Source: an uncultured Duodenibacillus sp. (GTDB taxonomy: Bacteria > Pseudomonadota > Gammaproteobacteria > Burkholderiales > Burkholderiaceae_F). From it: a stretch of 64,000 bases of DNA. Below the pieces are notes generated by a model. It saw only the letters and a list, made by a program, of their open reading frames with translations, searched no databases and was not told the DNA's origin. Positions 1-64,000 of the stretch are shown here, piece after piece (position 1 is the first letter of the stretch; each line of letters starts with the position of its first letter). The stretch lies in NCBI GenBank assembly GCA_944390745.1, contig CALXQK010000004.1:62001-126000 (forward strand), read 5' to 3'. The translations under genes and the position numbers were made by a program.

Positions 1-1
1 C

Positions 2-271
2 GCCGACGCCGGGCAGATCGCCGCCGACATCAGCGCCAGGCTCAAGGCCGGCGAGTCCGGGGGAAAGTCGGCCATTCTCTTTACCGACATCGTGGGCGCG
101 ACGCCGTCCAACATTGCCGAGTCGCTCGCCGGCGACAAGGCCGTCGTCGTCTCCGGCGTCAACCTCCCGATGGTGCTCACGGCGCTGTGCCATCTCGACG
201 AACCCTTCGAGACGCTCATTGACGTCGTGCGCAAGGCCGGCGTGGCGAGCATTTGTCCGGAATCGGCCTAG
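2..271 (+). CDS. PTS EIIA component, mannose family (3' end only)
   Basis: The gene enters from the left edge, so only the last 89 residues are visible. They read in frame to TAG at 269-271 and contain LFTDIVGATPSNIA followed by GVNLPMVL, the core of the mannose/fructose/sorbose-type EIIA fold. In that family this domain accepts phosphate from HPr on a histidine that would lie upstream of the window. The genes for HPr and Enzyme I follow directly, and no EIIB, EIIC or EIID gene is visible, which matches the regulatory PTS clusters of betaproteobacteria where EIIA(Man), HPr and EI form a chain without a dedicated sugar permease. The family assignment is secure; the role (regulation rather than transport) is inferred. 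Confidence 0.85.
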   Translation, partial: ADAGQIAADISARLKAGESGGKSAILFTDIVGATPSNIAESLAGDKAVVVSGVNLPMVLTALCHLDEPFETLIDVVRKAGVASICPESA

Positions 272-360
272 AGGGTGCCCCGCCAGGGCGCGCCCCGGGG
301 CTCCGGGCACCTCGGAGTTTTAGCTTTTTTGCCCGGCTGCCCGCCGGGCCTGGACTGCCC

Positions 361-633
361 ATGACATCCCGCACTGTTACCGTGATCAACAAGCTCGGGC
401 TGCACGCCCGCCCGACGGCGCTTCTGACCAAGACCGCCAACCTTTTCGACGAGTGCTCCATCACGATTCAAAAGGGCGGCAAGACGGTCGATGCCAAGTC
501 GATCCTCTCGGTCATGGGGCTTGCCGCCAAGTGCGGAGACACGCTCACCATCACCGCCGAGGGCCGCAATGACGCTGCCGCCCTTGAGGCGGTCTGCGCC
601 CTGTTTCAGTCGCGCTTTGGGGAGGATGAGTAA
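361..633 (+). CDS. ptsH: Phosphocarrier protein HPr
   Basis: This 90-residue protein has the usual HPr length. The phosphorylated histidine sits in NKLGLHARPTALL near residue 15, and the regulatory-serine region reads AKSILSVMGLAA near residue 46. HPr passes phosphate from Enzyme I to EIIA proteins in the cytoplasm. The reading frame is open from 253, but the ATG at 361 gives a protein starting exactly at the family N-terminus (TSRTVTVINKLG), so I use it. Upstream is an EIIA(Man) gene and 3 bases downstream starts Enzyme I, so the three are almost certainly one operon. The C-terminus ends in an acidic FGEDE tail, common in beta- and gammaproteobacterial HPr. Confidence 0.93.
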   Translation: MTSRTVTVINKLGLHARPTALLTKTANLFDECSITIQKGGKTVDAKSILSVMGLAAKCGDTLTITAEGRNDAAALEAVCALFQSRFGEDE

Positions 634-636
634 CGC

Positions 637-2703
637 ATGCCGGCAGCAGCTCTGAAAAACTCCCAGTCCCAGACCCCGGAGACGCCGAAGACCGACAGGT
701 CCGTCTCGAGGGCCTCCGGCGGAGAGCCCGGAGAAACCCCTGTCAGAATCGATGCCTGCGCTGCGGCGCCCGCGGGCGGCGACGAAGCCGCCCTCCCGGG
801 CCAGCAGTCCGCGCAGAACAGGAAGCCCGAGCAGCAGGCGCCGTCCGAGGCCGGAGAGAGCCTGATGCTTACCGGCACGACCGTCTGCAGCGGCGTGAGC
901 TTCGGCTGCGCGCAGCTGCTTGGCGAAGGCGAGCTCGAGGTCCCGCACTTTACGATCGATCGAAGCCAGACGCGCGCCGAGTTCACCCGCCTGCGCGGGG
1001 CCATCAACACCGTGGCCCGGGAGCTCGGCGAGCTGCTTGAGAGCTCGGCAAACAGCGACGCGCCGCCCGAGGCGGTCGCCTTCATTGAGCTGCACTGCCA
1101 GATCCTCAGGGACGAGTCGCTCATTACCGACACCCAGGACATCATTCGCGAGCGCCTCATCAACGCCGAGTGGGCGCTCTCGCTCAAGCTTGAGGATCTG
1201 CGCCGCGCCTTCGAGGAAATCGACGACGAATATCTCTCCGAGCGCGTTGAGGACATCGCGCAGGTGGTCGAGCGCGTGCAGCGCGTCCTCACGGGACGCC
1301 GCCGCCCGACCGACTCCGTCTCGCGCGTCATGCGCGAGAGCTCGATCATCCTGGTGGCCGAGGATCTGAGCCCGGCCGACATCCTCATTCTCAAGCGCCG
1401 GCGCGACATCTCCATTGCCGGCCTGGTGATCGAAAACGGCGCCCTCACCTCGCATACGGCGATTCTGGCGCGCTCGCTCGAGATCCCGACGCTCGTGCAC
1501 GTCGTCGGAGCGCGCGAGCACATTGAAAATGACGATGTGCTGCTGCTCGATGCAGACCGGGGCATTCTGACGGTCAATCCCGAGGCCAACCTGCTGCCCA
1601 AGATCGCCGGCCGCATCCGCGAGCTCAAGACGGTCCGCAGCCGTCAAAGGCAGCTGCGAAGCCGCCCCTGCACCACGGCCGACGGCGTGCCCGTGCGGCT
1701 TTACGCCAACATCGCCCTTCCCGAGGACGTGCGCGATGCCGTGGCCTGCGGCGCCGACGGCATCGGGCTGTTTCGATCCGAGTTTCTCTTCATGAACCGC
1801 CCCGTGCTGCCGAGCGAGGACGAGCAGTACGAAACCTACCGGCGCGTCATCCGCTCCATGAAGGGCCTGCCCGTCACGATCCGCACGGCCGACCTTGGCG
1901 GCGACAAGATGCCCTCGCGCGAGGCGCTCGAAGCCCTCGGCTACGACTGCACGCGTGAAATCATCAACCCGGCGCTCGGGCAGCGCGCCATCCGATTCTC
2001 CCTGGGCTACCCCGAGCTCTTCCTGACGCAGCTGCGCGCCATCCTGCGCGCGGCAAGCGACGCCAACGTGCGCGTGCTCATTCCGATGCTGTCGCGCGTG
2101 TCTGAAATCAAGATCGTCTCGGACTACATCCGCCGCGCCCAGGAGCAGCTTCGCGACCGCGGCGTCGAGCATGCCGCGCACGTCTCGCTCGGCGGCATGG
2201 TCGAGGTGCCCGTCGTTGCCATGTCGCTGTCAATGTTTCTGCGCAGGCTTGACTTCGTGAGCATCGGCACCAACGACCTGATCCAGTACCTTCTGGCCGT
2301 CGATCGCGAGGACACCGCGGTGAGCCGCATCTACGACCCGCTGCACCCGGCGGTGCTCGCCGTGCTCGCGCGCACCATCGCCACCGCCAACCGCGCGGGA
2401 AAGGAAATCAGCGTCTGCGGCGAGGTCGCCGCAGACCCTGTCTACGCCAAGCTGCTGTTCGGCATGGGGCTGAGGCACTTCTCCATGGACTGCGCCCGCG
2501 TGCTGCCGCTCAAGGAAAAGATCCTCACCTATGACCTTGAGGACGCCCGCAGCCTGCTGCGCCGCGTCCGCGGCTGCCACACGAGCAGAGGCGTGCGCGA
2601 CGTGCTTCTGGCCGACCTCAAGTCCCGCGGCGACCCGCTTGCGCATGAACTTGAAGGCGGCGCCGTGTGTCCGCTGCCGCAGCCCTCGCAGGACCCGACG
2701 TAA
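637..2703 (+). CDS. ptsI: PTS Enzyme I (PEP-protein phosphotransferase)
   Basis: Enzyme I takes phosphate from phosphoenolpyruvate and passes it to HPr. The active-site histidine lies in GALTSHTAILARSLEIP; the PEP-binding TIM barrel shows GIGLFRSEFLFMNR, IRTADLGGDK, SIGTNDLIQYLLAVDR and CGEVAADP. As written the protein is 688 residues, about 110 longer than usual at the front and back combined. The first 76 residues are a proline-, glutamate- and alanine-rich low-complexity stretch with no family similarity; homology starts at the ATG at 865 (MLTGTTVCSG). Both starts have a plausible ribosome site: GGAGG at 621-625 for 637 and GGAG at 853-856 for 865. Which one is used cannot be decided by reading; 865 gives the family-standard protein. 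Confidence 0.9.
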   Translation: MPAAALKNSQSQTPETPKTDRSVSRASGGEPGETPVRIDACAAAPAGGDEAALPGQQSAQNRKPEQQAPSEAGESLMLTGTTVCSGVSFGCAQLLGEGELEVPHFTIDRSQTRAEFTRLRGAINTVARELGELLESSANSDAPPEAVAFIELHCQILRDESLITDTQDIIRERLINAEWALSLKLEDLRRAFEEIDDEYLSERVEDIAQVVERVQRVLTGRRRPTDSVSRVMRESSIILVAEDLSPADILILKRRRDISIAGLVIENGALTSHTAILARSLEIPTLVHVVGAREHIENDDVLLLDADRGILTVNPEANLLPKIAGRIRELKTVRSRQRQLRSRPCTTADGVPVRLYANIALPEDVRDAVACGADGIGLFRSEFLFMNRPVLPSEDEQYETYRRVIRSMKGLPVTIRTADLGGDKMPSREALEALGYDCTREIINPALGQRAIRFSLGYPELFLTQLRAILRAASDANVRVLIPMLSRVSEIKIVSDYIRRAQEQLRDRGVEHAAHVSLGGMVEVPVVAMSLSMFLRRLDFVSIGTNDLIQYLLAVDREDTAVSRIYDPLHPAVLAVLARTIATANRAGKEISVCGEVAADPVYAKLLFGMGLRHFSMDCARVLPLKEKILTYDLEDARSLLRRVRGCHTSRGVRDVLLADLKSRGDPLAHELEGGAVCPLPQPSQDPT

Positions 2704-2749
2704 AAACAATACGCCTTGCACCAAAGGCCATCATCAGGAAAGCCGCATC

Positions 2750-3469
2750 ATGTCCCGACCGTTCACACTCGAAGACATCGACCGTCTGGGCGAGCTTCTC
2801 GCCGGCATCCCCGAGCCCTTCATTCCGATGGAGCCCGACATGCTCGACGGCTACCTCACGGCGCTTGCGCTGCTCAAGAACCCGCCCCGCATCGAGGACT
2901 GGATCGGCCGCGTCTACGACCTTGAGGGCCGCAGCCGCGCACGACTCCCGGATGCGGCCCGGCAGGCCGAGCTGCGCACGCTCATCCTCGCGCGCGGCGC
3001 GCAGATTGAGGACGACATCCTCGGGCGCAAGCCGATTGACCCCATCCTGTTTGATGAAGACGAGGATGAGGAGGACGCCCCGGACGACCCCTTTGCCGCG
3101 CTGCGCCCCTTTGCCGACGGCTTTGCCCTTGCCTGCGAAAGCTGGCCCGAGCTGCTCAGAAACGACTCCACGGCCGTCAAGGCGGCCCTGGTCGGCATCT
3201 TTCGCTACGAAAGCGATGCGCAGCCGCCGCAGGCTTCGCAGCAGGCCCCCGGCAGCGGGGAGGACGAAGGCGGCGACGATGTGCTTGCCGCCATCGAAAG
3301 CGAGGTCGCCTTTGCCGACCTCGACGAGGCGCTGGCCGACCTTGCCGCCTGCGTTCAGGAAATTGCCGAGGTGACGCGCGCCGCGGACATTGAAAGGGCC
3401 GGTGCGGCCGGAAAGCTCTCCGCGGCCGGCCGCAGAAGGCATGACGCGCCCGGCGGGCGCCGCCGCTAG
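2750..3469 (+). CDS. UPF0149 (YgfB/YecA-like) family protein
   Basis: The N-terminal half carries the UPF0149 pattern: a helix start followed by MEPDMLDGYLTALALL and PRIEDWIGRVYD. The family's biochemical role is poorly defined. The 239-residue protein has a very acidic linker (FDEDEDEEDAPDDP, near residue 105) and ends in an arginine-rich tail, with no C-terminal SEC-C zinc motif of the kind found in YecA. I chose the ATG at 2750 because the family similarity begins a few residues later, although the frame is open from 2531 inside ptsI. Its TAG stop overlaps the stop of the convergent ampG gene by three bases. Confidence 0.78.
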   Translation: MSRPFTLEDIDRLGELLAGIPEPFIPMEPDMLDGYLTALALLKNPPRIEDWIGRVYDLEGRSRARLPDAARQAELRTLILARGAQIEDDILGRKPIDPILFDEDEDEEDAPDDPFAALRPFADGFALACESWPELLRNDSTAVKAALVGIFRYESDAQPPQASQQAPGSGEDEGGDDVLAAIESEVAFADLDEALADLAACVQEIAEVTRAADIERAGAAGKLSAAGRRRHDAPGGRRR

Positions 3470-4815
3470 GACTGCGGGCAGCCCGGGCTGACCCGTGCCT
3501 TCTCCTGAAGCCTGCGCCGGACCGCGCCCGCCGCGAGCACGAGAAGCAGCACCGGAATGCCGAGACAGGCCGTGGCGGTGAAGAATCCCCCGTAGCCCAG
3601 CGCCTCAACCGCCACGCCTGAAAAGCCCGCGAGAAACTTCGGAAGAATCAGCATCACCGAGGAAAAGAGCGCGTACTGCGTGGCCGAGTACGCCACATTG
3701 GTCAGCCCCGAGAGATAGGCGAGAAACGCCACCGAGGCGATGCCCGCGGCCAGATTGTCGGCGCTGACGGTCATCACGAGAAACGCCAGATCGTGTCCGC
3801 GCAGGGAGAGCGCCGCAAACAAAAGGTTGGTCGCCGCCGAGAGCACGGCTCCGAGCAGCAGCGTGCGCATCACCCCGATGCGAAGCGAAACCACGCCTCC
3901 GACGAAGGCCCCCGCAAGCGTCATCACCACCCCGAAGACCTTGCTGACGGCCGCCACCTCCTCCTTGGTAAAGCCCAGATCGGCATAAAAGGGATTGGCC
4001 ATCACGCCCATGACCACGTCGCTGATCCGATAGGTCGCAATCAGAAGAAGAATCACGACGGCCTGCCAGCCGAACCGCCTGAAGAAGTCCAGAAAGGGAA
4101 GACAGACCGCGCTGTAGAGCCAGTCGCGAAGCCCCTGCGCCGGCGCGGGCAGAGTCCCCGGCGCAAGCCTTGGCTCGGGACTCAGGAGCACCGTCACGGG
4201 CCCGGCCAGCACGCTTGCCGCCATCACGAGATAGGCCGTGCGCCAGGCCTCGAAGGTCGTCGCGCCGGCAATCTCGGCCCCGGCGGCAATGGCCAGGGTC
4301 CCCGCCCCGGACCAGATCATCGCCAGCCGGTAGCCGGTCTGATAGGTCGCCAGAAATGCCGCCTGCTCCTTTTCTCCGCCGCTTTCGATGCGGTAGGCAT
4401 CGAGCACCACGTCCTGGGTGGCGCCGCAAAAGGCGCACGCCACGGCAAGCACCGCCATCAGCCCCAGGTTTTCCTCGGGGTTCGTGAAGGCCATGGCCGC
4501 GAGCACGACAAAAAGAGCCACCTGCGCAGTCAGAAGCCACGCGCGGCGCCGCCCGAGCCGGCGCGTCAGAAAGGGCACCGGGAGCCGGTCGACAAAGGGC
4601 GCCCAGACCCACTTGAGTCCCCAGCACAACCCCGCCCAGCTCATGAAGCCGATGGTCCTCAGGTCCACCCCGGCCTCGCGCAGCCAGAACGAAAGCGTGC
4701 CCAGCACAAGCAGCAGCGGCAGTCCCGAGGAAAAGCCCAGGAAAAACATCCGCACCGCAATCGGGTGCCGGTAAATGGCCAGCGCCTGCCCCCATTTCTC
4801 CCAGATTCGCGTCAT
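3466..4815 (-). CDS. ampG: AmpG-like muropeptide permease (MFS)
   Basis: AmpG imports anhydromuropeptides released from peptidoglycan so they can be recycled. This 449-residue hydrophobic protein shows the family N-terminus: LGFSSGLPLLLVLGTLSFWL, then GVDLRTIG and a loop with WAPFVDRLPVPFLTRRLGRRR, followed by about twelve predicted membrane helices. The sequence CGATQDVVLDAYRIE is also typical of AmpG helix 4-5. The start ATG at 4815 puts the short cytoplasmic lead before helix 1. It is followed on the same strand, upstream, by rsuA and xthA with only 23 bases between rsuA and ampG, so the three may be co-transcribed. Substrate is assigned by family only. Confidence 0.85.
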   Translation of the reverse strand: MTRIWEKWGQALAIYRHPIAVRMFFLGFSSGLPLLLVLGTLSFWLREAGVDLRTIGFMSWAGLCWGLKWVWAPFVDRLPVPFLTRRLGRRRAWLLTAQVALFVVLAAMAFTNPEENLGLMAVLAVACAFCGATQDVVLDAYRIESGGEKEQAAFLATYQTGYRLAMIWSGAGTLAIAAGAEIAGATTFEAWRTAYLVMAASVLAGPVTVLLSPEPRLAPGTLPAPAQGLRDWLYSAVCLPFLDFFRRFGWQAVVILLLIATYRISDVVMGVMANPFYADLGFTKEEVAAVSKVFGVVMTLAGAFVGGVVSLRIGVMRTLLLGAVLSAATNLLFAALSLRGHDLAFLVMTVSADNLAAGIASVAFLAYLSGLTNVAYSATQYALFSSVMLILPKFLAGFSGVAVEALGYGGFFTATACLGIPVLLLVLAAGAVRRRLQEKARVSPGCPQS

Positions 4816-4838
4816 GCCCGCCTCCTGTCGCAGCCGGT

Positions 4839-5531
4839 TCAGACGATCGCCTGCGGGCCGCAGAGCCAGCGCCAGCCTCCCCGGGGCAGATCCGTCGGCA
4901 GCCTGAGCTTTCCGAAGGCGATGCGCTCGAGCGCCTCAACGCGATTGCCCGCGGCGGCAATCATGCGCTTGACCTGGTGGTACTTTCCGCTTGTGATCGT
5001 CATTTCAAGCACGTTGTCCGCGCAGCGCACCACGTCGCTTGCCCTGAGCGGCTCCCTCTCATCGACAAGAAGAACGCCCGAGGCGAGCTTCTGCACCAGA
5101 TCCTGCGTCACGTCATGCCGACAGACGACCCGGTAGCGCTTGGGCACATGGCGCCTGGGGTGCGTGAGACGATGCTGCAGCTGTCCGTCGTCAGTCAAAA
5201 TCAGCAGCCCCGTGGTGTCGGCATCAAGCCGTCCGACGGGCTGCACGCCGCGCACGCGCAGGGGCGCGGGCAGCAGCTTCATGACGCTGGGGTGGTGCAG
5301 GGGCTTTTGCGAACACTCATAGCCCTCGGGCTTGTTGAGCGCAATGATCGCCCGGGCGCAGAAGGGCCAGTCCTTTCCGTCAACCGAAAAAACGAGGCTC
5401 TCAACCGCAATCTCGGCATCGGGATCGGTCATGACCTCGCCGTTGAAGGCGGCCCGCCCAAGCGCAACGAGGCCGCGGCACTCGTGCCGCGTGCCGAACC
5501 CCTGGGTAAACAAAATGTCCTCAAGCCTCAT
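4839..5531 (-). CDS. rsuA: 16S rRNA pseudouridine synthase RsuA
   Basis: RsuA converts uridine 516 of 16S rRNA to pseudouridine. The 230-residue protein has an S4-like N-terminal RNA-binding region (MRLEDILFTQGFGTRHECRGL), then the catalytic aspartate in GRLDADTTGLLILTDDG near residue 105, and the KYHQVKRMIAAAGNRV motif near residue 190 that marks the RsuA/RluB/E/F branch. Its start overlaps the stop of xthA by four bases (ATGA at 5528-5531 on the minus strand), a sign of translational coupling. RluE or RluF cannot be fully excluded by eye, but the overall length and N-terminus favour RsuA. Confidence 0.85.
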   Translation of the reverse strand: MRLEDILFTQGFGTRHECRGLVALGRAAFNGEVMTDPDAEIAVESLVFSVDGKDWPFCARAIIALNKPEGYECSQKPLHHPSVMKLLPAPLRVRGVQPVGRLDADTTGLLILTDDGQLQHRLTHPRRHVPKRYRVVCRHDVTQDLVQKLASGVLLVDEREPLRASDVVRCADNVLEMTITSGKYHQVKRMIAAAGNRVEALERIAFGKLRLPTDLPRGGWRWLCGPQAIV

Positions 5532-6325
5532 GGCCTTCCGCCCGCAGCCGCGGCGTCCCAGTCAAAGTCGATCACAAGCGGCGCGTGATCGGAAAACTTC
5601 TCCTCCTTGTAGATCGACGCCCCTGCGGCGCGCGCGGCGATTCCCGCCGTGCCGAACATGTAGTCGATGCGCCAGCCGACGTTCTTGGCGCGCGCCTGTC
5701 CGCGCTGGCTCCACCAGGTATATTGATCCGGACGCGGGTCGAGCTCGCGGAAGATGTCGTGCCAGCCCTCGACCTCGAGCTGCCGGCTCACCCACGCGCG
5801 CTCCTCGGGCAGAAAGCCCGAGTTCCTGACGTTTCCCCGCCAGTTCTTGAGATCGATCTCCTTGTGGGCGATGTTGACGTCGCCGCACACAAGCACCTCG
5901 CGCCCCGAGGCGGAGAGCTCGCGCATGTGCGCGGCAAAGGCGTCGAGAAATCGATACTTGGCCTGCTGGCGCGCATCGCCCGAGGTTCCCGATGGAAAGT
6001 ACACGCTGACGATGGACAGTCCCGGAAAGTCCGCGCGCACGTAGCGCCCCTCAACGTCGAACTCCTCGACGCCGAAGCCCGTTTCAACGGACTCGGGCGC
6101 AATGCGCGACCAGATGCCGCAGCCCGAGTAGCCTCTTTTCTGCGCGCAGTGCAGCCAGGAGCCGTATCCCGGGCAGTCGCGCACCTCGCTTTTGAGATCG
6201 GCCTCCTGGGCCTTGAGCTCCTGCACGCAGAGCACGTCGGCCCCGATGCCCTCAAACCACCGCCAGAAGCCCTTGTCGGCAGCCGAGCGGATGCCGTTGG
6301 CGTTGAACGTCACGACGCGAAACAC
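5528..6325 (-). CDS. xthA: Exodeoxyribonuclease III
   Basis: This is an exonuclease III-family AP endonuclease, acting in base-excision repair. Of 265 residues, the metal-binding glutamate lies in CVQELKAQEADL, the catalytic aspartate/asparagine pair in VCGDVNIAHKEIDL, and the C-terminal histidine in KFSDHAPLVIDF. The start is GTG at 6323-6325, giving VFRVVTFNANGIRSA, which matches the family start (usually MKIATWNVNGIR). It is the first gene of a likely xthA-rsuA-ampG unit and is divergent from pyrE with about 146 bases between the two starts. Confidence 0.92.
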   Translation of the reverse strand: MFRVVTFNANGIRSAADKGFWRWFEGIGADVLCVQELKAQEADLKSEVRDCPGYGSWLHCAQKRGYSGCGIWSRIAPESVETGFGVEEFDVEGRYVRADFPGLSIVSVYFPSGTSGDARQQAKYRFLDAFAAHMRELSASGREVLVCGDVNIAHKEIDLKNWRGNVRNSGFLPEERAWVSRQLEVEGWHDIFRELDPRPDQYTWWSQRGQARAKNVGWRIDYMFGTAGIAARAAGASIYKEEKFSDHAPLVIDFDWDAAAAGGRP

Positions 6326-6376
6326 TTTGCGCGCACTCCTAGAAAAATTTCAATGACCTAAAATTTTAGCTTTGAC

Positions 6377-6412
6377 GCGGCAAGCCCCCGGCCCCGGCGG
6401 ACGCCTTGCCGC
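6377..6412 (+). promoter_or_regulatory. Hairpin in pyrE leader
   Basis: A perfect 8-base inverted repeat (GCGGCAAG at 6377-6384 and CTTGCCGC at 6405-6412) encloses a GC-rich 20-base loop, 60 bases before the pyrE start. No U-run follows immediately, so it is not a classical terminator. pyrE of enterobacteria is controlled by leader attenuation; whether this hairpin has a similar role is inference. Confidence 0.35.
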
Positions 6413-6471
6413 ACGAAAAACGTTTCCGCCGGGCGGGCAGCCGCCCCTTTTCCTGCAAGACAAACAACACC

Positions 6472-7149
6472 ATGACCGCCAATCACGCCCAGTTCATCGA
6501 ATTCGCCCTTTCCGCCAACGTTCTGCGCTTTGGAGAGTTCAAGACCAAGGCGGGCCGCATGAGCCCGTACTTCTTCAACGCCGGACTCTTCAACACCGGC
6601 AGCCTTCTCGATCGCCTGGGGGCCTTTTATGCAAGGACGCTGCTCGCGGCGCGCGAGGCCGGGCGCATTGAGTTCGACATGCTCTTCGGCCCGGCCTACA
6701 AGGGCATTCCGCTTGTCTCCACGGTGGCCATAAATCTGGCGCGCCTCGGCTGCGACGTCCCCTGGGCCTTCAACCGCAAGGAGGCAAAGGATCACGGCGA
6801 GGGCGGCACGGTGATCGGCTCTCCCCTGAAGGGCCGCGTGGTCATCGTCGACGATGTGATCAGCGCCGGCACCTCCGTTCGCGAGTCGGTCAGCCTCATC
6901 CGCGCCTGCGGCGCCGTGCCCTCGGGCGTGCTGATTGCGCTTGACCGCCAGGAGCGCGGCGGCAACGCCGAGGAGATGACGGAGACCTCGGCCGTGCAGG
7001 ATGTCGAGAAGACGTTCTCGATGCCCGTGGTGAGCATTGCCAGCCTCACCGACCTGCTCGAATTCATGAACGGCGACTCGCAGGCCGCGCGCTCCGCCTC
7101 CGAATTCCGCGGCGCAGTCCAGGCCTATCGCGAGAAGTACGGCGCCTGA
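6472..7149 (+). CDS. pyrE: Orotate phosphoribosyltransferase
   Basis: PyrE joins orotate to PRPP to make OMP in pyrimidine synthesis. The 225-residue protein has the PRPP loop in [19 protein letters not shown] near residue 125, the LKSGRxSPYFFN-type segment as [16 protein letters not shown] near residue 21, and [10 protein letters not shown] near residue 80. The ATG at 6472 gives the standard N-terminus ([16 protein letters not shown]); the frame is open further upstream but that part is not family-like. It appears to be a single-gene transcript: a hairpin lies in the leader and an intrinsic terminator follows 20 bases after the stop. Confidence 0.95.
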
Positions 7150-7169
7150 CCCCCGCCGGCATTGCGCCA

Positions 7170-7215
7170 GCCGCAGAAAACGCCCCCCACGGGCTCTTTC
7201 TGCGGCTTTTTTTTT
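7170..7215 (+). terminator. Intrinsic terminator after pyrE
   Basis: A perfect 10-base stem (GCCGCAGAAA at 7170-7179, TTTCTGCGGC at 7197-7206) is followed directly by nine T residues (7207-7215). This is a classical rho-independent terminator on the plus strand, 20 bases after the pyrE stop. Confidence 0.93.
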
Positions 7216-7224
7216 GCCGCCCCG

Positions 7225-7680
7225 TCAGGCGCCGCGCGACAGCCGCCGCCTGTTTTCCTCAACAAAGCGGTCGTAGCGACCGGGAAAGGGACTCGAGGGC
7301 ATGGCCAGCAGCAGGACGACGACAGCCCAGCCCGCCGCCGGGATGAGGCCCAGAAGCATCCATGCGCCTGAGAATCCTGCGTCGTTGAGCCTGCGGCGGG
7401 TCAGCCGCACCACCGGAATCACCGACAGAAAAAAGAATAGAAGCCACCCGTTGACAAAGAGCTTCATGTAGAGGGAGTCGGGCGCCACCTGCAGCCGGTA
7501 GCCGATTTCAAAGGGAATGACGAAGGCCGCAGCATAAAGCAGCACGTAGGCGGCCATGGTGCGCCAGAACACGCCCCGCCCGACGCGCCCGAGCCGGGTG
7601 CGGTCAAACAAAAGCAGATCCCGTCGTCCGGACGAAAGCCAGGATGCCGCAGCCGGCGCTTCACGCGCATGACCCTCCAT
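7225..7680 (-). CDS. DUF805-like inner-membrane protein
   Basis: A 151-residue protein with four likely membrane helices. The spacing resembles DUF805: an aromatic/arginine lead into LGRVGRGVFWRT (family GRISRxxFW), two helices, then RRRLNDAGFSGAWMLLGLIPAAGW, which matches the family's RLHDxGxSGWW...IPxxGW, and a C-terminal PGRYDRF (family PGxxGxNRYG). The function of the family is unknown. The first ATG is at 7680. It lies only four bases after the T-run of the gatB terminator on the same strand, and I see no Shine-Dalgarno sequence, so the true start may be internal or the gene may be read by leakage through the terminator. Confidence 0.7.
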   Translation of the reverse strand: MEGHAREAPAAASWLSSGRRDLLLFDRTRLGRVGRGVFWRTMAAYVLLYAAAFVIPFEIGYRLQVAPDSLYMKLFVNGWLLFFFLSVIPVVRLTRRRLNDAGFSGAWMLLGLIPAAGWAVVVLLLAMPSSPFPGRYDRFVEENRRRLSRGA

Positions 7681-7684
7681 CAAG

Positions 7685-7733
7685 AAAAAAAAGCGGGAGG
7701 CGCCAGCCCGGCAGAGCCGGCTGCGCCTCCCGC
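7685..7733 (-). terminator. Intrinsic terminator after gatB
   Basis: On the minus strand an 11-base stem (GCGGGAGGCGC / GCGCCTCCCGC, plus-strand positions 7693-7703 and 7723-7733) with further imperfect inner pairing is followed by a run of eight U residues (A-run 7685-7692 on the plus strand). It ends the gatCAB transcript about 40 bases past the gatB stop. Confidence 0.92.
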
Positions 7734-7772
7734 GTCAGGCAAGCTGAGAATGCCTCCTCGTATAGCGCAGCC

Positions 7773-9224
7773 CTAGCCCTGCAGCTTGCGCGTGAGAATC
7801 TCGTTGACCTGCCTTGGGTTGGCCTTGCCGCGGGTGGCCTTCATGGCCTGTCCCACGAGCGCATTGAAGGCCTTCTGCTTGCCGGCCCGGAATTCCTCAA
7901 CCATCCTGGCATTGTTGGCAAGCACCTCGTCGATGATGCCCTCCAGGGCCGAGGCGTCCGAGATCTGCTTGAGGCCCTCCCTCTCAATCAGGGCGTCAAC
8001 CGAACCCTCGGCGCCGTCCCAGATGAGCGAGAAGACCCGCTTGGCGCCCTTGGCGTTGATCGTGCCGTCGGCCAGGCGCTTGAGGATATCGGCCAGAACG
8101 GCGCCCGAGACCGGAGCCTCGGCGTAGGTCATGCCCTCGACGGCGTTGACGCTTGCGGCAACCTCGCCCATCACCCAGTTGGCGGCGATCTTCTTGTCCG
8201 GCGCGCTCTTGCAGACCTCGCAGAAGTAGTCGGCCACGTCGCGCCCGGAGGTGAGCACCGCCGCATCGTACTCCGACAGTCCGTAGTCCTTCATGAAGCG
8301 CGCACGCATCTGGTCGGGAAGCTCGGGCATCCCGGCGGCCACGCGCGCCTTCCACTCGGGCGTAATGATGCACGGCAGCAGGTCTGGATCCGGGAAGTAC
8401 CGGTAGTCCATCGAGTCCTCCTTGCTGCGCATCTGGCGCGTCTCGCCCTCGACGGGGTCGTACAGGCGCGTGGCCTGCACGATCGTCCCGCCGTCCTCGA
8501 TCACCTCGATCTGGCGGCGCACCTCATAGTCGATGGCCTCCTGAAGGAACTTGAACGAGTTGAGGTTCTTGATCTCGCAGCGGGTGCCGAACTTCGTTTC
8601 TCCCTTGGGGCGCACGGAGACGTTGGCGTCGCACCGGAAGTTGCCCTCCTGCATATTGCCGCGCGAAATGCCGAGCCACACCACGAGCGCATGCAGCGCC
8701 TTGGCATAGCCCACGGCCTCGGCCGAGCTGCGCAGCTCGGGCTCGGTGACGATTTCAAGCAGCGGCGTTCCCGCGCGGTTGAGGTCGATCCCCGACTTGT
8801 GCGGCTGCACGCCGTGGTTGCTCTTTCCCGCGTCCTCCTCAAGGTGGGCGCGGGTGAGGTGAATCGTCTTCATGTAGGGGTCGCCGTCCCTGGGCTCCAC
8901 CCGAAAGGTGATCTCGCCGCCCTTGACGACCGGAAGGTCAAACTGGCTGATCTGATAGCCCTTGGGGAGGTCGGGATAGAAATAATTCTTTCGGTCGAAA
9001 ACAGACTTTTCAGCCACCTCGGCGTGAATGGCGAGCCCGAAGCGGATGGCGCGCTCCACCGCACCGCGGTTGAGAACCGGCAGCGCGCCCGGCAGGGCGA
9101 GGTCGATGTAGCAGGCCTGCGTATTGGGCTCGGCCCCGAACGCCGTCGAGGCGCCCGAGAAAATCTTGGAGTCCGTCGACAGCTGCACGTGCGTCTCAAG
9201 ACCGATCACTACTTCCCATTGCAT
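7773..9224 (-). CDS. gatB: Asp-tRNA(Asn)/Glu-tRNA(Gln) amidotransferase subunit B
   Basis: GatB binds mischarged Glu-tRNA(Gln) or Asp-tRNA(Asn) and carries out the kinase/amidation step with ammonia from GatA. The 483-residue protein starts [15 protein letters not shown] and shows [31 protein letters not shown] and the [11 protein letters not shown] motif, all signatures of GatB/PET112. The C-terminal YqeY-like tail ends in [16 protein letters not shown]. It is the last gene of gatC-gatA-gatB, 18 bases after gatA. Presence of all three subunits implies the cell makes at least one of Gln-tRNA or Asn-tRNA by transamidation. Confidence 0.96.
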
Positions 9225-9242
9225 AACTTGTATCCAGATTGG

Positions 9243-10700
9243 TTAGAAACCTTGGGGATGACGCTTGTGCCAGTCGGTGGCCTGCTGCCAGGCATGCGCC
9301 GCGCCGAGAATGCGGGCCTCGGTGAAGCGCGCGCCGGTGAGCTGCACGCCGATCGGGCGGCCGTTGCTGTGAATGCCGCAGGGCATGCTCATGCAGGGCA
9401 GTCCGGCCAGGGACGCAGGCACCGTGTAGAGGTCCCCGAGGTAGGCCGACACGGGATCGGCCTTCGCGCCGAAGTCGTAGGCCGTGGAGGTCGTCACGGG
9501 ACTGACGATCAGGTCCACCTTCTCGAAGGCGGCGTCAAACTCCCGGGCGATCAGGCGGCGCACCTTCTGCGCCTTGATGTAATAGGCGTCGTAGTAGCCG
9601 TGCGAGAGCACGTAGGTGCCGATCAGAATGCGGCGCTTGGGTTCGGCCCCGAACCCCTCGTTGCGGCTCTTCTTGATCATGTCCTGGATGTCGGTGTAGT
9701 CCTTGGCCCGGTAGCCGTAGCGCACGCCGTCAAAGCGCGACAGGTTCGAGCTTGCCTCGGCGCAGGCGACGACGTAGTAGACCGAGACGCCGAGCCCCGC
9801 GTTGGGAAGCTCAATGTCGACGATCTCGGCGCCCTGGCTGCGGTACTCCTCGAGCACCTTCTCGATGGCGGCGGCCACCTCGGGATCGAGCTCTCCGGTA
9901 AACCAGGCGCGCGGCACGCCCACGCGCAGGCCCTTGACGCCCTTTTGCAGGTCCCGCGTGAAGTCCTCGGCCGGAAGATTCTCACTCGTCGAGTCCCAGG
10001 GCTCATAGCCCACCATGTCGCCGAGCACCCAGGCGATGTCCTCGGCCGTGTGCGCCATCAGCCCCGCGGTGTCCAGGGAGCTAGCAAAGGCGATCATGCC
10101 CAGACGGCTCGGACGCCCGTAGGTGGGCTTCAGACCCGTGACGCCCGTAAAGGCCGCGGGCTCGCGAATCGAGCCGCCCGTATCGGTTGCCGTGGCAATG
10201 GGCGCAAGGCCTGCCGCCACGCACGCCGCCGACCCGCCCGAGCTGCCGCCCGGAACCGCCTTCGGATCCCAGGGGTTGTAAACCTTGCCGTAGGCCGAGT
10301 TCTCATTGGCCGAGCCCATGGCGAACTCGTCGCAGTTGAGCTTTCCGAGGGTCACCAGGCCCGCCTCGCGCAGCTTGCGCACCACGGTCGCATCAAAGGG
10401 GCTCATGTAGCCCTCAAGCATGCGGCTCGCGGCGGTCGAGGCCCACCTGCGGGTGACGAAAATGTCCTTGTGCGCGATCGGGATGCCGGTCAGACGACCT
10501 GCCGTTCCCGCGGCGATGCGCGCGTCGGCCTCCCGGGCCTCGGCGAGCGTTTCCTCCGGACGCACGTCCAGAAAGCAGTTGAGATTGCGGTGCGCCTCCA
10601 TGCGGCCGAGATACTCGCGGGCGAGCTCCTCGGCGCTCACTTCGCGCGCGGCAAGCGCGCGGGAGAGCTCCACGACGGTGTAAAAGGTATTGTCAGCCAT
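9243..10700 (-). CDS. gatA: Asp-tRNA(Asn)/Glu-tRNA(Gln) amidotransferase subunit A
   Basis: GatA is the glutaminase subunit of the complex. The amidase-signature triad is visible: Lys78 in IPIAHKDIF, Ser153 in [10 protein letters not shown] and Ser177 in [11 protein letters not shown]. Further family motifs are [16 protein letters not shown] and [17 protein letters not shown], which separate GatA from ordinary amidases. Length 485 residues, as expected. Located between gatC and gatB with a 57-base gap to gatC. Confidence 0.97.
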
Positions 10701-10757
10701 AGTTTTCAGAGTCCCGGGGAAGGCCCGGGGCGGAGTGTGCGCTGCAAGACGGCGCTG

Positions 10758-11045
10758 TTATTCGATCACCTGAGGCACCAGGAACATGCCCTCATATTCC
10801 TCGGGGGCGTTCTTCATGTTCTCCTCGCGGTCGTTGCCGAAAACCACCGCGTCTTCGCGCTGGCGCTGCACGCCGTCGTGCGGGTGCATCATCGGCTCCA
10901 CGCCGTCGGTGTCGACGGCCTGAATGCGCTCAATCATCTTGAAAATGTCGTTGAGTTCAGCCTGCATCCGGTGCGCCTGTTCATCATCGATGTCGATGTG
11001 CGCGAGTTCGGCAATGCGGTGAACGTCGTCCAATCCCAGGGACAT
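10758..11045 (-). CDS. gatC: Asp-tRNA(Asn)/Glu-tRNA(Gln) amidotransferase subunit C
   Basis: GatC is the small subunit that stabilises the GatA-GatB pair. The 95-residue sequence has the family pattern: VHRIAELAHIDIDDEQ, a helix with LNDIFKMIERIQAVDTDGVEPMMHP, and a C-terminal segment with DAVVFGNDRE and FLVPQVIE. First gene of the gatCAB operon; the roughly 266-base gap to the divergent rlpA gene must hold both promoters, but I could not pick out a convincing pair of hexamers. Confidence 0.93.
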   Translation of the reverse strand: MSLGLDDVHRIAELAHIDIDDEQAHRMQAELNDIFKMIERIQAVDTDGVEPMMHPHDGVQRQREDAVVFGNDREENMKNAPEEYEGMFLVPQVIE

Positions 11046-11311
11046 ATCCGATACCTGCTACGAGCAAAAATTTGCAAAACAAGACAAAGTTGAGAATTTA
11101 CCGCTTTTGGCCGTTTTCTTGGGAAAATCCGCAAAGAAAAATTGAATCCTCGCCCGGCGGGAGGCCTGCCGCGGCCTTCCCCCGAAAAGCGCCGGCACCC
11201 GGGCAATGGTTCCTGCGGCCGCGCTCCCGGCTTGCGCTATAGTAGGAAAACTCGTCTTCCCCACCGTCCCGGGCGGCGTCCTTCCTGCAGCGCCCCGGAA
11301 TCTGCTGACTC

Positions 11312-12622
11312 ATGCGAATCTTCTTTTTTTGTCTTGCCCTGTCTCTGGGCCTGGCCGGCTGCTCGTCAAGCTCGAGCCGCGGCGGATACTTTGAAAATGA
11401 CGGCCCGCCCTCGGCCGTCGGCCACCTCAAGGCGCTCGGCTCCAACGACATCACCATTCGGGTCGAGCAGCCCCACAAGTGGGCCAACCGTCCCTACACG
11501 GTGCTCGGCAAGCGCTATGTCCCGGTCACGGGCGACAAGCCCATGACCCAGGTCGGCGAGGCGAGCTGGTACGGCAAGCAGTTTCACGGCAAAAAGACCT
11601 CGATGGGCGAGATCTACGACATGTACGCCCTCACGGCCGCGCACAAGACGATGCAGCTGCCGAGCTACGCGCGCGTCACCAATCTCAAGAACGGCCGCTC
11701 CATCATCGTGCGCGTCAACGACCGCGGCCCCTTCGTCGACGACCGCATCATCGACCTGAGCTATGCGGCGGCCGTCCAGCTCGGCTACCAGAACCAGGGC
11801 GTCACCCGGGTGCGCGTCGAGCGCATCACGATGAAGGACATCGCCGCAGGACGCATCCCGTCGACAAATGCCTCGGACACGACGGTTGCAAGCGCCGCCC
11901 CGGCGGCTGCGGCAGCCGCCTCCCGGCCGGCCGCGCAAAAGACCGCCGCAGCCTCGCAGACCCGCACCTATACGACCGTGAGCCGCACCTCCAGCACCAC
12001 GAACAGCGCCTACCGCGAGCAGCCCGCGCAGCAGCGCGCCGCCGCGCAGACATCCGCCCCTGCAGCCGCCCCCGCAGCCTACGCCGCGGCGGGGACAGGG
12101 CAGGTTGCGCAGGCCGAGCCCATCGACAGCGCGGCCGCGGCGGAAGGCTCCGAGGAACCTGCCGTCACCATCAGCCTCATGGTTGAGGAAACGGGTTCGG
12201 ATGAAGCCCAGGCGATGCAGACCTATCGCGAGATGGAGGCGCAGCAGAGCGTTCCCTCCGCGCAGCCCGCCCGCTCTAGCGACCCGATCAGCGCCATTGT
12301 GGCCGAGCAGAATGCGATCGAGGCCGAGCGCGCCGCCGCGGCCCGGACGGCGCCGGCGGCCGCCCCCGGCGGCTGGACCGTGCAGCTTGGCGCCTTCGGC
12401 GTGAAGGACAATGCCGCGGCCGCGGCCGCCCATGCCGAGATGATGTTCTCGCAGCAGCAGCGCGCCTTCGGCTCCGTGCGCGTGGTCGACACCGGAAGCG
12501 TCTTTCGCGTGGTTGTCGGCAGCGTCGCCTCGCAGCCCGAGGCGATCGCGCTTGCGCGCAGCGTGAGCAGCGCCCTCGGCTCAAGCGCCTTTGCCATCGC
12601 CGAGCCCGCTCCCGCGCGATAG
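11312..12622 (+). CDS. rlpA: RlpA-like septal ring lytic transglycosylase lipoprotein
   Basis: RlpA cleaves peptidoglycan glycan strands lacking stem peptides, at the outer membrane. A lipoprotein signal ends in LAGC with the lipidated cysteine at residue 17. The double-psi beta-barrel domain follows: GEASWYGKQFHGKKTSMGE, then YARVTNLKNGRSIIVRVNDRGPFVDDRIIDLS, including the acidic residues used in catalysis. A long alanine/threonine-rich linker (about residues 190-350) leads to a C-terminal SPOR domain (WTVQLGAFGVKDNA...) that binds denuded glycan at the septum. At 436 residues it is on the long side because of the linker. Codons in the linker are extremely alanine-rich. Confidence 0.92.
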   Translation: MRIFFFCLALSLGLAGCSSSSSRGGYFENDGPPSAVGHLKALGSNDITIRVEQPHKWANRPYTVLGKRYVPVTGDKPMTQVGEASWYGKQFHGKKTSMGEIYDMYALTAAHKTMQLPSYARVTNLKNGRSIIVRVNDRGPFVDDRIIDLSYAAAVQLGYQNQGVTRVRVERITMKDIAAGRIPSTNASDTTVASAAPAAAAAASRPAAQKTAAASQTRTYTTVSRTSSTTNSAYREQPAQQRAAAQTSAPAAAPAAYAAAGTGQVAQAEPIDSAAAAEGSEEPAVTISLMVEETGSDEAQAMQTYREMEAQQSVPSAQPARSSDPISAIVAEQNAIEAERAAAARTAPAAAPGGWTVQLGAFGVKDNAAAAAAHAEMMFSQQQRAFGSVRVVDTGSVFRVVVGSVASQPEAIALARSVSSALGSSAFAIAEPAPAR

Positions 12623-12662
12623 CGGTTTGCAGCGCGGCTTGAAAAAAGTTCTCTTTTTCTGG

Positions 12663-14120
12663 ATGTTGATGCAGTCTATGCAAGCAATTGATGAAACCGT
12701 CGCGCGCATGTGGCAGGGCGAGACCCTGCAGGCGCTGTGCGACTTCGTGCGCATTCCCGCGCGCTCGGTCGGGTTTGACCCGAACTGGGAGCAAAACGGC
12801 TTCCTGCTCCAGGCCTGCGAGGATGCGGCGCGCTGGGCAAAGACGCTCTTTCCGAACGCCGTCTTTGAGGTGCTCTCCGAACCGGGGCGCTCGCCAGCGC
12901 TCTTTTTTGAAATTCCCGCCTCGGGATGCTCCTGCCCCGAGTCGGTCTTTTTCTACGGCCACTTCGACAAGCAGCCCGAGGGCGAGGGCTGGACGCAGGG
13001 CCGCAAGGCCTTCACCCCGTCCGTTGAAGGCAGGCGGCTCTACGGCCGGGGCGCAGCCGACGACGGCTACAACTTCTATGCCGCCATGACCGCACTGGCC
13101 GCGCTCGACGAAAACGGCGCGCCGCGCCCGAGAGCCGTCGGTCTTTACGAGACGGCCGAGGAGTGCGAGTCGGTGGACTTTGCGTACTGGCTGGAGAAGA
13201 CCGCGCCCCGGATCGGAAGGGTGGGCTTTGTGTCGGTTCTCGACGGAACGTGCTGCGACTACGATCGTCTCTGGACGACGGTGAGCTTTCGCGGCGCCTT
13301 GTCCTTTACGCTCAACGTGCGCGTGCTGCAGTACGGCGTGCACTCGGGAACGGCCTCGGGCATCGTGCCCGAGTCCTTTACGATCGCCCGCGCCCTTCTG
13401 GAGCGCATTGAAAAGGCGCAGACCGCGGAAATCTCCGCGCCCGAGCTCAATGTTGAGATTCCTGAGGAGCGGCTGGCGCAGCTGCGGCACTGCGCCAGCA
13501 TCCTGGGCGAAAAGATCACCGGCGAATTTCCATGGGCCGGGAGCGTGCACGCCAGAAATCCCGCCCCCTTCGCCTCGCTTGTCATGCGCGGCTGGAAGCC
13601 GCAGCTTGCGGTTACCGGAGCCGAAGGGCTGCCCGCCCTCGAGAATGCGGGCAACGTCCTGCGCGCAGGCACGCGGCTGAAGTGCTCGATGCGCATCGCG
13701 CCCACGCTCGACCCCGAAAAGGCGCTCGAGTACATTCGCCGCGAGCTCACCCGGGACCCGATCTTCGGCTGCACGGTGACGCTTGACCCCGCGGGCTTCG
13801 GCCCGGGGTGGAATGCTCCGGCTGAAAAGCCCTGGTTTACGCGCTCCTTTGACGCCGCAAGCCGCGAGCTCTTCGGCAAGTCCGCCACCTACTGCTGCGA
13901 CGGCGCCTCGATTCCCATCCTTTCGCTCATGCAGCGCTGCTTTGGCGACGCGCAGTACCTCGTGACCGGCGTTCTCGGCCCCGGGAGCAACGCCCACGGG
14001 CCCGACGAGATGCTCGATCTTGACTACGTGAGCAAGCTCACGAGCGCGCTGGCGCGCATCATCGCCGCCATCGGGCGGCAGGATGAAAATCCGCAGGCGG
14101 GAGGGGCGCATGCGTCGTGA
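12663..14120 (+). CDS. M20-family metallopeptidase
   Basis: A zinc aminoacylase/dipeptidase-type hydrolase of about 485 residues. Metal ligands can be read as His in FFYGHFDKQ, Asp in GRGAADDGYN, Glu in ETAEECES and His in GPGSNAHGPDEM; a dimerisation domain with VLQYGVHSGTASG sits between. This is the ArgE/DapE/CPG2/carnosinase family; the substrate cannot be told, but the GPGSNAHGPDE ending is typical of M20 dipeptidases. Three in-frame ATGs (12663, 12669, 12678) are close together and no strong Shine-Dalgarno decides between them. It overlaps the next small gene by 11 bases. Confidence 0.85.
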   Translation: MLMQSMQAIDETVARMWQGETLQALCDFVRIPARSVGFDPNWEQNGFLLQACEDAARWAKTLFPNAVFEVLSEPGRSPALFFEIPASGCSCPESVFFYGHFDKQPEGEGWTQGRKAFTPSVEGRRLYGRGAADDGYNFYAAMTALAALDENGAPRPRAVGLYETAEECESVDFAYWLEKTAPRIGRVGFVSVLDGTCCDYDRLWTTVSFRGALSFTLNVRVLQYGVHSGTASGIVPESFTIARALLERIEKAQTAEISAPELNVEIPEERLAQLRHCASILGEKITGEFPWAGSVHARNPAPFASLVMRGWKPQLAVTGAEGLPALENAGNVLRAGTRLKCSMRIAPTLDPEKALEYIRRELTRDPIFGCTVTLDPAGFGPGWNAPAEKPWFTRSFDAASRELFGKSATYCCDGASIPILSLMQRCFGDAQYLVTGVLGPGSNAHGPDEMLDLDYVSKLTSALARIIAAIGRQDENPQAGGAHAS

Positions 14121-14367
14121 TCTGGTCGTGCAGGTGATCGTCGACTACGGCGACTTCTGGGAAAACTTCGCCACGCCTTTTGAAGCCGAGAGCTTCATCA
14201 ATGCCAATCTTGACGAGTACGACGTCCCGCTGCAGGCGTGGCTTGAGGACATGCGCGGCAACGTCAAGTGGCGCTACGACCTTGTGGAGGACGGCTCGGG
14301 CCTGTACCGGCTTGTGGATCGTCCGGTTGAGCACCCCAACCGGCTGATCCGCACGCCGTCGAACTAG
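14110..14367 (+). CDS. Small protein of unknown function
   Basis: An 85-residue protein I do not recognise. It starts MRRDLVVQVIVDYGDFWENF and is rich in acidic and aromatic residues, with no membrane segment or signal. The ATG at 14110 is preceded by a good ribosome site (GGGAGG seven bases upstream) and overlaps the end of the M20 peptidase gene, so the two are probably translationally coupled. An intrinsic terminator follows the stop, confirming that it is the last gene of that transcript. Confidence 0.65.
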   Translation: MRRDLVVQVIVDYGDFWENFATPFEAESFINANLDEYDVPLQAWLEDMRGNVKWRYDLVEDGSGLYRLVDRPVEHPNRLIRTPSN

Positions 14368-14368
14368 A

Positions 14369-14412
14369 AAAACGGCGGACGCCCTCTGTGCGGGTCCGCC
14401 GTTTTTTTTTTC
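14369..14412 (+). terminator. Intrinsic terminator, possibly bidirectional
   Basis: A 12-base stem (AAAACGGCGGAC at 14369-14380, GTCCGCCGTTTT at 14394-14405) is followed by a T-run to 14411. A5 on the left side gives a short U-run on the minus strand, so it may also end the convergent ilvA transcript, whose stop is at 14449. Confidence 0.92.
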
Positions 14413-14448
14413 TCAGGACCGCACCGGGCCGGGGCCCGGATGCGCGTC

Positions 14449-15993
14449 CTAGCTCAGGAAGAACTTGCAGGCCGGATTGGCGCTCTCGTCCCAGTAGCGG
14501 TAGCCGAGGTTGTGCAGGAACGACTCAAAGAGCGCATCGTCCTCGGGCGGAACCTGCACGCCCACGAAGACGCGGCCGAAGTCCGCACCGTTGTTGCGGT
14601 AGTGGAAAAGCGAGATGTTCCACTGCGGCGCCATTGAGGTGAGGAACTTCATGAGCGCCCCCGGACGCTCGGGGAACTCAAAGCGCAGCAGATGCTCGTT
14701 GGTTGCAAGCTTGCTGTGGCCGCCGATCATATGGCGCAGATGCAGCTTTGCAAGCTCGTCGTGCGTGAGGTTGAGCGTCGGAAAGCCCGACTGCTCAAAG
14801 ACGTGCACGAGCTCGTCGGCGTCGTGCGCATTGGCCGTCTGGATGCCCACGAAGATGTAGGCCTTCGAGGCGTCGCTCATGCGGTAGTTGAACTCCGTGA
14901 CGTTGCGGCTGCCCACGAGCTGGCAGAGACGGCGGAAGGAGCCGCGCTCCTCGGGAATCGTCACCGCAAAGATCGCCTCGCGCTGCTCGCCGTACTCCGC
15001 GCGCTCAGAAACAAAGCGCAGCCGGTCGAAGTTCATGTTCGCGCCCGAGGTGATGGCCACGAGCGTCTTGTTGGCGACGTTTTCGCGCCGCACCCAGGCC
15101 TTGAGGCCGGCAAGCGACAGCGCGCCGGAGGGCTCGACGATGGTGCGGGTGTCCTCAAAGACGTCCTTGATGGCCGCGCAGATCTCGTCGCTGTCCACGA
15201 GGATGATGTCGTCGAGGTTCTCCCGGCACAGCATGAGCGTCTCGTCGCCGACGCGCTTGACCGCGGTGCCGTCAGAGAACAGGCCCACGTCATCGAGCGC
15301 GACGTTTCTGCCCGCGTCGATCGAGCGCTTCATTGCGTCGGAGTCCTTCGTCTCGACGCCGATCACCTTGATCTCCGGATAAATCGCCTTGATGTAGGTC
15401 GCCACGCCCGCGGCAAGTCCGCCGCCGCCGATCTGCACGAAGATTGCATCGGGACGCGTGCGGTCGCCGGGCTGGTACTGGCGCAGGATCTCCATGCCGA
15501 TCGTGCCCTGGCCGGCGATGACGTAGGGATCGTCAAAGGGGTGCACAAAGCTCAGCCCCTCCTCCTTCTGCATCTTTTCAGCATGCTGCGCGGCGTCGGT
15601 GAAGCTCTCTCCCACAAGCACGACCTCGCCGCCGAGATTTCGGACGGCCTCCACCTTCAGGGCGGGAGCCGTCACGGGCATCACGATCACCGCACGGCAC
15701 CCGAGCCGCCGGGCGGCAAGCGCCACGCCCTGGGCGTGGTTGCCTGCCGAGGCGCAGATCACGCCGCGGGCGCGCTCCTCGGGCGTGAGGTGCACCATCT
15801 TGTTGAAGGCTCCGCGCAGCTTGAAGGAAAAGACGGGCTGCGTGTCCTCGCGCTTTAAAAGAACCTTGTTGCCGATGCGCCTGGAGAGCTTGGGAGCCTC
15901 TTCAAGAGGGGTTTCGTGGGCGACGTCGTAAACGCGCGCCGTCAGGACGCGGCGCAGATACGTCTGTCGATTCTGTTCTGTCGTAGATGCCAT
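14449..15993 (-). CDS. ilvA: Threonine ammonia-lyase (biosynthetic)
   Basis: IlvA converts threonine to 2-oxobutyrate, the first step of isoleucine synthesis. PLP-binding Lys58 lies in FSFKLRGAFNKM; the glycine loop is IQIGGGGLAAG-like (VQIGGGGLAAGVATYIKA). Two ACT-like regulatory domains follow residue about 330 (FAVTIPEERGSFRRLCQLV and LRFEFPERPGALMKFLTSM), so this is the long, isoleucine-inhibited form. At 514 residues it equals the E. coli enzyme. It stands alone, transcribed toward the bidirectional terminator. Confidence 0.95.
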   Translation of the reverse strand: MASTTEQNRQTYLRRVLTARVYDVAHETPLEEAPKLSRRIGNKVLLKREDTQPVFSFKLRGAFNKMVHLTPEERARGVICASAGNHAQGVALAARRLGCRAVIVMPVTAPALKVEAVRNLGGEVVLVGESFTDAAQHAEKMQKEEGLSFVHPFDDPYVIAGQGTIGMEILRQYQPGDRTRPDAIFVQIGGGGLAAGVATYIKAIYPEIKVIGVETKDSDAMKRSIDAGRNVALDDVGLFSDGTAVKRVGDETLMLCRENLDDIILVDSDEICAAIKDVFEDTRTIVEPSGALSLAGLKAWVRRENVANKTLVAITSGANMNFDRLRFVSERAEYGEQREAIFAVTIPEERGSFRRLCQLVGSRNVTEFNYRMSDASKAYIFVGIQTANAHDADELVHVFEQSGFPTLNLTHDELAKLHLRHMIGGHSKLATNEHLLRFEFPERPGALMKFLTSMAPQWNISLFHYRNNGADFGRVFVGVQVPPEDDALFESFLHNLGYRYWDESANPACKFFLS

Positions 15994-16178
15994 TTTTTCT
16001 CATTCCTTGTCCGGGAGAAGCCGAATTGCCTGCGGCAGTCCCCGGACGCTTCACACTCAAACACGTCTTGCGCGGCCGCCGGAAGACGCAAGCGCCGACG
16101 GCGCACTTGAAAAATTTCAACTCAAGGCATGTAAATATACGAGCCCTGCGCGACAAAAACGAATTTTTCCCGGACAGT

Positions 16179-16982
16179 TCACCGCTCGCCGCCGAGAGCC
16201 GCCTCAAACTGCTCGAGAATCGACCCCAGGCGCGCATCGAGATAGTTCGCCGCCTGCTGCGCGATCTCTGCGGGAATGCCGAAGGCCGCGGCCGCCGCAC
16301 TGCCGGCGATCGCCGCCAGCGTGTCGCTGTCGCCTCCGATGCTCACGGCATTTCGGACCGCATCCTCAAGGGAGTGCGCCTCAAAAAAGCACTGCAGCGC
16401 CTGCGGCACCGAGTTGGCGCAGGTATTCAGACGCAGTCCGCGGCAGTAGTCGCCGCGAATGTCCTCAAGCGTAAAGTCCATCGGATAGTAGTTTTCGTGA
16501 ATGCGCCTGCGCACCTCGGAAAGATCGACGCCGCGGCGCGCGAGAAAGATGGTCTCCGTGACGGCCCGCGCCCCCCGAAGTCCGTCGGGGTGGCTGTGCG
16601 TGACGCCGGTGACGATATCTGAAAGCGCCAGCGCCTCCTCAAGAGTTCGCGCGGCAAGCGCGCAGCCGCTCACGCGCATCGCCGCGCCGTTGCCGCAGCT
16701 TGCGTAGGGGAGCTTCTCCTCCTGCAGCCGCCAGAGGTTGAACCGCGCCCCGTAGCTCAGGCGGGAATAGGCCTCGGAGAGCTCCGAGAGCTGCCGAACC
16801 GTCTCCCGGGCCAGGTTTTCCCTTGTGAAGCCGCAGCGCACGAGCGCCCTGCACACCGCAAGCGTGTGCACAGTATCGTCGGTGAAATGACACGCATCTG
16901 TAAAGAGTTCAAAATCCCTCGTCCTTGCGTTGACGTGTTCAAAACGCGACCCGACAATGTCGCCGACAACCGCTCCAAGCAT
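16179..16982 (-). CDS. ADP-ribosylglycohydrolase (DraG) family protein
   Basis: The fold removes ADP-ribose from proteins or small molecules using two magnesium ions. The 267-residue protein begins GAVVGDIVGSRFE, has the first metal motif in HFTDDTVHTLAV, and the second in SIGGDSDTLAAIAGSAAAAAFG near residue 220. These are the diagnostic DraG/ARH1-3 motifs. There is no nitrogenase system in the window, so a DraG role in nitrogen fixation is not supported; the target is unknown. It lies between ilvA and the MerR gene on the same strand, with a separate leader on each side. Confidence 0.85.
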   Translation of the reverse strand: MLGAVVGDIVGSRFEHVNARTRDFELFTDACHFTDDTVHTLAVCRALVRCGFTRENLARETVRQLSELSEAYSRLSYGARFNLWRLQEEKLPYASCGNGAAMRVSGCALAARTLEEALALSDIVTGVTHSHPDGLRGARAVTETIFLARRGVDLSEVRRRIHENYYPMDFTLEDIRGDYCRGLRLNTCANSVPQALQCFFEAHSLEDAVRNAVSIGGDSDTLAAIAGSAAAAAFGIPAEIAQQAANYLDARLGSILEQFEAALGGER

Positions 16983-17045
16983 GCTGAGCCTTCCCCTTTC
17001 ATTGAAAAATTTTCGACAGGACTGGAATTCTGGCGGCCGGGTGCG

Positions 17046-17456
17046 TCATTGTTTGCCGCAGGAAGTCGCCGCACGGGGCGCCGCCCCGTCCCGGGGCTTC
17101 ATTGCTCCGTCCTCGCTCGGGAAGCGTTCGCGCAGCTGCCTGAGGTACGCCTCGAGCCGGTCAAGCCGGGCTCGAATCTCCTCGATGTGCTCGAGATACT
17201 CGTCAAGCCGATCCTGCAGCCACTGCGTGCCGAGCGACGGATCGTCGGCAAACTGCAAAAACCGCTCGATGCACTCAAGCTTCATGCCGTTGCTGCGGCA
17301 GCTCATGATGAAGTCAAGCCGCCTGAGGTCCTCCTGGGAGTATTCGCGCTGGCCGCCGGCGGTGCGCATGGGCGCCTTGAGCACCCCGCGCTGTTCATAA
17401 AACCGGATTCTCGGGACGGGACACCCCGTGCGGGCTGAAAGCTCTCCTATGCGCAT
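17046..17456 (-). CDS. MerR-family transcriptional regulator
   Basis: A 136-residue regulator. Residues 1-70 form the winged helix-turn-helix (MRIGELSARTGCPVPRIRFYEQRGVLKAPMRTAGGQREYSQEDL with the usual RRLDFI continuation), then a dimerisation coiled coil (about residues 75-115). The ATG at 17456 gives the standard MerR start; the frame is open 15 codons further but that lies in the operator region. Cysteines occur at residue 11, near residue 57, near residue 66 and near the C-terminus, but not as the clustered C-terminal cysteines of SoxR, so the inducer is unclear. The gene is divergent from a metallo-beta-lactamase-fold hydrolase with a MerR-type operator between them. Confidence 0.88.
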   Translation of the reverse strand: MRIGELSARTGCPVPRIRFYEQRGVLKAPMRTAGGQREYSQEDLRRLDFIMSCRSNGMKLECIERFLQFADDPSLGTQWLQDRLDEYLEHIEEIRARLDRLEAYLRQLRERFPSEDGAMKPRDGAAPRAATSCGKQ

Positions 17457-17490
17457 GTCGACTCCTTTGAAAATTTTTCTGCGAGGCCTC

Positions 17491-17521
17491 TTGCACCTCA
17501 AGCAGCTTGAGGTTTTATGGT
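17491..17521 (+). promoter_or_regulatory. MerR-type promoter with 19-base spacer and palindromic operator
   Basis: TTGCAC (-35, 17491-17496) and TATGGT (-10, 17516-17521) are separated by 19 bases, the overlong spacing that MerR regulators correct by twisting the DNA. A perfect inverted repeat, ACCTCAAG-CAG-CTTGAGGT (17495-17513), fills the spacer. The promoter drives the plus-strand hydrolase gene at 17577; the regulator gene starts at 17456 on the other strand. The arms resemble the SoxR box. Confidence 0.85.
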
Positions 17522-17576
17522 TGACGACAATTCATCAACAGTCAAGTCGCAGACCTGGCTTTTACCGGAGAAACTC

Positions 17577-18371
17577 ATGAAATTTCAGCAGATTCGCAGC
17601 GCCACGAGCATCGTGACCTTCGGCGGCGTGCGCTTTCTCATCGACCCGATGCTCGCGCCCATGGGCGCCTACCCGAGTCTTCCCTATACATGCAGCACGG
17701 GGCGCGGCAACCCGGACTGCGAGCTGCCCTGCAGCCTCGAGGAGCTCTTCAAGGTCGACGCCGTGATCGTCACGCACCTGCACTACGACCATTTTGACGA
17801 GGAGGCCAGAAAGCGCCTGCCCAAAAACCTGCCGATCCTGAGCCAGTCCAATGAGGACGCCCGGGCGCTGCGCGACTGGGGATTTGAAGACGTGCGCGTG
17901 CTCAGCGACGAAGGAATCGAATTTCAGGGCGTGACGCTTTACCGCACGCCGTGCGAGCACGGCGGCTCCGACCCGGTGACGGCGGCCTATTACCGCGCAA
18001 CGGAAAACGGCGCGACCGCCTGCGGCGTTGTCCTTGACTCGCCGCTGGAGCCGGAGCGCCTTTATCTGGCAGGCGACACGGTCTACTGCGACTTTGTCAG
18101 CGAGACGATCAAAAGGTTCAGGCCGGCCGTCGTGGCGGTCAACGCCGCCGGCGCGCAGTTTCCCCTCGGGCACCCGCTCATCATGAACCAGTACGACGTT
18201 GAGATCCTGATGCGCGACTTTCCTGAGATCGTGGTGATTGCCACGCACGTGGAGGGAGTCTCGCACGCCACGGTTACGCGCAGCCTGCTTCGCGAGTTCG
18301 CCCGCGAACACAAGCTCGACAAGCTCCTGATTCCCGGCGACGGCGAGACGCTGCAGCTCTCGAAGGCCTGA
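17577..18371 (+). CDS. Metallo-beta-lactamase-fold hydrolase
   Basis: A 264-residue protein of the UlaG/metal-dependent-hydrolase branch of the superfamily. Zinc ligands are in VTHLHYDHFDEE near residue 85; further ligands are likely in CEHGG, LAGDTVY and ATHVEGVSHAT. The start at 17577 has GGAG nine bases upstream; the longer frame from 17517 begins inside the -10 element and cannot be translated from this promoter. Its control by the divergent MerR regulator suggests a stress- or metabolite-induced detoxifying enzyme, but the substrate is unknown. Confidence 0.83.
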   Translation: MKFQQIRSATSIVTFGGVRFLIDPMLAPMGAYPSLPYTCSTGRGNPDCELPCSLEELFKVDAVIVTHLHYDHFDEEARKRLPKNLPILSQSNEDARALRDWGFEDVRVLSDEGIEFQGVTLYRTPCEHGGSDPVTAAYYRATENGATACGVVLDSPLEPERLYLAGDTVYCDFVSETIKRFRPAVVAVNAAGAQFPLGHPLIMNQYDVEILMRDFPEIVVIATHVEGVSHATVTRSLLREFAREHKLDKLLIPGDGETLQLSKA

Positions 18372-18480
18372 CCGGGGTGCGGCGCCGGGCCGTCATGCCC
18401 GCCGACCGCGGCTAAAATACCGGGCCCTGCGTCTCAACAACCAGAGCCCCTGCCGCGAAGGCGCCCGCATCACCAGGATC

Positions 18481-19752
18481 ATGCGCATCCAGATTTTTCA
18501 CCAGCCTCTTGCACGCCCTGAGGGCAATGAACTTCCTCGACGCGCACTGACCTTTCTGACGGCCGCGCTGTGCCTCATCAGCTGCTTTGTCAACTCCTCG
18601 GCGCCCATTCCGATGATGGCGGTCTGGGCCCATGACCTGCATCTGACCAACGCCGACATCGCCATGACGGTGGTGGCGTACTTTGCCGGCTGCGTGGCAA
18701 CGCTGCTTTTCTTCGCACGCCTGTCCAATTTTTTCGGACGCAAGCCCGTGGTGTTCCTGTCGCTTGCGCTCGGCGCCGTCTCAAGCTTTCTCTTTGCCCA
18801 TGCGCAGGACGTGGGCACGATCGAGCTCGGCCGCTTTCTTCAGGGACTCTCGTGCGGCTTTGCCTCAAGCGCCTCCATGAGCTGGGTGGTGGACACGGCG
18901 CCTCCCGGGCGCGCCTGGCTCGGCACCGCGCTCACCTCCTCGGGCCCCAACATCGGTCTTTCCCTGGGCACGCTGCTGTCGGGCATCATCATTTCCCGGC
19001 AGCTCGTCTCAAACGTGCATCTCTTTGAGGCCGCCATCGCGCTTCTGGGCTGCTGCGCCGTGCTGGTCGTCTTCTGCACGGAAACCATCCGCATGGGAAC
19101 CGAGCCCCTGGGGCAGGTTCTGATTCCCAAGATCGCCATTCCGCGGCGCCTGCTGCGAATCTTCTTCATCAGCGCGGCGGGCTTCATCGGCACCTGGGGC
19201 ATGGGAAGCTTCTTTCAGGGCTTTGCCGCCCGAGTCTCGTCGCTCGTCTTCGGAGAGTCGAGCGCCTTTCTTGCGGCCGCAGCCTATCTGTGCCTCATTC
19301 TTCCCAACGCCGCCGCTGGTCTTCTTGCCGGACGGTTCAGGGCCTCGCTCGTCGCGCCTGCGGTGATCACGCTTTTTCTCGTCTCGGGATGCACGGTCTT
19401 TGCCGCCATGCACTATGAATCGGCCTGGCTCTTCATCGTCGCCGTGGCCCTTTGCGGAGCCGCCGGCGGCAGCTACTGCTCGGCCGGACTCAAGCTGCTG
19501 CTTGCCGACGCCACGCTCAAGGAGCGCGCGGGATCCATCTCCGCGCTCTACTTCTCGGCCTACGTCGGCTCGGCCGCTCCCAACTTCGTCGTCGGCACGC
19601 TGGCCTCGGGCGCTGACATGGATGCCATCAGCTGGGGCTACATCGCGTGGATCGCGGCAACCTGGGTGCTCGTCATGGGCGCCATCGCGCTGGTGCGGCG
19701 CCGCCCGAGCCCGGCCGAGGCCCTGCGCTTCGGACCAGGCGCATCCGTTTGA
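18481..19752 (+). CDS. MFS transporter
   Basis: A 423-residue protein with about twelve hydrophobic helices. The loop between helices 2 and 3 reads FARLSNFFGRKPVVFLSLAL, matching the MFS GxLaDrxGrkxxl motif, and helix 4 contains ELGRFLQGLSCGFASSASMSWV, close to drug:proton antiporters. Substrate cannot be predicted. The start ATG at 18481 lacks a strong ribosome site; alternative internal starts exist but would cut into the N-terminal cytoplasmic segment only. It converges on gltD. Confidence 0.83.
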   Translation: MRIQIFHQPLARPEGNELPRRALTFLTAALCLISCFVNSSAPIPMMAVWAHDLHLTNADIAMTVVAYFAGCVATLLFFARLSNFFGRKPVVFLSLALGAVSSFLFAHAQDVGTIELGRFLQGLSCGFASSASMSWVVDTAPPGRAWLGTALTSSGPNIGLSLGTLLSGIIISRQLVSNVHLFEAAIALLGCCAVLVVFCTETIRMGTEPLGQVLIPKIAIPRRLLRIFFISAAGFIGTWGMGSFFQGFAARVSSLVFGESSAFLAAAAYLCLILPNAAAGLLAGRFRASLVAPAVITLFLVSGCTVFAAMHYESAWLFIVAVALCGAAGGSYCSAGLKLLLADATLKERAGSISALYFSAYVGSAAPNFVVGTLASGADMDAISWGYIAWIAATWVLVMGAIALVRRRPSPAEALRFGPGASV

Positions 19753-19822
19753 ACGGCTCCTGAAATGGCGACGGCCGCCGCGCCCCCTTTCAAGGGCGCC
19801 GCGGCCGCCTTCCTGCGAATCC

Positions 19823-19844
19823 CGCCGGCCGCGCAAGGCCGGCG
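19823..19844. other. GC-rich hairpin between convergent genes
   Basis: A perfect 8-base stem (CGCCGGCC / GGCCGGCG) with loop GCGCAA lies between the convergent MFS and gltD genes. No T-run follows on either strand, so it is at best a weak terminator. Confidence 0.3.
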
Positions 19845-19852
19845 TTCGGCGA

Positions 19853-21364
19853 TCAGAGCCGGTATTCGGGCAGATCGCTTTCTCCCATGAGGTAGAGATC
19901 CACCGCACGGGCACAGCGCCGTCCCTCGCTCATTGCGCGCACCACGAGCGACTGGCCGCTTCGGGCGTCGCCACAGGCAAAGACCCCTGCAGCCGAGGTG
20001 GCAAAGGGGCTTGCGCTGTTTTCCAGGCCGGCCGCGGCATTTCCCCGCGCGTCGTGCGCAACGCCGAACGCATCGAGCACCGCGCGCGAGGTCTCCAGAA
20101 AGCCCATGGCGATGAAGACGCGCTGCACGGGGATCTCAAAGCCCGAGTCCGGCACCTCCTCAAATCCGCGGCGCCCGGTGGCGGGATCGATTTTCGTCTT
20201 GAGCTTGACGCACTTCAGGGCGCGCACCTCGCCCTTGTCGTTGAGAAGAATCTCCTTGGTGGCGGTGTTCCAGAGCCGCTCGCAGCCCTCCTCCTGAGAG
20301 CTTGAGGTGCGCAGCTTGCGCGGCCAGTCCGGCCAGGTCGCGTCCTTGTCCTCCTTTTCCGGAGGGCAGTCGCTGATGTCGATCTGGTAGATCTTTCCCG
20401 CCCCCTGGCGGCGGGCAATGCCGACGCAGTCGCTGCCCGTGTCGCCGCCGCCGATGATGGCCACGTCGCAGCCCTTGGCGGAGACGGGGGCGGTCTTGAG
20501 CTCTCCGGACACCACCCGGTTCTTGCCCTGCAGCAGCTCAAGCGCAAAGTAGGCGCCCTTGCCCTCGCGCCCCTTCACCTTCAGGTCGCGCGGCGTTTCC
20601 GCACCGCAGGCAAGCACCACGGCGTCAAAGTCGCGCAGAACCTTCGCCGCGCTCTCCACGCGCGAGGCATCGCTGTGCACGCCCTGCGGAAACTCCTTTG
20701 CCCCGACAGCCGTCGAAACCTTGAAGACGACGCCCTCGGCCTTCATCTGCTCGATGCGCCGGTCAACGAGATCCTTGGGAAGCTTGAAGTCGGGAATGCC
20801 GTAGCGCAGCAAGCCGCCCGCGCGGGCGTTCTTTTCAAAGACGGTCACCTTGTGGCCGACCCGCGCAAGCTGCTGCGCGCAGGCCAGACCTGCGGGCCCC
20901 GAGCCCACCACCGCCACGCGCTTTCCCGTGTGCACGGCCGCGGCAAGAGGCTTCACCCAGCCTGAAAGCCAGGCGCGGTCAATGATGGCCCGCTCGATCG
21001 TCTTGATGCCGACGGCGGCGTCCTCAATGTAGTACTGCGTGCAGCCCGCCTCGCAGATGGCCGGGCAGACGCGGCTGGTGAACTCCGGAAAGTTGCTCGT
21101 GGCATTGAGGCACTCCCAGGCCGAGCGCCACTTGCCGTCGCGCACGAGGCGATTGAAGTCCACAGGCCGGTTGTGCAGCGGGCAGCTCGAGGAGCAGTAG
21201 GGCGTGCCGCAGTGCAGACAGCGCATGGCCTGCATGTGCACCTGCTCATCGGTCAGGGCGATCGTAAAGTCGTTGAAGTGCTTGATGCGCTCCTCGACGC
21301 TTTGATGGCCGAATTCAATGCGCTGCAGGCGGGCCGGCGCACCGTTTTGCTTTTTATTTTCCAT
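19853..21364 (-). CDS. gltD: Glutamate synthase small subunit
   Basis: GltD supplies electrons from NADPH to the large subunit GltB. The 503-residue protein has N-terminal iron-sulfur cysteines (CLHCGTPYCSSSCPLHN and ICEAGC), an FAD-binding GSGPAGLACAQQLARVGH and an NADPH-binding GGGDTGSDC. I chose the ATG at 21364 (MENKKQNGAP) because it has GGAG upstream and avoids overlap with gltB, whose stop is 19 bases away; the frame is open 13 codons further. Forms an operon with gltB. Confidence 0.95.
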   Translation of the reverse strand: MENKKQNGAPARLQRIEFGHQSVEERIKHFNDFTIALTDEQVHMQAMRCLHCGTPYCSSSCPLHNRPVDFNRLVRDGKWRSAWECLNATSNFPEFTSRVCPAICEAGCTQYYIEDAAVGIKTIERAIIDRAWLSGWVKPLAAAVHTGKRVAVVGSGPAGLACAQQLARVGHKVTVFEKNARAGGLLRYGIPDFKLPKDLVDRRIEQMKAEGVVFKVSTAVGAKEFPQGVHSDASRVESAAKVLRDFDAVVLACGAETPRDLKVKGREGKGAYFALELLQGKNRVVSGELKTAPVSAKGCDVAIIGGGDTGSDCVGIARRQGAGKIYQIDISDCPPEKEDKDATWPDWPRKLRTSSSQEEGCERLWNTATKEILLNDKGEVRALKCVKLKTKIDPATGRRGFEEVPDSGFEIPVQRVFIAMGFLETSRAVLDAFGVAHDARGNAAAGLENSASPFATSAAGVFACGDARSGQSLVVRAMSEGRRCARAVDLYLMGESDLPEYRL

Positions 21365-21383
21365 GTCGTGCTTCTCCACTTTC

Positions 21384-24300
21384 TTATGCGCCGGCCTTGG
21401 CAAGCAGGGCCTGTTTGTACTGCAGGGGCATGACCTTCACGAACCGGGCGCGTGAGCTCGACCAGTGCTCGAGAAGCGCGTCGGCAAGGCGCGAGCCCGT
21501 CAGCCTGGCATGCCGCGTGATGAGCTCCTTCAGCAGCTCCTCGTCAGTCCTGCCCATGTGCCAGGTGCGGGGATCGCTCGTGCGCCGCTGCTCGTCGCTG
21601 CCCACAACCCGCTCAAGGCTCACCATCGAGGTGTTGCAGTTCGCCTCAAAGTCGCCGTCGGCGTCAAAGACGAAGGCCACGCCGCCCGACATGCCCGAGG
21701 CAAAGTTGCGGCCCGTGCGGCCGAGCACCACCACGGTACCTCCCGTCATGTACTCGCAGCCGTGGTCGCCCGTGCCCTCGACGACGGCGCTTGCGCCCGA
21801 GAGGCGCACGGCAAAGCGCTCGCCCACCACGCCGTTGAAGTACGCCTCGCCGCTGGTGGCGCCGTAAAGCGTCGTATTGCCCGCGATGATGTTTTCCTCG
21901 GGCTTTCCATGGAAGTCCTCGCTTGCGCGCACAATGATGCGTCCGCCCGAGAGACCCTTTCCGACATAGTCGTTGGCGTCGCCCTCAAGCTCGAGCGTCA
22001 TGCCGGGCATCGCAAAGGCGCCGAAGGACTGCCCCGCCGTGCCCTTGAAGAACAGGTGGATGGTGTCGTCGGGCAGTCCGCGGGCGCCGTGGTGCACCGC
22101 CACGGCGTGCGCAATCTGCGTGCCCACCGTGCGGTTGACGTTGGAAATGGACTGCGTCAGGCGCACCTTGCGTCCTGCGGCGACGTCCTCGCCGATGCGC
22201 GCCAGAAGCTGCGCATCCAGACTCTTTTCCAGACCGTGGTCCTGCGTGCTGCTGTGGCGCATCTGCGCGGCCTGCGCCGCCGGGTGCCAGAGCACGCGGG
22301 AGAGATCCACCCCGCGGGCCTTCCAGTTGTCGATGTCGGTGCGCTCGGCAAGAAGCTCGCTTCTTCCGATGAGATCCTCAAAGCGCCGGATGCCCAGGCT
22401 TGCCATGATCTCGCGCACCTCCTCGGCAACGAAGAAGAAGTAGTTCACGACGCTCGAGGGCTTGCCCTTGAAGCGCTTTCTCAGAACCGGATCCTGCGTG
22501 GCGATGCCCACCGGGCAGGTATTGAGGTGGCACTGGCGCATCATCAGGCAGCCCTCGACCACCAGGGGAGCCGTGGCAAATCCGAACTCGTCGGCGCCCA
22601 GCAGCGCGCCGATCACCACGTCGCGGCCGGTCTTGATCTGTCCGTCGACCTGAAGCACCACGCGCTCGCGCAGATTGTTCAGAACGAGCGTCTGCTGGGT
22701 TTCCGAAAGCCCCAGCTCCCAGCTGCTGCCGGCGTGCTTGACCGAGGAAACCGGGCTGGCGCCCGTGCCGCCGTCATGTCCGGCGATCACGATGTGGTCG
22801 GCCTTGGCCTTGGCCACGCCCGCGGCCACCGTGCCCACGCCGGTTTCGCTCACGAGCTTGACGGAGATGTCGGCGCCCGAGTTGGCGTTCTTCAGATCGT
22901 GGATGAGCTGCGCGAGGTCCTCGATCGAGTAGATGTCGTGGTGCGGAGGCGGCGAAATCAGCCCCACGCCCGGAACGGAGCAGCGCAGCTCGGCGATGTA
23001 CTCGGTCACCTTGTGTCCGGGCAGCTGGCCGCCTTCTCCAGGCTTGGCGCCCTGGGCCATCTTGATCTGGACCTGGTCGGCGCTGGCAAGGTACTGTTCG
23101 GTGACGCCGAAGCGGCCGCTTGCCACCTGCTTGATGCGGCTTCGCAGACTGTCGCCCTCCTCGAGCTCGATGCGCGCCACGATGCGGCCCTTGCCGAGAA
23201 TGTCGGCCACGGTCATTCCCTTCTTGACGGGCGAGCGGCCCGTGCGCAGCTCCTCCTCGTAGCGGCGCGGATCCTCACCGCCCTCGCCCGTATTGGACTT
23301 GCCGCCGATGCGGTTCATCGCCACGGCAAGCGTGGCGTGCGCCTCGGCCGAGATCGAGCCCATGCTCATGGCGCCCGTGGCAAAGCGGCGCACGATCTCG
23401 CGGGCCGGTTCAACCTCCTCGATGGGCACCGGCGTGCAGTCCTCGGTCCTGAAGCGCAGCAGTCCGCGCAGCGTCATCTGGCGGCGGCTCTGGTCGTTGA
23501 TGATCTGGGCGTATTCCTTGTAGGTCTGGTAGTTCTTCTGCCGGGCGGCGCGCTGCAGCTTCACAATCGCCTCGGGCGTCCACATGTGCTCCTCGCCGTC
23601 GGCACGCCAGGCATATTCGCCCCCCGTGGGAAGCTCGCCGCCGGGCACGCGGCGCGGCGCATAGGCGGCGCGGTGCCGCTCGACGGCCTCCTGCATGACC
23701 TCAAAGAGCCCGATGCCCTCGATCTTGCTCGACGTGCCGTGGAAGTACTGCTCGACGAAGTCGCTTCTAAGTCCGATTGCCTCGAAGATGCGGGCTCCGC
23801 GGTAGCTCATGATGGTGCAGATGCCCATCTTGGCCATCACCTTGGTGAGTCCCTTGCCGATCGCCTTGACGTAGTGCGCCACGCCGTCCTCGGGCGAAAG
23901 ACCGTTGAGCGGAGCAAGCCTGCGGATGAGCGCCAGGCTCAGGTACGGATGCACCGCCTCGGCGCCGTAGCCCATCAGCAGCGCAAAGTCGTGCGTCTCA
24001 AACACCGAGCCCGAGTGCACCACCAGGCCGGCGTTGGTGCGCAGCCCCTCGCGAATCAGGTGCTGGTGCAGGGCGCTCACGGCCAGAAGCACGGGAACGG
24101 CCACGCGGTCGCGGCCGACCTTCTCGTCGCTCACAATGAGAATGTTGTAGCCCTCGCCGATGGCGTCCACGGCCTGCGCGCACAGGCTTGCCAGATGCGC
24201 CTCGACGCCGTCCCGCCCCCAGGAGGCCGGGTAGGTGATGTCGATTTCAAAGCTGCGGAACTTTCCGGCAGTGTGCTTGTCGATGGCGCGCAGCTTGGCC

Positions 24301-26060
24301 ATGTCCTTTTCGACGAGCACGGGCTGCAGGATCTCAATTCGCCGCGGGGGATTGACGTTGTTGATGTCAAGCAGGTTGGGCTTGGGGCCGATAAAGCTCA
24401 CCAGGCTTGTCACGAGCTCCTCGCGGATCGGATCGATCGGCGGGTTGGTGACCTGGGCAAACAGCTGCTTGAAGTATGAAAAAAACGACTTGTTGCGTTT
24501 CGAAAGAACGGGCAGCGCCGAGTCGTTCCCCATCGATCCCGTGGGCTCGGCGCCCTTGACCGCCATGGGCATGAGAATGACGTCGACATCCTCCTGCGTC
24601 ATGCCGAAGACGCGCTCGAGCTCCTGCAGGCGGTCCTCTGAAAAGGCGGTCGCGGCCATTTCCTCGGGCTCGGGGTCCTTGAGGTCGGCCAGACGCAGGT
24701 TGAGGCGCTCGACCCACTCGCGGTAGGGCTTGTCGAGCGTGACCTGGTTCTTGATCTCCTCGTCGTCGATGATGCGCCCCTGCACGGTGTCGATCAAGAG
24801 CATCTTTCCGGGCTCTATGCGCCACTTGCGGCGGATGCGGCTGTCAGCAATGGGCAGCACGCCCACCTCGGAGGCAAGCACCACCGTGTCGTCATCGGTC
24901 TCAACATAACGCGCCGGGCGCAGGCCGTTGCGATCGAGCATGGCGCCGATCTGAACGCCGTTGGTAAAGACGATGGCCGCGGGACCGTCCCAGGCCTCCA
25001 TCATCGGCGCGTGATAGGCGTAGAAGGCCTGCCGGTCGGCGTCCATCGTCGTGGACCGCTCCCAGGCCTCGGGAACAAGCATCATCATGGCCTGCGGAAG
25101 CGAATAGCCGGCCATGACGAGCAGCTCGACGGCGTTGTCAAGGCTTGCGGTGTCCGACTGCCCCTCGTAGATCAACGGCACGAGCTTTTTGACGTCCTCG
25201 CCGAGAACCGCCGACTTCCAGACGTTTTCCCGTGCGCAGATCCAGTTGTAGTTGCCCTTGACGGTGTTGATCTCGCCGTTGTGGGCAATGTATCGATAGG
25301 GGTGCGCCAGGGCCCAGGCCGGGAACGTGTTGGTCGAAAAGCGCTGGTGCACGACGGCGATGGCGCTCTTGCAGGCCGGATTCTGCAGGTCGCGGTAGTA
25401 GCGGCCGACCTGGTCGGCCAGCAGCAGCCCCTTGTAGACCACCGTCCGGGTGCTCATCGAGGGGACGAAGTACTCAGAACCGTGCTTGAGGTTGAGCGAC
25501 TTGATGCGGTGCGAGGAGCTCTTGCGAATCACATAGAGCTTGCGCTCGAGGGCGTCCTGCACCATCACATCGGGACCGCGGCCGATGAAGATCTGGCGAA
25601 TCACGGGCTCGGAGGCGCGCACCGTGGGGCTCATCTGCATCGCGGCATCAACCGGGACGTCGCGCCAGCCGAGGACCTGCTGGCCCTCCTTCTTCACCAT
25701 GCGCTCGAGCTCCTGCTCGCAGGCCTCGCGCGAGGCAGGCTCGCGCGGCAGAAAGATCATACCCACGCCGTAGTCCCCCGGAGCGGGCAGCACCACGCCC
25801 TGGCGCGCCATTTCCTCGCGGTAGAAGCTGTCGGGGATCTGGATGAGAATGCCTGCGCCGTCGCCGCAGAGCGGATCCGCTCCGACGGCGCCGCGATGAT
25901 CGAGGTTGTGCAGGATCAAAAGCGCATCCTCAATCACCTTGTGTGAAACCTTGCCCTTGATGTTGGCGACAAAGCCCACGCCGCAGGCGTCGCGCTCGGC
26001 TTCGGGACGATAAAGCCCTCGTGCGGCAGCCTCCTGCCGCATGGCTTGCGAACTTGCCAT
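21384..26060 (-). CDS. gltB: Glutamate synthase large subunit
   Basis: GltB transfers the amide nitrogen of glutamine to 2-oxoglutarate. The 1558-residue protein starts with a 25-residue propeptide; the catalytic N-terminal cysteine is Cys26 in [14 protein letters not shown]. The central and FMN domains follow ([30 protein letters not shown]), the 3Fe-4S cysteines in [15 protein letters not shown], and the C-terminal beta-helix domain with GGDHGCEYM-type repeats. The ATG at 26060 has GGGAG upstream; the frame runs open to 26600 but that extension is not family-like. Upstream lies a 626-base gap to the divergent oxidoreductase gene. Confidence 0.96.
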
Positions 26061-26686
26061 GACGTTGTGTCTCCCTATGTGTGTTGCCGGCCCGGACGGC
26101 GCCGGGCTTTTCTTCTGTTGACGGCGCGCACGACGAATCATTCCAAGACGCCTGCCTGCATCGCGCCCCTGCCGCCGTATTGTTTTTTTTCTGCGCCTGG
26201 AATTTTTTACGGGGAGCGTGCAGGACTTCTGGAGAAAGGTTCGTGCGTCGCGAGTCTGATAATCTATCGGACAACACCGCAAATCAATGCCCGCAGAACG
26301 CCGCATCCCTCTGTTTGCCGGCACTAATTGCAAAACAAATGATTTATCCCAAATCAGGTATGGGTTTTGCCTTAGCCGTCCCTCCTGCCCTTTGCTCCTT
26401 TTCACCGCGCCCTGACGAACCTCCCCCGCAGATTCCTTGAGGACCGCGCAGCGGCGCTTATCCAAAACAGATGGGCGACTAGGGAAACCACTGATTTTCA
26501 ATGCGCAATTCGATGCTCCTCGCTCAACGATTTGCGCCCGCGATTTGATAGATTGTCCGCCATCGCCTTCGCCTAGACACCGCGCGCGCACGACATTCAC
26601 GCCCGCACTGGCGAACCTCCCCTCTAGAAGACTGCCGCGCCGTCACGGCAAGGCAGACAAAGCAAACCTCTTGCCGAGACCCGTTC
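26061..26686. other. Long divergent intergenic region, no gene seen
   Basis: 626 bases between gltB and the large FAD oxidoreductase. It must hold both promoters. I see no tRNA, no convincing small gene and no terminator. A short direct repeat occurs twice (CGAACCTCCCC at 26415-26425 and 26618-26628), each in a similar sequence context; its meaning is unknown. The middle (about 26320-26360) is noticeably AT-richer than the rest. Confidence 0.6.
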
Positions 26687-29600
26687 ATGACGAGCTTGCA
26701 GACCCAGAATGGCGCCCAGGGCGCCGTGCAGAATCACCCCGATTTCGAACAGCAGGCGGCCGCATCCGCACGCATCAGGGAAATCCCTTACAACTACACC
26801 TCCTACTCTGATCGCGAAATCGTCATCCGGCTGCTCGGCGAAAAGGCCTGGCAGCTTCTGAATGAGCTGAGCGGCGAGCGCCGCACGGGACGCAGCTCGC
26901 GCATGCTCTACGAGGTTCTGGGCGACATCTGGGTTGTCTACCGCAATCCGTATCTTCAGGAGGACCTGCTCGAAAACCTCGAGCGCAGAAAGCTGCTTCT
27001 TGAGGCGCTCGAGCACCGCATCAAGGAAATCGACAAGCGCCGCGACCCCGGGCATCCTGAGCGCGACGCCAAGGTGGTGCAGCTCATCAGCATGGCCTAC
27101 AAGGCCGTGCGCAAGTTTGAAACGAGCTTTGCGCGCATCAAGGCGCTTCGTGCCAGAATCCTCAAGGCGCTCAAGCACTGCACGCGCGAGGACAACATCC
27201 GCTTTGATCCCTTCATGCGCTCGGCGCACGTCACCGATGCCACCGACCTGCGCATCGAGTATCCGTGCGTGGTCATCACCCCCGAGCGAGAGTCCGAGAT
27301 CCCGGCTCTGGTGCGCGCCTGCGTTGCGCTCGGCCTTGTGATCATTCCGCGCGGCGGCGGCACGGGCTACACGGGCGGCGCCGTTCCCATGAGCGAAATG
27401 ACGGCGGTGATCAACACCGAAAAGCTCGACCACATCGGCAGGCCCTACCAGACCGAGCTGCCCGGCGTCGAGGGCCGCGTGCCGGTGATTCACACGGGGT
27501 CTGGCGCCGTGACGCGCCGCGTCTCAGAGGCCGCCGCAGCCCAGGGGCTCGTCTTTTCCGTTGACCCGGCCAGCGCCGACAGCTCCACGGTCGGCGGAAA
27601 CATCGCCGAAAACTCCGGAGGCAAGAAGGCCGTTCTCTGGGGAACGGCCGTCGACAACCTGGTGAGCTACCGCATGGTCAACGCCGAGGGCAACTGGCTT
27701 GAGGTCGAGCGCCTCAACCACAACCTTGGGAAAATCCACAAGCAGCAGACCGTCTCCTGGAAAATCACCCTCAAGGACGGCGCCAACCCCGATCCGGCAA
27801 GCGCCCGCGTGCTTGAGTCCCATGTGCTCAGCATGGAGGGATCCATCTTCCGCAAGAAGGGCCTAGGAAAGGACGTCACCAACAAGTTCCTGGGAGGTCT
27901 GCCCGCCGTGCAGAAGGAGGGCACCGACGGTCTGGTGACCTCGGCCACCTGGCTGCTGCACAAGATGCCGCAGCACACCCGGACCGTGTGTCTTGAGTTC
28001 TTCGGCGCGGCCAATCTTGCGGGACCGGCCATCGTGCAGATCACGCGCTTTCTCGACACCCATCCCGAAGGCTGCCTTCTTGCCGGTCTCGAGCATCTCG
28101 ACGACCGCTACCTGCGCGCGGTGAACTATCCCGTCAAGAGCGAGCGCGAGGACTATCCGAAGATGGTTCTTGTCGGCGACATCGTCTCCGACGACGAGGC
28201 CGCCCTTGAGGCTGTGACGCAGAAGGTGGTCGAGATCTGCCGCAGCCTGTCCGACTGCGAGGGATTCATCGCCCGCACCGACGAGGAGCGCTTCCGCTTC
28301 TGGCACGAGAGAAGCCGCACGGCAGCCATCAGCGCGCACACCAACGCCTTCAAGCTCAATGAGGACGTGGTGATTCCCCTTGAGAGAATCGGCGACTACA
28401 CGCTTGCCTGCGAGCGCTTCAACATCGGCTGCTCGATTGAAAACAAGATTGCCATGGTCGATGCGGTGCTTGAGTATCTTTCCGGATACATCTCCCTTGG
28501 CAAGCCCACGATGACTGCAGGCGTTGCCAAGGAGACGCTGCTTGCCGACTCGGTTCCCGCAGCCCGGCGCGTGCTGCAGTCCGTGCGCGCGCGCTGGGAC
28601 TACGTGCTCACGCACCTCGACGAGCCGCTTGCCGATGCCGCAAGGGCGCTGCAGGCGCTCGGCCTTGCACTGCCCGAGTCGATCGCTGGCCGCTACGCCG
28701 GCGCCACGCTCTTTGAACCCGTCTACGACCGGGTGCTGCGCATCTCCTGGAAAAAGGAGGTCCGCAGCGAGCTTTTCCGCATCTTCTCGGGCGACGTCTT
28801 TGAAAAAGTGCGCGCGGAAATCGACGCCATCCACAACCGCGTGCTGCGCGGACGCGTCTTCATTGCGCTGCACATGCACGCAGGCGACGGCAACGTGCAC
28901 ACCAACATTCCGCTCAACTCCGACAACTACGCCATGGTGCAGAAGGGCGTGCAGGCCGTCGAGATGGTGATGCGAACCGCCGTGCGCCTCGGCGGAGCCA
29001 TCAGCGGAGAGCACGGCATTGGCCTGACAAAGATCCGCTTTCTCGACAAGTCGCTTCTTGAGGACTACAGGGCCTACGTGCACCGCGTCGACCCCGCGCG
29101 CGTGTTCAACCGCGGAAAGCTCGAGGCCGACATCAATCTGCAGCGCGTCTACACGCCGAGCTTCAATCTGCTTGGAAGCGAATCGCTCATCATGCAGCAG
29201 ACGCAGCTCAAGGCAATCAGCGACGCCATCAAGAACTGCCTGCGCTGCGGAAAGTGCAAGTCGAAGTGCTCGACGCACGTCCCGAGGGCAAGCCTTCTGT
29301 ATTCGCCCCGCAACAAGATCATCGCCACGAGCCTGCTGATCGAGTCGATTCTCTACGAAAGCCAGACCCGGCGCGGACTCTCGAAGAGGCATCTCAAGGC
29401 CTTCGAGGACCTCGGAGACCACTGCACGCTGTGCATGAAGTGCCTCAACCCCTGCCCGGTGAAGATCAACTTCGGCGAAGTGACCATCCTGATCCGCAAC
29501 TTCCTCGACCGCATGGGATGCCGCGGGGCGCCGCTGGCCAAGACGGCCGGCATGAAGTTTCTTGAGATCACCAACAACCGCGGCGTTGAGATTGCGCGCA

Positions 29601-30646
29601 AGGGCCTTGTGCAGTGGGGATTCAAGGCGCAGCGGCTCGCCGCGGAGGTGCTCGGTCCCGTGGCCAAGCCCACGCTGCAGCACCCGAAGAACACCACGGG
29701 CCGCCCGGGCGCGGTCGAGCAGGCGATCGCCCTCGTCAACCGCAAGCTTCCAAAGCCGCGCATGCCGAAGACGATGCGGGCTCTGTTGGAGTTGAACGAC
29801 GCAACATCCGCTCCGATCATCCGCAAGCCCTCGGCCGTGGATGCCGAGGCGGTGTTCTACTTCCCGGGCTGCGGCAACGAGCGGCTTTTCCCCGAGGTGG
29901 GGCTGGCGACGCTTGCCATGCTCTACGACATCGGCGTGCAGACGGTGCTGCCGCCCAAGTTCCTGTGCTGCGGCTACCCGCAGCGCGGCGCGGGCAACCA
30001 GTCGCTCTCCGAGCAGATCGTCACCAACAACCGCGTGCTCTTTCACCGCGTGGCCAACACGCTCAACTACCTCGACATCAAGACCGTGCTCGTGTCGTGC
30101 GGCACCTGCATGAAGCAGCTGCGCGACTACCATTTCGAGGAGATCTTCCCGGGCTGCCGCCTGATGGACATTCATGACTACCTGCATGAAAAGGGCGTCA
30201 GCGTCACGGGCGGCGACAATGTACGCTACCTCTTTCACGACCCGTGCCACTCGCCCTTTGCGGCGCCCGCGCCGGTGAAGACGGTCAACGCGCTGATCCG
30301 CCCGGCCGACGGCTCGGACGTGGTGCTCACCGAGCGCTGCTGCGGCGAGTCCGGAACCTTTGCCGTGGGACGCCCTGACATCGCCACGCAGGTCCGCTTC
30401 AAGAAGGAGGAGGACATCATGAAGAACAAGGCCCGGGTGAGCAACGGCAGCTTCTGCGGCAGCGTGAAGATTCTCACGGCCTGCCCGGGGTGCCTGCAGG
30501 GTCTGAGCCGCTACGACGAGTCCACGGGCACGCGCGCCGAATTTCTGGTGGTGGAGATGGCGCATCTGCGCCTTGGAGACCACTGGCTGTCGGACTTTCT
30601 CAACAAGGCCGTTGACGGCGGCGGCATGGAGAAGGTGCTCGTCTAG
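26687..30646 (+). CDS. DUF3683-type FAD/Fe-S oxidoreductase (D-lactate dehydrogenase-like)
   Basis: A 1319-residue multidomain protein. Order: a charged N-terminal region (about 1-180, DUF3683 type); a PCMH FAD-binding domain with PRGGGTGYTGGAVP near residue 225 and SADSSTVGGNIAENSGG near 300; an FAD-oxidase C-terminal domain ending in HMHAGDGNVHTNIP and GGAISGEHGIG; two 4Fe-4S motifs, CLRCGKCKSKC near 850 and CTLCMKCLNPCP near 912; then two CCG cysteine-rich domains (CCGYPQRGAG near 1094, CCGESGTFAVG near 1218). The layout resembles D-lactate/glycolate dehydrogenases fused to a heterodisulfide-reductase-like module and is known from betaproteobacteria. Substrate is most likely a 2-hydroxy acid; electron acceptor probably the quinone pool. 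Confidence 0.88.
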   Translation: MTSLQTQNGAQGAVQNHPDFEQQAAASARIREIPYNYTSYSDREIVIRLLGEKAWQLLNELSGERRTGRSSRMLYEVLGDIWVVYRNPYLQEDLLENLERRKLLLEALEHRIKEIDKRRDPGHPERDAKVVQLISMAYKAVRKFETSFARIKALRARILKALKHCTREDNIRFDPFMRSAHVTDATDLRIEYPCVVITPERESEIPALVRACVALGLVIIPRGGGTGYTGGAVPMSEMTAVINTEKLDHIGRPYQTELPGVEGRVPVIHTGSGAVTRRVSEAAAAQGLVFSVDPASADSSTVGGNIAENSGGKKAVLWGTAVDNLVSYRMVNAEGNWLEVERLNHNLGKIHKQQTVSWKITLKDGANPDPASARVLESHVLSMEGSIFRKKGLGKDVTNKFLGGLPAVQKEGTDGLVTSATWLLHKMPQHTRTVCLEFFGAANLAGPAIVQITRFLDTHPEGCLLAGLEHLDDRYLRAVNYPVKSEREDYPKMVLVGDIVSDDEAALEAVTQKVVEICRSLSDCEGFIARTDEERFRFWHERSRTAAISAHTNAFKLNEDVVIPLERIGDYTLACERFNIGCSIENKIAMVDAVLEYLSGYISLGKPTMTAGVAKETLLADSVPAARRVLQSVRARWDYVLTHLDEPLADAARALQALGLALPESIAGRYAGATLFEPVYDRVLRISWKKEVRSELFRIFSGDVFEKVRAEIDAIHNRVLRGRVFIALHMHAGDGNVHTNIPLNSDNYAMVQKGVQAVEMVMRTAVRLGGAISGEHGIGLTKIRFLDKSLLEDYRAYVHRVDPARVFNRGKLEADINLQRVYTPSFNLLGSESLIMQQTQLKAISDAIKNCLRCGKCKSKCSTHVPRASLLYSPRNKIIATSLLIESILYESQTRRGLSKRHLKAFEDLGDHCTLCMKCLNPCPVKINFGEVTILIRNFLDRMGCRGAPLAKTAGMKFLEITNNRGVEIARKGLVQWGFKAQRLAAEVLGPVAKPTLQHPKNTTGRPGAVEQAIALVNRKLPKPRMPKTMRALLELNDATSAPIIRKPSAVDAEAVFYFPGCGNERLFPEVGLATLAMLYDIGVQTVLPPKFLCCGYPQRGAGNQSLSEQIVTNNRVLFHRVANTLNYLDIKTVLVSCGTCMKQLRDYHFEEIFPGCRLMDIHDYLHEKGVSVTGGDNVRYLFHDPCHSPFAAPAPVKTVNALIRPADGSDVVLTERCCGESGTFAVGRPDIATQVRFKKEEDIMKNKARVSNGSFCGSVKILTACPGCLQGLSRYDESTGTRAEFLVVEMAHLRLGDHWLSDFLNKAVDGGGMEKVLV

Positions 30647-30703
30647 CGGCGGGCGGTCTCATCAGTGAAAAACATCACCTGTCACGAAGAAAAGGGTTTT
30701 GTC

Positions 30704-31138
30704 ATGCAGCAATGCGAACTTTGCACCGAACGGCACCCGAGGGAAATCTGGCGCTGCCCCCAGGCTTATGTGATCGACGCCTCGGATGACGACGTACCGG
30801 GCTTCATTCGCGTCATCTCCACGCACCACGTCGCGGAGATGACCGATCTTGCAGAGGAGGATGCGCGCGTGATCCTGAGGCTGGTTCTGGCCGTTGAAGG
30901 AGCCATGCGCCGCATCATGCAGCCCGACAAGGTCAATCTCGCAAGCCTCGGAAACATGGTCCCCCACGTTCACTGGCACGTCATTGCCCGCTACCGGGAC
31001 GACGCCTTCTTTCCCAACCCCATCTGGGGGCCGAGGCTGCGCGCCTCTCCCGGCGGGGACGTCCTCGCGCAGCGCCGGGCCCGGTTCCGCGAGCTCATCG
31101 CGAGTCTGCCGGAGGTCTGCACCGGGGCGCTTCAATAG
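30704..31138 (+). CDS. HIT-family protein
   Basis: A 144-residue nucleotide hydrolase/transferase-like protein. The histidine triad reads HVHWHVIARY near residue 90, preceded by NLASLGNMVP. A CELC start (residues 4-7) suggests a zinc site, as in other HIT proteins. I use the ATG at 30704, with an AAAAGGG ribosome site, rather than the GTG at 30665. It follows the FAD oxidoreductase by 57 bases and may be co-transcribed. Confidence 0.88.
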   Translation: MQQCELCTERHPREIWRCPQAYVIDASDDDVPGFIRVISTHHVAEMTDLAEEDARVILRLVLAVEGAMRRIMQPDKVNLASLGNMVPHVHWHVIARYRDDAFFPNPIWGPRLRASPGGDVLAQRRARFRELIASLPEVCTGALQ

Positions 31139-31203
31139 ACAAAGGAATCAAGGCGTATTTAAAACGCTACACAGAGCTCTCCGCCAGCGCCGTCTGTCCC
31201 GGC

Positions 31204-31872
31204 TCAGAATCCAAGCTCGCTGCAGCTTCTGAGCGTTGTTGACGGCCGCGCCCTCCAAGCAGCAATCAGCCGCTCGCGCTCCTCGGAGGTCAGCCTGCGA
31301 AACACAAGGTCCACATCGTTGGAGGGCTCGCCGAGACGGTTGGTCACGCGCAGCCCCTGCACCTCGGGCGCCTTGCCCGAGGCGAGGTACGCCTCGGCTT
31401 CCTCCCTTGTTTTAAAGGCGCGAATCTCAACGCCGTAAGCAAGGTCGCCCCGCACGATCGGACGAACGCTCTTGAAGCCCTGCTGCCGGAACTGCTTGAC
31501 GAAGGCCCGGACCGCAACCTCATTGACGTAGGGCCCGAGATAGACGATGTAGCGCTCGGGCAGAAACCGGTCGGCAATCTGCATCTTTTCCAGAAGCCGG
31601 GCGCGCTCAAGAACCGACTCAATCCGGCGCAGCGCCTGCATGGAGAAGGGTCCCCAGATCACGCACCCGGGATCAACCGGCACGCCCTCATCGACCGCCG
31701 CCGGAACGCCGGAAAGATCAGCCCGAAGCTTTTCCTCGTCGATCATGTTGACGCGCGGCGGCACGCCGGTGCTTGTCATGACATCGACCGGCGGCTTCTG
31801 CGCGTCCAGATAGATCACCGCCAGACCGGCGGCGATGCATCCAGCAAGAACCAGGGGAAGAAGCACTCGCAT
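31204..31872 (-). CDS. SPOR-like membrane-anchored protein
   Basis: A 222-residue protein with an N-terminal membrane anchor (LLPLVLAGCIAAGLAVIYL) and a C-terminal segment resembling a SPOR peptidoglycan-binding fold (YIVYLGPYVNEVAVRAFVKQFR followed by SVRPIV and AYGVEIRAFKTREEAEAYL). The anchor contains LAGC, so lipidation is possible, but the hydrophobic stretch continues past the cysteine and a plain anchor fits better. It lies 18 bases after coaX, an arrangement known from Burkholderiales. The first ATG is at 31872; a TTG lies two codons upstream. Confidence 0.7.
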   Translation of the reverse strand: MRVLLPLVLAGCIAAGLAVIYLDAQKPPVDVMTSTGVPPRVNMIDEEKLRADLSGVPAAVDEGVPVDPGCVIWGPFSMQALRRIESVLERARLLEKMQIADRFLPERYIVYLGPYVNEVAVRAFVKQFRQQGFKSVRPIVRGDLAYGVEIRAFKTREEAEAYLASGKAPEVQGLRVTNRLGEPSNDVDLVFRRLTSEERERLIAAWRARPSTTLRSCSELGF

Positions 31873-31890
31873 GGTCAAACGGCAGCTGCG

Positions 31891-32649
31891 CTAGGAGTGG
31901 GCGGCGAACATGGCTAGTCCGCGCAGCACCAGATTGTGCTTGAGAACCGACCCCGGAAACTCCCGCTCGATGTAGGGGGCCAGCAGCGGTGCGGCGCCTC
32001 CGGCAAAGATGAGCTTTCCCTCAAAGCCCGCGCGGCGCACGGATGCCATGGCGCGGTCGATGACCCCGAGGTGCGCCTCCAGAATGCCGCTTGAAATTGC
32101 ATCGGTGGTGTTGCTTGGAAACTCGGCGGGACTTCCAATTCCCCCGGGCCGGCAGCGGGTGTTCTTTACAAGGGATCTGTACATCATGGCCGGCCCCGGG
32201 AGGATTCTTCCTCCCTTGAACTCCAGGCCATCGGCTCCGGGCAGCACCGCATCCACGGTCGTTGCCGTGCCGATGTGCACCACCACAAGCGCCCGCCCGG
32301 GATAGAGCGAGGCGGCGCCGATGGCGGCGTACCAGCGGTCGCTGCCGAGCTGATTGAAATCGTCGTACCCGTTTCTGAGCGTAAACGGCCCCTTGAAGAG
32401 CGGCTGCGAATGCATCCACTCCCAGCTGATGCGGTGCTGGTTGAAGAACTTGGTGAGGGTCAGGGCCAGATTTTCGCTCGAGACCATGCAGCCGATCACG
32501 CGCTCGGGGGCGCAGGCAAGCCACTCGTTGAAAATTTTCTCCGGCAGCGCATCCGCACCGCAGTGCACGAACGTTCGCGGCTCTTCATCGTCGCCCAGAG
32601 GCGCCCACTTGAGGGCGGTGTTTCCCAAGTCAAGCAAGAGGACAGTCAC
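31891..32649 (-). CDS. coaX: Type III pantothenate kinase
   Basis: CoaX phosphorylates pantothenate, the first step of CoA synthesis. The ASKHA-fold motifs are DLGNTALKW at the N-terminus, GSDRWYAAIGAASLYPG, then HIGTATTVDAV and GGRILPG. With the GTG at 32649 the protein is 252 residues and starts VTVLLLDLGNTALKW, the family start; a longer frame begins with GTG at 32706. In Bordetella and relatives this gene (Baf) also sits next to birA, as here, 160 bases downstream of it. Confidence 0.9.
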   Translation of the reverse strand: MTVLLLDLGNTALKWAPLGDDEEPRTFVHCGADALPEKIFNEWLACAPERVIGCMVSSENLALTLTKFFNQHRISWEWMHSQPLFKGPFTLRNGYDDFNQLGSDRWYAAIGAASLYPGRALVVVHIGTATTVDAVLPGADGLEFKGGRILPGPAMMYRSLVKNTRCRPGGIGSPAEFPSNTTDAISSGILEAHLGVIDRAMASVRRAGFEGKLIFAGGAAPLLAPYIEREFPGSVLKHNLVLRGLAMFAAHS

Positions 32650-32809
32650 AGTCAGAGCCTTCCAGTCTTGTTGCCTGCGCGCCTTTTCGACCACTGATTG
32701 ACGCACGACGGCCGCCGCATGCTGATAAACACGCGGAATTCATGAAATATTCACTATTTTTCGCGAAATTCCGCTAACTTTCGCGAACTTTTCCAAAACA
32801 TCCGCAGCC

Positions 32810-33664
32810 TCACTCCGGGCGCAACGTCCCTGAGGCCACGATCCGGCGCCCCTGCGGGGTCATGAGCACCAGCTCCCCCTGCCTGGTAATGCCGCAGTTG
32901 ACTCCCACGACGGGATCGGCCCGCGGGTCATCCTCGGCGGGCAGCACCCGTACACGGCGCCCGGCAAGAGCGTCGTATGAAACCCACAGCGAGCAGAGCT
33001 GCGCGCGCGAGGCGCTCGAAAAGCTTCTGATGGTCCGAATCAGGGCGCGTGCGGCAAGCGCGGCAACCGAAATGCGCAGGTTGTCGAGCCCCCGGCCGCC
33101 GCAGCGGGCATCACCCGCATCAAGAAGCGCCGCCGGCCGGCAGCCTCCCTCGCCGGAGACGGCCTCAATCGTCCGCGCCTCGAGTGCAATATTAACGCCG
33201 ATGCCCGCGGCCACATGCAGAACTCCCCGGGCATCACGGCAGGTCTCGCAAAGAATGCCCGCGAGCTTTCCCTCATGCAGCCACAAGTCATTGGGCCACT
33301 TCACGCACACCGCCGGATTGATGCTGCGCAGGACCCGGGCGGTCGCCATTCCCGCCGCAACAGGCAGACCGGACAGATCCTGCAGTCCGGCCTGGGGCGC
33401 CGCAACCACCGTCATCAGCACGCTGGCGACGGGCGTTTTCCAACTGCGCCCGTGCGTGCCGCGACCGGCGCTCTGCGCGTCCGCGACAAAGACCGCCGTC
33501 ACCGGGCGCGAGCTGCCGCGCACGAACGCGCGCGCCAGGTCCTGCGTGCTCGAGGCTTCACGCACCCAGAACACGCCGTCGAGCTGCTCGCCCGAGAGCT
33601 GGGAAATCAGGCCCGACTGCAGCAAAGAGTTCGGAAGGACGCAGTTAAAATCCATCCCTTGCAT
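32810..33664 (-). CDS. birA: Biotin-[acetyl-CoA-carboxylase] ligase, group I
   Basis: The enzyme attaches biotin to the carboxyl-carrier protein. The biotinyl-AMP loop is SAGRGTHGRSW and the catalytic lysine region is VKWPNDLWLHEGKLAGILCE; the C-terminal SH3-like domain follows. There is no N-terminal helix-turn-helix, so it cannot act as a biotin repressor. Starts at 33664 and 33655 are both possible; the second has AAGGG directly in front. The divergent hydrolase gene begins only about 40 bases away, leaving little room for two promoters. Confidence 0.9.
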   Translation of the reverse strand: MQGMDFNCVLPNSLLQSGLISQLSGEQLDGVFWVREASSTQDLARAFVRGSSRPVTAVFVADAQSAGRGTHGRSWKTPVASVLMTVVAAPQAGLQDLSGLPVAAGMATARVLRSINPAVCVKWPNDLWLHEGKLAGILCETCRDARGVLHVAAGIGVNIALEARTIEAVSGEGGCRPAALLDAGDARCGGRGLDNLRISVAALAARALIRTIRSFSSASRAQLCSLWVSYDALAGRRVRVLPAEDDPRADPVVGVNCGITRQGELVLMTPQGRRIVASGTLRPE

Positions 33665-33705
33665 GATGATGTTCAATGATTGAAATTGTTGGAAAAAACT
33701 TTCCG

Positions 33706-34335
33706 ATGACGCAAACGCACACGATCAAGATCAACGGCCCGGCCGGGATTCTGGAAACGAGCCTCGACATTCCCGAAAGCTGCACGCGCGGCATTGCTTT
33801 TCTAGCACACCCGCTCACTGTTCAGGGCGGCAACAAGGATCACAAGGTGATCCGGATTCTGTCGCGCTGCCTCACCAGCGCAGGCTACATCGCCGTGCGC
33901 CCGAACCTGCGCGGAGCCGGCTCAAGCAGCGGCAGCTACGAGGCGGGCACGGGCGAGGTCGAGGACTTTCTGCGCGTCATCGACACGGTCTTTGAGATCC
34001 GGGGCGTTGCCGAGCTGCTTCCCGCGGGCGGACGCGTCGTCTTCGGAGGATTTTCCTTTGGAACCTACGTGACCTCCCTGGCAGGAGAAATCCGCAAGCC
34101 CGCGGCCTTCATCTTTGCCGGCCCGGCCGTCAAGCGCTTTGAAATCATCCCGCCTGAGGCCCCCGCCTTCGTCGTGCACGGCGAGATGGACGAAACCGTT
34201 CCCCTTACGGACGCCCTAAACTGGGCGCGGACCGCCGGACTTCCGGTCACGGTGATCCCGGGAGCCGACCATGCCTTCACGGGAAAGCTGCCGCTGCTTG
34301 AACGCATCATCTCCCAGTTCGTCGCGCTCATCTAG
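33706..34335 (+). CDS. Alpha/beta hydrolase (dienelactone-hydrolase-like)
   Basis: A 209-residue small alpha/beta hydrolase of the type common in proteobacteria as an uncharacterised single-domain enzyme. The oxyanion region reads AFLAHPLTVQGGNKDHK, the nucleophile elbow is FGGFSFGTYV (serine in GFSFG), the acid lies in HGEMDETVPL and the histidine in GADHAFTGKL. All catalytic residues are present. The start at 33706 is chosen over the ATG at 33676 because the family begins with a short beta strand (THTIKINGPAG). Substrate unknown. Confidence 0.82.
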   Translation: MTQTHTIKINGPAGILETSLDIPESCTRGIAFLAHPLTVQGGNKDHKVIRILSRCLTSAGYIAVRPNLRGAGSSSGSYEAGTGEVEDFLRVIDTVFEIRGVAELLPAGGRVVFGGFSFGTYVTSLAGEIRKPAAFIFAGPAVKRFEIIPPEAPAFVVHGEMDETVPLTDALNWARTAGLPVTVIPGADHAFTGKLPLLERIISQFVALI

Positions 34336-34378
34336 CCGCCGCGGCACCGGGCTTCGATTGACGGCGGGGCTTTGTACA

Positions 34379-35782
34379 ATGGCCTTCATGCGTTTTACTC
34401 TCTCCTTGCTCACCACTCTGACGGCGCTGCTGTGCCTTGCCCTTGCCCCCGGGGCGTCCACGGCGGCCGCTCCGCAGGCGCCCGTTCCGGATTCGGAGGC
34501 CGCCTTTGCCTCGGCGCCCAGGCCTCCCGCGCTGCACTCAGGCGCCCGGGCCTGGGTGCTCGTTGACGGCGCAAGCGGCTTTGTCATGGGCGGTTCGCAC
34601 GCCGACGACCCGATCGACCCCGACGACCTCGTGCAGCTCATGACGCTTTACACGGCGCTTGAGATTGTCGGCGACGACGACGCTCGCCTTGAGGAGCCCG
34701 TCACCATCAGCGCCGGCGACAGCATTCGTCCGCTCGGATCACGGCGCCTGTACCTTGTGGCAGGAGAACAGACGCCCCTGAAGACGCTTTTAAACGGCAT
34801 TGCCGTCGTGGCCGCTGAGGACGCGGCGCTGGCGGTTGCCAACCACCTCTCGGGAACCGTCGAGGCCTTTGTCGAGGCAATGAATGAAGCGGCGCGCAGC
34901 ATCGGCATGACGAACTCGCACTTCGTTTCCCCCATCGCCTCAAGCGGACAGCGCACCACGGCGCGCGATCTCTCCAAACTTGCCGTGGCCATGCACCGCC
35001 GGCACCCGCAGGCCTACGCCTGGTTTTCCCAGCGCGAGTTCTCCTTTGTCAACCACACGCAGAGAAACCGCAATCTCATGCTCTGGAAGGACGCGGGCGT
35101 CAACGGCATCATGGGCAGCTCCGACAACACGGATCTGGTGACGGGGTGGCACCGCAAGCCGGTCAACGACGACGGAGCGATGCCGCGCGACATCTTTGCC
35201 GTGCTGATCGATGCAAAAAATGCCGACCTCGCCGCGAGCGACATGCTGACGCTGCTGCGCTACGGGCGGCTGGAGTACGAAACGATCCGGCTCTTTCCCG
35301 CCGGCGCCGTCATCAAACGCATCGACATTCTGAGCGGCAACCGCGACAAGCTGGCCGTCGGCACCCGCGATCCCGTCTGGGTCACCGTGCGCCGCCAGGA
35401 TGTCGTTGCCCGCGGCACGGGGGGCTTCTCCACGGTCTTTGAGTACATGGCCCCGGCCATCGCCCCCGTGTCAAGGGGCGCTCCGGCCGGAACGCTGCAT
35501 GTGTACTTCCGCGGAAGACCCGTGGCGGACTTTCAGCTTGTTGCCATGCAGGACGTGGGGCCGGGCAGCTTCCTGAGCCGCTTTGTCGACTCCGTTCGCC
35601 TTCGGATGAAGCCCGTGCAGGACGACAGGGACGGCGCTGCCGCGAAGGCCGGCCCGGAGACTGCGGATTCCGCGGCCGCTTCTGAAGAGAAAAGGACGCC
35701 GGCCCCGGACGCCGCTTCCAGGGAGCCCGCGCCGGAGGATTCCGCAACCGGCAATACCGCCTCGAAACAACAAACGGATTGA
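34379..35782 (+). CDS. D,D-carboxypeptidase (PBP5-like) homologue lacking all three catalytic motifs
   Basis: The 467-residue protein has a signal peptide (MAFMRFTLSLLTTLTALLCL...), a full S11-like peptidase domain and a PBP5 C-terminal beta domain (FSTVFEYMAPAIAPVSRGAPAG type). It sits in the conserved dacA-ybeD-lipB-lipA position. However the SxxK motif is replaced by D83-L-V-Q86 in DPDDLVQLMT, the SxN motif by A135-A-E137 in VVAAEDAALA, and the KTG motif by M225-G-S227 in VNGIMGSSDN. Flanking family residues (EFSFVNHTQRNRNLMLWKDAGVNG) are well kept. It therefore looks like an intact pseudo-enzyme, not a decayed gene: the reading frame is complete and codon use is like its neighbours. A C-terminal acidic, alanine-rich tail of about 60 residues replaces the usual amphipathic membrane anchor. 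Confidence 0.85.
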   Translation: MAFMRFTLSLLTTLTALLCLALAPGASTAAAPQAPVPDSEAAFASAPRPPALHSGARAWVLVDGASGFVMGGSHADDPIDPDDLVQLMTLYTALEIVGDDDARLEEPVTISAGDSIRPLGSRRLYLVAGEQTPLKTLLNGIAVVAAEDAALAVANHLSGTVEAFVEAMNEAARSIGMTNSHFVSPIASSGQRTTARDLSKLAVAMHRRHPQAYAWFSQREFSFVNHTQRNRNLMLWKDAGVNGIMGSSDNTDLVTGWHRKPVNDDGAMPRDIFAVLIDAKNADLAASDMLTLLRYGRLEYETIRLFPAGAVIKRIDILSGNRDKLAVGTRDPVWVTVRRQDVVARGTGGFSTVFEYMAPAIAPVSRGAPAGTLHVYFRGRPVADFQLVAMQDVGPGSFLSRFVDSVRLRMKPVQDDRDGAAAKAGPETADSAAASEEKRTPAPDAASREPAPEDSATGNTASKQQTD

Positions 35783-35788
35783 AAAAAA

Positions 35789-36142
35789 ATGTCAGCCAGT
35801 GAAGACAAGAAGGACGCCCCGGAGCAGCCGCATCTCGTGCCGGCCGGGGAGCCGGAGAAAAACGAGCGCGAGCGCATTGAGGAGCAGGACAGCCTGCTGA
35901 AGTTTCCCTGCGACTTTCCCATCAAGGTGATGGGACTGACGCGCGAGGACTTTGCGCGAACGATTGCCGCGGCCGTACGCGAGATCGTTTCCGACTTTGA
36001 TGAAAGCCGTTTGACGCAGTCGCGCTCCAAGACGGGAAAATACACCGCGCTCACGCTCAACATCCGCGCCGTCAGCCGGGCGCAGCTCGACAGCATCTAC
36101 CTGATGCTCACGAGCCACCCGATGGTCAAGGTCGTTCTCTAG
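35789..36142 (+). CDS. DUF493/YbeD-like protein
   Basis: A 117-residue protein whose C-terminal 85 residues match the ACT-like DUF493 fold: LLKFPCDFPIKVMGLTREDFARTI, then SKTGKYTALTLNIRAVSRAQLDSIYLML and the ending HPMVKVVL. The N-terminal 30 residues are charged and probably disordered. YbeD commonly lies between dacA and lipB, as here; a regulatory role in lipoylation or envelope control is suspected but not established. Six bases after the carboxypeptidase-like gene. Confidence 0.88.
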   Translation: MSASEDKKDAPEQPHLVPAGEPEKNERERIEEQDSLLKFPCDFPIKVMGLTREDFARTIAAAVREIVSDFDESRLTQSRSKTGKYTALTLNIRAVSRAQLDSIYLMLTSHPMVKVVL

Positions 36143-36154
36143 GCGCCATCAGGC

Positions 36155-36817
36155 ATGGACAAGCGCGTGAGCCCCGGCAGCGAGCCCATCGTCGTGCGCC
36201 GTCTCGGCCGCCGCCCCTACCAGGAGGTCTACGAGGCCATGCGCGGCTGGACGCATGCGCGCACGCAGGAGACGGTCGACGAACTCTGGCTTGTGGAGCA
36301 CGATCCGGTCTACACGATGGGGCGCTCGCCGCTGACGCGCGACGAGCGCACGGAAATCGGGGGCATTCCCGTGGTTGCCGTTGACCGCGGCGGGGACATG
36401 ACGTACCACGGTCCCGGACAGATTGTGGCCTACCCGCTCATTGACCTGCGGCGGCGCGGCCTCTTCGTGCGGGAGTTTGTCCGCATCCTCGAGGCGTCCG
36501 TCATCGAGACGCTTGCGGCATTCAGCGTCCCGGCCTTCGTACACGCCGGAGCCCCGGGAGTTTATGCTGCGCTTGCCGGAGGATCGGGCCCCTTTCAGGG
36601 CGAGGCGAAGATCGCCTCGCTCGGCGTGCACGTCTCGCGGGGCGCCTCCTATCACGGTCTGGCCCTGAATGTCGACATGGATCTGCGGCCGTTCAGCGCG
36701 ATTGCCCCCTGCGGCTACCAGGCGCTTCGCGTCACCGACATGCGCGCGCTGGGATCCGGCGCCGCGCCGTCGTCCGTGCTTGAAAAGCTTCAGGAGGCGC
36801 TCCTTGCGCGGCTTTGA
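36155..36817 (+). CDS. lipB: Octanoyl-[ACP]:protein N-octanoyltransferase
   Basis: LipB moves octanoate from acyl-carrier protein to lipoyl domains. The acyl-accepting Cys186 lies in IAPCGYQALRVTDM and the catalytic Lys152 in AKIASLGVHVSRG; RGGDMTYHGPGQIVAYPLI is the substrate-pocket motif. Length 220 residues, as usual. Twelve bases after the DUF493 gene and 41 before menA, so part of one operon. Confidence 0.95.
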   Translation: MDKRVSPGSEPIVVRRLGRRPYQEVYEAMRGWTHARTQETVDELWLVEHDPVYTMGRSPLTRDERTEIGGIPVVAVDRGGDMTYHGPGQIVAYPLIDLRRRGLFVREFVRILEASVIETLAAFSVPAFVHAGAPGVYAALAGGSGPFQGEAKIASLGVHVSRGASYHGLALNVDMDLRPFSAIAPCGYQALRVTDMRALGSGAAPSSVLEKLQEALLARL

Positions 36818-36858
36818 ATCTGCAACGCAACACTTGAACAACACGGCAACCAACAACT

Positions 36859-37836
36859 ATGGCCACTGACAACCTTCAAACCTCGCAATCCCCGGCCACG
36901 GAGGCACTTGCAGGGGGCGATCCCGCCCCGGGAAGCCTGCGCGCCTGGCTTGCCTGCATCCGGCCGAAGACTCTCGGCGTGGCGGCCGCTCCCGTTGCCG
37001 TGGGGCTGGGCGTCGCCGCCGCCGCGGGACACTCCTTCTCAATTCCGGTGGCTCTGGCCACGCTCGCGCTTTCGCTTCTGATGCAGATCATCACCAACAT
37101 GGAAAACGACGCGGGCTACACCAAGAAAAAGGCCGAGCGCAGCACGAGAAATGGGCTGCCGCGCGCCACAGCCAACGGCTGGCTCACCGTCGCCGCCGTC
37201 GAGCGCGCCATCAAGTTCTGCATTCTTCTCGTGGCGCTCGACACGGCCTATCTCATCGCCGTGGGCGGCTGGGTGATGGCCGCCATCAGCGCCGCCTCGG
37301 TGATTGCCGCCTACATGTACATGGGCGGTCCCCGACCCATCGCCTACACGCCCTTTGGGGAGTTTCTCGTCTTTATTTTCTTCGGCCTGGTTGCCGTGGG
37401 GGGAACCTACTATCTGCAGTGCGCAAGGCTTGATGCCGAGGCGCTGCTTGCGGGCGCCGCGCTCGGCGCCATCGCCGCAGGCGTACTTGCCGTCAACAAC
37501 TATCGCGATCTGGATCATGACCGCGAGGTGGGGCGCCGCACGCTTGCAGTAGTCACGGGCACCTATCTAATGCAGCGCATCTACGCGGTCATGATCGCCT
37601 CGGCCTTCGTGTTCTGCACGATTCTCGCGTTCATGCGGCTTGAGCTCATCTTCATGCTCGCCGTCTTCATCTGGCTGCCCTCCGGCATTGTCCTTGTGCA
37701 AAACCTGCGCCGGCGCAAGGGCAACGAACTCAATGCGGTGATGTTCGGAACCGTCAGGCTTGAGCTTCGCATGGCCTTCACCATGACGGCGGCCGGCATT
37801 CTGGGCGCCGCCGGATATGTACTGCAATGGCTGTAG
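36859..37836 (+). CDS. menA: 1,4-dihydroxy-2-naphthoate polyprenyltransferase
   Basis: MenA prenylates DHNA in menaquinone synthesis at the inner membrane. The 325-residue protein has eight or nine hydrophobic helices. Family motifs: IRPKTLGVAAAPVAVG at the start, the first aspartate-rich region in NMENDAGYTKKKAERSTRNG with GLPRATANG, and the second in NNYRDLDHDREVGRRTLAV. UbiA would show NDYxDRxxD, which differs. The first aspartate motif is somewhat divergent (ENDAGYTKKKA instead of NDYFDYKKG). It is inserted between lipB and lipA, and its end overlaps lipA by ten bases. It indicates that the organism uses menaquinone, in line with an anaerobic lifestyle. Confidence 0.88.
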   Translation: MATDNLQTSQSPATEALAGGDPAPGSLRAWLACIRPKTLGVAAAPVAVGLGVAAAAGHSFSIPVALATLALSLLMQIITNMENDAGYTKKKAERSTRNGLPRATANGWLTVAAVERAIKFCILLVALDTAYLIAVGGWVMAAISAASVIAAYMYMGGPRPIAYTPFGEFLVFIFFGLVAVGGTYYLQCARLDAEALLAGAALGAIAAGVLAVNNYRDLDHDREVGRRTLAVVTGTYLMQRIYAVMIASAFVFCTILAFMRLELIFMLAVFIWLPSGIVLVQNLRRRKGNELNAVMFGTVRLELRMAFTMTAAGILGAAGYVLQWL

Positions 37837-38789
37837 CAGACAACAGCCGAAAGCCGCCAGAGAGAGGGGCGCGCAAGTTTGCGCGGCTTCCGATTGCCGT
37901 CGACCGCAGCGCTCCCAGGCTTTCCAAGCCTGACTGGCTGCGGGTGCGCGCCCGCACCCATGACGAGGCGTCGCGGCGCGTGACGCAGATTCTCTCGGAA
38001 AACCGTCTTTCCACCATCTGCCGCGAGGCGGCCTGTCCCAACATCGGCGAGTGCTTCTCGCACGGAACGGCCGCCTTTCTCATCATGGGCTCGGTGTGCA
38101 CGCGCCGCTGTCCGTTCTGCGACGTGGCCCACGGCAGACCCGAGCCGCTCGACGCCCAGGAGCCCTTGCGCCTGGCAAATGCCGTGCGGGCCATGGAGCT
38201 CAGCCACGTCGTCATCACGAGCGTGGATCGCGACGATCTGCTCGACGGAGGTGCCGGACACTACGCAGCCGTCATCGCCGCCCTGAGAGCAGCGGTTGCG
38301 GGCATCTCCGTGGAAATTCTCGTGCCGGACTTCAGGGGAAGGCTGCAAAAGGCGCTCGACATTCTCGGACGCGAGCCGCCGGACGTCTTCAACCACAATC
38401 TCGAGACCGTCCCCTCGCTCTACCGCAGCGCCCGTCCCGGAGCCGACTACCGCAACTCGCTCGCCGTGCTGTCCGGATTCAAGTCGCTGCACCCGGATGT
38501 CCCGACCAAGAGCGGTCTGATGCTTGGGCTTGGAGAAACGGACGACGAGGTGACGGCGGTGCTTTCCGACCTGCTGGAGGCGGGAACGGACATCGTCACC
38601 ATCGGACAATATCTGGCGCCCTCGAGCGCGCATCTGCCGGTACGCCGCTACGTGCATCCGGAGGAGTTTGAGCGCTGGCGGGAAAAAGCCGTTGCCATGG
38701 GCTTTAAAACGGCCTTCACGGGCGTCTTCGTGCGCTCGAGCTACCACGCAGGGGAAGTCGCCCGAAGCACGTCTCACGGCGCGAAATAA
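37827..38789 (+). CDS. lipA: Lipoyl synthase
   Basis: LipA inserts sulfur into octanoylated lipoyl domains using radical SAM chemistry. Auxiliary-cluster cysteines are Cys65, Cys70 and Cys76 in CREAACPNIGEC; radical-SAM cysteines are Cys91, Cys95 and Cys98 in CTRRCPFCDV; and the C-terminal serine in VRSSYHAGE binds the auxiliary cluster. Length 320, as expected. The start ATG overlaps the last codons of menA, implying translational coupling. Confidence 0.96.
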   Translation: MAVADNSRKPPERGARKFARLPIAVDRSAPRLSKPDWLRVRARTHDEASRRVTQILSENRLSTICREAACPNIGECFSHGTAAFLIMGSVCTRRCPFCDVAHGRPEPLDAQEPLRLANAVRAMELSHVVITSVDRDDLLDGGAGHYAAVIAALRAAVAGISVEILVPDFRGRLQKALDILGREPPDVFNHNLETVPSLYRSARPGADYRNSLAVLSGFKSLHPDVPTKSGLMLGLGETDDEVTAVLSDLLEAGTDIVTIGQYLAPSSAHLPVRRYVHPEEFERWREKAVAMGFKTAFTGVFVRSSYHAGEVARSTSHGAK

Positions 38790-38837
38790 GGGGAAAAAGG
38801 AGCAGGCCCCCTCCCTTCCCTGCGCCTTTCAAGAGAA

Positions 38838-39548
38838 TCAGTACACCTGCTGCGGCTCAACCATCTCGCCCTGTGCACCCTGTCCGGACGTCTGGGACGC
38901 CTCGTTTTCGCGCTGGATGTCACGCATGCGCTGGGCAATGCGCTCGGCGCTCATGATGTCGCAGACGCTGATGACGCGCGCCACGCCCGAGGTGGTTGCA
39001 GCCACATTGAGCGCCCGGGCGTTTTCCTCGGGCGTCACAATGCCCATGAGATAGACGATGTCGCGGTCGACCACCACCTTCATCTGGCTGAGGTAGACGT
39101 TCTCATTGCCGACCATGCGCGAGCGAACCTTTGTGGCCAGCGAAGAGTCCCCCATGCGCTGCATGAGGCCCGCGTTCTCCATCACGGCAAGCTCATTGAC
39201 GACCGAGGCCACGTCCAGGCTGCGTTCGGCGGTTTCCCCGGCAATCCGGCGTCCCTGCTCGGTGGCGATTTCCCCGGTCAGGAGGATCTTTCCGTTGTAG
39301 GCGGTGACGGTGATGTGCGAATCAATGTCCCTGCCGAGCGCCTGGGAGATTTCCCAGGACACGCGCTTTTCAAGCACATTGTCGTTGACGATGGCGCCGG
39401 CCGAGCGCCGGTCGGTGATGGTAGAGACGGTGGCGCCGGCCGTCACCGCCGCACCGCCGACGATGAGCGGCGCGCAGCCGCTTGCGGTCAGAATCGAAGC
39501 GGCGGCAAGCACCGACATCGCCATCGCGGCAAAACCCTGTTTGTTCAT
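38838..39548 (-). CDS. Dual-BON-domain lipoprotein (DolP/YraP-like)
   Basis: An outer-membrane or periplasmic lipoprotein of 236 residues: signal peptide with lipobox TASGC (Cys25) and two BON domains (about residues 60-130 and 135-205; typical segments HITVTAYNGKILLTGEI and KVVVDRDIVYLMGIVTPEE). DolP in E. coli binds anionic phospholipid at the division site and supports envelope integrity. A glutamine-rich C-terminal tail follows. It converges on lipA and stands alone. Confidence 0.88.
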   Translation of the reverse strand: MNKQGFAAMAMSVLAAASILTASGCAPLIVGGAAVTAGATVSTITDRRSAGAIVNDNVLEKRVSWEISQALGRDIDSHITVTAYNGKILLTGEIATEQGRRIAGETAERSLDVASVVNELAVMENAGLMQRMGDSSLATKVRSRMVGNENVYLSQMKVVVDRDIVYLMGIVTPEENARALNVAATTSGVARVISVCDIMSAERIAQRMRDIQRENEASQTSGQGAQGEMVEPQQVY

Positions 39549-39654
39549 GATTTTCCGGCTCGCGCTCCGGACTCAATGACGCCCGGACGCCCTGCCGCCT
39601 CCTTCATTGAAAAAACCTTGTACATTTCGTGCCCGGCGTGCGCTCAAGGTGATC

Positions 39655-40443
39655 CTACTGCCCAACGTCGAGGTCGAGCCGGTCGAAAACCTTCTCCTCG
39701 CGCATCATGGGAACCATTCTCTCGTGCAGCTGCACGAAGGGCCGCATCCATTGCCAGTAGGAAAGAAGCCTGTCGCTGCGCATGTTGAAGACTCCCTTTT
39801 CCCACCGCAGAACATCCTCCGCGAGCCACTTCTTGATCGTCCTTCCAATGGCGCCGTGCTCCGTTCCCAGCATGGCCCTGACGAGTTTACGCGATGGAAG
39901 CACCTTCAAAGTCACCCAGCGGCTGCGGGCGGCAATCTTTTCCATGTCCTCTCCGCCGCCGGCGGCAAGCAGCGAGACGAGAAAAACCCCCAGACGCTGC
40001 TCGGGGTCGGCCGCCTGGCTCAGCATCAGCGCCAGGCGCTCGCTCATGGCGTGCCGGATGGCATAGGCTGAAAGCTCCTGGTTGAGCCGTTCATCAACCT
40101 CCGAGAGCCGAAGCAGAATCTCAGGAATGAGCGTCAGCACCTCGCAGTGCGTCGCCGCCCAATATCTGCGAGTAAGGTTGTCGAGGGAGTCGACGGCGCC
40201 CGAGGACGGCCCCAGACTGCCGGGACCTGACAAAGAGAGCATGAGAAGGCGGCTGCCCTCCGGATTGATCACGCCCTGCGCGAGAAACCCCTCCTGCACA
40301 AAGACAAGCCGCTTGAAAAAGCTCGCGGCCCCCAGCGTCTGTCCGCGCTCAAGAACCACGCGACGTCCCAGACTCTGGATCACGCGGCAGACCGCCGGAG
40401 AGAGCCGGGGGGAAAACCAGGGCAGCAGCTCGGAAGGGGTCAT
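39655..40443 (-). CDS. Crp/Fnr-like transcriptional regulator
   Basis: A 262-residue protein with a cyclic-nucleotide-binding-type N-terminal domain (SLGRRVVLERGQTLG, FVQEGFLAQGVINPEGSRLLMLSLSGPGSLG), a long dimer helix (VDERLNQELSAYAIRHAMSERLALML) and a C-terminal part that fits a winged helix (SRKLVRAMLGTEHGAIGRTIKKWLAEDVL). The FNR-type N-terminal cysteines are absent, and the helix-turn-helix is weakly conserved, so both ligand and targets are unknown. It lies immediately beside the AT-rich candidate origin region, which forms its upstream region. Confidence 0.68.
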   Translation of the reverse strand: MTPSELLPWFSPRLSPAVCRVIQSLGRRVVLERGQTLGAASFFKRLVFVQEGFLAQGVINPEGSRLLMLSLSGPGSLGPSSGAVDSLDNLTRRYWAATHCEVLTLIPEILLRLSEVDERLNQELSAYAIRHAMSERLALMLSQAADPEQRLGVFLVSLLAAGGGEDMEKIAARSRWVTLKVLPSRKLVRAMLGTEHGAIGRTIKKWLAEDVLRWEKGVFNMRSDRLLSYWQWMRPFVQLHERMVPMMREEKVFDRLDLDVGQ

Positions 40444-40561
40444 TGATCAAAAACGGATGTAAGACGATGCAGATGCGGGCATTTTAATCGTCACGGACTG
40501 ACTCTTGAGAACGGTGCGGAAAACTGTCAGACACCGCGTGTAGAGGCGCCGCAGGAGGCAC

Positions 40562-40570
40562 TGTGAATAA
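40562..40570 (-). promoter_or_regulatory. DnaA box (exact TTATNCACA)
   Basis: Plus strand TGTGAATAA, that is TTATTCACA on the minus strand, an exact match to the DnaA consensus. It is 130 bases from the AT-rich core. Confidence 0.6.
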
Positions 40571-40642
40571 CTTTATGGAAAACCCCGCAAAAAGACGCCT
40601 CAATTTGTGGACAGCCGTTTTCGCCGAACTTTACCCCCAAAG

Positions 40643-40651
40643 TTATTCACC
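40643..40651 (+). promoter_or_regulatory. DnaA-box-like site (one mismatch)
   Basis: TTATTCACC, differing from TTATNCACA at the last base. It lies between the exact box and the AT-rich core. Confidence 0.45.
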
Positions 40652-41144
40652 TCCATCAACAGGCCGTCCACAGCAAACCTCAGATCTTCTCCAGAGGTTT
40701 TTCAACAAGTTAATACGTTGATTTCATTTGAAAAAATATTGATATCAACAGAGTTTCCCACATCTACTATCTACACAATCTACATAAAAATTTTATCTTT
40801 TGATAAAAGTCGGCAAAGAGAAATTCCTCAAATCAGCCCCTTCCGGAACGCACGTTTTCAAGGCTGTAAAAGCGACGCAAGGCAAAGGATCCAAAGCTTG
40901 TCTTGCGTTCGCAGGGCGCCCTGGAAACAACAATCCAGTCCTTTTTTTTGAAAAGCCCTGAAGCTTCAAAGGCTGGCGGTGCGCTTCAAAGATGCATTGA
41001 AGGACGCAGAAAGAGCAGCAGCAAGAGAGCGTAAGGCGCTTCATAGCTGCTTTTTCATCAATGCGGGACGCAAGAAAAAAAGGAGACAAGGCCGGGGGGA
41101 AGGTCGTCAAGCCTGGACGCTGCGGGCCCCGAAGCAGGAGAGCT

Positions 41145-43190
41145 TCAGATTTCGAGCGCCTTTTCGATGGCTTCGTGTGCGGCGTCGTAAATGGAGATGT
41201 AGCCCGACTCTGCAGCAGCGGCTCCAAGCGTCAGCACGTTGCGTCCGGCAATGGAAAGCCGTGCGGCCAGATCGGTGTTGGGGACGGCGCCGCAGCAGAC
41301 CACCACATGGTCAACGCGCACGGCGTAGCGGTTTTCATGTCGATCGCCCCAGCTGGCGCGCAGCGAGAAGTTGTCGATGGACTCAATGTTGACATCGCGC
41401 AGCGTTTGCGCTCCGCGCATCAGGAGCCATTGCAGCTCCCAGCGGCTCGGCGTGTCCTGCAGCAGCCTTTGAATCTGTCCGCGCTCGGTCTCCACCAGAT
41501 AAACCTGGCGCAGCGGCGGTTCGATTTCGGGGACCACGCCCAGAACGCCCCCCTTGTGGCTGCGAAAGTCTCCAATGCCCCAGGCGCTGCGCCATTGCTC
41601 GGCCGTGAGCTCCGACTCCTCGCGCTGCTCGAGAAGATAGCGGCAGACATTGACGGAGATGGGGTTGACGCCCAGAACCGCCACGCGGTTTCCAACCGGG
41701 GCATTCTCTCCGAGAAGCTCTTCGTATGTCACGACGTTGGAGGAGTCGATGCCTGGAAAATCAGGGATCTCCGGATCAGAACCCGTGCTGATAATGAAGA
41801 GTTCGGTGTCTTTTAACGACAAAAGATTGGAAATTCTTTCTTTTGCCTTTAAATTGATCTCAACTCCGAGCGAAGTTAGCTCATTTTGCAGCTGATCAAT
41901 TAAAGTTCTGATTTTCGAGCTCTGTCTTATTTTTCCTACAAAATAAAGAGAGCCGCCCAAAAAATCGTGTTCCTCGAACAAGCGGACGCAATGGCCGCGG
42001 CGTGCGGCGACGACGGCAAAAAGCATGCCGCTCAGTCCGCCGCCGATGACGGCGATGGTGCGTTTTTTCTCCGCAGGGACGAAGACCCTGGGAAAGGCGT
42101 TGAATGAAAATGGGGAGCTCAGGGAAAACAGAAGGTGCTCCCGCGACAGGTCGTCAGTGCGGGCGCACTCAGGATGTTCAATCCAGGGGCGGATGGTCTC
42201 CTGCCCCATGGTGAGGGACTTGCGGATGAAGTGCTCGTCGGCAACGAGCTGCCGGGAAAGTGCGCAGACCATGTTTGCGCTGCCTTCAAGCGCAGCGTCG
42301 GCATCCTCAATCCTGCCGCGGTCGGCGTTGTAGATCACGGCAAGCGTCGTGTTCTCCGCCAGAAGCCTGCATTCCGGCAGCCAGACGTTCTTCGGGATGG
42401 GGTGCAGATAAGTTGGGATGCGGTTTTCAAAGCCGCCGAACTCCGGGCGCAGGTAGTCGGTTCCAGCGATGCGCAGCATCTGCGTAAACCGCAGCATTTC
42501 AGCCCAGTCGGCGCCGTGGGGCGAGAGTTCGACGAGGTTGAAGTGCACGCCGATGATGAAGTCCTCTCCGGCAGCCTTGCGAATTCCCCGGACGATGTCA
42601 AGCACGAACTTGAAGCGCGCCAGCTGCGTGGCGCCCCAGGCGTCGCGCCTGTGGTTGATCGCCGGGCTCAGGAAGGCGGCCGCAAGCGAGTGATCCGCGG
42701 CATGAATCTCCACGCCGTCGTAGCCCGACTGCTGTGCGAGCCGCGCCGTCTTGATGAAGCTGTCGATGATGCGCCGGATCAGAAAGTTGGGCATGCGCCA
42801 GCAGGAGGCCCTCTCGCGCTGTCTGATCGAGCTGCTCGACCAGCGCGGCCAGCTGCGGGCCGCGGGGCCCGCATGCTCGAGCTGCAAGACGGCCTGGCAG
42901 CCTTTTTCCCGCAGCAGGCCCGTGAGCTGACGGTGCCGGGGAACATCGAGCTCCTCGTCAAAGGCGCGCCAGTTTCTGCCCGGGGCGCCGCTGTTGTGCA
43001 CCAAGCCCGCACAGACGGTGACCATGCTGACGCCGTCATCGGCAAGCCGCGCATAGAAGCGCGTCAGCTCCGCAAGGCTGGCATTGAATTCGAGCCCTGT
43101 GAAGATTGGCGCTGCCGTGATGCGGTTTTTCAGGTGCAGTCTTCCGCAGTCAAGGGCGGCCGAAAGATGGTCAAAGGTTGGAGTGGTCAT
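41145..43190 (-). CDS. FadH-like (2,4-dienoyl-CoA reductase family) protein without canonical active-site and Fe-S residues
   Basis: A 681-residue protein that follows FadH/old-yellow-enzyme architecture from end to end: FMN barrel (about 1-330), a linker, then an FAD domain (TIAVIGGGLSGMLFAVVAARRG near 378-397) and an NADPH domain (APVGNRVAVLGVNPISVNV), ending in KALEI like E. coli FadH LALEI. By my alignment from memory, catalytic Tyr166 corresponds to Ser168 (ADHSLAAAF), His252 to Phe254 (GGFENRIPT), and the 4Fe-4S motif CIGCNQAC to WIEHPECA (residues 336-343), so the cluster ligands are missing. The reading frame is intact. It is likely an electron-transfer or binding protein with altered chemistry. 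The ATG at 43190 gives the family start; the frame extends further upstream. Confidence 0.78.
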   Translation of the reverse strand: MTTPTFDHLSAALDCGRLHLKNRITAAPIFTGLEFNASLAELTRFYARLADDGVSMVTVCAGLVHNSGAPGRNWRAFDEELDVPRHRQLTGLLREKGCQAVLQLEHAGPAARSWPRWSSSSIRQRERASCWRMPNFLIRRIIDSFIKTARLAQQSGYDGVEIHAADHSLAAAFLSPAINHRRDAWGATQLARFKFVLDIVRGIRKAAGEDFIIGVHFNLVELSPHGADWAEMLRFTQMLRIAGTDYLRPEFGGFENRIPTYLHPIPKNVWLPECRLLAENTTLAVIYNADRGRIEDADAALEGSANMVCALSRQLVADEHFIRKSLTMGQETIRPWIEHPECARTDDLSREHLLFSLSSPFSFNAFPRVFVPAEKKRTIAVIGGGLSGMLFAVVAARRGHCVRLFEEHDFLGGSLYFVGKIRQSSKIRTLIDQLQNELTSLGVEINLKAKERISNLLSLKDTELFIISTGSDPEIPDFPGIDSSNVVTYEELLGENAPVGNRVAVLGVNPISVNVCRYLLEQREESELTAEQWRSAWGIGDFRSHKGGVLGVVPEIEPPLRQVYLVETERGQIQRLLQDTPSRWELQWLLMRGAQTLRDVNIESIDNFSLRASWGDRHENRYAVRVDHVVVCCGAVPNTDLAARLSIAGRNVLTLGAAAAESGYISIYDAAHEAIEKALEI

Positions 43191-43362
43191 AGCGGCCCTG
43201 CCATGGAGCACAGGCGCTCCGAGCCCGGCTGTCCGGGCCGGCAATGGGGAAAGGTCCGGGGCGATTTTACCATCGGCTGTCAGGAGGCCCTCCGTTGTTT
43301 TTGAAGGCCTTTTTCAGGGCTCAAGACGCGTCCCTTCCGGTCAGGCCGCCAGCTGGTGCCGC

Positions 43363-44325
43363 TCACTCTTCGCTCTTGGGCGCGGGCTGCAGGTTGTTGA
43401 CCCCGAAGGGAACGAGCACGCTCGGGATGACCGTGGCGGTTTGCTCAAGATGCGAAAGCTGGTCGTCAAAGAAAATGTGCGGGCGCATCACGTTGAGTAC
43501 GCGGCTCTTGGAGAGGCCGTCCATCAGGAAGAGCTCGGCGGCGCGCATGCCGAGCGACTTCAGGGTCGTGATGAGGCGCTCTTCGCTCGGAGCGCCGCGG
43601 GCGGTGACGATCGAGACCCGGATTGCGGGCTTGTAGTAGGGATCGTTCTCCCCGCGTCTGGCGTCGAGCTCCTGAAACTGCGCGAGCTTTCGAAAGAGCT
43701 TGCTCAGCGGGCCGGGGCTGTGCGGCGTTTCCTTCTTGTCGGTTTCATGGCGCTCAAATCCAGCCAGACCGTCCTTTTGGTACTCGCGCTCGGCCTCGTC
43801 GTCGATGATGACCCCGTCAAAGTCAAAGGCAATGCGCAGCTCCGCGTCGTCGTCCTCCCCGCCCTCCTGATGGATGCGGCTGACATCCACCGGAAGCACC
43901 AGTCCGGCCGGATGCCGGCGGCTGATGGCGCGCATCACGTTTTCCTTGTTGGCGCTCAGAAACAGCGAGGCGTCGAAGGCCTCGATGTAGGGAAAGGTGG
44001 ACTGCCCCGAGGTGAAGGCGCCGGCCTTGATCGGAAGGTTGTAGTAGCGGCACGAGGAGAAGAAGCGCTGGCCTGTTTCGGGGGAGTTGCGGCTGAGGAC
44101 AACCACGCGAAAGGGCTCATCCGAGGGAAAGAGCTTGTTGAGTCCGAGCAGCCGCTTGATGAAGGGAAAGGCGACGCCCGGCGCGAGCGGCTTGTTGCGG
44201 TTGTCGATCTGGTAGCGCCGGTAGGCGGCAATTCCCTCGGTTTCGAAAATCCGGTGTTCGTCCTCAAGGTCAAACAGCGCGCGGGAGCTGACGGCGACGA
44301 CAAGCTGATGGTCTGTTGTTTTCAT
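43363..44325 (-). CDS. 5'-nucleotidase
   Basis: A 320-residue cytosolic 5'-nucleotidase of the bacterial cN-I-like family, hydrolysing nucleoside monophosphates. The N-terminus LVVAVSSRALFDLEDEHRIFE followed by VVLSRNSPETGQRFFSS and IAFDFDGVIIDDEAE (HAD-like nucleophile region) are diagnostic, together with VSIVTARGAPSEERLI and FFDDQLSHLE. It lies between the FadH-like gene and gyrB, all on the minus strand. Confidence 0.88.
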   Translation of the reverse strand: MKTTDHQLVVAVSSRALFDLEDEHRIFETEGIAAYRRYQIDNRNKPLAPGVAFPFIKRLLGLNKLFPSDEPFRVVVLSRNSPETGQRFFSSCRYYNLPIKAGAFTSGQSTFPYIEAFDASLFLSANKENVMRAISRRHPAGLVLPVDVSRIHQEGGEDDDAELRIAFDFDGVIIDDEAEREYQKDGLAGFERHETDKKETPHSPGPLSKLFRKLAQFQELDARRGENDPYYKPAIRVSIVTARGAPSEERLITTLKSLGMRAAELFLMDGLSKSRVLNVMRPHIFFDDQLSHLEQTATVIPSVLVPFGVNNLQPAPKSEE

Positions 44326-44515
44326 CGGTTGATGGGCGCCGGGGCGCGCCCGAAAGTCATTCGAAGCAAGAGCCGGTGCCGCAAGAGCAGGGGCGGCGGC
44401 TCGGCCGCCCGGCGGTCCACATGCTGATCATACCTTTCGCAGACCGGCCGCGAGAAGTCTCCAGGGGCATTCTTCAGGCGAAAGAGGGGGCCTCCAGGAT
44501 TGCGCGGGCGCGCAT

Positions 44516-44552
44516 GAAAAAGGCCCGGCGGGCATGAAGGTCCCGCCGGGCC
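44516..44552 (-). terminator. Intrinsic terminator after gyrB
   Basis: A perfect 11-base stem (GGCCCGGCGGG at 44522-44532, CCCGCCGGGCC at 44542-44552) with a 9-base loop; on the minus strand it is followed by five U residues (A-run 44517-44521). It is placed 25 bases after the gyrB stop. Confidence 0.92.
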
Positions 44553-44576
44553 GAGAAAGCGCGGGGAAATGTGCGG

Positions 44577-47234
<2,658 letters not shown>

Positions 47235-47238
47235 TCAG

Positions 47239-47277
47239 GCGCCAATGCAGCGCCGTTTCCGGCGGTCGCATTGGCGC
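47239..47277 (-). other. Extended hairpin between dnaN and gyrB
   Basis: A perfect 10-base stem (GCGCCAATGC at 47239-47248, GCATTGGCGC at 47268-47277) whose loop itself contains CGCCG/CGGCG. On the minus strand it is followed by ACTTTTG, only four U residues. It may attenuate read-through from dnaN into gyrB. Confidence 0.5.
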
Positions 47278-47340
47278 TTGCGGCGGGCTTTCTGCGGCCG
47301 CTTCCGGCGGTGCGAGCCGCTTTTTTTGCCGAGTCCCGGC

Positions 47341-48456
47341 CTAGATGCGCATCGGCATGAGGACGTAGCGGAACTGCTCGCTTTCGGGCATTGTGAGCAG
47401 CGTGGCGCCCTGGTTGCTGGCAAAGGCAAAGCGCACTTCCGTGTTCTTGAGATTGCCGAGAACGTCGAGAAGGTAGACGACGTTGAAGCCCAGGTCGAGC
47501 TCGTCGCCCTCGTAGTTGATGGAGATCTCCTCGTCTGCCTCCTCCATCTCCGAGTTTGCGCTCTGGATCTTGAGCGTGCCCGGGGAGATGAGCCAGCGCA
47601 GCCCCTTGAACTTCTCGTTGGCGAGAATGGCCGCGCGCTTCAGGGCGCCGATGAGCTCCTCGCGGTTGACAAGGAAGATCTTGTCGTTGTTCTGCGGAAT
47701 GACGCGGTTGTAGTCGGGGTACTTGCCGTCGACGAGCTTGGACAGGAACTCAATGTTGCCGAAGCTGAAGCGCGCCTGCATCTTGTTGATTTCAAGCTTG
47801 ACGGGGTCGTCGGTGTCGGGCAACAGCTTCATGAGCTGGTGCACGGTCTTGCGCGGCAGGATGGAGTCCACGGACTGCTGCAGATCGGCGCCGACGTCGA
47901 CCTGCGCGTCGCAGCACGCCAGACGGTGCCCGTCAGTGGCCACGGTGCGCACAAGCCCCTTTTCAATCGTCAGCAGCATGCCGTTGAGGTAGTAGCGGAT
48001 GTCCTGCTGGGCCATGGCAAAGTGCACCATCTGCATGAGGTGCTTGAGCACGTTGGCCGGCAGCGTGAAGGTGTGCTCAATCTCGGCCACGGGCAGCACC
48101 GGGTACTCATCGGCAGCCATCTGCGAGAGGGTGAAGCGCGAGTTGTTGGCGCGCAGCACCACCTTGCGTCCCTCGGTGAGCATGGACACCTCGGTGCCGG
48201 CGCTCGGCAGGGCCGTCAGCAGCGCAATGAGCTTGGCGGCCGGAACCGTCACGGTGACGGGCTCGGATCCCAGGCCGATCTGCGCGCTCGTGCGAATCTG
48301 GATTTCCAGGTCGGTTGTGGTGAAGGTGACTTCGCTACCGTTTGCATTGACCAGAATATTGGACAGAATCGGAAGCGTCTGGCGTCCCTCGACGATGCCT
48401 CCAACAATCTGCAGAGGCTTCAGAAGCGCTTCTCGCGTGGATTGGATGAACTGCAT
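47341..48456 (-). CDS. dnaN: DNA polymerase III beta sliding clamp
   Basis: The clamp holds DNA polymerase III on DNA. The 371-residue protein starts MQFIQSTREALLKPLQIVGGIVEGRQTLPILSN, with the three-fold repeat of the clamp domain, EYPVLP in the centre and the C-terminal YVLMPMRI that forms part of the binding pocket. It lies 132 bases downstream of dnaA and 199 upstream of gyrB. Confidence 0.97.
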   Translation of the reverse strand: MQFIQSTREALLKPLQIVGGIVEGRQTLPILSNILVNANGSEVTFTTTDLEIQIRTSAQIGLGSEPVTVTVPAAKLIALLTALPSAGTEVSMLTEGRKVVLRANNSRFTLSQMAADEYPVLPVAEIEHTFTLPANVLKHLMQMVHFAMAQQDIRYYLNGMLLTIEKGLVRTVATDGHRLACCDAQVDVGADLQQSVDSILPRKTVHQLMKLLPDTDDPVKLEINKMQARFSFGNIEFLSKLVDGKYPDYNRVIPQNNDKIFLVNREELIGALKRAAILANEKFKGLRWLISPGTLKIQSANSEMEEADEEISINYEGDELDLGFNVVYLLDVLGNLKNTEVRFAFASNQGATLLTMPESEQFRYVLMPMRI

Positions 48457-48588
48457 GAAATCAACCTTTGTCTAAACGAAATTTTGAAGCCGGAGAAAGT
48501 ACGCGGCCGTTCATGGATTCTAAAGAAAGCAACGCGTCCGTGCGCATTTTGTGCGCGCGAAAAATAGGGCGTGAAGCGTTGATTTCCC

Positions 48589-49947
48589 TTAGCTTTTGAT
48601 CTTCTGCTCGAGAATGTGCAGATCGTACTTGAGCTCTTCGTCGCGGTTGCGCTCGGCGGCGATCTTCTTGCAGGCGTAGATCACCGTGGCGTGGTCGCGC
48701 CCGCCGAAGAGCTCGCCGAGTTCTGGCAGGCTCTTCTTGGTGAGTTCGCGCGCAAGATAAATCGCAACCTGCCTGGCGCGCACGAGCTTGGCCTTGCGCG
48801 ACTTTGAGTTGAGCTCGGCCACCTTGAAGCCGTAGTGCTGCGCCACGGTCTGCTGAATGGCATCGATGGTGACGGGCACGCTGCTCGCCTTGAAGATGTC
48901 CCGCAGGGCGAGCTTGACGGTGTCGATCGTGACGTCGACCTGGTGAAAGCGCGTGTAGGCGAGCACCTGCTGCACGGCTCCCTCGAGCTCACGGACGTTG
49001 CTCTTGAGGTTTTTGGCGATGATCTCGGCCACCTCGCGGGGCATGTTCAGGCCCGAGCGCTCGGCCTTGAGCAGGAGGATCTGAACGCGCATGTCGAACT
49101 CCGGAGGCTCGATCGTCACAATCAGCCCCTGCGTGAGGCGGCTCAGCAGCCGCTCCTGGAAGTCCTTGAGGTTGCGCGGATAGGTGTCGCTCGTGAGCAC
49201 GATCTGCTTGCCGTGCGGCACCATGTTCTCAAAGGTGAGAAAGAAGTTGGTCTGCGTGCCCTCTCTGTTTCCGAAGCTCTGGATGTCGTCGATCAGAAGC
49301 AGGTCGAGTCCCTTGTAGCGCTCGTTGAAGCGGCGCATGTCCTCGGCAAAGCGCTCGCGGTTGACGTTGCTCAGGCGCATGATGTCCAGAAATTCCTGGA
49401 TGTACTGCTGCGCGCTGATGCAAAGCACCTTTGCCTTCGGGTTGTTCTTGAGAAAGCGGTTGCCGATGGCATGCATCAGGTGGGTCTTGCCCAGGCCCAC
49501 GCCGCCGTAGATGAACAGCGGGTTGTAGATGGTGCTGGGGCTCGAGGCGACCTGGATGGCCGAGGCATAGGCCATCTGGTTGGCCTGTCCCTCGACAAGA
49601 TTTTCGAATGTGAGGCTCGGCAGGAGCCCGGTCCTGGCAATGTCGGCGTCGGTCGGACCCTGGGACTGCATGTCGGGTGCGGCCGCCGCAGGGGCTGCGC
49701 CGGCCTCATCTGCCACCTCCCAGTTGATGTCGATCTCCCGGCCCGCGATGCGATTGACAGTCTGCCCAATCGTTTCGCCGTAGGCTTCAATCACCTTGCG
49801 CAGCTTGGCGCTGGAGTCGGCGTAGATCGTCACCACGCCCGCCTCAAGCTCGGCATCGGCCGTCAGATCGGCAAACCAGTTCTGATAGATCTGTTGAGGC
49901 GTCGACTCGCGCAGCGCATCAAGACATTGGGTCCAAAAGTCGTTCAT
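48589..49947 (-). CDS. dnaA: Chromosomal replication initiator DnaA
   Basis: DnaA binds DnaA boxes in oriC and opens the DNA. Domain I (MNDFWTQCLDALRESTPQQIYQNWF), a linker (about 80-110), the AAA+ domain with Walker A GGVGLGKTHLMHA (148-160) and Walker B LLLIDDIQS, and domain IV with the box-recognition motif GGRDHATVIYACKKI near residue 415. Length 452. The upstream gap to rpmH contains one exact DnaA box, a likely autoregulatory site. Confidence 0.97.
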   Translation of the reverse strand: MNDFWTQCLDALRESTPQQIYQNWFADLTADAELEAGVVTIYADSSAKLRKVIEAYGETIGQTVNRIAGREIDINWEVADEAGAAPAAAAPDMQSQGPTDADIARTGLLPSLTFENLVEGQANQMAYASAIQVASSPSTIYNPLFIYGGVGLGKTHLMHAIGNRFLKNNPKAKVLCISAQQYIQEFLDIMRLSNVNRERFAEDMRRFNERYKGLDLLLIDDIQSFGNREGTQTNFFLTFENMVPHGKQIVLTSDTYPRNLKDFQERLLSRLTQGLIVTIEPPEFDMRVQILLLKAERSGLNMPREVAEIIAKNLKSNVRELEGAVQQVLAYTRFHQVDVTIDTVKLALRDIFKASSVPVTIDAIQQTVAQHYGFKVAELNSKSRKAKLVRARQVAIYLARELTKKSLPELGELFGGRDHATVIYACKKIAAERNRDEELKYDLHILEQKIKS

Positions 49948-50098
49948 TTTTATCTAGGAAAACACCCCCGCGGACCCGGGCCGGAAAAATCCGGCAGGCC
50001 TTCTCATTTTCTGGAGTCGGTAGTCGTGCCGCTGACGGGGAGTATGCAGGTGGTCAGACAGAAGAATCGGGATCGGATTCTAGCGGCTGAGCGAAAAG

Positions 50099-50107
50099 TT
50101 ATCCACA
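50099..50107 (+). promoter_or_regulatory. DnaA box (TTATCCACA)
   Basis: Exact match to the high-affinity DnaA consensus, about 150 bases upstream of the dnaA start. Suits autoregulation of dnaA and/or origin function. Confidence 0.75.
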
Positions 50108-50288
50108 GCCCCGTTCCTTGATTGACGCGCCCTGGCAGGGGGATTTCCGGGAAAATTCAGAGGCGTCGACACGACCGGTTGTGGTCATTGGGGAGCGTCC
50201 CTCTACATGCTGTGCATGTGTTGCGGAAATGCGTACATTCACGGAGAGGGCAAAAAATCCGGCTCCCTGACGATTTACATGGCCGGAG

Positions 50289-50318
50289 TTGACAGATTGG
50301 ACTGAAATAGGGTTTAAT
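50289..50318 (+). promoter_or_regulatory. Sigma70-type promoter toward rpmH
   Basis: TTGACA (50289-50294) and TTTAAT (50313-50318) with an 18-base spacer: a perfect -35 and a one-mismatch -10. It lies almost 300 bases before rpmH, so the transcript would have a long leader. Confidence 0.6.
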
Positions 50319-50615
50319 ATCAGGCTTTTCACAGGCGCAGATCGTAGCAGCCGGCGGCAAGCCGGGGGCTGAGGCGCGTCTGATGCTGTCCGGCGCCCGC
50401 ATTTCCCGGGGTTTCCTGAGGACGGCGCGGCCTGCTGAAAATGAACGTCTTTTCGAATCCGCGGATTCCTGCGACGCCTTGCAGCTGATCCGCGGTTGTG
50501 TTGTTTTTCACGATGAAGGGCCGGACCCCGGCGCCTGGCATCGAGCCCTGCTTTCGGGGCTTGCGCGCCCGTCCGATGCTCATCGTTTCCTTTGACTTGA
50601 AGGTAAGGAAATATC

Positions 50616-50756
50616 ATGGCTACCAAGCGTACGTACCAACCCTCTAAGATCAAGCGTGCCCGCACGCACGGCTTCCTGGTTCGCTCCCGCACCAAGGGCG
50701 GCCGCGCCGTCCTGGCCCGCCGTCGCCGCAAGGGCCGTCACACCCTCGCTCTCTAA
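50616..50756 (+). CDS. rpmH: 50S ribosomal protein L34
   Basis: A 46-residue, very basic protein: [20 protein letters not shown], then [15 protein letters not shown] and the ending LAL. The TYQPS and RTHGF motifs identify L34. AAGGA lies eight bases before the ATG. It differs from most L34 proteins in having [10 protein letters not shown] rather than MKRTYQPS. Followed by rnpA after 41 bases, the universal order. Confidence 0.96.
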
Positions 50757-50797
50757 CTTCGGACGTCTCGACTCGAAAAGACGTCTCTCGAGCAATT

Positions 50798-51253
50798 GTG
50801 ACGCAAGACCGGCCCGGGTACCGATTTCCAAAGTCGGCGCGAATTCTGAATTCGGACGACTTCGGCGCTCTTTTGCGATCGGACGGGCCGGGCGCCATCC
50901 GACTCGGACGTGATGCTGTTTCTTTGTGTGCCCAGGCACACCGGAAAACGGGTCGCGTCCGTTTTGGTTTTACGGTCGGCAAGCGCAACGTTCCGCTCTC
51001 GGTGGACCGCGCGCTCGTCAAGCGCATTCTGCGCGAGGAGTCGCGCCAGACGCTGCCAGCGCTCAGGAAGGACTGCGAGCGGTTCGGAATCGGACTTGAC
51101 GTGAGTCTGCGGTTTCGGGTGCCTCTGCGCACGACCGGCGCCCGGGTGACGCTTGGCCAGGCCCGGGAGCTGGTTCGACGCAGCACGCGGCTTTGTCTGT
51201 CGGCCATGAGAAGGCGCCTTGAAGGCGCGGCAAGGGCGCTTGACGGCGCGTGA
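50798..51253 (+). CDS. rnpA: Ribonuclease P protein component
   Basis: The protein subunit of RNase P, which matures tRNA 5' ends. The 151-residue sequence starts with GTG and shows YRFPKSARILNSDDFGALL, RFGFTVGKRNVPLSVDRALVKRILREE and a basic C-terminus. The signature RNRxKR is altered to RALVKR, with the asparagine replaced. Position between rpmH and yidD supports the identity. It overlaps the possible GTG start of yidD. Confidence 0.9.
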   Translation: MTQDRPGYRFPKSARILNSDDFGALLRSDGPGAIRLGRDAVSLCAQAHRKTGRVRFGFTVGKRNVPLSVDRALVKRILREESRQTLPALRKDCERFGIGLDVSLRFRVPLRTTGARVTLGQARELVRRSTRLCLSAMRRRLEGAARALDGA

Positions 51254-51258
51254 CGGGC

Positions 51259-51534
51259 ATGCGCTCACCGCTGGCGAAAATCTTCATTGCGCTTGTGCGC
51301 CTCTACCAGCTCACATTGTCGGGCTGGGTCGGGTGGCAGTGCCGCTTTGTTCCCACCTGCTCGAACTACGCGATCGAGGCTTTCGAGAAGCACGGTGCCC
51401 TCAAGGGGCTGTGGCTGTCCGTGATCCGGCTGCTGCGTTGCCATCCGCTGGGCAGCTGCGGGTATGATCCCGTACCGGACGAATTCCGCTGGAAGTGCTG
51501 GCGGCATGATCATCATGCCGGGCGCTCGCAGTAG
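51259..51534 (+). CDS. yidD: Membrane protein insertion efficiency factor YidD
   Basis: A 91-residue membrane-associated protein that assists YidC-dependent insertion. The family core is complete: CRFVPTCSNYAIEAFEKHG, GLWLSVIRLLRCHPLG and GYDPVP. The ATG at 51259 is six bases after the rnpA stop; a GTG at 51250 in the same frame would overlap rnpA (GTGA) and is an alternative start. Confidence 0.92.
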   Translation: MRSPLAKIFIALVRLYQLTLSGWVGWQCRFVPTCSNYAIEAFEKHGALKGLWLSVIRLLRCHPLGSCGYDPVPDEFRWKCWRHDHHAGRSQ

Positions 51535-51575
51535 CTCTCTTTTTTGATCTTTTTCTCCACTCATCAGGACCTGAA

Positions 51576-53312
51576 ATGGGAAGTGATTTCAAGCGAACCT
51601 TCATGTGGGTGATCCTGGTCGGCGCCTGCTTCATGCTGTGGGACAACTGGCAGGTCTACAACGGACGACCCTCATTCTTCGGCGGTGCAGCTCCGCAGAC
51701 GGCCCAGACTGAAGAGGCCCAGCCGAGCGCGGATGCCGTTCCCGACAACAAGGGAAGCGGCGCCGAGGCCGTTGCCAAGGGAATGATTCAGGCCTCCAGG
51801 CCTGTCGAGGTCTCCAACAACCTGCTCAAGCTCAACATCGATGAACAGGGTGCGGTCGTCACGCGCGCCGAGCTGCTGCAGGAGCACCAGCAGGCCGACT
51901 GGACGGACGTGGGTCTTGCCGGGCTGATTCTTGGAAACAAGCCCCCCCAGCTCAAGAACATCGTCATGCTTGACGTCACGCCCAAGCACGTCTATGTGGC
52001 GCAAAGCGGCCTGATTGGCGGCGATTTTCCCAATCACAAGTCCCCCTTCAAGCATGTTGGAACCAAGGTTGAGAAAAAGCTTGACGCCGAGCAGAAGAAG
52101 GAGGTGAACTTCGTCACGGCCACCTTCGAGAGCACGCAGGGGGCGGTGACGCTTCGCAAGAGCTTTGAGCTTGCCGACGGCCGCTATGCGGTCATGGTTC
52201 GCAACGAGGTGATCAACAACGGCACGGCTCCCGTCAAGCCGTCGCTTTACTATCAGATCACCCGAGACGACAACAAGCCCGAGGGCGAGAGCTCGTTCTA
52301 CTACACCTACACGGGGCCTGCCATCTATACCGACGAGGGCAAGTTCCAGAAGGTCGCCTTTGACGACATCGGCGAGCAGCCCGACCACATCACCAAGGCT
52401 GACAACGGCTGGGTGGCGATGATCCAGCACTACTTCATCACGGCCTGGACTGACGACAAGGCCGAGAAGGTCAAGCGCGAGCGCGAGTACTACACCACCA
52501 AGCTCGACAAGAACCTCTTTGCCGTGGGCTCCATCCAGCGGCTCGGCACGATCGAGCCCGGGCAGAGCCTGTCGACGTCCGCCATGCTTTACATCGGTCC
52601 GCAGGATCAGCAGCGTCTGCAGTATCTTGCCGACGGCCTGGAGCTTGTGGTCGACTACGGCTGGCTGACGTTCCTTGCCAAGCCGATCTACTCGGTGCTG
52701 TACTTCCTCTACGGCCTGGTGGGCAACTGGGGCTGGGCCATTGTGCTTCTGACCTGCATTGTGAAGGCCATCCTCTACCCGATCTCGGCTGCGGGCTACA
52801 AGTCCATGGCGCGCATGAAGGAGATTGGACCGCGCATGAAGGCGCTTCAGGAGCAGTACGGCGAGGACAAGCAGCGCTATCAGCAGGCGGTGATGGAGCT
52901 CTACCGCAAGGAGAAGATCAACCCCGTGGGCGGATGTCTGCCGATTGTTCTGCAGATTCCGGTGTTCCTGGCCCTCTACTGGGTGCTTCTGGCAAGCGTG
53001 GAGCTGCGCGGCTCGGCCTGGCTCGGCTGGGTGACCGACCTTGCCATGCCTGATCCCTGGTTCATCCTGCCGGCGATCATGATGGCGACGATGTTCCTGC
53101 AGATCAAGCTCAACCCGAAGCCCGCCGACGCCATGCAGCAGCGCATGATGGTGATCATGCCGCTCGTCTTCGGCGTGATGTTCTTCTTCTTTGCCTCGGG
53201 TCTCGTGCTCTACTGGCTCACAAACAACGTGCTCTCGATTCTGCAGCAGTGGTACGTCAACAAGCAGATTGCCGAGGAGCGCGCCAGAAGAACCAAGGCT
53301 GCCAACCGGTAG
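51576..53312 (+). CDS. yidC: Membrane protein insertase YidC
   Basis: YidC inserts proteins into the inner membrane. The 578-residue protein has an N-terminal helix (FMWVILVGACFMLWDNW), a periplasmic beta domain (about 60-350), then five helices including WGWAIVLLTCIVKAILYPIS, the conserved arginine region, GGCLPIVLQIPVFLALYWVL and LVLYWLTNNVLSILQQWYVNK. The stretch QYGEDKQRYQQAVMELYRKEKINP is the cytoplasmic loop. A terminator follows 70 bases downstream. Confidence 0.97.
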   Translation: MGSDFKRTFMWVILVGACFMLWDNWQVYNGRPSFFGGAAPQTAQTEEAQPSADAVPDNKGSGAEAVAKGMIQASRPVEVSNNLLKLNIDEQGAVVTRAELLQEHQQADWTDVGLAGLILGNKPPQLKNIVMLDVTPKHVYVAQSGLIGGDFPNHKSPFKHVGTKVEKKLDAEQKKEVNFVTATFESTQGAVTLRKSFELADGRYAVMVRNEVINNGTAPVKPSLYYQITRDDNKPEGESSFYYTYTGPAIYTDEGKFQKVAFDDIGEQPDHITKADNGWVAMIQHYFITAWTDDKAEKVKREREYYTTKLDKNLFAVGSIQRLGTIEPGQSLSTSAMLYIGPQDQQRLQYLADGLELVVDYGWLTFLAKPIYSVLYFLYGLVGNWGWAIVLLTCIVKAILYPISAAGYKSMARMKEIGPRMKALQEQYGEDKQRYQQAVMELYRKEKINPVGGCLPIVLQIPVFLALYWVLLASVELRGSAWLGWVTDLAMPDPWFILPAIMMATMFLQIKLNPKPADAMQQRMMVIMPLVFGVMFFFFASGLVLYWLTNNVLSILQQWYVNKQIAEERARRTKAANR

Positions 53313-53385
53313 CATCCAGCAGGTCCCCTGCCGCTCTGCCCCCTTTGGTCAGGCGGGGCTGAGGGGCCGGTCCGCAAGAAAAGCG

Positions 53386-53425
53386 AGGAGAGCCGTCCCG
53401 GCATGGGATGCTCTCCTTTGTTTTT
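53386..53425 (+). terminator. Intrinsic terminator after yidC
   Basis: AGGAGAGC (53386-53393) pairs with GCTCTCCT (53410-53417) around a 16-base loop, followed by TTGTTTTT to 53425. Confidence 0.8.
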
Positions 53426-53459
53426 CGTGCGGCGGGCGGTCTGTCCGCCGGTCCTTCCC

Positions 53460-53774
53460 CTAGCGATTCCTGCGGCGGCTCGAGACGGCGTGCGCAATGA
53501 CAAGAAGCGGCCAGAGCCAGGCGCTGACAAACCACAGGACGGTCTGACCGAGCGTCATCGGCTTTCCCTCGGCGTCCTTTGTGAGAATGAAGATGCTGAT
53601 GGCGCCCACCACGGACCACAGCAGCAGTCCGCCGTAGATGAGCACGCGCGTGTCGTAGTCATCCCCCATGACCGAGGCAAGAAATGCAGCCGCGGGCACG
53701 GAAGCCACGACCGCAAGGCAGGCGCCAAGAAGTGCAGCGCCAAACAGCGTGTTCTTTTTGTTGGGAAGGCTCAT
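53460..53774 (-). CDS. Small membrane protein of unknown function
   Basis: A 104-residue protein with three likely membrane helices (LFGAALLGACLAVVASVPAA, VLIYGGLLLWSVVGAISIFI, LGQTVLWFVSAWLWPLLVIA) and a basic tail. I do not recognise a family. The ATG at 53774 (MSLPNKKNTLFG) is the best start. It is a lone minus-strand gene between yidC and mnmE. Confidence 0.55.
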   Translation of the reverse strand: MSLPNKKNTLFGAALLGACLAVVASVPAAAFLASVMGDDYDTRVLIYGGLLLWSVVGAISIFILTKDAEGKPMTLGQTVLWFVSAWLWPLLVIAHAVSSRRRNR

Positions 53775-54110
53775 GGGAAAATCCACAAACGCAGAAAAAT
53801 CCTGCAGGGCAAAGGGCGGCCGGCACGGGCAAAATGCCGCCTCAGGGAGGATCATACCTTCTGCCTTGCGTTGTCTGCGGCCCTGCTGACGATTTCTTCG
53901 GATGTCCGGTGCGGCCTGCGATGGATTGTCGTCCCGGCAAGGCGGGGATAAAACTGGAGGCCAGGCCTTTGTACGGCTCTTTTCAACGAATCAAATCAGT
54001 TGAATCGAACTCTCTGCAAGTGGTTGATAATAAACGCATAAATAAGACTTAATTTCGTTTATTCAACGGGATAGTTTGAATAATCAAAGTTAAATTCATG
54101 GGGCGAAGCA
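53775..54110. other. mnmE upstream region
   Basis: 336 bases: the left part is ordinary GC-rich sequence, the right part (about 53990-54105) is AT-rich and must hold the mnmE promoter. A TTGAAT at 54000-54005 lacks a well-spaced -10. An inverted repeat (54074-54089) close to the ATG is described separately. Confidence 0.5.
54074..54089. promoter_or_regulatory. Palindromic element upstream of mnmE
   Basis: GTTTGAATAATCAAAG, an inverted repeat with one imperfect outer pair, 21 bases before the mnmE start. Read on the other strand it matches the element upstream of parA at 15 of 16 positions. Confidence 0.4.
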
Positions 54111-55484
54111 ATGGAAACGGACAAGGACCCGATCATCGCCCGGGCAAGCGCGGCAGGACGCGGAGGAATTGGAATCATCCGCATTTCCGGCAGTGAGGAG
54201 AACCTGCAGCAGTTGTTGAAGGCGCTCTTCAAGGACCGGAGGATTGAACCCCGACATGCGCATCTTCTGCCGGTGCGGGATGCCCAGGACAACATCATCG
54301 ACCAGACGATCGTGCTCTACTTTCCCGGGCCCGCCTCCTATACCGGAGAGACGGTGCTGGAAATTCAGGCGCACGGTGGGCCGGCGGTGATGCAGATGAT
54401 CATCAGCCGATGCATGGAGCTTGGAGCCAGCATGAGATTGCGCCAGGCGCAGCCCGGGGAGTTTTCCAGGCGCGCCTTTCTCAACGGGCGCCTCGATCTG
54501 GCGCAGGCTGAGGCCGTTGCCGACCTGATTGAGGCGTCAAGCCAGGCTGCCGCCCGTGCGGCGGCCCGCTCAATGCAGGGCGAGTTCTCCCGTGAGGTGC
54601 TCCGGATCAACGGGGATCTTCTGGAGCTGCGGGCGTACATCGAGGCCACGATCGACTTCCCGGAAGAGGAGGTGGACTTCATTGAAGACGGGCACGTCAA
54701 CGAGCGCGTTGAGTTCATTGCCGGAGAGCTTGAGGCGCTTTCAAAAAATGCCCTGCGCGGCAAGGTGCTGCGCGACGGCTTGACCGTTGTGCTCGTTGGA
54801 GCGCCCAATGTCGGCAAAAGCTCGCTCATGAATGCCCTGGCCCGGGAGGAGGTTGCCATCGTCACCGACATCGCCGGGACGACGCGAGACAAGATTGATC
54901 ATGCGGTCAATCTCGACGGCCTGACGGTCAATCTCATTGACACGGCGGGCGTCCGGAGGACCGACGACAAGGTCGAGCGCATCGGCATTGAGCGCACGCT
55001 TCAGGCGGTGGAAAGCGCCGACGTGGTCGTGCATCTGACGAGTGCAGACAGAAGCGATCAGGACAATCTTGAGGAGACGATGCGCTTCATTGGCCCGAGA
55101 CTGCGCGACGGCGTGGTGTTTCTTCAGGTGAAAAACAAGATGGATCTAAGCACTGGAACTGAAGAGATTCCAGAAGACTACATCTTGATCTCCGCAAAAA
55201 CAGGTCAGGGGCTTGAGGATCTTGTTGGGCGCCTGAAGGACATTGCCGGCGCCTGCGACGGCGCCCAGGGGGACTTTCTCGCCCGAACCCGTCATCTGGA
55301 CTGCATTGCCCGGGCGCTTGACCATGTCAATGTGATTCGCGGCGGCGTCGGTTCCCGCGTGGGTCTTGATATTGCGGCCGAGGAGCTTCGTCTTGCCGGG
55401 CTGGCGCTGGGAGAAATCGTGGGGCAGACCGTTGCAGACGACCTGCTGGGCATGATCTTTTCCAAGTTTTGCATTGGAAAATAA
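54111..55484 (+). CDS. mnmE: tRNA modification GTPase MnmE
   Basis: MnmE, with MnmG, modifies the wobble uridine of certain tRNAs. The 457-residue protein has the N-terminal tetrahydrofolate-binding domain (IIARASAAGRGGIGIIRISG), the G domain with G1 GAPNVGKSS near residue 228, G3 DTAGVRR and G4 NKMD, and the C-terminal CIGK that takes part in modification. It ends in a hairpin with an embedded parS site. Its partner mnmG lies 2.4 kb downstream, separated by a transposase-like gene. Confidence 0.97.
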   Translation: METDKDPIIARASAAGRGGIGIIRISGSEENLQQLLKALFKDRRIEPRHAHLLPVRDAQDNIIDQTIVLYFPGPASYTGETVLEIQAHGGPAVMQMIISRCMELGASMRLRQAQPGEFSRRAFLNGRLDLAQAEAVADLIEASSQAAARAAARSMQGEFSREVLRINGDLLELRAYIEATIDFPEEEVDFIEDGHVNERVEFIAGELEALSKNALRGKVLRDGLTVVLVGAPNVGKSSLMNALAREEVAIVTDIAGTTRDKIDHAVNLDGLTVNLIDTAGVRRTDDKVERIGIERTLQAVESADVVVHLTSADRSDQDNLEETMRFIGPRLRDGVVFLQVKNKMDLSTGTEEIPEDYILISAKTGQGLEDLVGRLKDIAGACDGAQGDFLARTRHLDCIARALDHVNVIRGGVGSRVGLDIAAEELRLAGLALGEIVGQTVADDLLGMIFSKFCIGK

Positions 55485-55505
55485 GACATCTCCAGGATGT
55501 CGAGG

Positions 55506-55535
55506 CGAAGGATGTTTCACGTGGAACATCCTTCG
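55506..55535 (+). terminator. Hairpin after mnmE with parS embedded
   Basis: A 30-base, almost perfect palindrome with 11-base arms (CGAAGGATGTT at 55506-55516 and AACATCCTTCG at 55525-55535) starts 22 bases after the mnmE stop. It is followed by TGTTGATTTCTT, a weak U-run. The 16-base parS core lies in the centre, extended by seven matching bases on each side. Confidence 0.6.
55513..55528. promoter_or_regulatory. parS site 1
   Basis: TGTTTCACGTGGAACA, the ParB-binding centromere sequence, downstream of mnmE and within a larger hairpin. One base differs from the four symmetric copies. Confidence 0.93.
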
Positions 55536-55578
55536 TGTTGATTTCTTCCTGCGGGATCGCTGGCCCCGAGTGAAGGCG

Positions 55579-55598
55579 TTCGGATGCCTACATCCGAA
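55579..55598. other. Hairpin over the stop codon of the transposase-like gene
   Basis: TTCGGATG (55579-55586) and CATCCGAA (55591-55598) form a perfect 8-base stem with loop CCTA. The loop holds part of the stop codon (55588-55590) of the minus-strand gene. No U-run follows on the minus strand. Confidence 0.4.
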
Positions 55599-57132
55599 GC
55601 CAGAGCTTTCCGCTGACGGCGTCCGTCGGGCTGTTGAACCGGGTCCCGAGGCTGGAGGCAAGTTCTGCAAGCCGGGAGATCCGGGGCGGCTCGGACAGAC
55701 CGACCGCTTGCATGAGAAGAGATTGTTCGCTCAACTCTTGGCTGTTTTCGAATCTGTCGGACTCTGCCGATGTGATGCGCAGGAAAAGAACCTGCTCGTT
55801 TTCGGAAGCAGAATCTCGTGAAGGAATTTTGACTGCAAGCACTCGAGCCTCGGAAAGACCTTGAACGATGGCCTCCAGCGGCAGCCGTACTCCCCTTTGC
55901 TCTGACTTCTGCTGCAGAAGACGCAGCATCAGGGCTGCAAGCAGGGAGGCTGCAATGAGGCCCTGCTCAAGAACCGGATGATCATCGTCCTCTGAATGGT
56001 GTATGAGTCTTCTCATCATGGACGAGGCATGCCAGTACAGCGGCTCCCAGAGGCGGCAGATGCGGGCGATATCCTCCTTCGTGGCGGCCTTGCTCCTCTC
56101 TGCATTGCAAAGCCAGAATGAGAGCCCTTGATGCCTGTGAAGAGAGCTCGCCTGAGGCTGCTGCAGCGGCGCCTCAAGCGCATTCATTGACAGCATTTCC
56201 ATTGCCTGCCGGTGCATGGCGGCGGTCTCTTCTGCGCCTGTTGGATTTCTGACAAGCAGTCCTGTATTGAAGGAAGTCTGCGGCAAAACTTCCCTGAGCG
56301 ACACCCGGTCCAGAAGTTTGAAGTACCATCCCGACCCGTCGCCCGGAAGCTGCCTGAAGCTGGAGAAATCCTGGAAATGCCCCTCAAGAAGACGCTGAAC
56401 ATCCGACGGGCTCTGCGCAAACTGTTTGCCGGTGGAAACTTCAAACCCAAGCGGAAAGCCACGGTCATCAACCAGGGCGACAAGTCGATCTGTAGAGGAG
56501 GCTCGCAGAAGCCCGGAGGCATTCCGAATCCAGACCGCGGCTTCAGTGCTCAAGGCAAGCTTTCTGGAAATCCACTGAAAAAGAGCGTGCTGATGCCTGC
56601 CAAGAAACTCCAGAACGTCCCGGCGCGTCTGAGCGTCTGCGGGGACTTGCAAAAAGCCCAGCCATGTGTTGGAAGGCTCTGCGCGGAACATGGCCTTGGT
56701 TTGCTTTCCCAGTGCCAGATCACAAATCAGAAGAAAAATCGCCTTCTGAAAGGCTGGGGTCGGTTGAATGACATCTTTCAAGGTTCGAATTTTCTCTGGA
56801 AGAGCCAGAGCGCCGTTCCAGAGCGAACGCAGGACATAGTGACCATAATGAAACTCCGGGAAGATTCCCGGGAACGCTGACCTGCTGGAGATCCTTTCAA
56901 GAAGCTCATCCAGGCCGCCCAGCCGGGATTGCTCATCAAGCTGCCTGCGGTTGCGGCGGGCGCCAGCGAGCTCCTGCTTGAGTTTCTCAACGGCAAGAGG
57001 ATCCTTTTGTAGCAGCGCATCGAGCCTCCCAAGGTTCCTGACGACGCGCTTTTGTGTGCGTCCTTCTGCATCGCGATAAGACTCAACGATGCGAACGTAG
57101 CGGTGCGGCGCACCGTGGATTTGAACAAACAT
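55588..57132 (-). CDS. IS1634/IS4-type transposase-derived protein, catalytic residues apparently lost
   Basis: A 514-residue intact frame between mnmE and mnmG. The N-terminus RYVRIVESYRDAEGRTQ with KRVVRNLGRLDAL (residues 11-40) matches the start of IS1634-type transposases. GFPLGFEVSTGKQ (225-237) corresponds to the family GFPLGYEVFxGN motif, and the C-terminal helices around LLAALMLRLLQQK and PLEAIVQGLSEARV fit the family end. The first catalytic aspartate, expected in a DxTxxYF segment about 25-45 residues before GFPL, is not there (AAVWIRNASGLLR); a VADRGM-type second aspartate is also not seen. I found no flanking inverted repeats or target duplication. The gene is bracketed by parS sites. 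It may be a domesticated transposase or a slowly decaying relic; the full-length open frame favours the first. Confidence 0.65.
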   Translation of the reverse strand: MFVQIHGAPHRYVRIVESYRDAEGRTQKRVVRNLGRLDALLQKDPLAVEKLKQELAGARRNRRQLDEQSRLGGLDELLERISSRSAFPGIFPEFHYGHYVLRSLWNGALALPEKIRTLKDVIQPTPAFQKAIFLLICDLALGKQTKAMFRAEPSNTWLGFLQVPADAQTRRDVLEFLGRHQHALFQWISRKLALSTEAAVWIRNASGLLRASSTDRLVALVDDRGFPLGFEVSTGKQFAQSPSDVQRLLEGHFQDFSSFRQLPGDGSGWYFKLLDRVSLREVLPQTSFNTGLLVRNPTGAEETAAMHRQAMEMLSMNALEAPLQQPQASSLHRHQGLSFWLCNAERSKAATKEDIARICRLWEPLYWHASSMMRRLIHHSEDDDHPVLEQGLIAASLLAALMLRLLQQKSEQRGVRLPLEAIVQGLSEARVLAVKIPSRDSASENEQVLFLRITSAESDRFENSQELSEQSLLMQAVGLSEPPRISRLAELASSLGTRFNSPTDAVSGKLWLRM

Positions 57133-57319
57133 CAGAGGAAATCAACATTGAAATAAACCACAATATACCACCATTATGTATCTATAAAATACAAACAAAA
57201 ACAAAGGCCAATCTGAATGACGCAGGCAGATTTGATCAAGATGAAGAGCCTTGAAAATAAAGAATCGAGCGCAAGGACCGGACATTCAGGCGATTGATAT
57301 ACTGCATGCTCCAGAAAGA

Positions 57320-57335
57320 TGTTCCACGTGGAACA
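57320..57335. promoter_or_regulatory. parS site 2
   Basis: TGTTCCACGTGGAACA, perfect palindrome, flanked by GA and TT. Confidence 0.95.
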
Positions 57336-57392
57336 TTTGGTGACGTTGATCTGCTTCATCCCCCATCAAGTTGAAATGGATCCCTCACCTGA

Positions 57393-57408
57393 TGTTCCAC
57401 GTGGAACA
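57393..57408. promoter_or_regulatory. parS site 3
   Basis: TGTTCCACGTGGAACA, perfect palindrome, 73 bases from site 2 start to start. Confidence 0.95.
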
Positions 57409-57766
57409 TTGAACAACCAGACCTTTGTTCAGAAGGATGATTGCGGGTCATCCGTTGATATGTTTGGGCGCGTGACGTCAGGACTCGACAGTCTTGTTTG
57501 GCGAAACGGCGCCTGGCGGACGGCGGGGCTTTGAGACCAAGGCCGTCGACTGACCAGGTTTGATTCGTCCCGCGGCGGCCAGGGCTGTCTGAAGAAGGAC
57601 AGCGGCTGCGAGCCGTTGACCCTGGTTCCGTGTCCCGCAAACAGCGACGGAATCTGCAGGTGTTTGTCGTTCTGGAATTCAATAATTGGAAAATCGGCGT
57701 TTTCTCTTTTACCTGACGGCAAGGATGTTCGCCGGGGTTTGATGAATGATTCTGCATTTCAATGAA

Positions 57767-57782
57767 TGTTCCACGTGGAACA
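57767..57782. promoter_or_regulatory. parS site 4
   Basis: TGTTCCACGTGGAACA within AATGAATGTTCC...AACATTCATT, so the palindrome extends by several bases on each side. Confidence 0.95.
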
Positions 57783-57844
57783 TTCATTGCGTCAGGCGGT
57801 GTCTTCAAAAACAGAGAAACAAAGGCCTGTTGTTCAGACGTCGA

Positions 57845-57860
57845 TGTTCCACGTGGAACA
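57845..57860. promoter_or_regulatory. parS site 5
   Basis: TGTTCCACGTGGAACA flanked by TCGA on both sides, extending the palindrome. Confidence 0.95.
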
Positions 57861-57891
57861 TCGAGGATGCAGGCAGTGAAACAGCGAATAA

Positions 57892-57907
57892 TGTTTCACG
57901 TGGAACA
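57892..57907. promoter_or_regulatory. parS site 6, at the mnmG start
   Basis: TGTTTCACGTGGAACA ends three bases before the mnmG ATG. Its GTGGAAC half lies where the ribosome-binding site should be. Confidence 0.92.
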
Positions 57908-57910
57908 AAG

Positions 57911-59818
57911 ATGAACTACCCTGAAGCATTTGATGTAATTGTCGTCGGCTGCGGTCATGCCGGAGCAGAGGCGAGTCTTGTTGCCGCCCGAATGGGGGCA
58001 AGGACGCTTCTCGTGACGCACAATGTAGAAACGATTGGCCAGCTATCCTGCAATCCTTCCATCGGAGGAATTGGCAAGGGGCACTTGGTAAAGGAAGTGG
58101 ATGCCATGGGCGGCGCCATGGGTGTGGTGACGGATCTTGCCGGCATTCAGTTCCGAATTCTGAACAGCTCCAAGGGGCCTGCTGTTCGTGCGACGCGAGC
58201 TCAGATTGATCGAAACTTGTATCGCGTGGAGATGCGCCGCCGCATTGAGAACCAGCAGAATCTCTGGATTTTTCAGCAGGCAGTCGACGATCTGATTGTT
58301 GAAGAAGACAAAGTCTGCGGCGTTGTGACCCAGACCGGAATACGGTTCTCTTCGAAGACGGTGGTTCTTTGCGCCGGGACGTTCCTCAACGGACTGGTGC
58401 ATATTGGTCTGGATCATTACTCGGCCGGCCGCGCAGGAGATCCCCCGTCGATTTCACTTGCGAAACGATTGATTGAGCTTGGTCTTCCAAGGGGGAGATT
58501 GAAGACGGGAACTCCAGCACGCATCGATGGTCGATCCATTGACTTCTCCAGGTGTAAGGAGCAGCCGGGGGATCTTGCTCCGGTTCCGTTCTTCTCCCTG
58601 ATGGAGCCTGGAATTGAACACCCGCGGCAGGTTCCGTGCTGGATCACCTATACGAATGAGCGAATGCACGACGTCATTCGCGCCAATCTTGATCGTTCCC
58701 CGATGTACTCTGGAATCATTGAAGGGATTGGCCCGCGTTATTGCCCCTCCATCGAGGACAAGGTGATGCGCTTCAAGGACAAGACGAGCCACCATGTTTT
58801 TCTGGAGCCGGAGGGGCTCGATACAAACGAGTTCTATCCAAATGGAATCTCAACATCCCTTCCGTTTGATGTGCAGCTTGAGATGATTCATTGCATCCCG
58901 GGGCTTGAGAATGCACATCTGCTGCGGCCTGGCTATGCCATTGAGTACGATTTTTATGATCCGCGCGAACTGAAGAGAACGTTTGAAACGAAGTTTTTGA
59001 AAAATCTCTACTTTGCCGGCCAGATCAACGGAACCACTGGTTATGAGGAGGCTGCGGCGCAGGGGCTGCTTGCCGGAGTGAATGCGGCCTCAAGAGCGCT
59101 TGGGCGTGAGGAGTGGACTCCGAGACGGGATGAGGCCTACATCGGGGTCATGGTTGATGATTTAACCACGCGCGGCGTCACGGAACCCTACCGGATGTTT
59201 ACGAGTCGTGCGGAATATCGCCTGAGTCTTCGCGAGGACAATGCAGATGTACGGCTTGCAGAGCTCGCACATTGCATTGGAGCTCTTCCCGAGGAGAAGT
59301 GGCGGCGATTCTGCACCAAGAGGGAAACTGTTGAACGCGAATTGCAGCGTTTGAAGACCACCTGGGTGAATCCCGCGATGCTGAAGGCGGGTGAGGATGC
59401 GCGGGTTCTTGGAACATCGATTGAACGCGAGTACAACCTTTCAGCTCTGTTGTCTCGCCCAGGAGTTCGGTATCAGGACCTGATGACGCTTAAGAAGGCT
59501 GATGATGCCCTGGTGAGCCCCGATAGCCTGTCGGATGGCCTGCAAATTGAACAGCTGGAGATCGCGCTCAAGTACCAGGGCTATATCGAGCGGCAGAAGG
59601 ATGAGGTGGAAAAGACCCGTGCGCATGAAACGATGCGGATCCCGGAAGACATTGACTACGACAAGGTCACCGGACTCTCCTTTGAGGTGCGGCAGAAACT
59701 CAAGCAGATCCGCCCTGAAACGCTGGGACAGGCAGGACGGATTTCCGGAGTGACGCCTGCTGCCATTTCCCTTCTGCTGATTCATTTGAAGCGCTTGAAG
59801 TGGGATAGAAAGTCATGA
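57911..59818 (+). CDS. mnmG: tRNA uridine-5-carboxymethylaminomethyl modification enzyme MnmG
   Basis: The FAD-binding partner of MnmE. The 635-residue protein starts [22 protein letters not shown] with the FAD fold, then [22 protein letters not shown] and the second family motif [17 protein letters not shown]; the C-terminal helical domain binds MnmE. The ATG at 57911 is the family start; the open frame further upstream runs through parS sites and is not coding. rsmG overlaps its stop by four bases. Confidence 0.97.
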
Positions 59819-60477
59819 CACTGGAATTGAATGCTGAAAAAATCCAGGCGCGTGCTGGGGAACTGCTCGCAATGACGCTTTCAGAGGAGGAGGCCTCGCG
59901 CCTTGCTCGCTTTGCCGAGCTGCTTGCGAAGTGGAATGCAACGTACAACCTCACGAGCATTACGCGCCCGGAGGATGTCTTGGATCTGCACCTGATGGAC
60001 TCGCTGGCACTGGCTCAGTGTTCCCGGGATTTGCTCAGCGGCAGCAAAAAGGTTCTCGATGTGGGCAGCGGTGGCGGCCTGCCTGCGATTCCGCTTGCCA
60101 TTGTGAGGCCGCAGCTTGAAATTACCATGGTTGATGCCGTGCAGAAGAAGACGATCTTTCAGCGGCAGGCGATTGCGCTTCTCAGGCTGACGAATATTCG
60201 TGCGCTCCATGCCCGTGTTGAGCAAATCAAGAACCAGTGCTTTGACGTCATCACGAGCCGTGCCTTTGCATCGCTTTCCGATATGGTTCGACTCACAGCA
60301 CCGCTTCTATCGGAAAACGGCATCTGGCTTGCCATGAAGGGGAAGCTTCCCCAGGACGAAATCGATGCTCTGCCTGAAAATGTCGCAGTCGAAGAGATTA
60401 TTGGCATTGAAAAATTGAATTTCGACCGTCATTTAATTGTCCTCAAAAAAATTTCCGTGGATGGGAATTCGGTTTGA
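59815..60477 (+). CDS. rsmG: 16S rRNA (guanine527-N7)-methyltransferase
   Basis: RsmG (GidB) methylates G527 of 16S rRNA. The 220-residue SAM-dependent enzyme has [26 protein letters not shown] and [20 protein letters not shown], with [12 protein letters not shown] near residue 150. Start and mnmG stop overlap as ATGA, indicating coupling. Confidence 0.95.
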
Positions 60478-60852
60478 GGTCATTTATTTCGGAGTTGTTT
60501 TTCCGTTGAAAATGCCGATTTTCGTGAAAACATCGGCTGCTGGATGATCAGAAAACAGGGAAAAAAATTTTGCGCTTTTGAGAGAAAAGGGATCGCAACA
60601 CTGGCAAAATTTCAGGACGAACCAAATTTTTTTCCAAAGAAAAAGAATGGAGTTTTCCTCAGGCGTGATGCACGCATTCTCAAGGAAAATGCGGCGAGGA
60701 ATTTTGGGGAGACCCCATGAACAGCACGCCGCCGGTCTCCTGACCAGGGGAGATTGTTCGTCCAAACAAACGGTGCGGTGCAGGGGAAAGGTGAAGGTTT
60801 TAAAAAGTTTGATTATTCAAACTTAATTCAAGTCAGAAGGAACAGGCAAGGG
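60478..60852. other. rsmG-parA intergenic region
   Basis: 375 bases, AT-rich at 60480-60660. I see no gene longer than a few codons, no DnaA box and no parS site. The parA promoter should lie in the right part, next to the palindrome at 60807-60822. Confidence 0.55.
60807..60822. promoter_or_regulatory. Palindromic element upstream of parA
   Basis: GTTTGATTATTCAAAC, a perfect inverted repeat (six-base arms, TTAT centre), 30 bases before the parA ATG. It nearly equals the reverse complement of the element before mnmE. Confidence 0.45.
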
Positions 60853-61647
60853 ATGGCTTACATTTTTTGCGTCGCCAACCAGAAGGGAGGCGTTGGAAAA
60901 ACGACGACGGCGGTCAACACGGCCGCAGCGCTTGCGCGTCGCCGCCAGAAGGTGCTTCTTGTTGATCTCGATGCCCAGGGCAATGCCACGATGGGCTCCG
61001 GCGTGGAGAAAAACGAGTGTGAAAAGACGGTCTACCAGCTTCTGATCGGCGAGGCGGTCTTTGATGATGTGGTTTGCAAGAGTCCGAGCGGCGGCTACGA
61101 CCTCATCCCCGCCAACCGGGATCTGTCTGCGGCCGAAATTGACCTCATGCAGCTCAAGAATCCCGACCGGCGTCTCAAGAACGTCATCGACAAGGTGGCC
61201 GACCGGTACGACTTCATTCTCATCGACTGCCCTCCGTCGCTGTCGATGATTACCGTCAACGCCCTGTGCTGCGCGCACGGGGTGATCATCCCGATGCAGT
61301 GCGAGTACTTTGCGCTCGAGGGGCTGAGCGACCTTGTCAACACCGTGCGCCGCATTCGCCAGAACAAGAATGCCGATCTGCAGATCATCGGTCTGTTGCG
61401 CGTGATGTTCGATGCGCGCATGACGCTGCAAAAGGAGGTGAGCGAGCAGCTCAAGGAAAATTTCGGCGACCGGGTCTTTGACACCGTCATCCCCCGCAAC
61501 GTCCGGCTGGCCGAGGCGCCCTCCTACGGCGAGCCTGGCATCGTCTACGACAAGACGAGCCGCGGAGCCCGGGCCTACCTTGCCTTCGGCCGCGAGCTCA
61601 TCAAGCGCATGAAGGACCGCGACGCTCAATCCAACGAGGAGGAATAA
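60853..61647 (+). CDS. parA: Chromosome partitioning ATPase ParA (Soj)
   Basis: ParA forms ATP-dependent gradients that move ParB-parS complexes. The 264-residue protein starts MAYIFCVANQKGGVGKTTTA with the deviant Walker A motif KGGVGKTT at 11-18, then LLVDLDAQGNATMGSG (Walker A') and FILIDCPPSLS (Walker B). There is no N-terminal helix-turn-helix, so this is the short chromosomal type. parB follows three bases after its stop. Confidence 0.96.
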   Translation: MAYIFCVANQKGGVGKTTTAVNTAAALARRRQKVLLVDLDAQGNATMGSGVEKNECEKTVYQLLIGEAVFDDVVCKSPSGGYDLIPANRDLSAAEIDLMQLKNPDRRLKNVIDKVADRYDFILIDCPPSLSMITVNALCCAHGVIIPMQCEYFALEGLSDLVNTVRRIRQNKNADLQIIGLLRVMFDARMTLQKEVSEQLKENFGDRVFDTVIPRNVRLAEAPSYGEPGIVYDKTSRGARAYLAFGRELIKRMKDRDAQSNEEE

Positions 61648-61650
61648 ACC

Positions 61651-62577
61651 ATGGCTGCAACCAAGAAGCTCCGCGGACTGGGCCGCGGTCTGGACACGCT
61701 TTTGGGCGACGACGTTCCGAAGGCTCCCGCAAGAAAGACGACGGCTGCGCCTGCGGCGCCCGAGGCGCCCTCCGAGAACATGGTGGTGGAGCTTGAGCTC
61801 ACGCTGCTCAAGGCCGGCAAGTATCAGCCCCGAACGCTCATCGAGCAGGAGAAGCTTGCCGAACTGGCCGAGTCGATCAAGCAGCAGGGCGTGATCAGCC
61901 CCATCATCGTGCGCCGCAGCACCAACGGCCGCTATGAGATCATTGCGGGCGAACGGCGCTTCAGAGCCTCCAAGATTGCCGGTCGAAAGACGATTCCCGC
62001 CATCGTGCGCAAGGTTGAGGACAAGGACGCGCTTGCCATGGCGCTCATTGAAAACATGCAGCGCGAGGATCTCAATGCCATGGAGGAGGCCCTTGGGGTG
62101 AAGCGGCTCATCGATGAGTTCGGCTACACCCATGAGCAGGCGGCTGAGGCGATCGGGCGCAGCCGCTCGGGCACGACGAACCTGCTGCGGCTTCTGAATT
62201 TGACCGATCCGGTGCAGCAGATGCTTGTCGATGGCAAAATTGACATGGGGCATGCCCGCGCCCTGCTGTCGCTGGCCGGCGCCGAGCAGATCCAGGCCGC
62301 CAATGAAATTGCCGCCCGGGAGCTTTCGGTGCGCGAGGCCGAGAAGCTCGTGGCGCAGATGGCCGCCCAGCCGCGGACCAAGGCCGCCAGAAAGCCCCCG
62401 AAGGTCAATCGCGACGATCAGATTCTCGAGGAAAGGCTCTCGGAGTCGATCGGCGCGCCTGTTCACGTTGTCTACGGACGCAAGGGCAAGGGGCAGCTGG
62501 TCATCGACTTTGCCAATTTCGATGATCTGGACGCCCTGATCGCAAGGATCGCTCCAGGCGTCAAGGAAGAAAATTAG
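61651..62577 (+). CDS. parB: Chromosome partitioning protein ParB (Spo0J)
   Basis: ParB is a CTP-dependent clamp loaded at parS. The 308-residue protein has the N-terminal ParA-binding segment (KLRGLGRGLDTLLGD), the CTP-binding motif GERRFRAS (100-107), ENMQREDL (124-131), a helix-turn-helix (THEQAAEAIGRSRSGTTNLLRLL) and a C-terminal dimerisation domain. Six parS sites lie 4-6 kb upstream. GAGGAGG-like sequence before the ATG is a strong ribosome site. Confidence 0.96.
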   Translation: MAATKKLRGLGRGLDTLLGDDVPKAPARKTTAAPAAPEAPSENMVVELELTLLKAGKYQPRTLIEQEKLAELAESIKQQGVISPIIVRRSTNGRYEIIAGERRFRASKIAGRKTIPAIVRKVEDKDALAMALIENMQREDLNAMEEALGVKRLIDEFGYTHEQAAEAIGRSRSGTTNLLRLLNLTDPVQQMLVDGKIDMGHARALLSLAGAEQIQAANEIAARELSVREAEKLVAQMAAQPRTKAARKPPKVNRDDQILEERLSESIGAPVHVVYGRKGKGQLVIDFANFDDLDALIARIAPGVKEEN

Positions 62578-62596
62578 TCCGGGCTGCAGGGGAAAT

Positions 62597-62637
62597 AAGG
62601 GGTTATACCTACAAAGTAATACCCCCTATAAGCCCTT
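62597..62637. other. Imperfect hairpin after parB
   Basis: AAGGGGTTATA (62597-62607) and TATAAGCCCTT (62627-62637) pair at ten of eleven positions. No U-run follows; at most a weak terminator of the parAB transcript. Confidence 0.35.
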
Positions 62638-62644
62638 CAGCCAC

Positions 62645-62673
62645 TTGTTAAAAAGTGTGAGAATCCATAAAAT
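62645..62673 (+). promoter_or_regulatory. Sigma70-type promoter of the atp operon
   Basis: TTGTTA (62645-62650) and TAAAAT (62668-62673) with a 17-base spacer, 28 bases before the atpI start. Confidence 0.65.
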
Positions 62674-62701
62674 TGCGCCGTTTTAGGGACAGAAGCACGG
62701 T

Positions 62702-63058
62702 ATGAATCGTGAGGAATTGATCCGTATCGTCGCGTGGCAGTATGTGTTCGTCTGCGTGGTGGCTGCCGTCGCCTGGCTTGGCTGGGGGATGGTCGCCGGT
62801 CTTTCCGCGCTGGGCGGAGGAATGTGCGTCGCTGTACCCAACTCCATTTTCGCGCTCAATCTGATTCTGACGCAGATGGCGAGAAAGCCGGTGAGGCCGA
62901 CGGGCGTCATCGTCGGAGAGTTCCTCAAGATGATCGTCATCTGCGCGCTCTTTGTGCTGATGGCGAAGTTCTTCCCGGGGTTGAACTGGCCTGCAATGCT
63001 GGCGGGAATCGTCGCCGCCGTGTTCGGGCAGTTTGCCCTTGTCTTTTCTAAACACTAA
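62702..63058 (+). CDS. atpI: ATP synthase subunit I
   Basis: A 118-residue membrane protein with four hydrophobic helices (VFVCVVAAVAWLGWGMVAG, LGGGMCVAVPNSIFALNL, FLKMIVICALFVLMAKFF, MLAGIVAAVFGQFALVF). It heads the atp operon and helps assemble the c-ring. Identity rests on position before atpB and on the helix pattern; sequence conservation in the family is low. Confidence 0.85.
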   Translation: MNREELIRIVAWQYVFVCVVAAVAWLGWGMVAGLSALGGGMCVAVPNSIFALNLILTQMARKPVRPTGVIVGEFLKMIVICALFVLMAKFFPGLNWPAMLAGIVAAVFGQFALVFSKH

Positions 63059-63073
63059 ACCGAAGGATTGGTT

Positions 63074-63907
63074 ATGGCTACGACTGAAGCTCTCAGCCCG
63101 ACTGGGTACATGCTTCATCACCTTGCACATAATGCCTCAGGAAAAATGGCGTCGATCATCGACTTCTCGGTGATCAACTACGACACCATCGTGTTTTCCG
63201 TTCTCATGCTCTGCGTCGGCTTGTGGCTGCTTTATCGCGGCGCCCGCAAGGCGACCAGCGGCGTGCCCGGCAAGTGGCAGTGCGCGGTTGAAATGCTCGT
63301 CGAGATGGTCGAGGAGCAGAGCAAGTCGATCGTCCACGGCGATCGCTCGTTCATCGCTCCGGCGGCTCTGACGGTCTTCGTCTGGGTTGTCCTGATGAAC
63401 GCCATCGACTTGATTCCGGTGGATCTGCTGCCCTGGCTTGCGAGCCTGGTTGGCATTCACTACCTGCGTCCGCTTCCCACCGCCGACCTCAACGGCACGC
63501 TCGGCATCTCGGTGAGCGTGCTGCTGCTCTGCATCTACTACGGCTTCAAGGTCAAGGGCGCCGGCGGCTTCGTGCACGAGCTCTTTTCTGCGCCGTTCGG
63601 CAACAACGTTCTGCTGTGGCCGTGCAATTTCGCCCTGAACATCGTTGAGTACATCGCCAAGACCGTCAGTCTCGGTATGCGACTCTTCGGCAACATGTAC
63701 GCAGGCGAACTGGTGTTCTTCCTGATTGCTCTTCTGGGCGGCTACGCGCTTTCCTTCGGCGCCGTCGGCGGATCCCTGAGTGCACTCGGTCAAGTCGTGG
63801 CCGGCCTTTGCTGGTGGCTGTTCCACATTTTGATTGTTCTTCTGCAGGCGTTCATCATGATGATGCTGACCTTGGTTTACCTCGGTCAGGCGCATGAGTC
63901 GCACTGA
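63074..63907 (+). CDS. atpB: ATP synthase F0 subunit a
   Basis: Subunit a forms the proton half-channels next to the c-ring. The 277-residue protein has about six helices; the essential arginine is in YIAKTVSLGMRLFGNMYAGEL, and FVWVVLMNAIDLIPVD is the typical upstream motif. The ATG at 63074 has AAGGA upstream; a TTG at 63068 is in frame but less likely. Confidence 0.95.
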   Translation: MATTEALSPTGYMLHHLAHNASGKMASIIDFSVINYDTIVFSVLMLCVGLWLLYRGARKATSGVPGKWQCAVEMLVEMVEEQSKSIVHGDRSFIAPAALTVFVWVVLMNAIDLIPVDLLPWLASLVGIHYLRPLPTADLNGTLGISVSVLLLCIYYGFKVKGAGGFVHELFSAPFGNNVLLWPCNFALNIVEYIAKTVSLGMRLFGNMYAGELVFFLIALLGGYALSFGAVGGSLSALGQVVAGLCWWLFHILIVLLQAFIMMMLTLVYLGQAHESH

Positions 63908-63971
63908 CGGAATTTTTCCTCCATCCTTTTTTCTTTCTTTTCTTCCCTCACGGAAACTTAAGGAGTTTGCA

Positions 63972-64000
63972 ATGACCAACGTTGCTATGGTTGCCCTGGC
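63972..64000 (+). CDS. atpE: ATP synthase F0 subunit c (start only)
   Basis: Only nine full codons are present before the window ends: MTNVAMVAL. AAGGAG (63959-63964) gives a strong ribosome site, and the position after atpB is where atpE belongs. The identity is inferred from position and from the N-terminus. Confidence 0.75.

Follow-up and report, generated by a model that had tools for sequence, protein, structure and literature searches.

The open reading frame between mnmE and mnmG in the window, the whole stretch of 64,000 nucleotides that was analysed, is judged from its sequence to be probably (rough probability 0.6) a host gene that descends from an IS1634 transposase. This frame, P0001, had been described in an earlier note on the same DNA as a 514-codon open frame, and it is intact, with an ATG start, 514 amino acids and zero internal stops. 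The frame and its surroundings comprise the following features.

54111-55484, forward strand: flanking gene, which we take by homology to be mnmE
55513-55528: parS 1, directly behind mnmE and enclosed by a hairpin of 14 pairs (55505-55536)
55588-57132, reverse strand: P0001, ORF derived from an IS1634 transposase (ORF call, NF033559, hhalign)
55588-55980, reverse strand: C-terminal domain of P0001, residues 385-514, sharing ELASSLGTRF with the IS1634 subfamily of G008
55981-56556, reverse strand: eroded RNase H-like catalytic core of P0001, residues 193-384
56557-57132, reverse strand: N-terminal domain of P0001, residues 1-192, the part most similar to intact transposases
57293-57303, forward strand: ATTGATATACT element, an 11-mer
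57320-57335: parS 2
57393-57408: parS 3
57767-57782: parS 4
57845-57860: parS 5
57892-57907: parS 6
57911-59818, forward strand: flanking mnmG, its start set by homology with relatives
61651-62577, forward strand: parB, with parA immediately ahead

The search with TGTTTCACGTGAAACA at up to three mismatches gave six parS sites against 0.14 expected, a number reached in none of 100 shuffles. All six match TGTTYCACGTGRAACA, which has no other exact match in the 2.22 Mb genome, and they flank P0001 as the earlier note had described, one on the mnmE side and five on the mnmG side. The hairpin of parS 1 is followed by T-rich sequence, so this site may also end mnmE transcription. Terminator-like sites numbered 11 in the region against 2.9 in shuffles, and no RNA families were found in 47000-64000 of the window at gathering thresholds. 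One promoter-like site was present in the region, on the strand opposite P0001 and in the number expected by chance, and no Shine-Dalgarno sequence was seen by eye ahead of the P0001 start.

Sequence, profile and fold comparisons point to an IS1634 transposase as the origin of P0001. With hhalign the ORF was homologous to ten IS1634 transposases of the family over 464 columns (probability 99.6, E 7e-25), the N- and C-terminal parts being recognisable. The NCBIfam profile of these transposases, NF033559, matched with E 6e-5 at 22 bits, far below its curated cut-off of 100. The transposase similarity noticed earlier is thus clear, and also the motifs quoted for it (RYVRIVESYRD...NLGRLDAL and GFPLGFEV) are present. 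Pfam DDE_Tnp_1 was found in all three intact IS1634 relatives scanned, and no Pfam match in P0001; the PDB sequence search with P0001 had a best E of only 0.96, and the 24 stretches that fitted a pattern in the scan of the genome collection included none encoding a relative. The AF2 model of P0001 had a mean pLDDT of 63 and a poor core (<50 in residues 253-349). Its best PDB chain in Foldseek was the Tn5 transposase (probability 0.89), a match that is not significant by its E of 0.04. For the model of a sister-species ORF (mean pLDDT 70) the Tn5 transposase was again the top match, though a weaker one (probability 0.54, E 0.12).

The mnmE-mnmG slot was readable in nine genomes of the genus including the window's (G009 was counted despite its inverted mnmE; G003, in which a contig end cuts the slot, was left out). 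An IS1634-derived ORF occupies it in three of the nine, the window's genome (G000), G004 and G006, which form a clade in the MnmE+MnmG tree (support 99/98). The ORFs of the two sister species occupy this slot too and likewise run antisense to mnmE, with 554 aa in G004 and 557 aa in G006 (the latter frame, listed with 573 aa from a GTG, was read from the ATG matching G004). From the ORF stop to the mnmE-proximal parS there are 59 bp in the window and 57 and 58 bp in the sister species. Also ATTGATATACT is identical in all three species and is single copy in each of their genomes; counted from start to start, it precedes a parS by 27 bp in the window and by 30 bp in both sister species. At 0-1 mismatches it was absent from all six spacers of other species, and it occurs once in G005, on a different contig. 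Any of the thirteen 11-mers common to the sister pair appeared in 35 of 20,000 mononucleotide shuffles of the window region. The fixed address expected of a domesticated transposase was therefore found: G000, G004 and G006 agree in slot, strand and spacing, although their ORFs come from different IS1634 subfamilies. The earlier reading depended on conservation of the gene between mnmE and mnmG and on its not being absent from all close relatives; a gene of this kind was present in the two nearest sister species, the slot of the closest relatives being occupied.

Three other species of the genus (G005, G007 and G009) have parS-bearing spacers of 1.7-1.9 kb in which the longest listed ORF has 101 aa. 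These long spacers (L044:1534-3285, L046:7836-9574 and L060:2044-3978) are nearly as long as those that contain an ORF. The ORF may have been lost from them; searches for its remnants there gave nothing significant, with a best tblastn E of 0.03 and, with the profile, nothing under E 5. Because these parS regions are without a long ORF, the slot gene is dispensable for parS function in general. Elsewhere in the genus the spacer measures 871 bp (G008), 149 bp (G002) and about 213 bp (G001). Outside the genus, the mnmE and mnmG matches of 25 genomes shared a strand and were less than 1 kb from each other, with 3-250 bp between them; in the remaining genomes the matches were farther apart, on separate contigs or absent. 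In G009 a 546-aa gene (L060:3979-5619), presumably ThiC from its C-terminal cysteine motif, lies between the inverted mnmE and the parS cluster. Both sister ORFs are preceded by a doubled, operator-like motif resembling ATAGTGTCTA (about L042:8195-8225 and L043:7615-7645), of which no clear equivalent was seen by eye in the window.

The catalytic triad D, D, E is invariant in all ten IS1634 relatives that are intact by sequence, and the complete triad belongs to the definition of the IS1634 family in an excerpt of PMC2266710. P0001 does not have it. The position of the first aspartate (Asp-1) is taken by R203 (codon 56524-56526) at the end of the predicted strand 197-204, with no Asp there, and the earlier statement that the catalytic aspartates are missing was thus right for Asp-1. 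For the second aspartate it may not hold, as D275 in 'KLLDR' (codon 56308-56310) is a candidate and may be Asp-2. The glutamate is doubtful: hhalign needed a gap to place E363 (codon 56044-56046) there, and the R and K found after the Glu in the ten intact rows are missing behind it. The sister ORFs have retained Asp-1 and have no residue that stands for Asp-2 or Glu; at Asp-2 there is a deletion, or for G006 in one alignment an Asn.

P0001 has the sequence similarity of an IS1634 member and not the multiple copies, being a single copy in its genome, where no IS1634-profile match was found at E<=1e-5. Beta-clamp binding is known for IS1634 (excerpt of PMC4549789). No beta-clamp Q-motif was found at the C-terminal end of the P0001, G004 or G006 ORF, the one match of the Q-motif regex in P0001 being at residue 447, well short of that end. 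IS1634 insertion sequences have terminal inverted repeats and a target duplication of 5-6 bp. The best inverted repeat round P0001 was the perfect 10-bp TGTTGATTTC at 55536-55545 and 57138-57147 (maximum 8 in 20 shuffles), one arm of which lies 6-15 bp before the start codon; it could be a relic of the ends of the insertion sequence or due to chance. At the sister ORFs the best repeats had 7 bp in G004 (shuffle maximum 6) and 6 bp in G006 (shuffle maximum 8). Among the multi- or full-length IS1634 controls, L062 and L068 exceeded their shuffles, both with 17 (maxima 11 and 10), and L064 (13, a tie with the maximum of 13) and L071 (8, maximum 11) did not. The absence of terminal repeats at P0001 is thus weakly shown, as this ungapped test is a weak one that only two of the four controls passed. 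An intact triad with matching terminal repeats, which would speak against the earlier reading, was not found.

The slot ORFs of G004 and G006 share 41% identity, against 91% for MnmE of the same pair. Their nucleotide identities by codon position were.559,.676 and.411, and pN (.377) was lower than pS (.724) in 300 of 300 bootstraps. The dN/dS ratio was about 0.23 (NG86), a rough value because dS is near saturation, and dN was about tenfold that of mnmE (0.528 vs 0.055). By domain, the pair was identical at 106 of 190 positions (56%) in the N-terminal domain, 66 of 236 in the core and 50 of 114 in the C-terminal domain. Purifying selection, named in the earlier note as a check, was accordingly found in the sister pair, and P0001 is outside the range of the measure: its dN/dS is not computable because it is too divergent from the sister ORFs and has no close enough orthologue. 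Its own sign of selection is only the open frame. In simulated neutral drift, P0001 frames stayed open in 10 of 300 cases at 0.1 and in 1 of 300 at 0.2 substitutions per site; with the G004 ORF none of 300 did so at 0.1. The GC content of P0001 (0.567) is between those of mnmG (0.546) and mnmE (0.605). The sister ORFs (0.419 and 0.406) are near mnmG of their genomes (0.435 and 0.449) and below six further IS1634 ORFs from these two genomes (0.503-0.524).

The parS region might also be a tolerant spacer and P0001 a decaying, functionless IS1634 insertion that has lost its ends and core and kept its frame by chance. Many genomes of the family carry IS1634 copies (33 of 67 exceed the cut-off), selection on P0001 alone is beyond test, and the 10-bp repeat could be what remains of the ends. 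Moreover, intact dead frames can arise elsewhere, as shown by a core-deleted IS1634 ORF in G033. We nevertheless consider such decay unlikely, as the sister-species ORFs are open and constrained, the composition is near that of host genes, and slot, strand and spacing are the same in three species. The G033 ORF (L067:1419-2693) has 424 aa with most of the core deleted and lies away from mnmE and mnmG. It was found at full length once, the next best match in the 67 family genomes having 39% identity over half of it (G008), and a further match elsewhere in G033 is a 54-residue fragment with 65%.

It is rather more doubtful that the protein would be a regulator of just two promoters, its own and the divergent one of mnmG, and would play no role in segregation. 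P0001 and mnmG are indeed divergent, and between them is the element ATTGATATACT, which among the spacers compared occurs in those of the three ORF-bearing species. However, this element could be nothing more than the promoter of mnmG, and its binding by the protein is only putative. Still less probable is a dominant-negative repressor or competitor at IS1634 ends that checks active copies and has the centromere only as a safe address. Both end domains of the protein were modelled with more confidence than the core and are more conserved than it in the sister pair, and the window's genome is without profile matches, as such repression would have it; for the same reason there is no evident target there today. 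G006 and G004 have 12 and 4 IS1634 matches (the slot ORF itself may be counted), so repression would be incomplete in them, and the parS address is left unexplained. A recent mobile insertion is ruled out by the single copy, the host-like composition, the sister counterparts and the divergence from every IS1634 found.

The slot ORFs may not all have the same source. The tree grouped P0001 with the IS1634 subfamily of G008, G033 and G013 (support 96/98) and the sister pair with that of G034b, G006b and G077b (support 95/95). AU tests of five alignments, two of them of the N- and C-domains alone, all rejected a single clade of P0001 and the sister ORFs at p<0.01 (0.0085, 0.0032, 0.0004, 0.0040 and 0.0031), a result that carries the long-branch pull of the model, the P0001 and G006 rows being odd in amino-acid make-up. 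The local score of P0001 was 46 with G004 (200 shuffles: mean 38.6, maximum 58) and 64 with G006 (mean 38.8, maximum 57), the latter above chance because it exceeds the shuffle maximum. Simple orthology from a single origin was not accepted as shown, since one clade is rejected by AU and the G004 score is within the shuffles. The sister-pair ORFs are separated by a path of 1.16 against a species path of 0.09, and at that rate an orthologue of P0001 is expected at about 4 substitutions per site, where trees are unreliable. The 57-59 bp spacing and the common ATTGATATACT element favour one locus, and together with the species clade they stand against separate sources. From these sequences the slot may have been filled twice, its first occupant may have been replaced later, or a single captured gene may have diverged extremely, and we lean slightly towards more than one source.

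Recruitment of P0001 as a non-transposing binding protein, as proposed in the earlier note, is supported at the sequence level by the loss of Asp-1, the common slot and the purifying selection in the sister pair. The eroded core and the retained end domains suggest a binding protein. P0001 would no longer transpose and would have been retained as a binding protein that most likely recognises a DNA site with its N-terminal domain, which in the ancestral transposase presumably bound the transposon ends. That this site is parS or adjoins it is a guess. The protein would have a local effect on the stretch from mnmE to mnmG that ParB covers, where it might bridge or insulate the parS array, or control its own expression and that of mnmG. 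The most economical reading is a DNA-binding protein that works locally within this ParB zone, and from the address of the gene we infer that it may have a role in partition. Compared with IS1634 transposases, P0001 is without Asp-1, has an eroded core, is single copy and has an address common to sister species.

Pogo-type recruitment at centromeres has taken place independently in fission yeast, and Cas1, the Xer recombinases and ParA act as enzymes. According to an excerpt of PMC7386202, CENP-B and other proteins derived from pogo transposases are under purifying selection, and the triad of CENP-B is not recognisable. The dead transposase at parS looks like a bacterial counterpart of such transposon-derived centromere proteins: both are transposase-derived, CENP-B being a centromere protein and the P0001 gene lying at a bacterial centromere. 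They differ in that the transposase families are not the same, the triad of P0001 is surely lost at one position, and P0001 is known at parS by its gene address. Cas1 from casposases, Xer recombinases and ParA are prokaryotic proteins exapted from mobile elements (excerpt of PMC8987985), and they are, as P0001 would be, host genes from mobile-element genes, partly for chromosome upkeep; the excerpt names no protein at parS that stems from a transposase. Among the matches listed from open-licence PMC papers, none described such a protein at the parS locus of a bacterium. Transposase-derived centromere proteins are already known from eukaryotes, and one at a bacterial parS would be new.

In Duodenibacillus, two IS1634 subfamilies in one parS slot, alike in strand and spacing, with an eroded core and kept binding domains, may by analogy with the path from pogo to CENP-B suggest that dead transposases have more than once become proteins resident at the centromere of bacterial chromosomes, a generalisation that we regard as speculative and unlikely to hold. 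Should the protein have its effect at the parS region, it would be a lineage-specific partitioning component besides the general ones, and bacteria would be a second domain of life with transposases recruited at centromeres.
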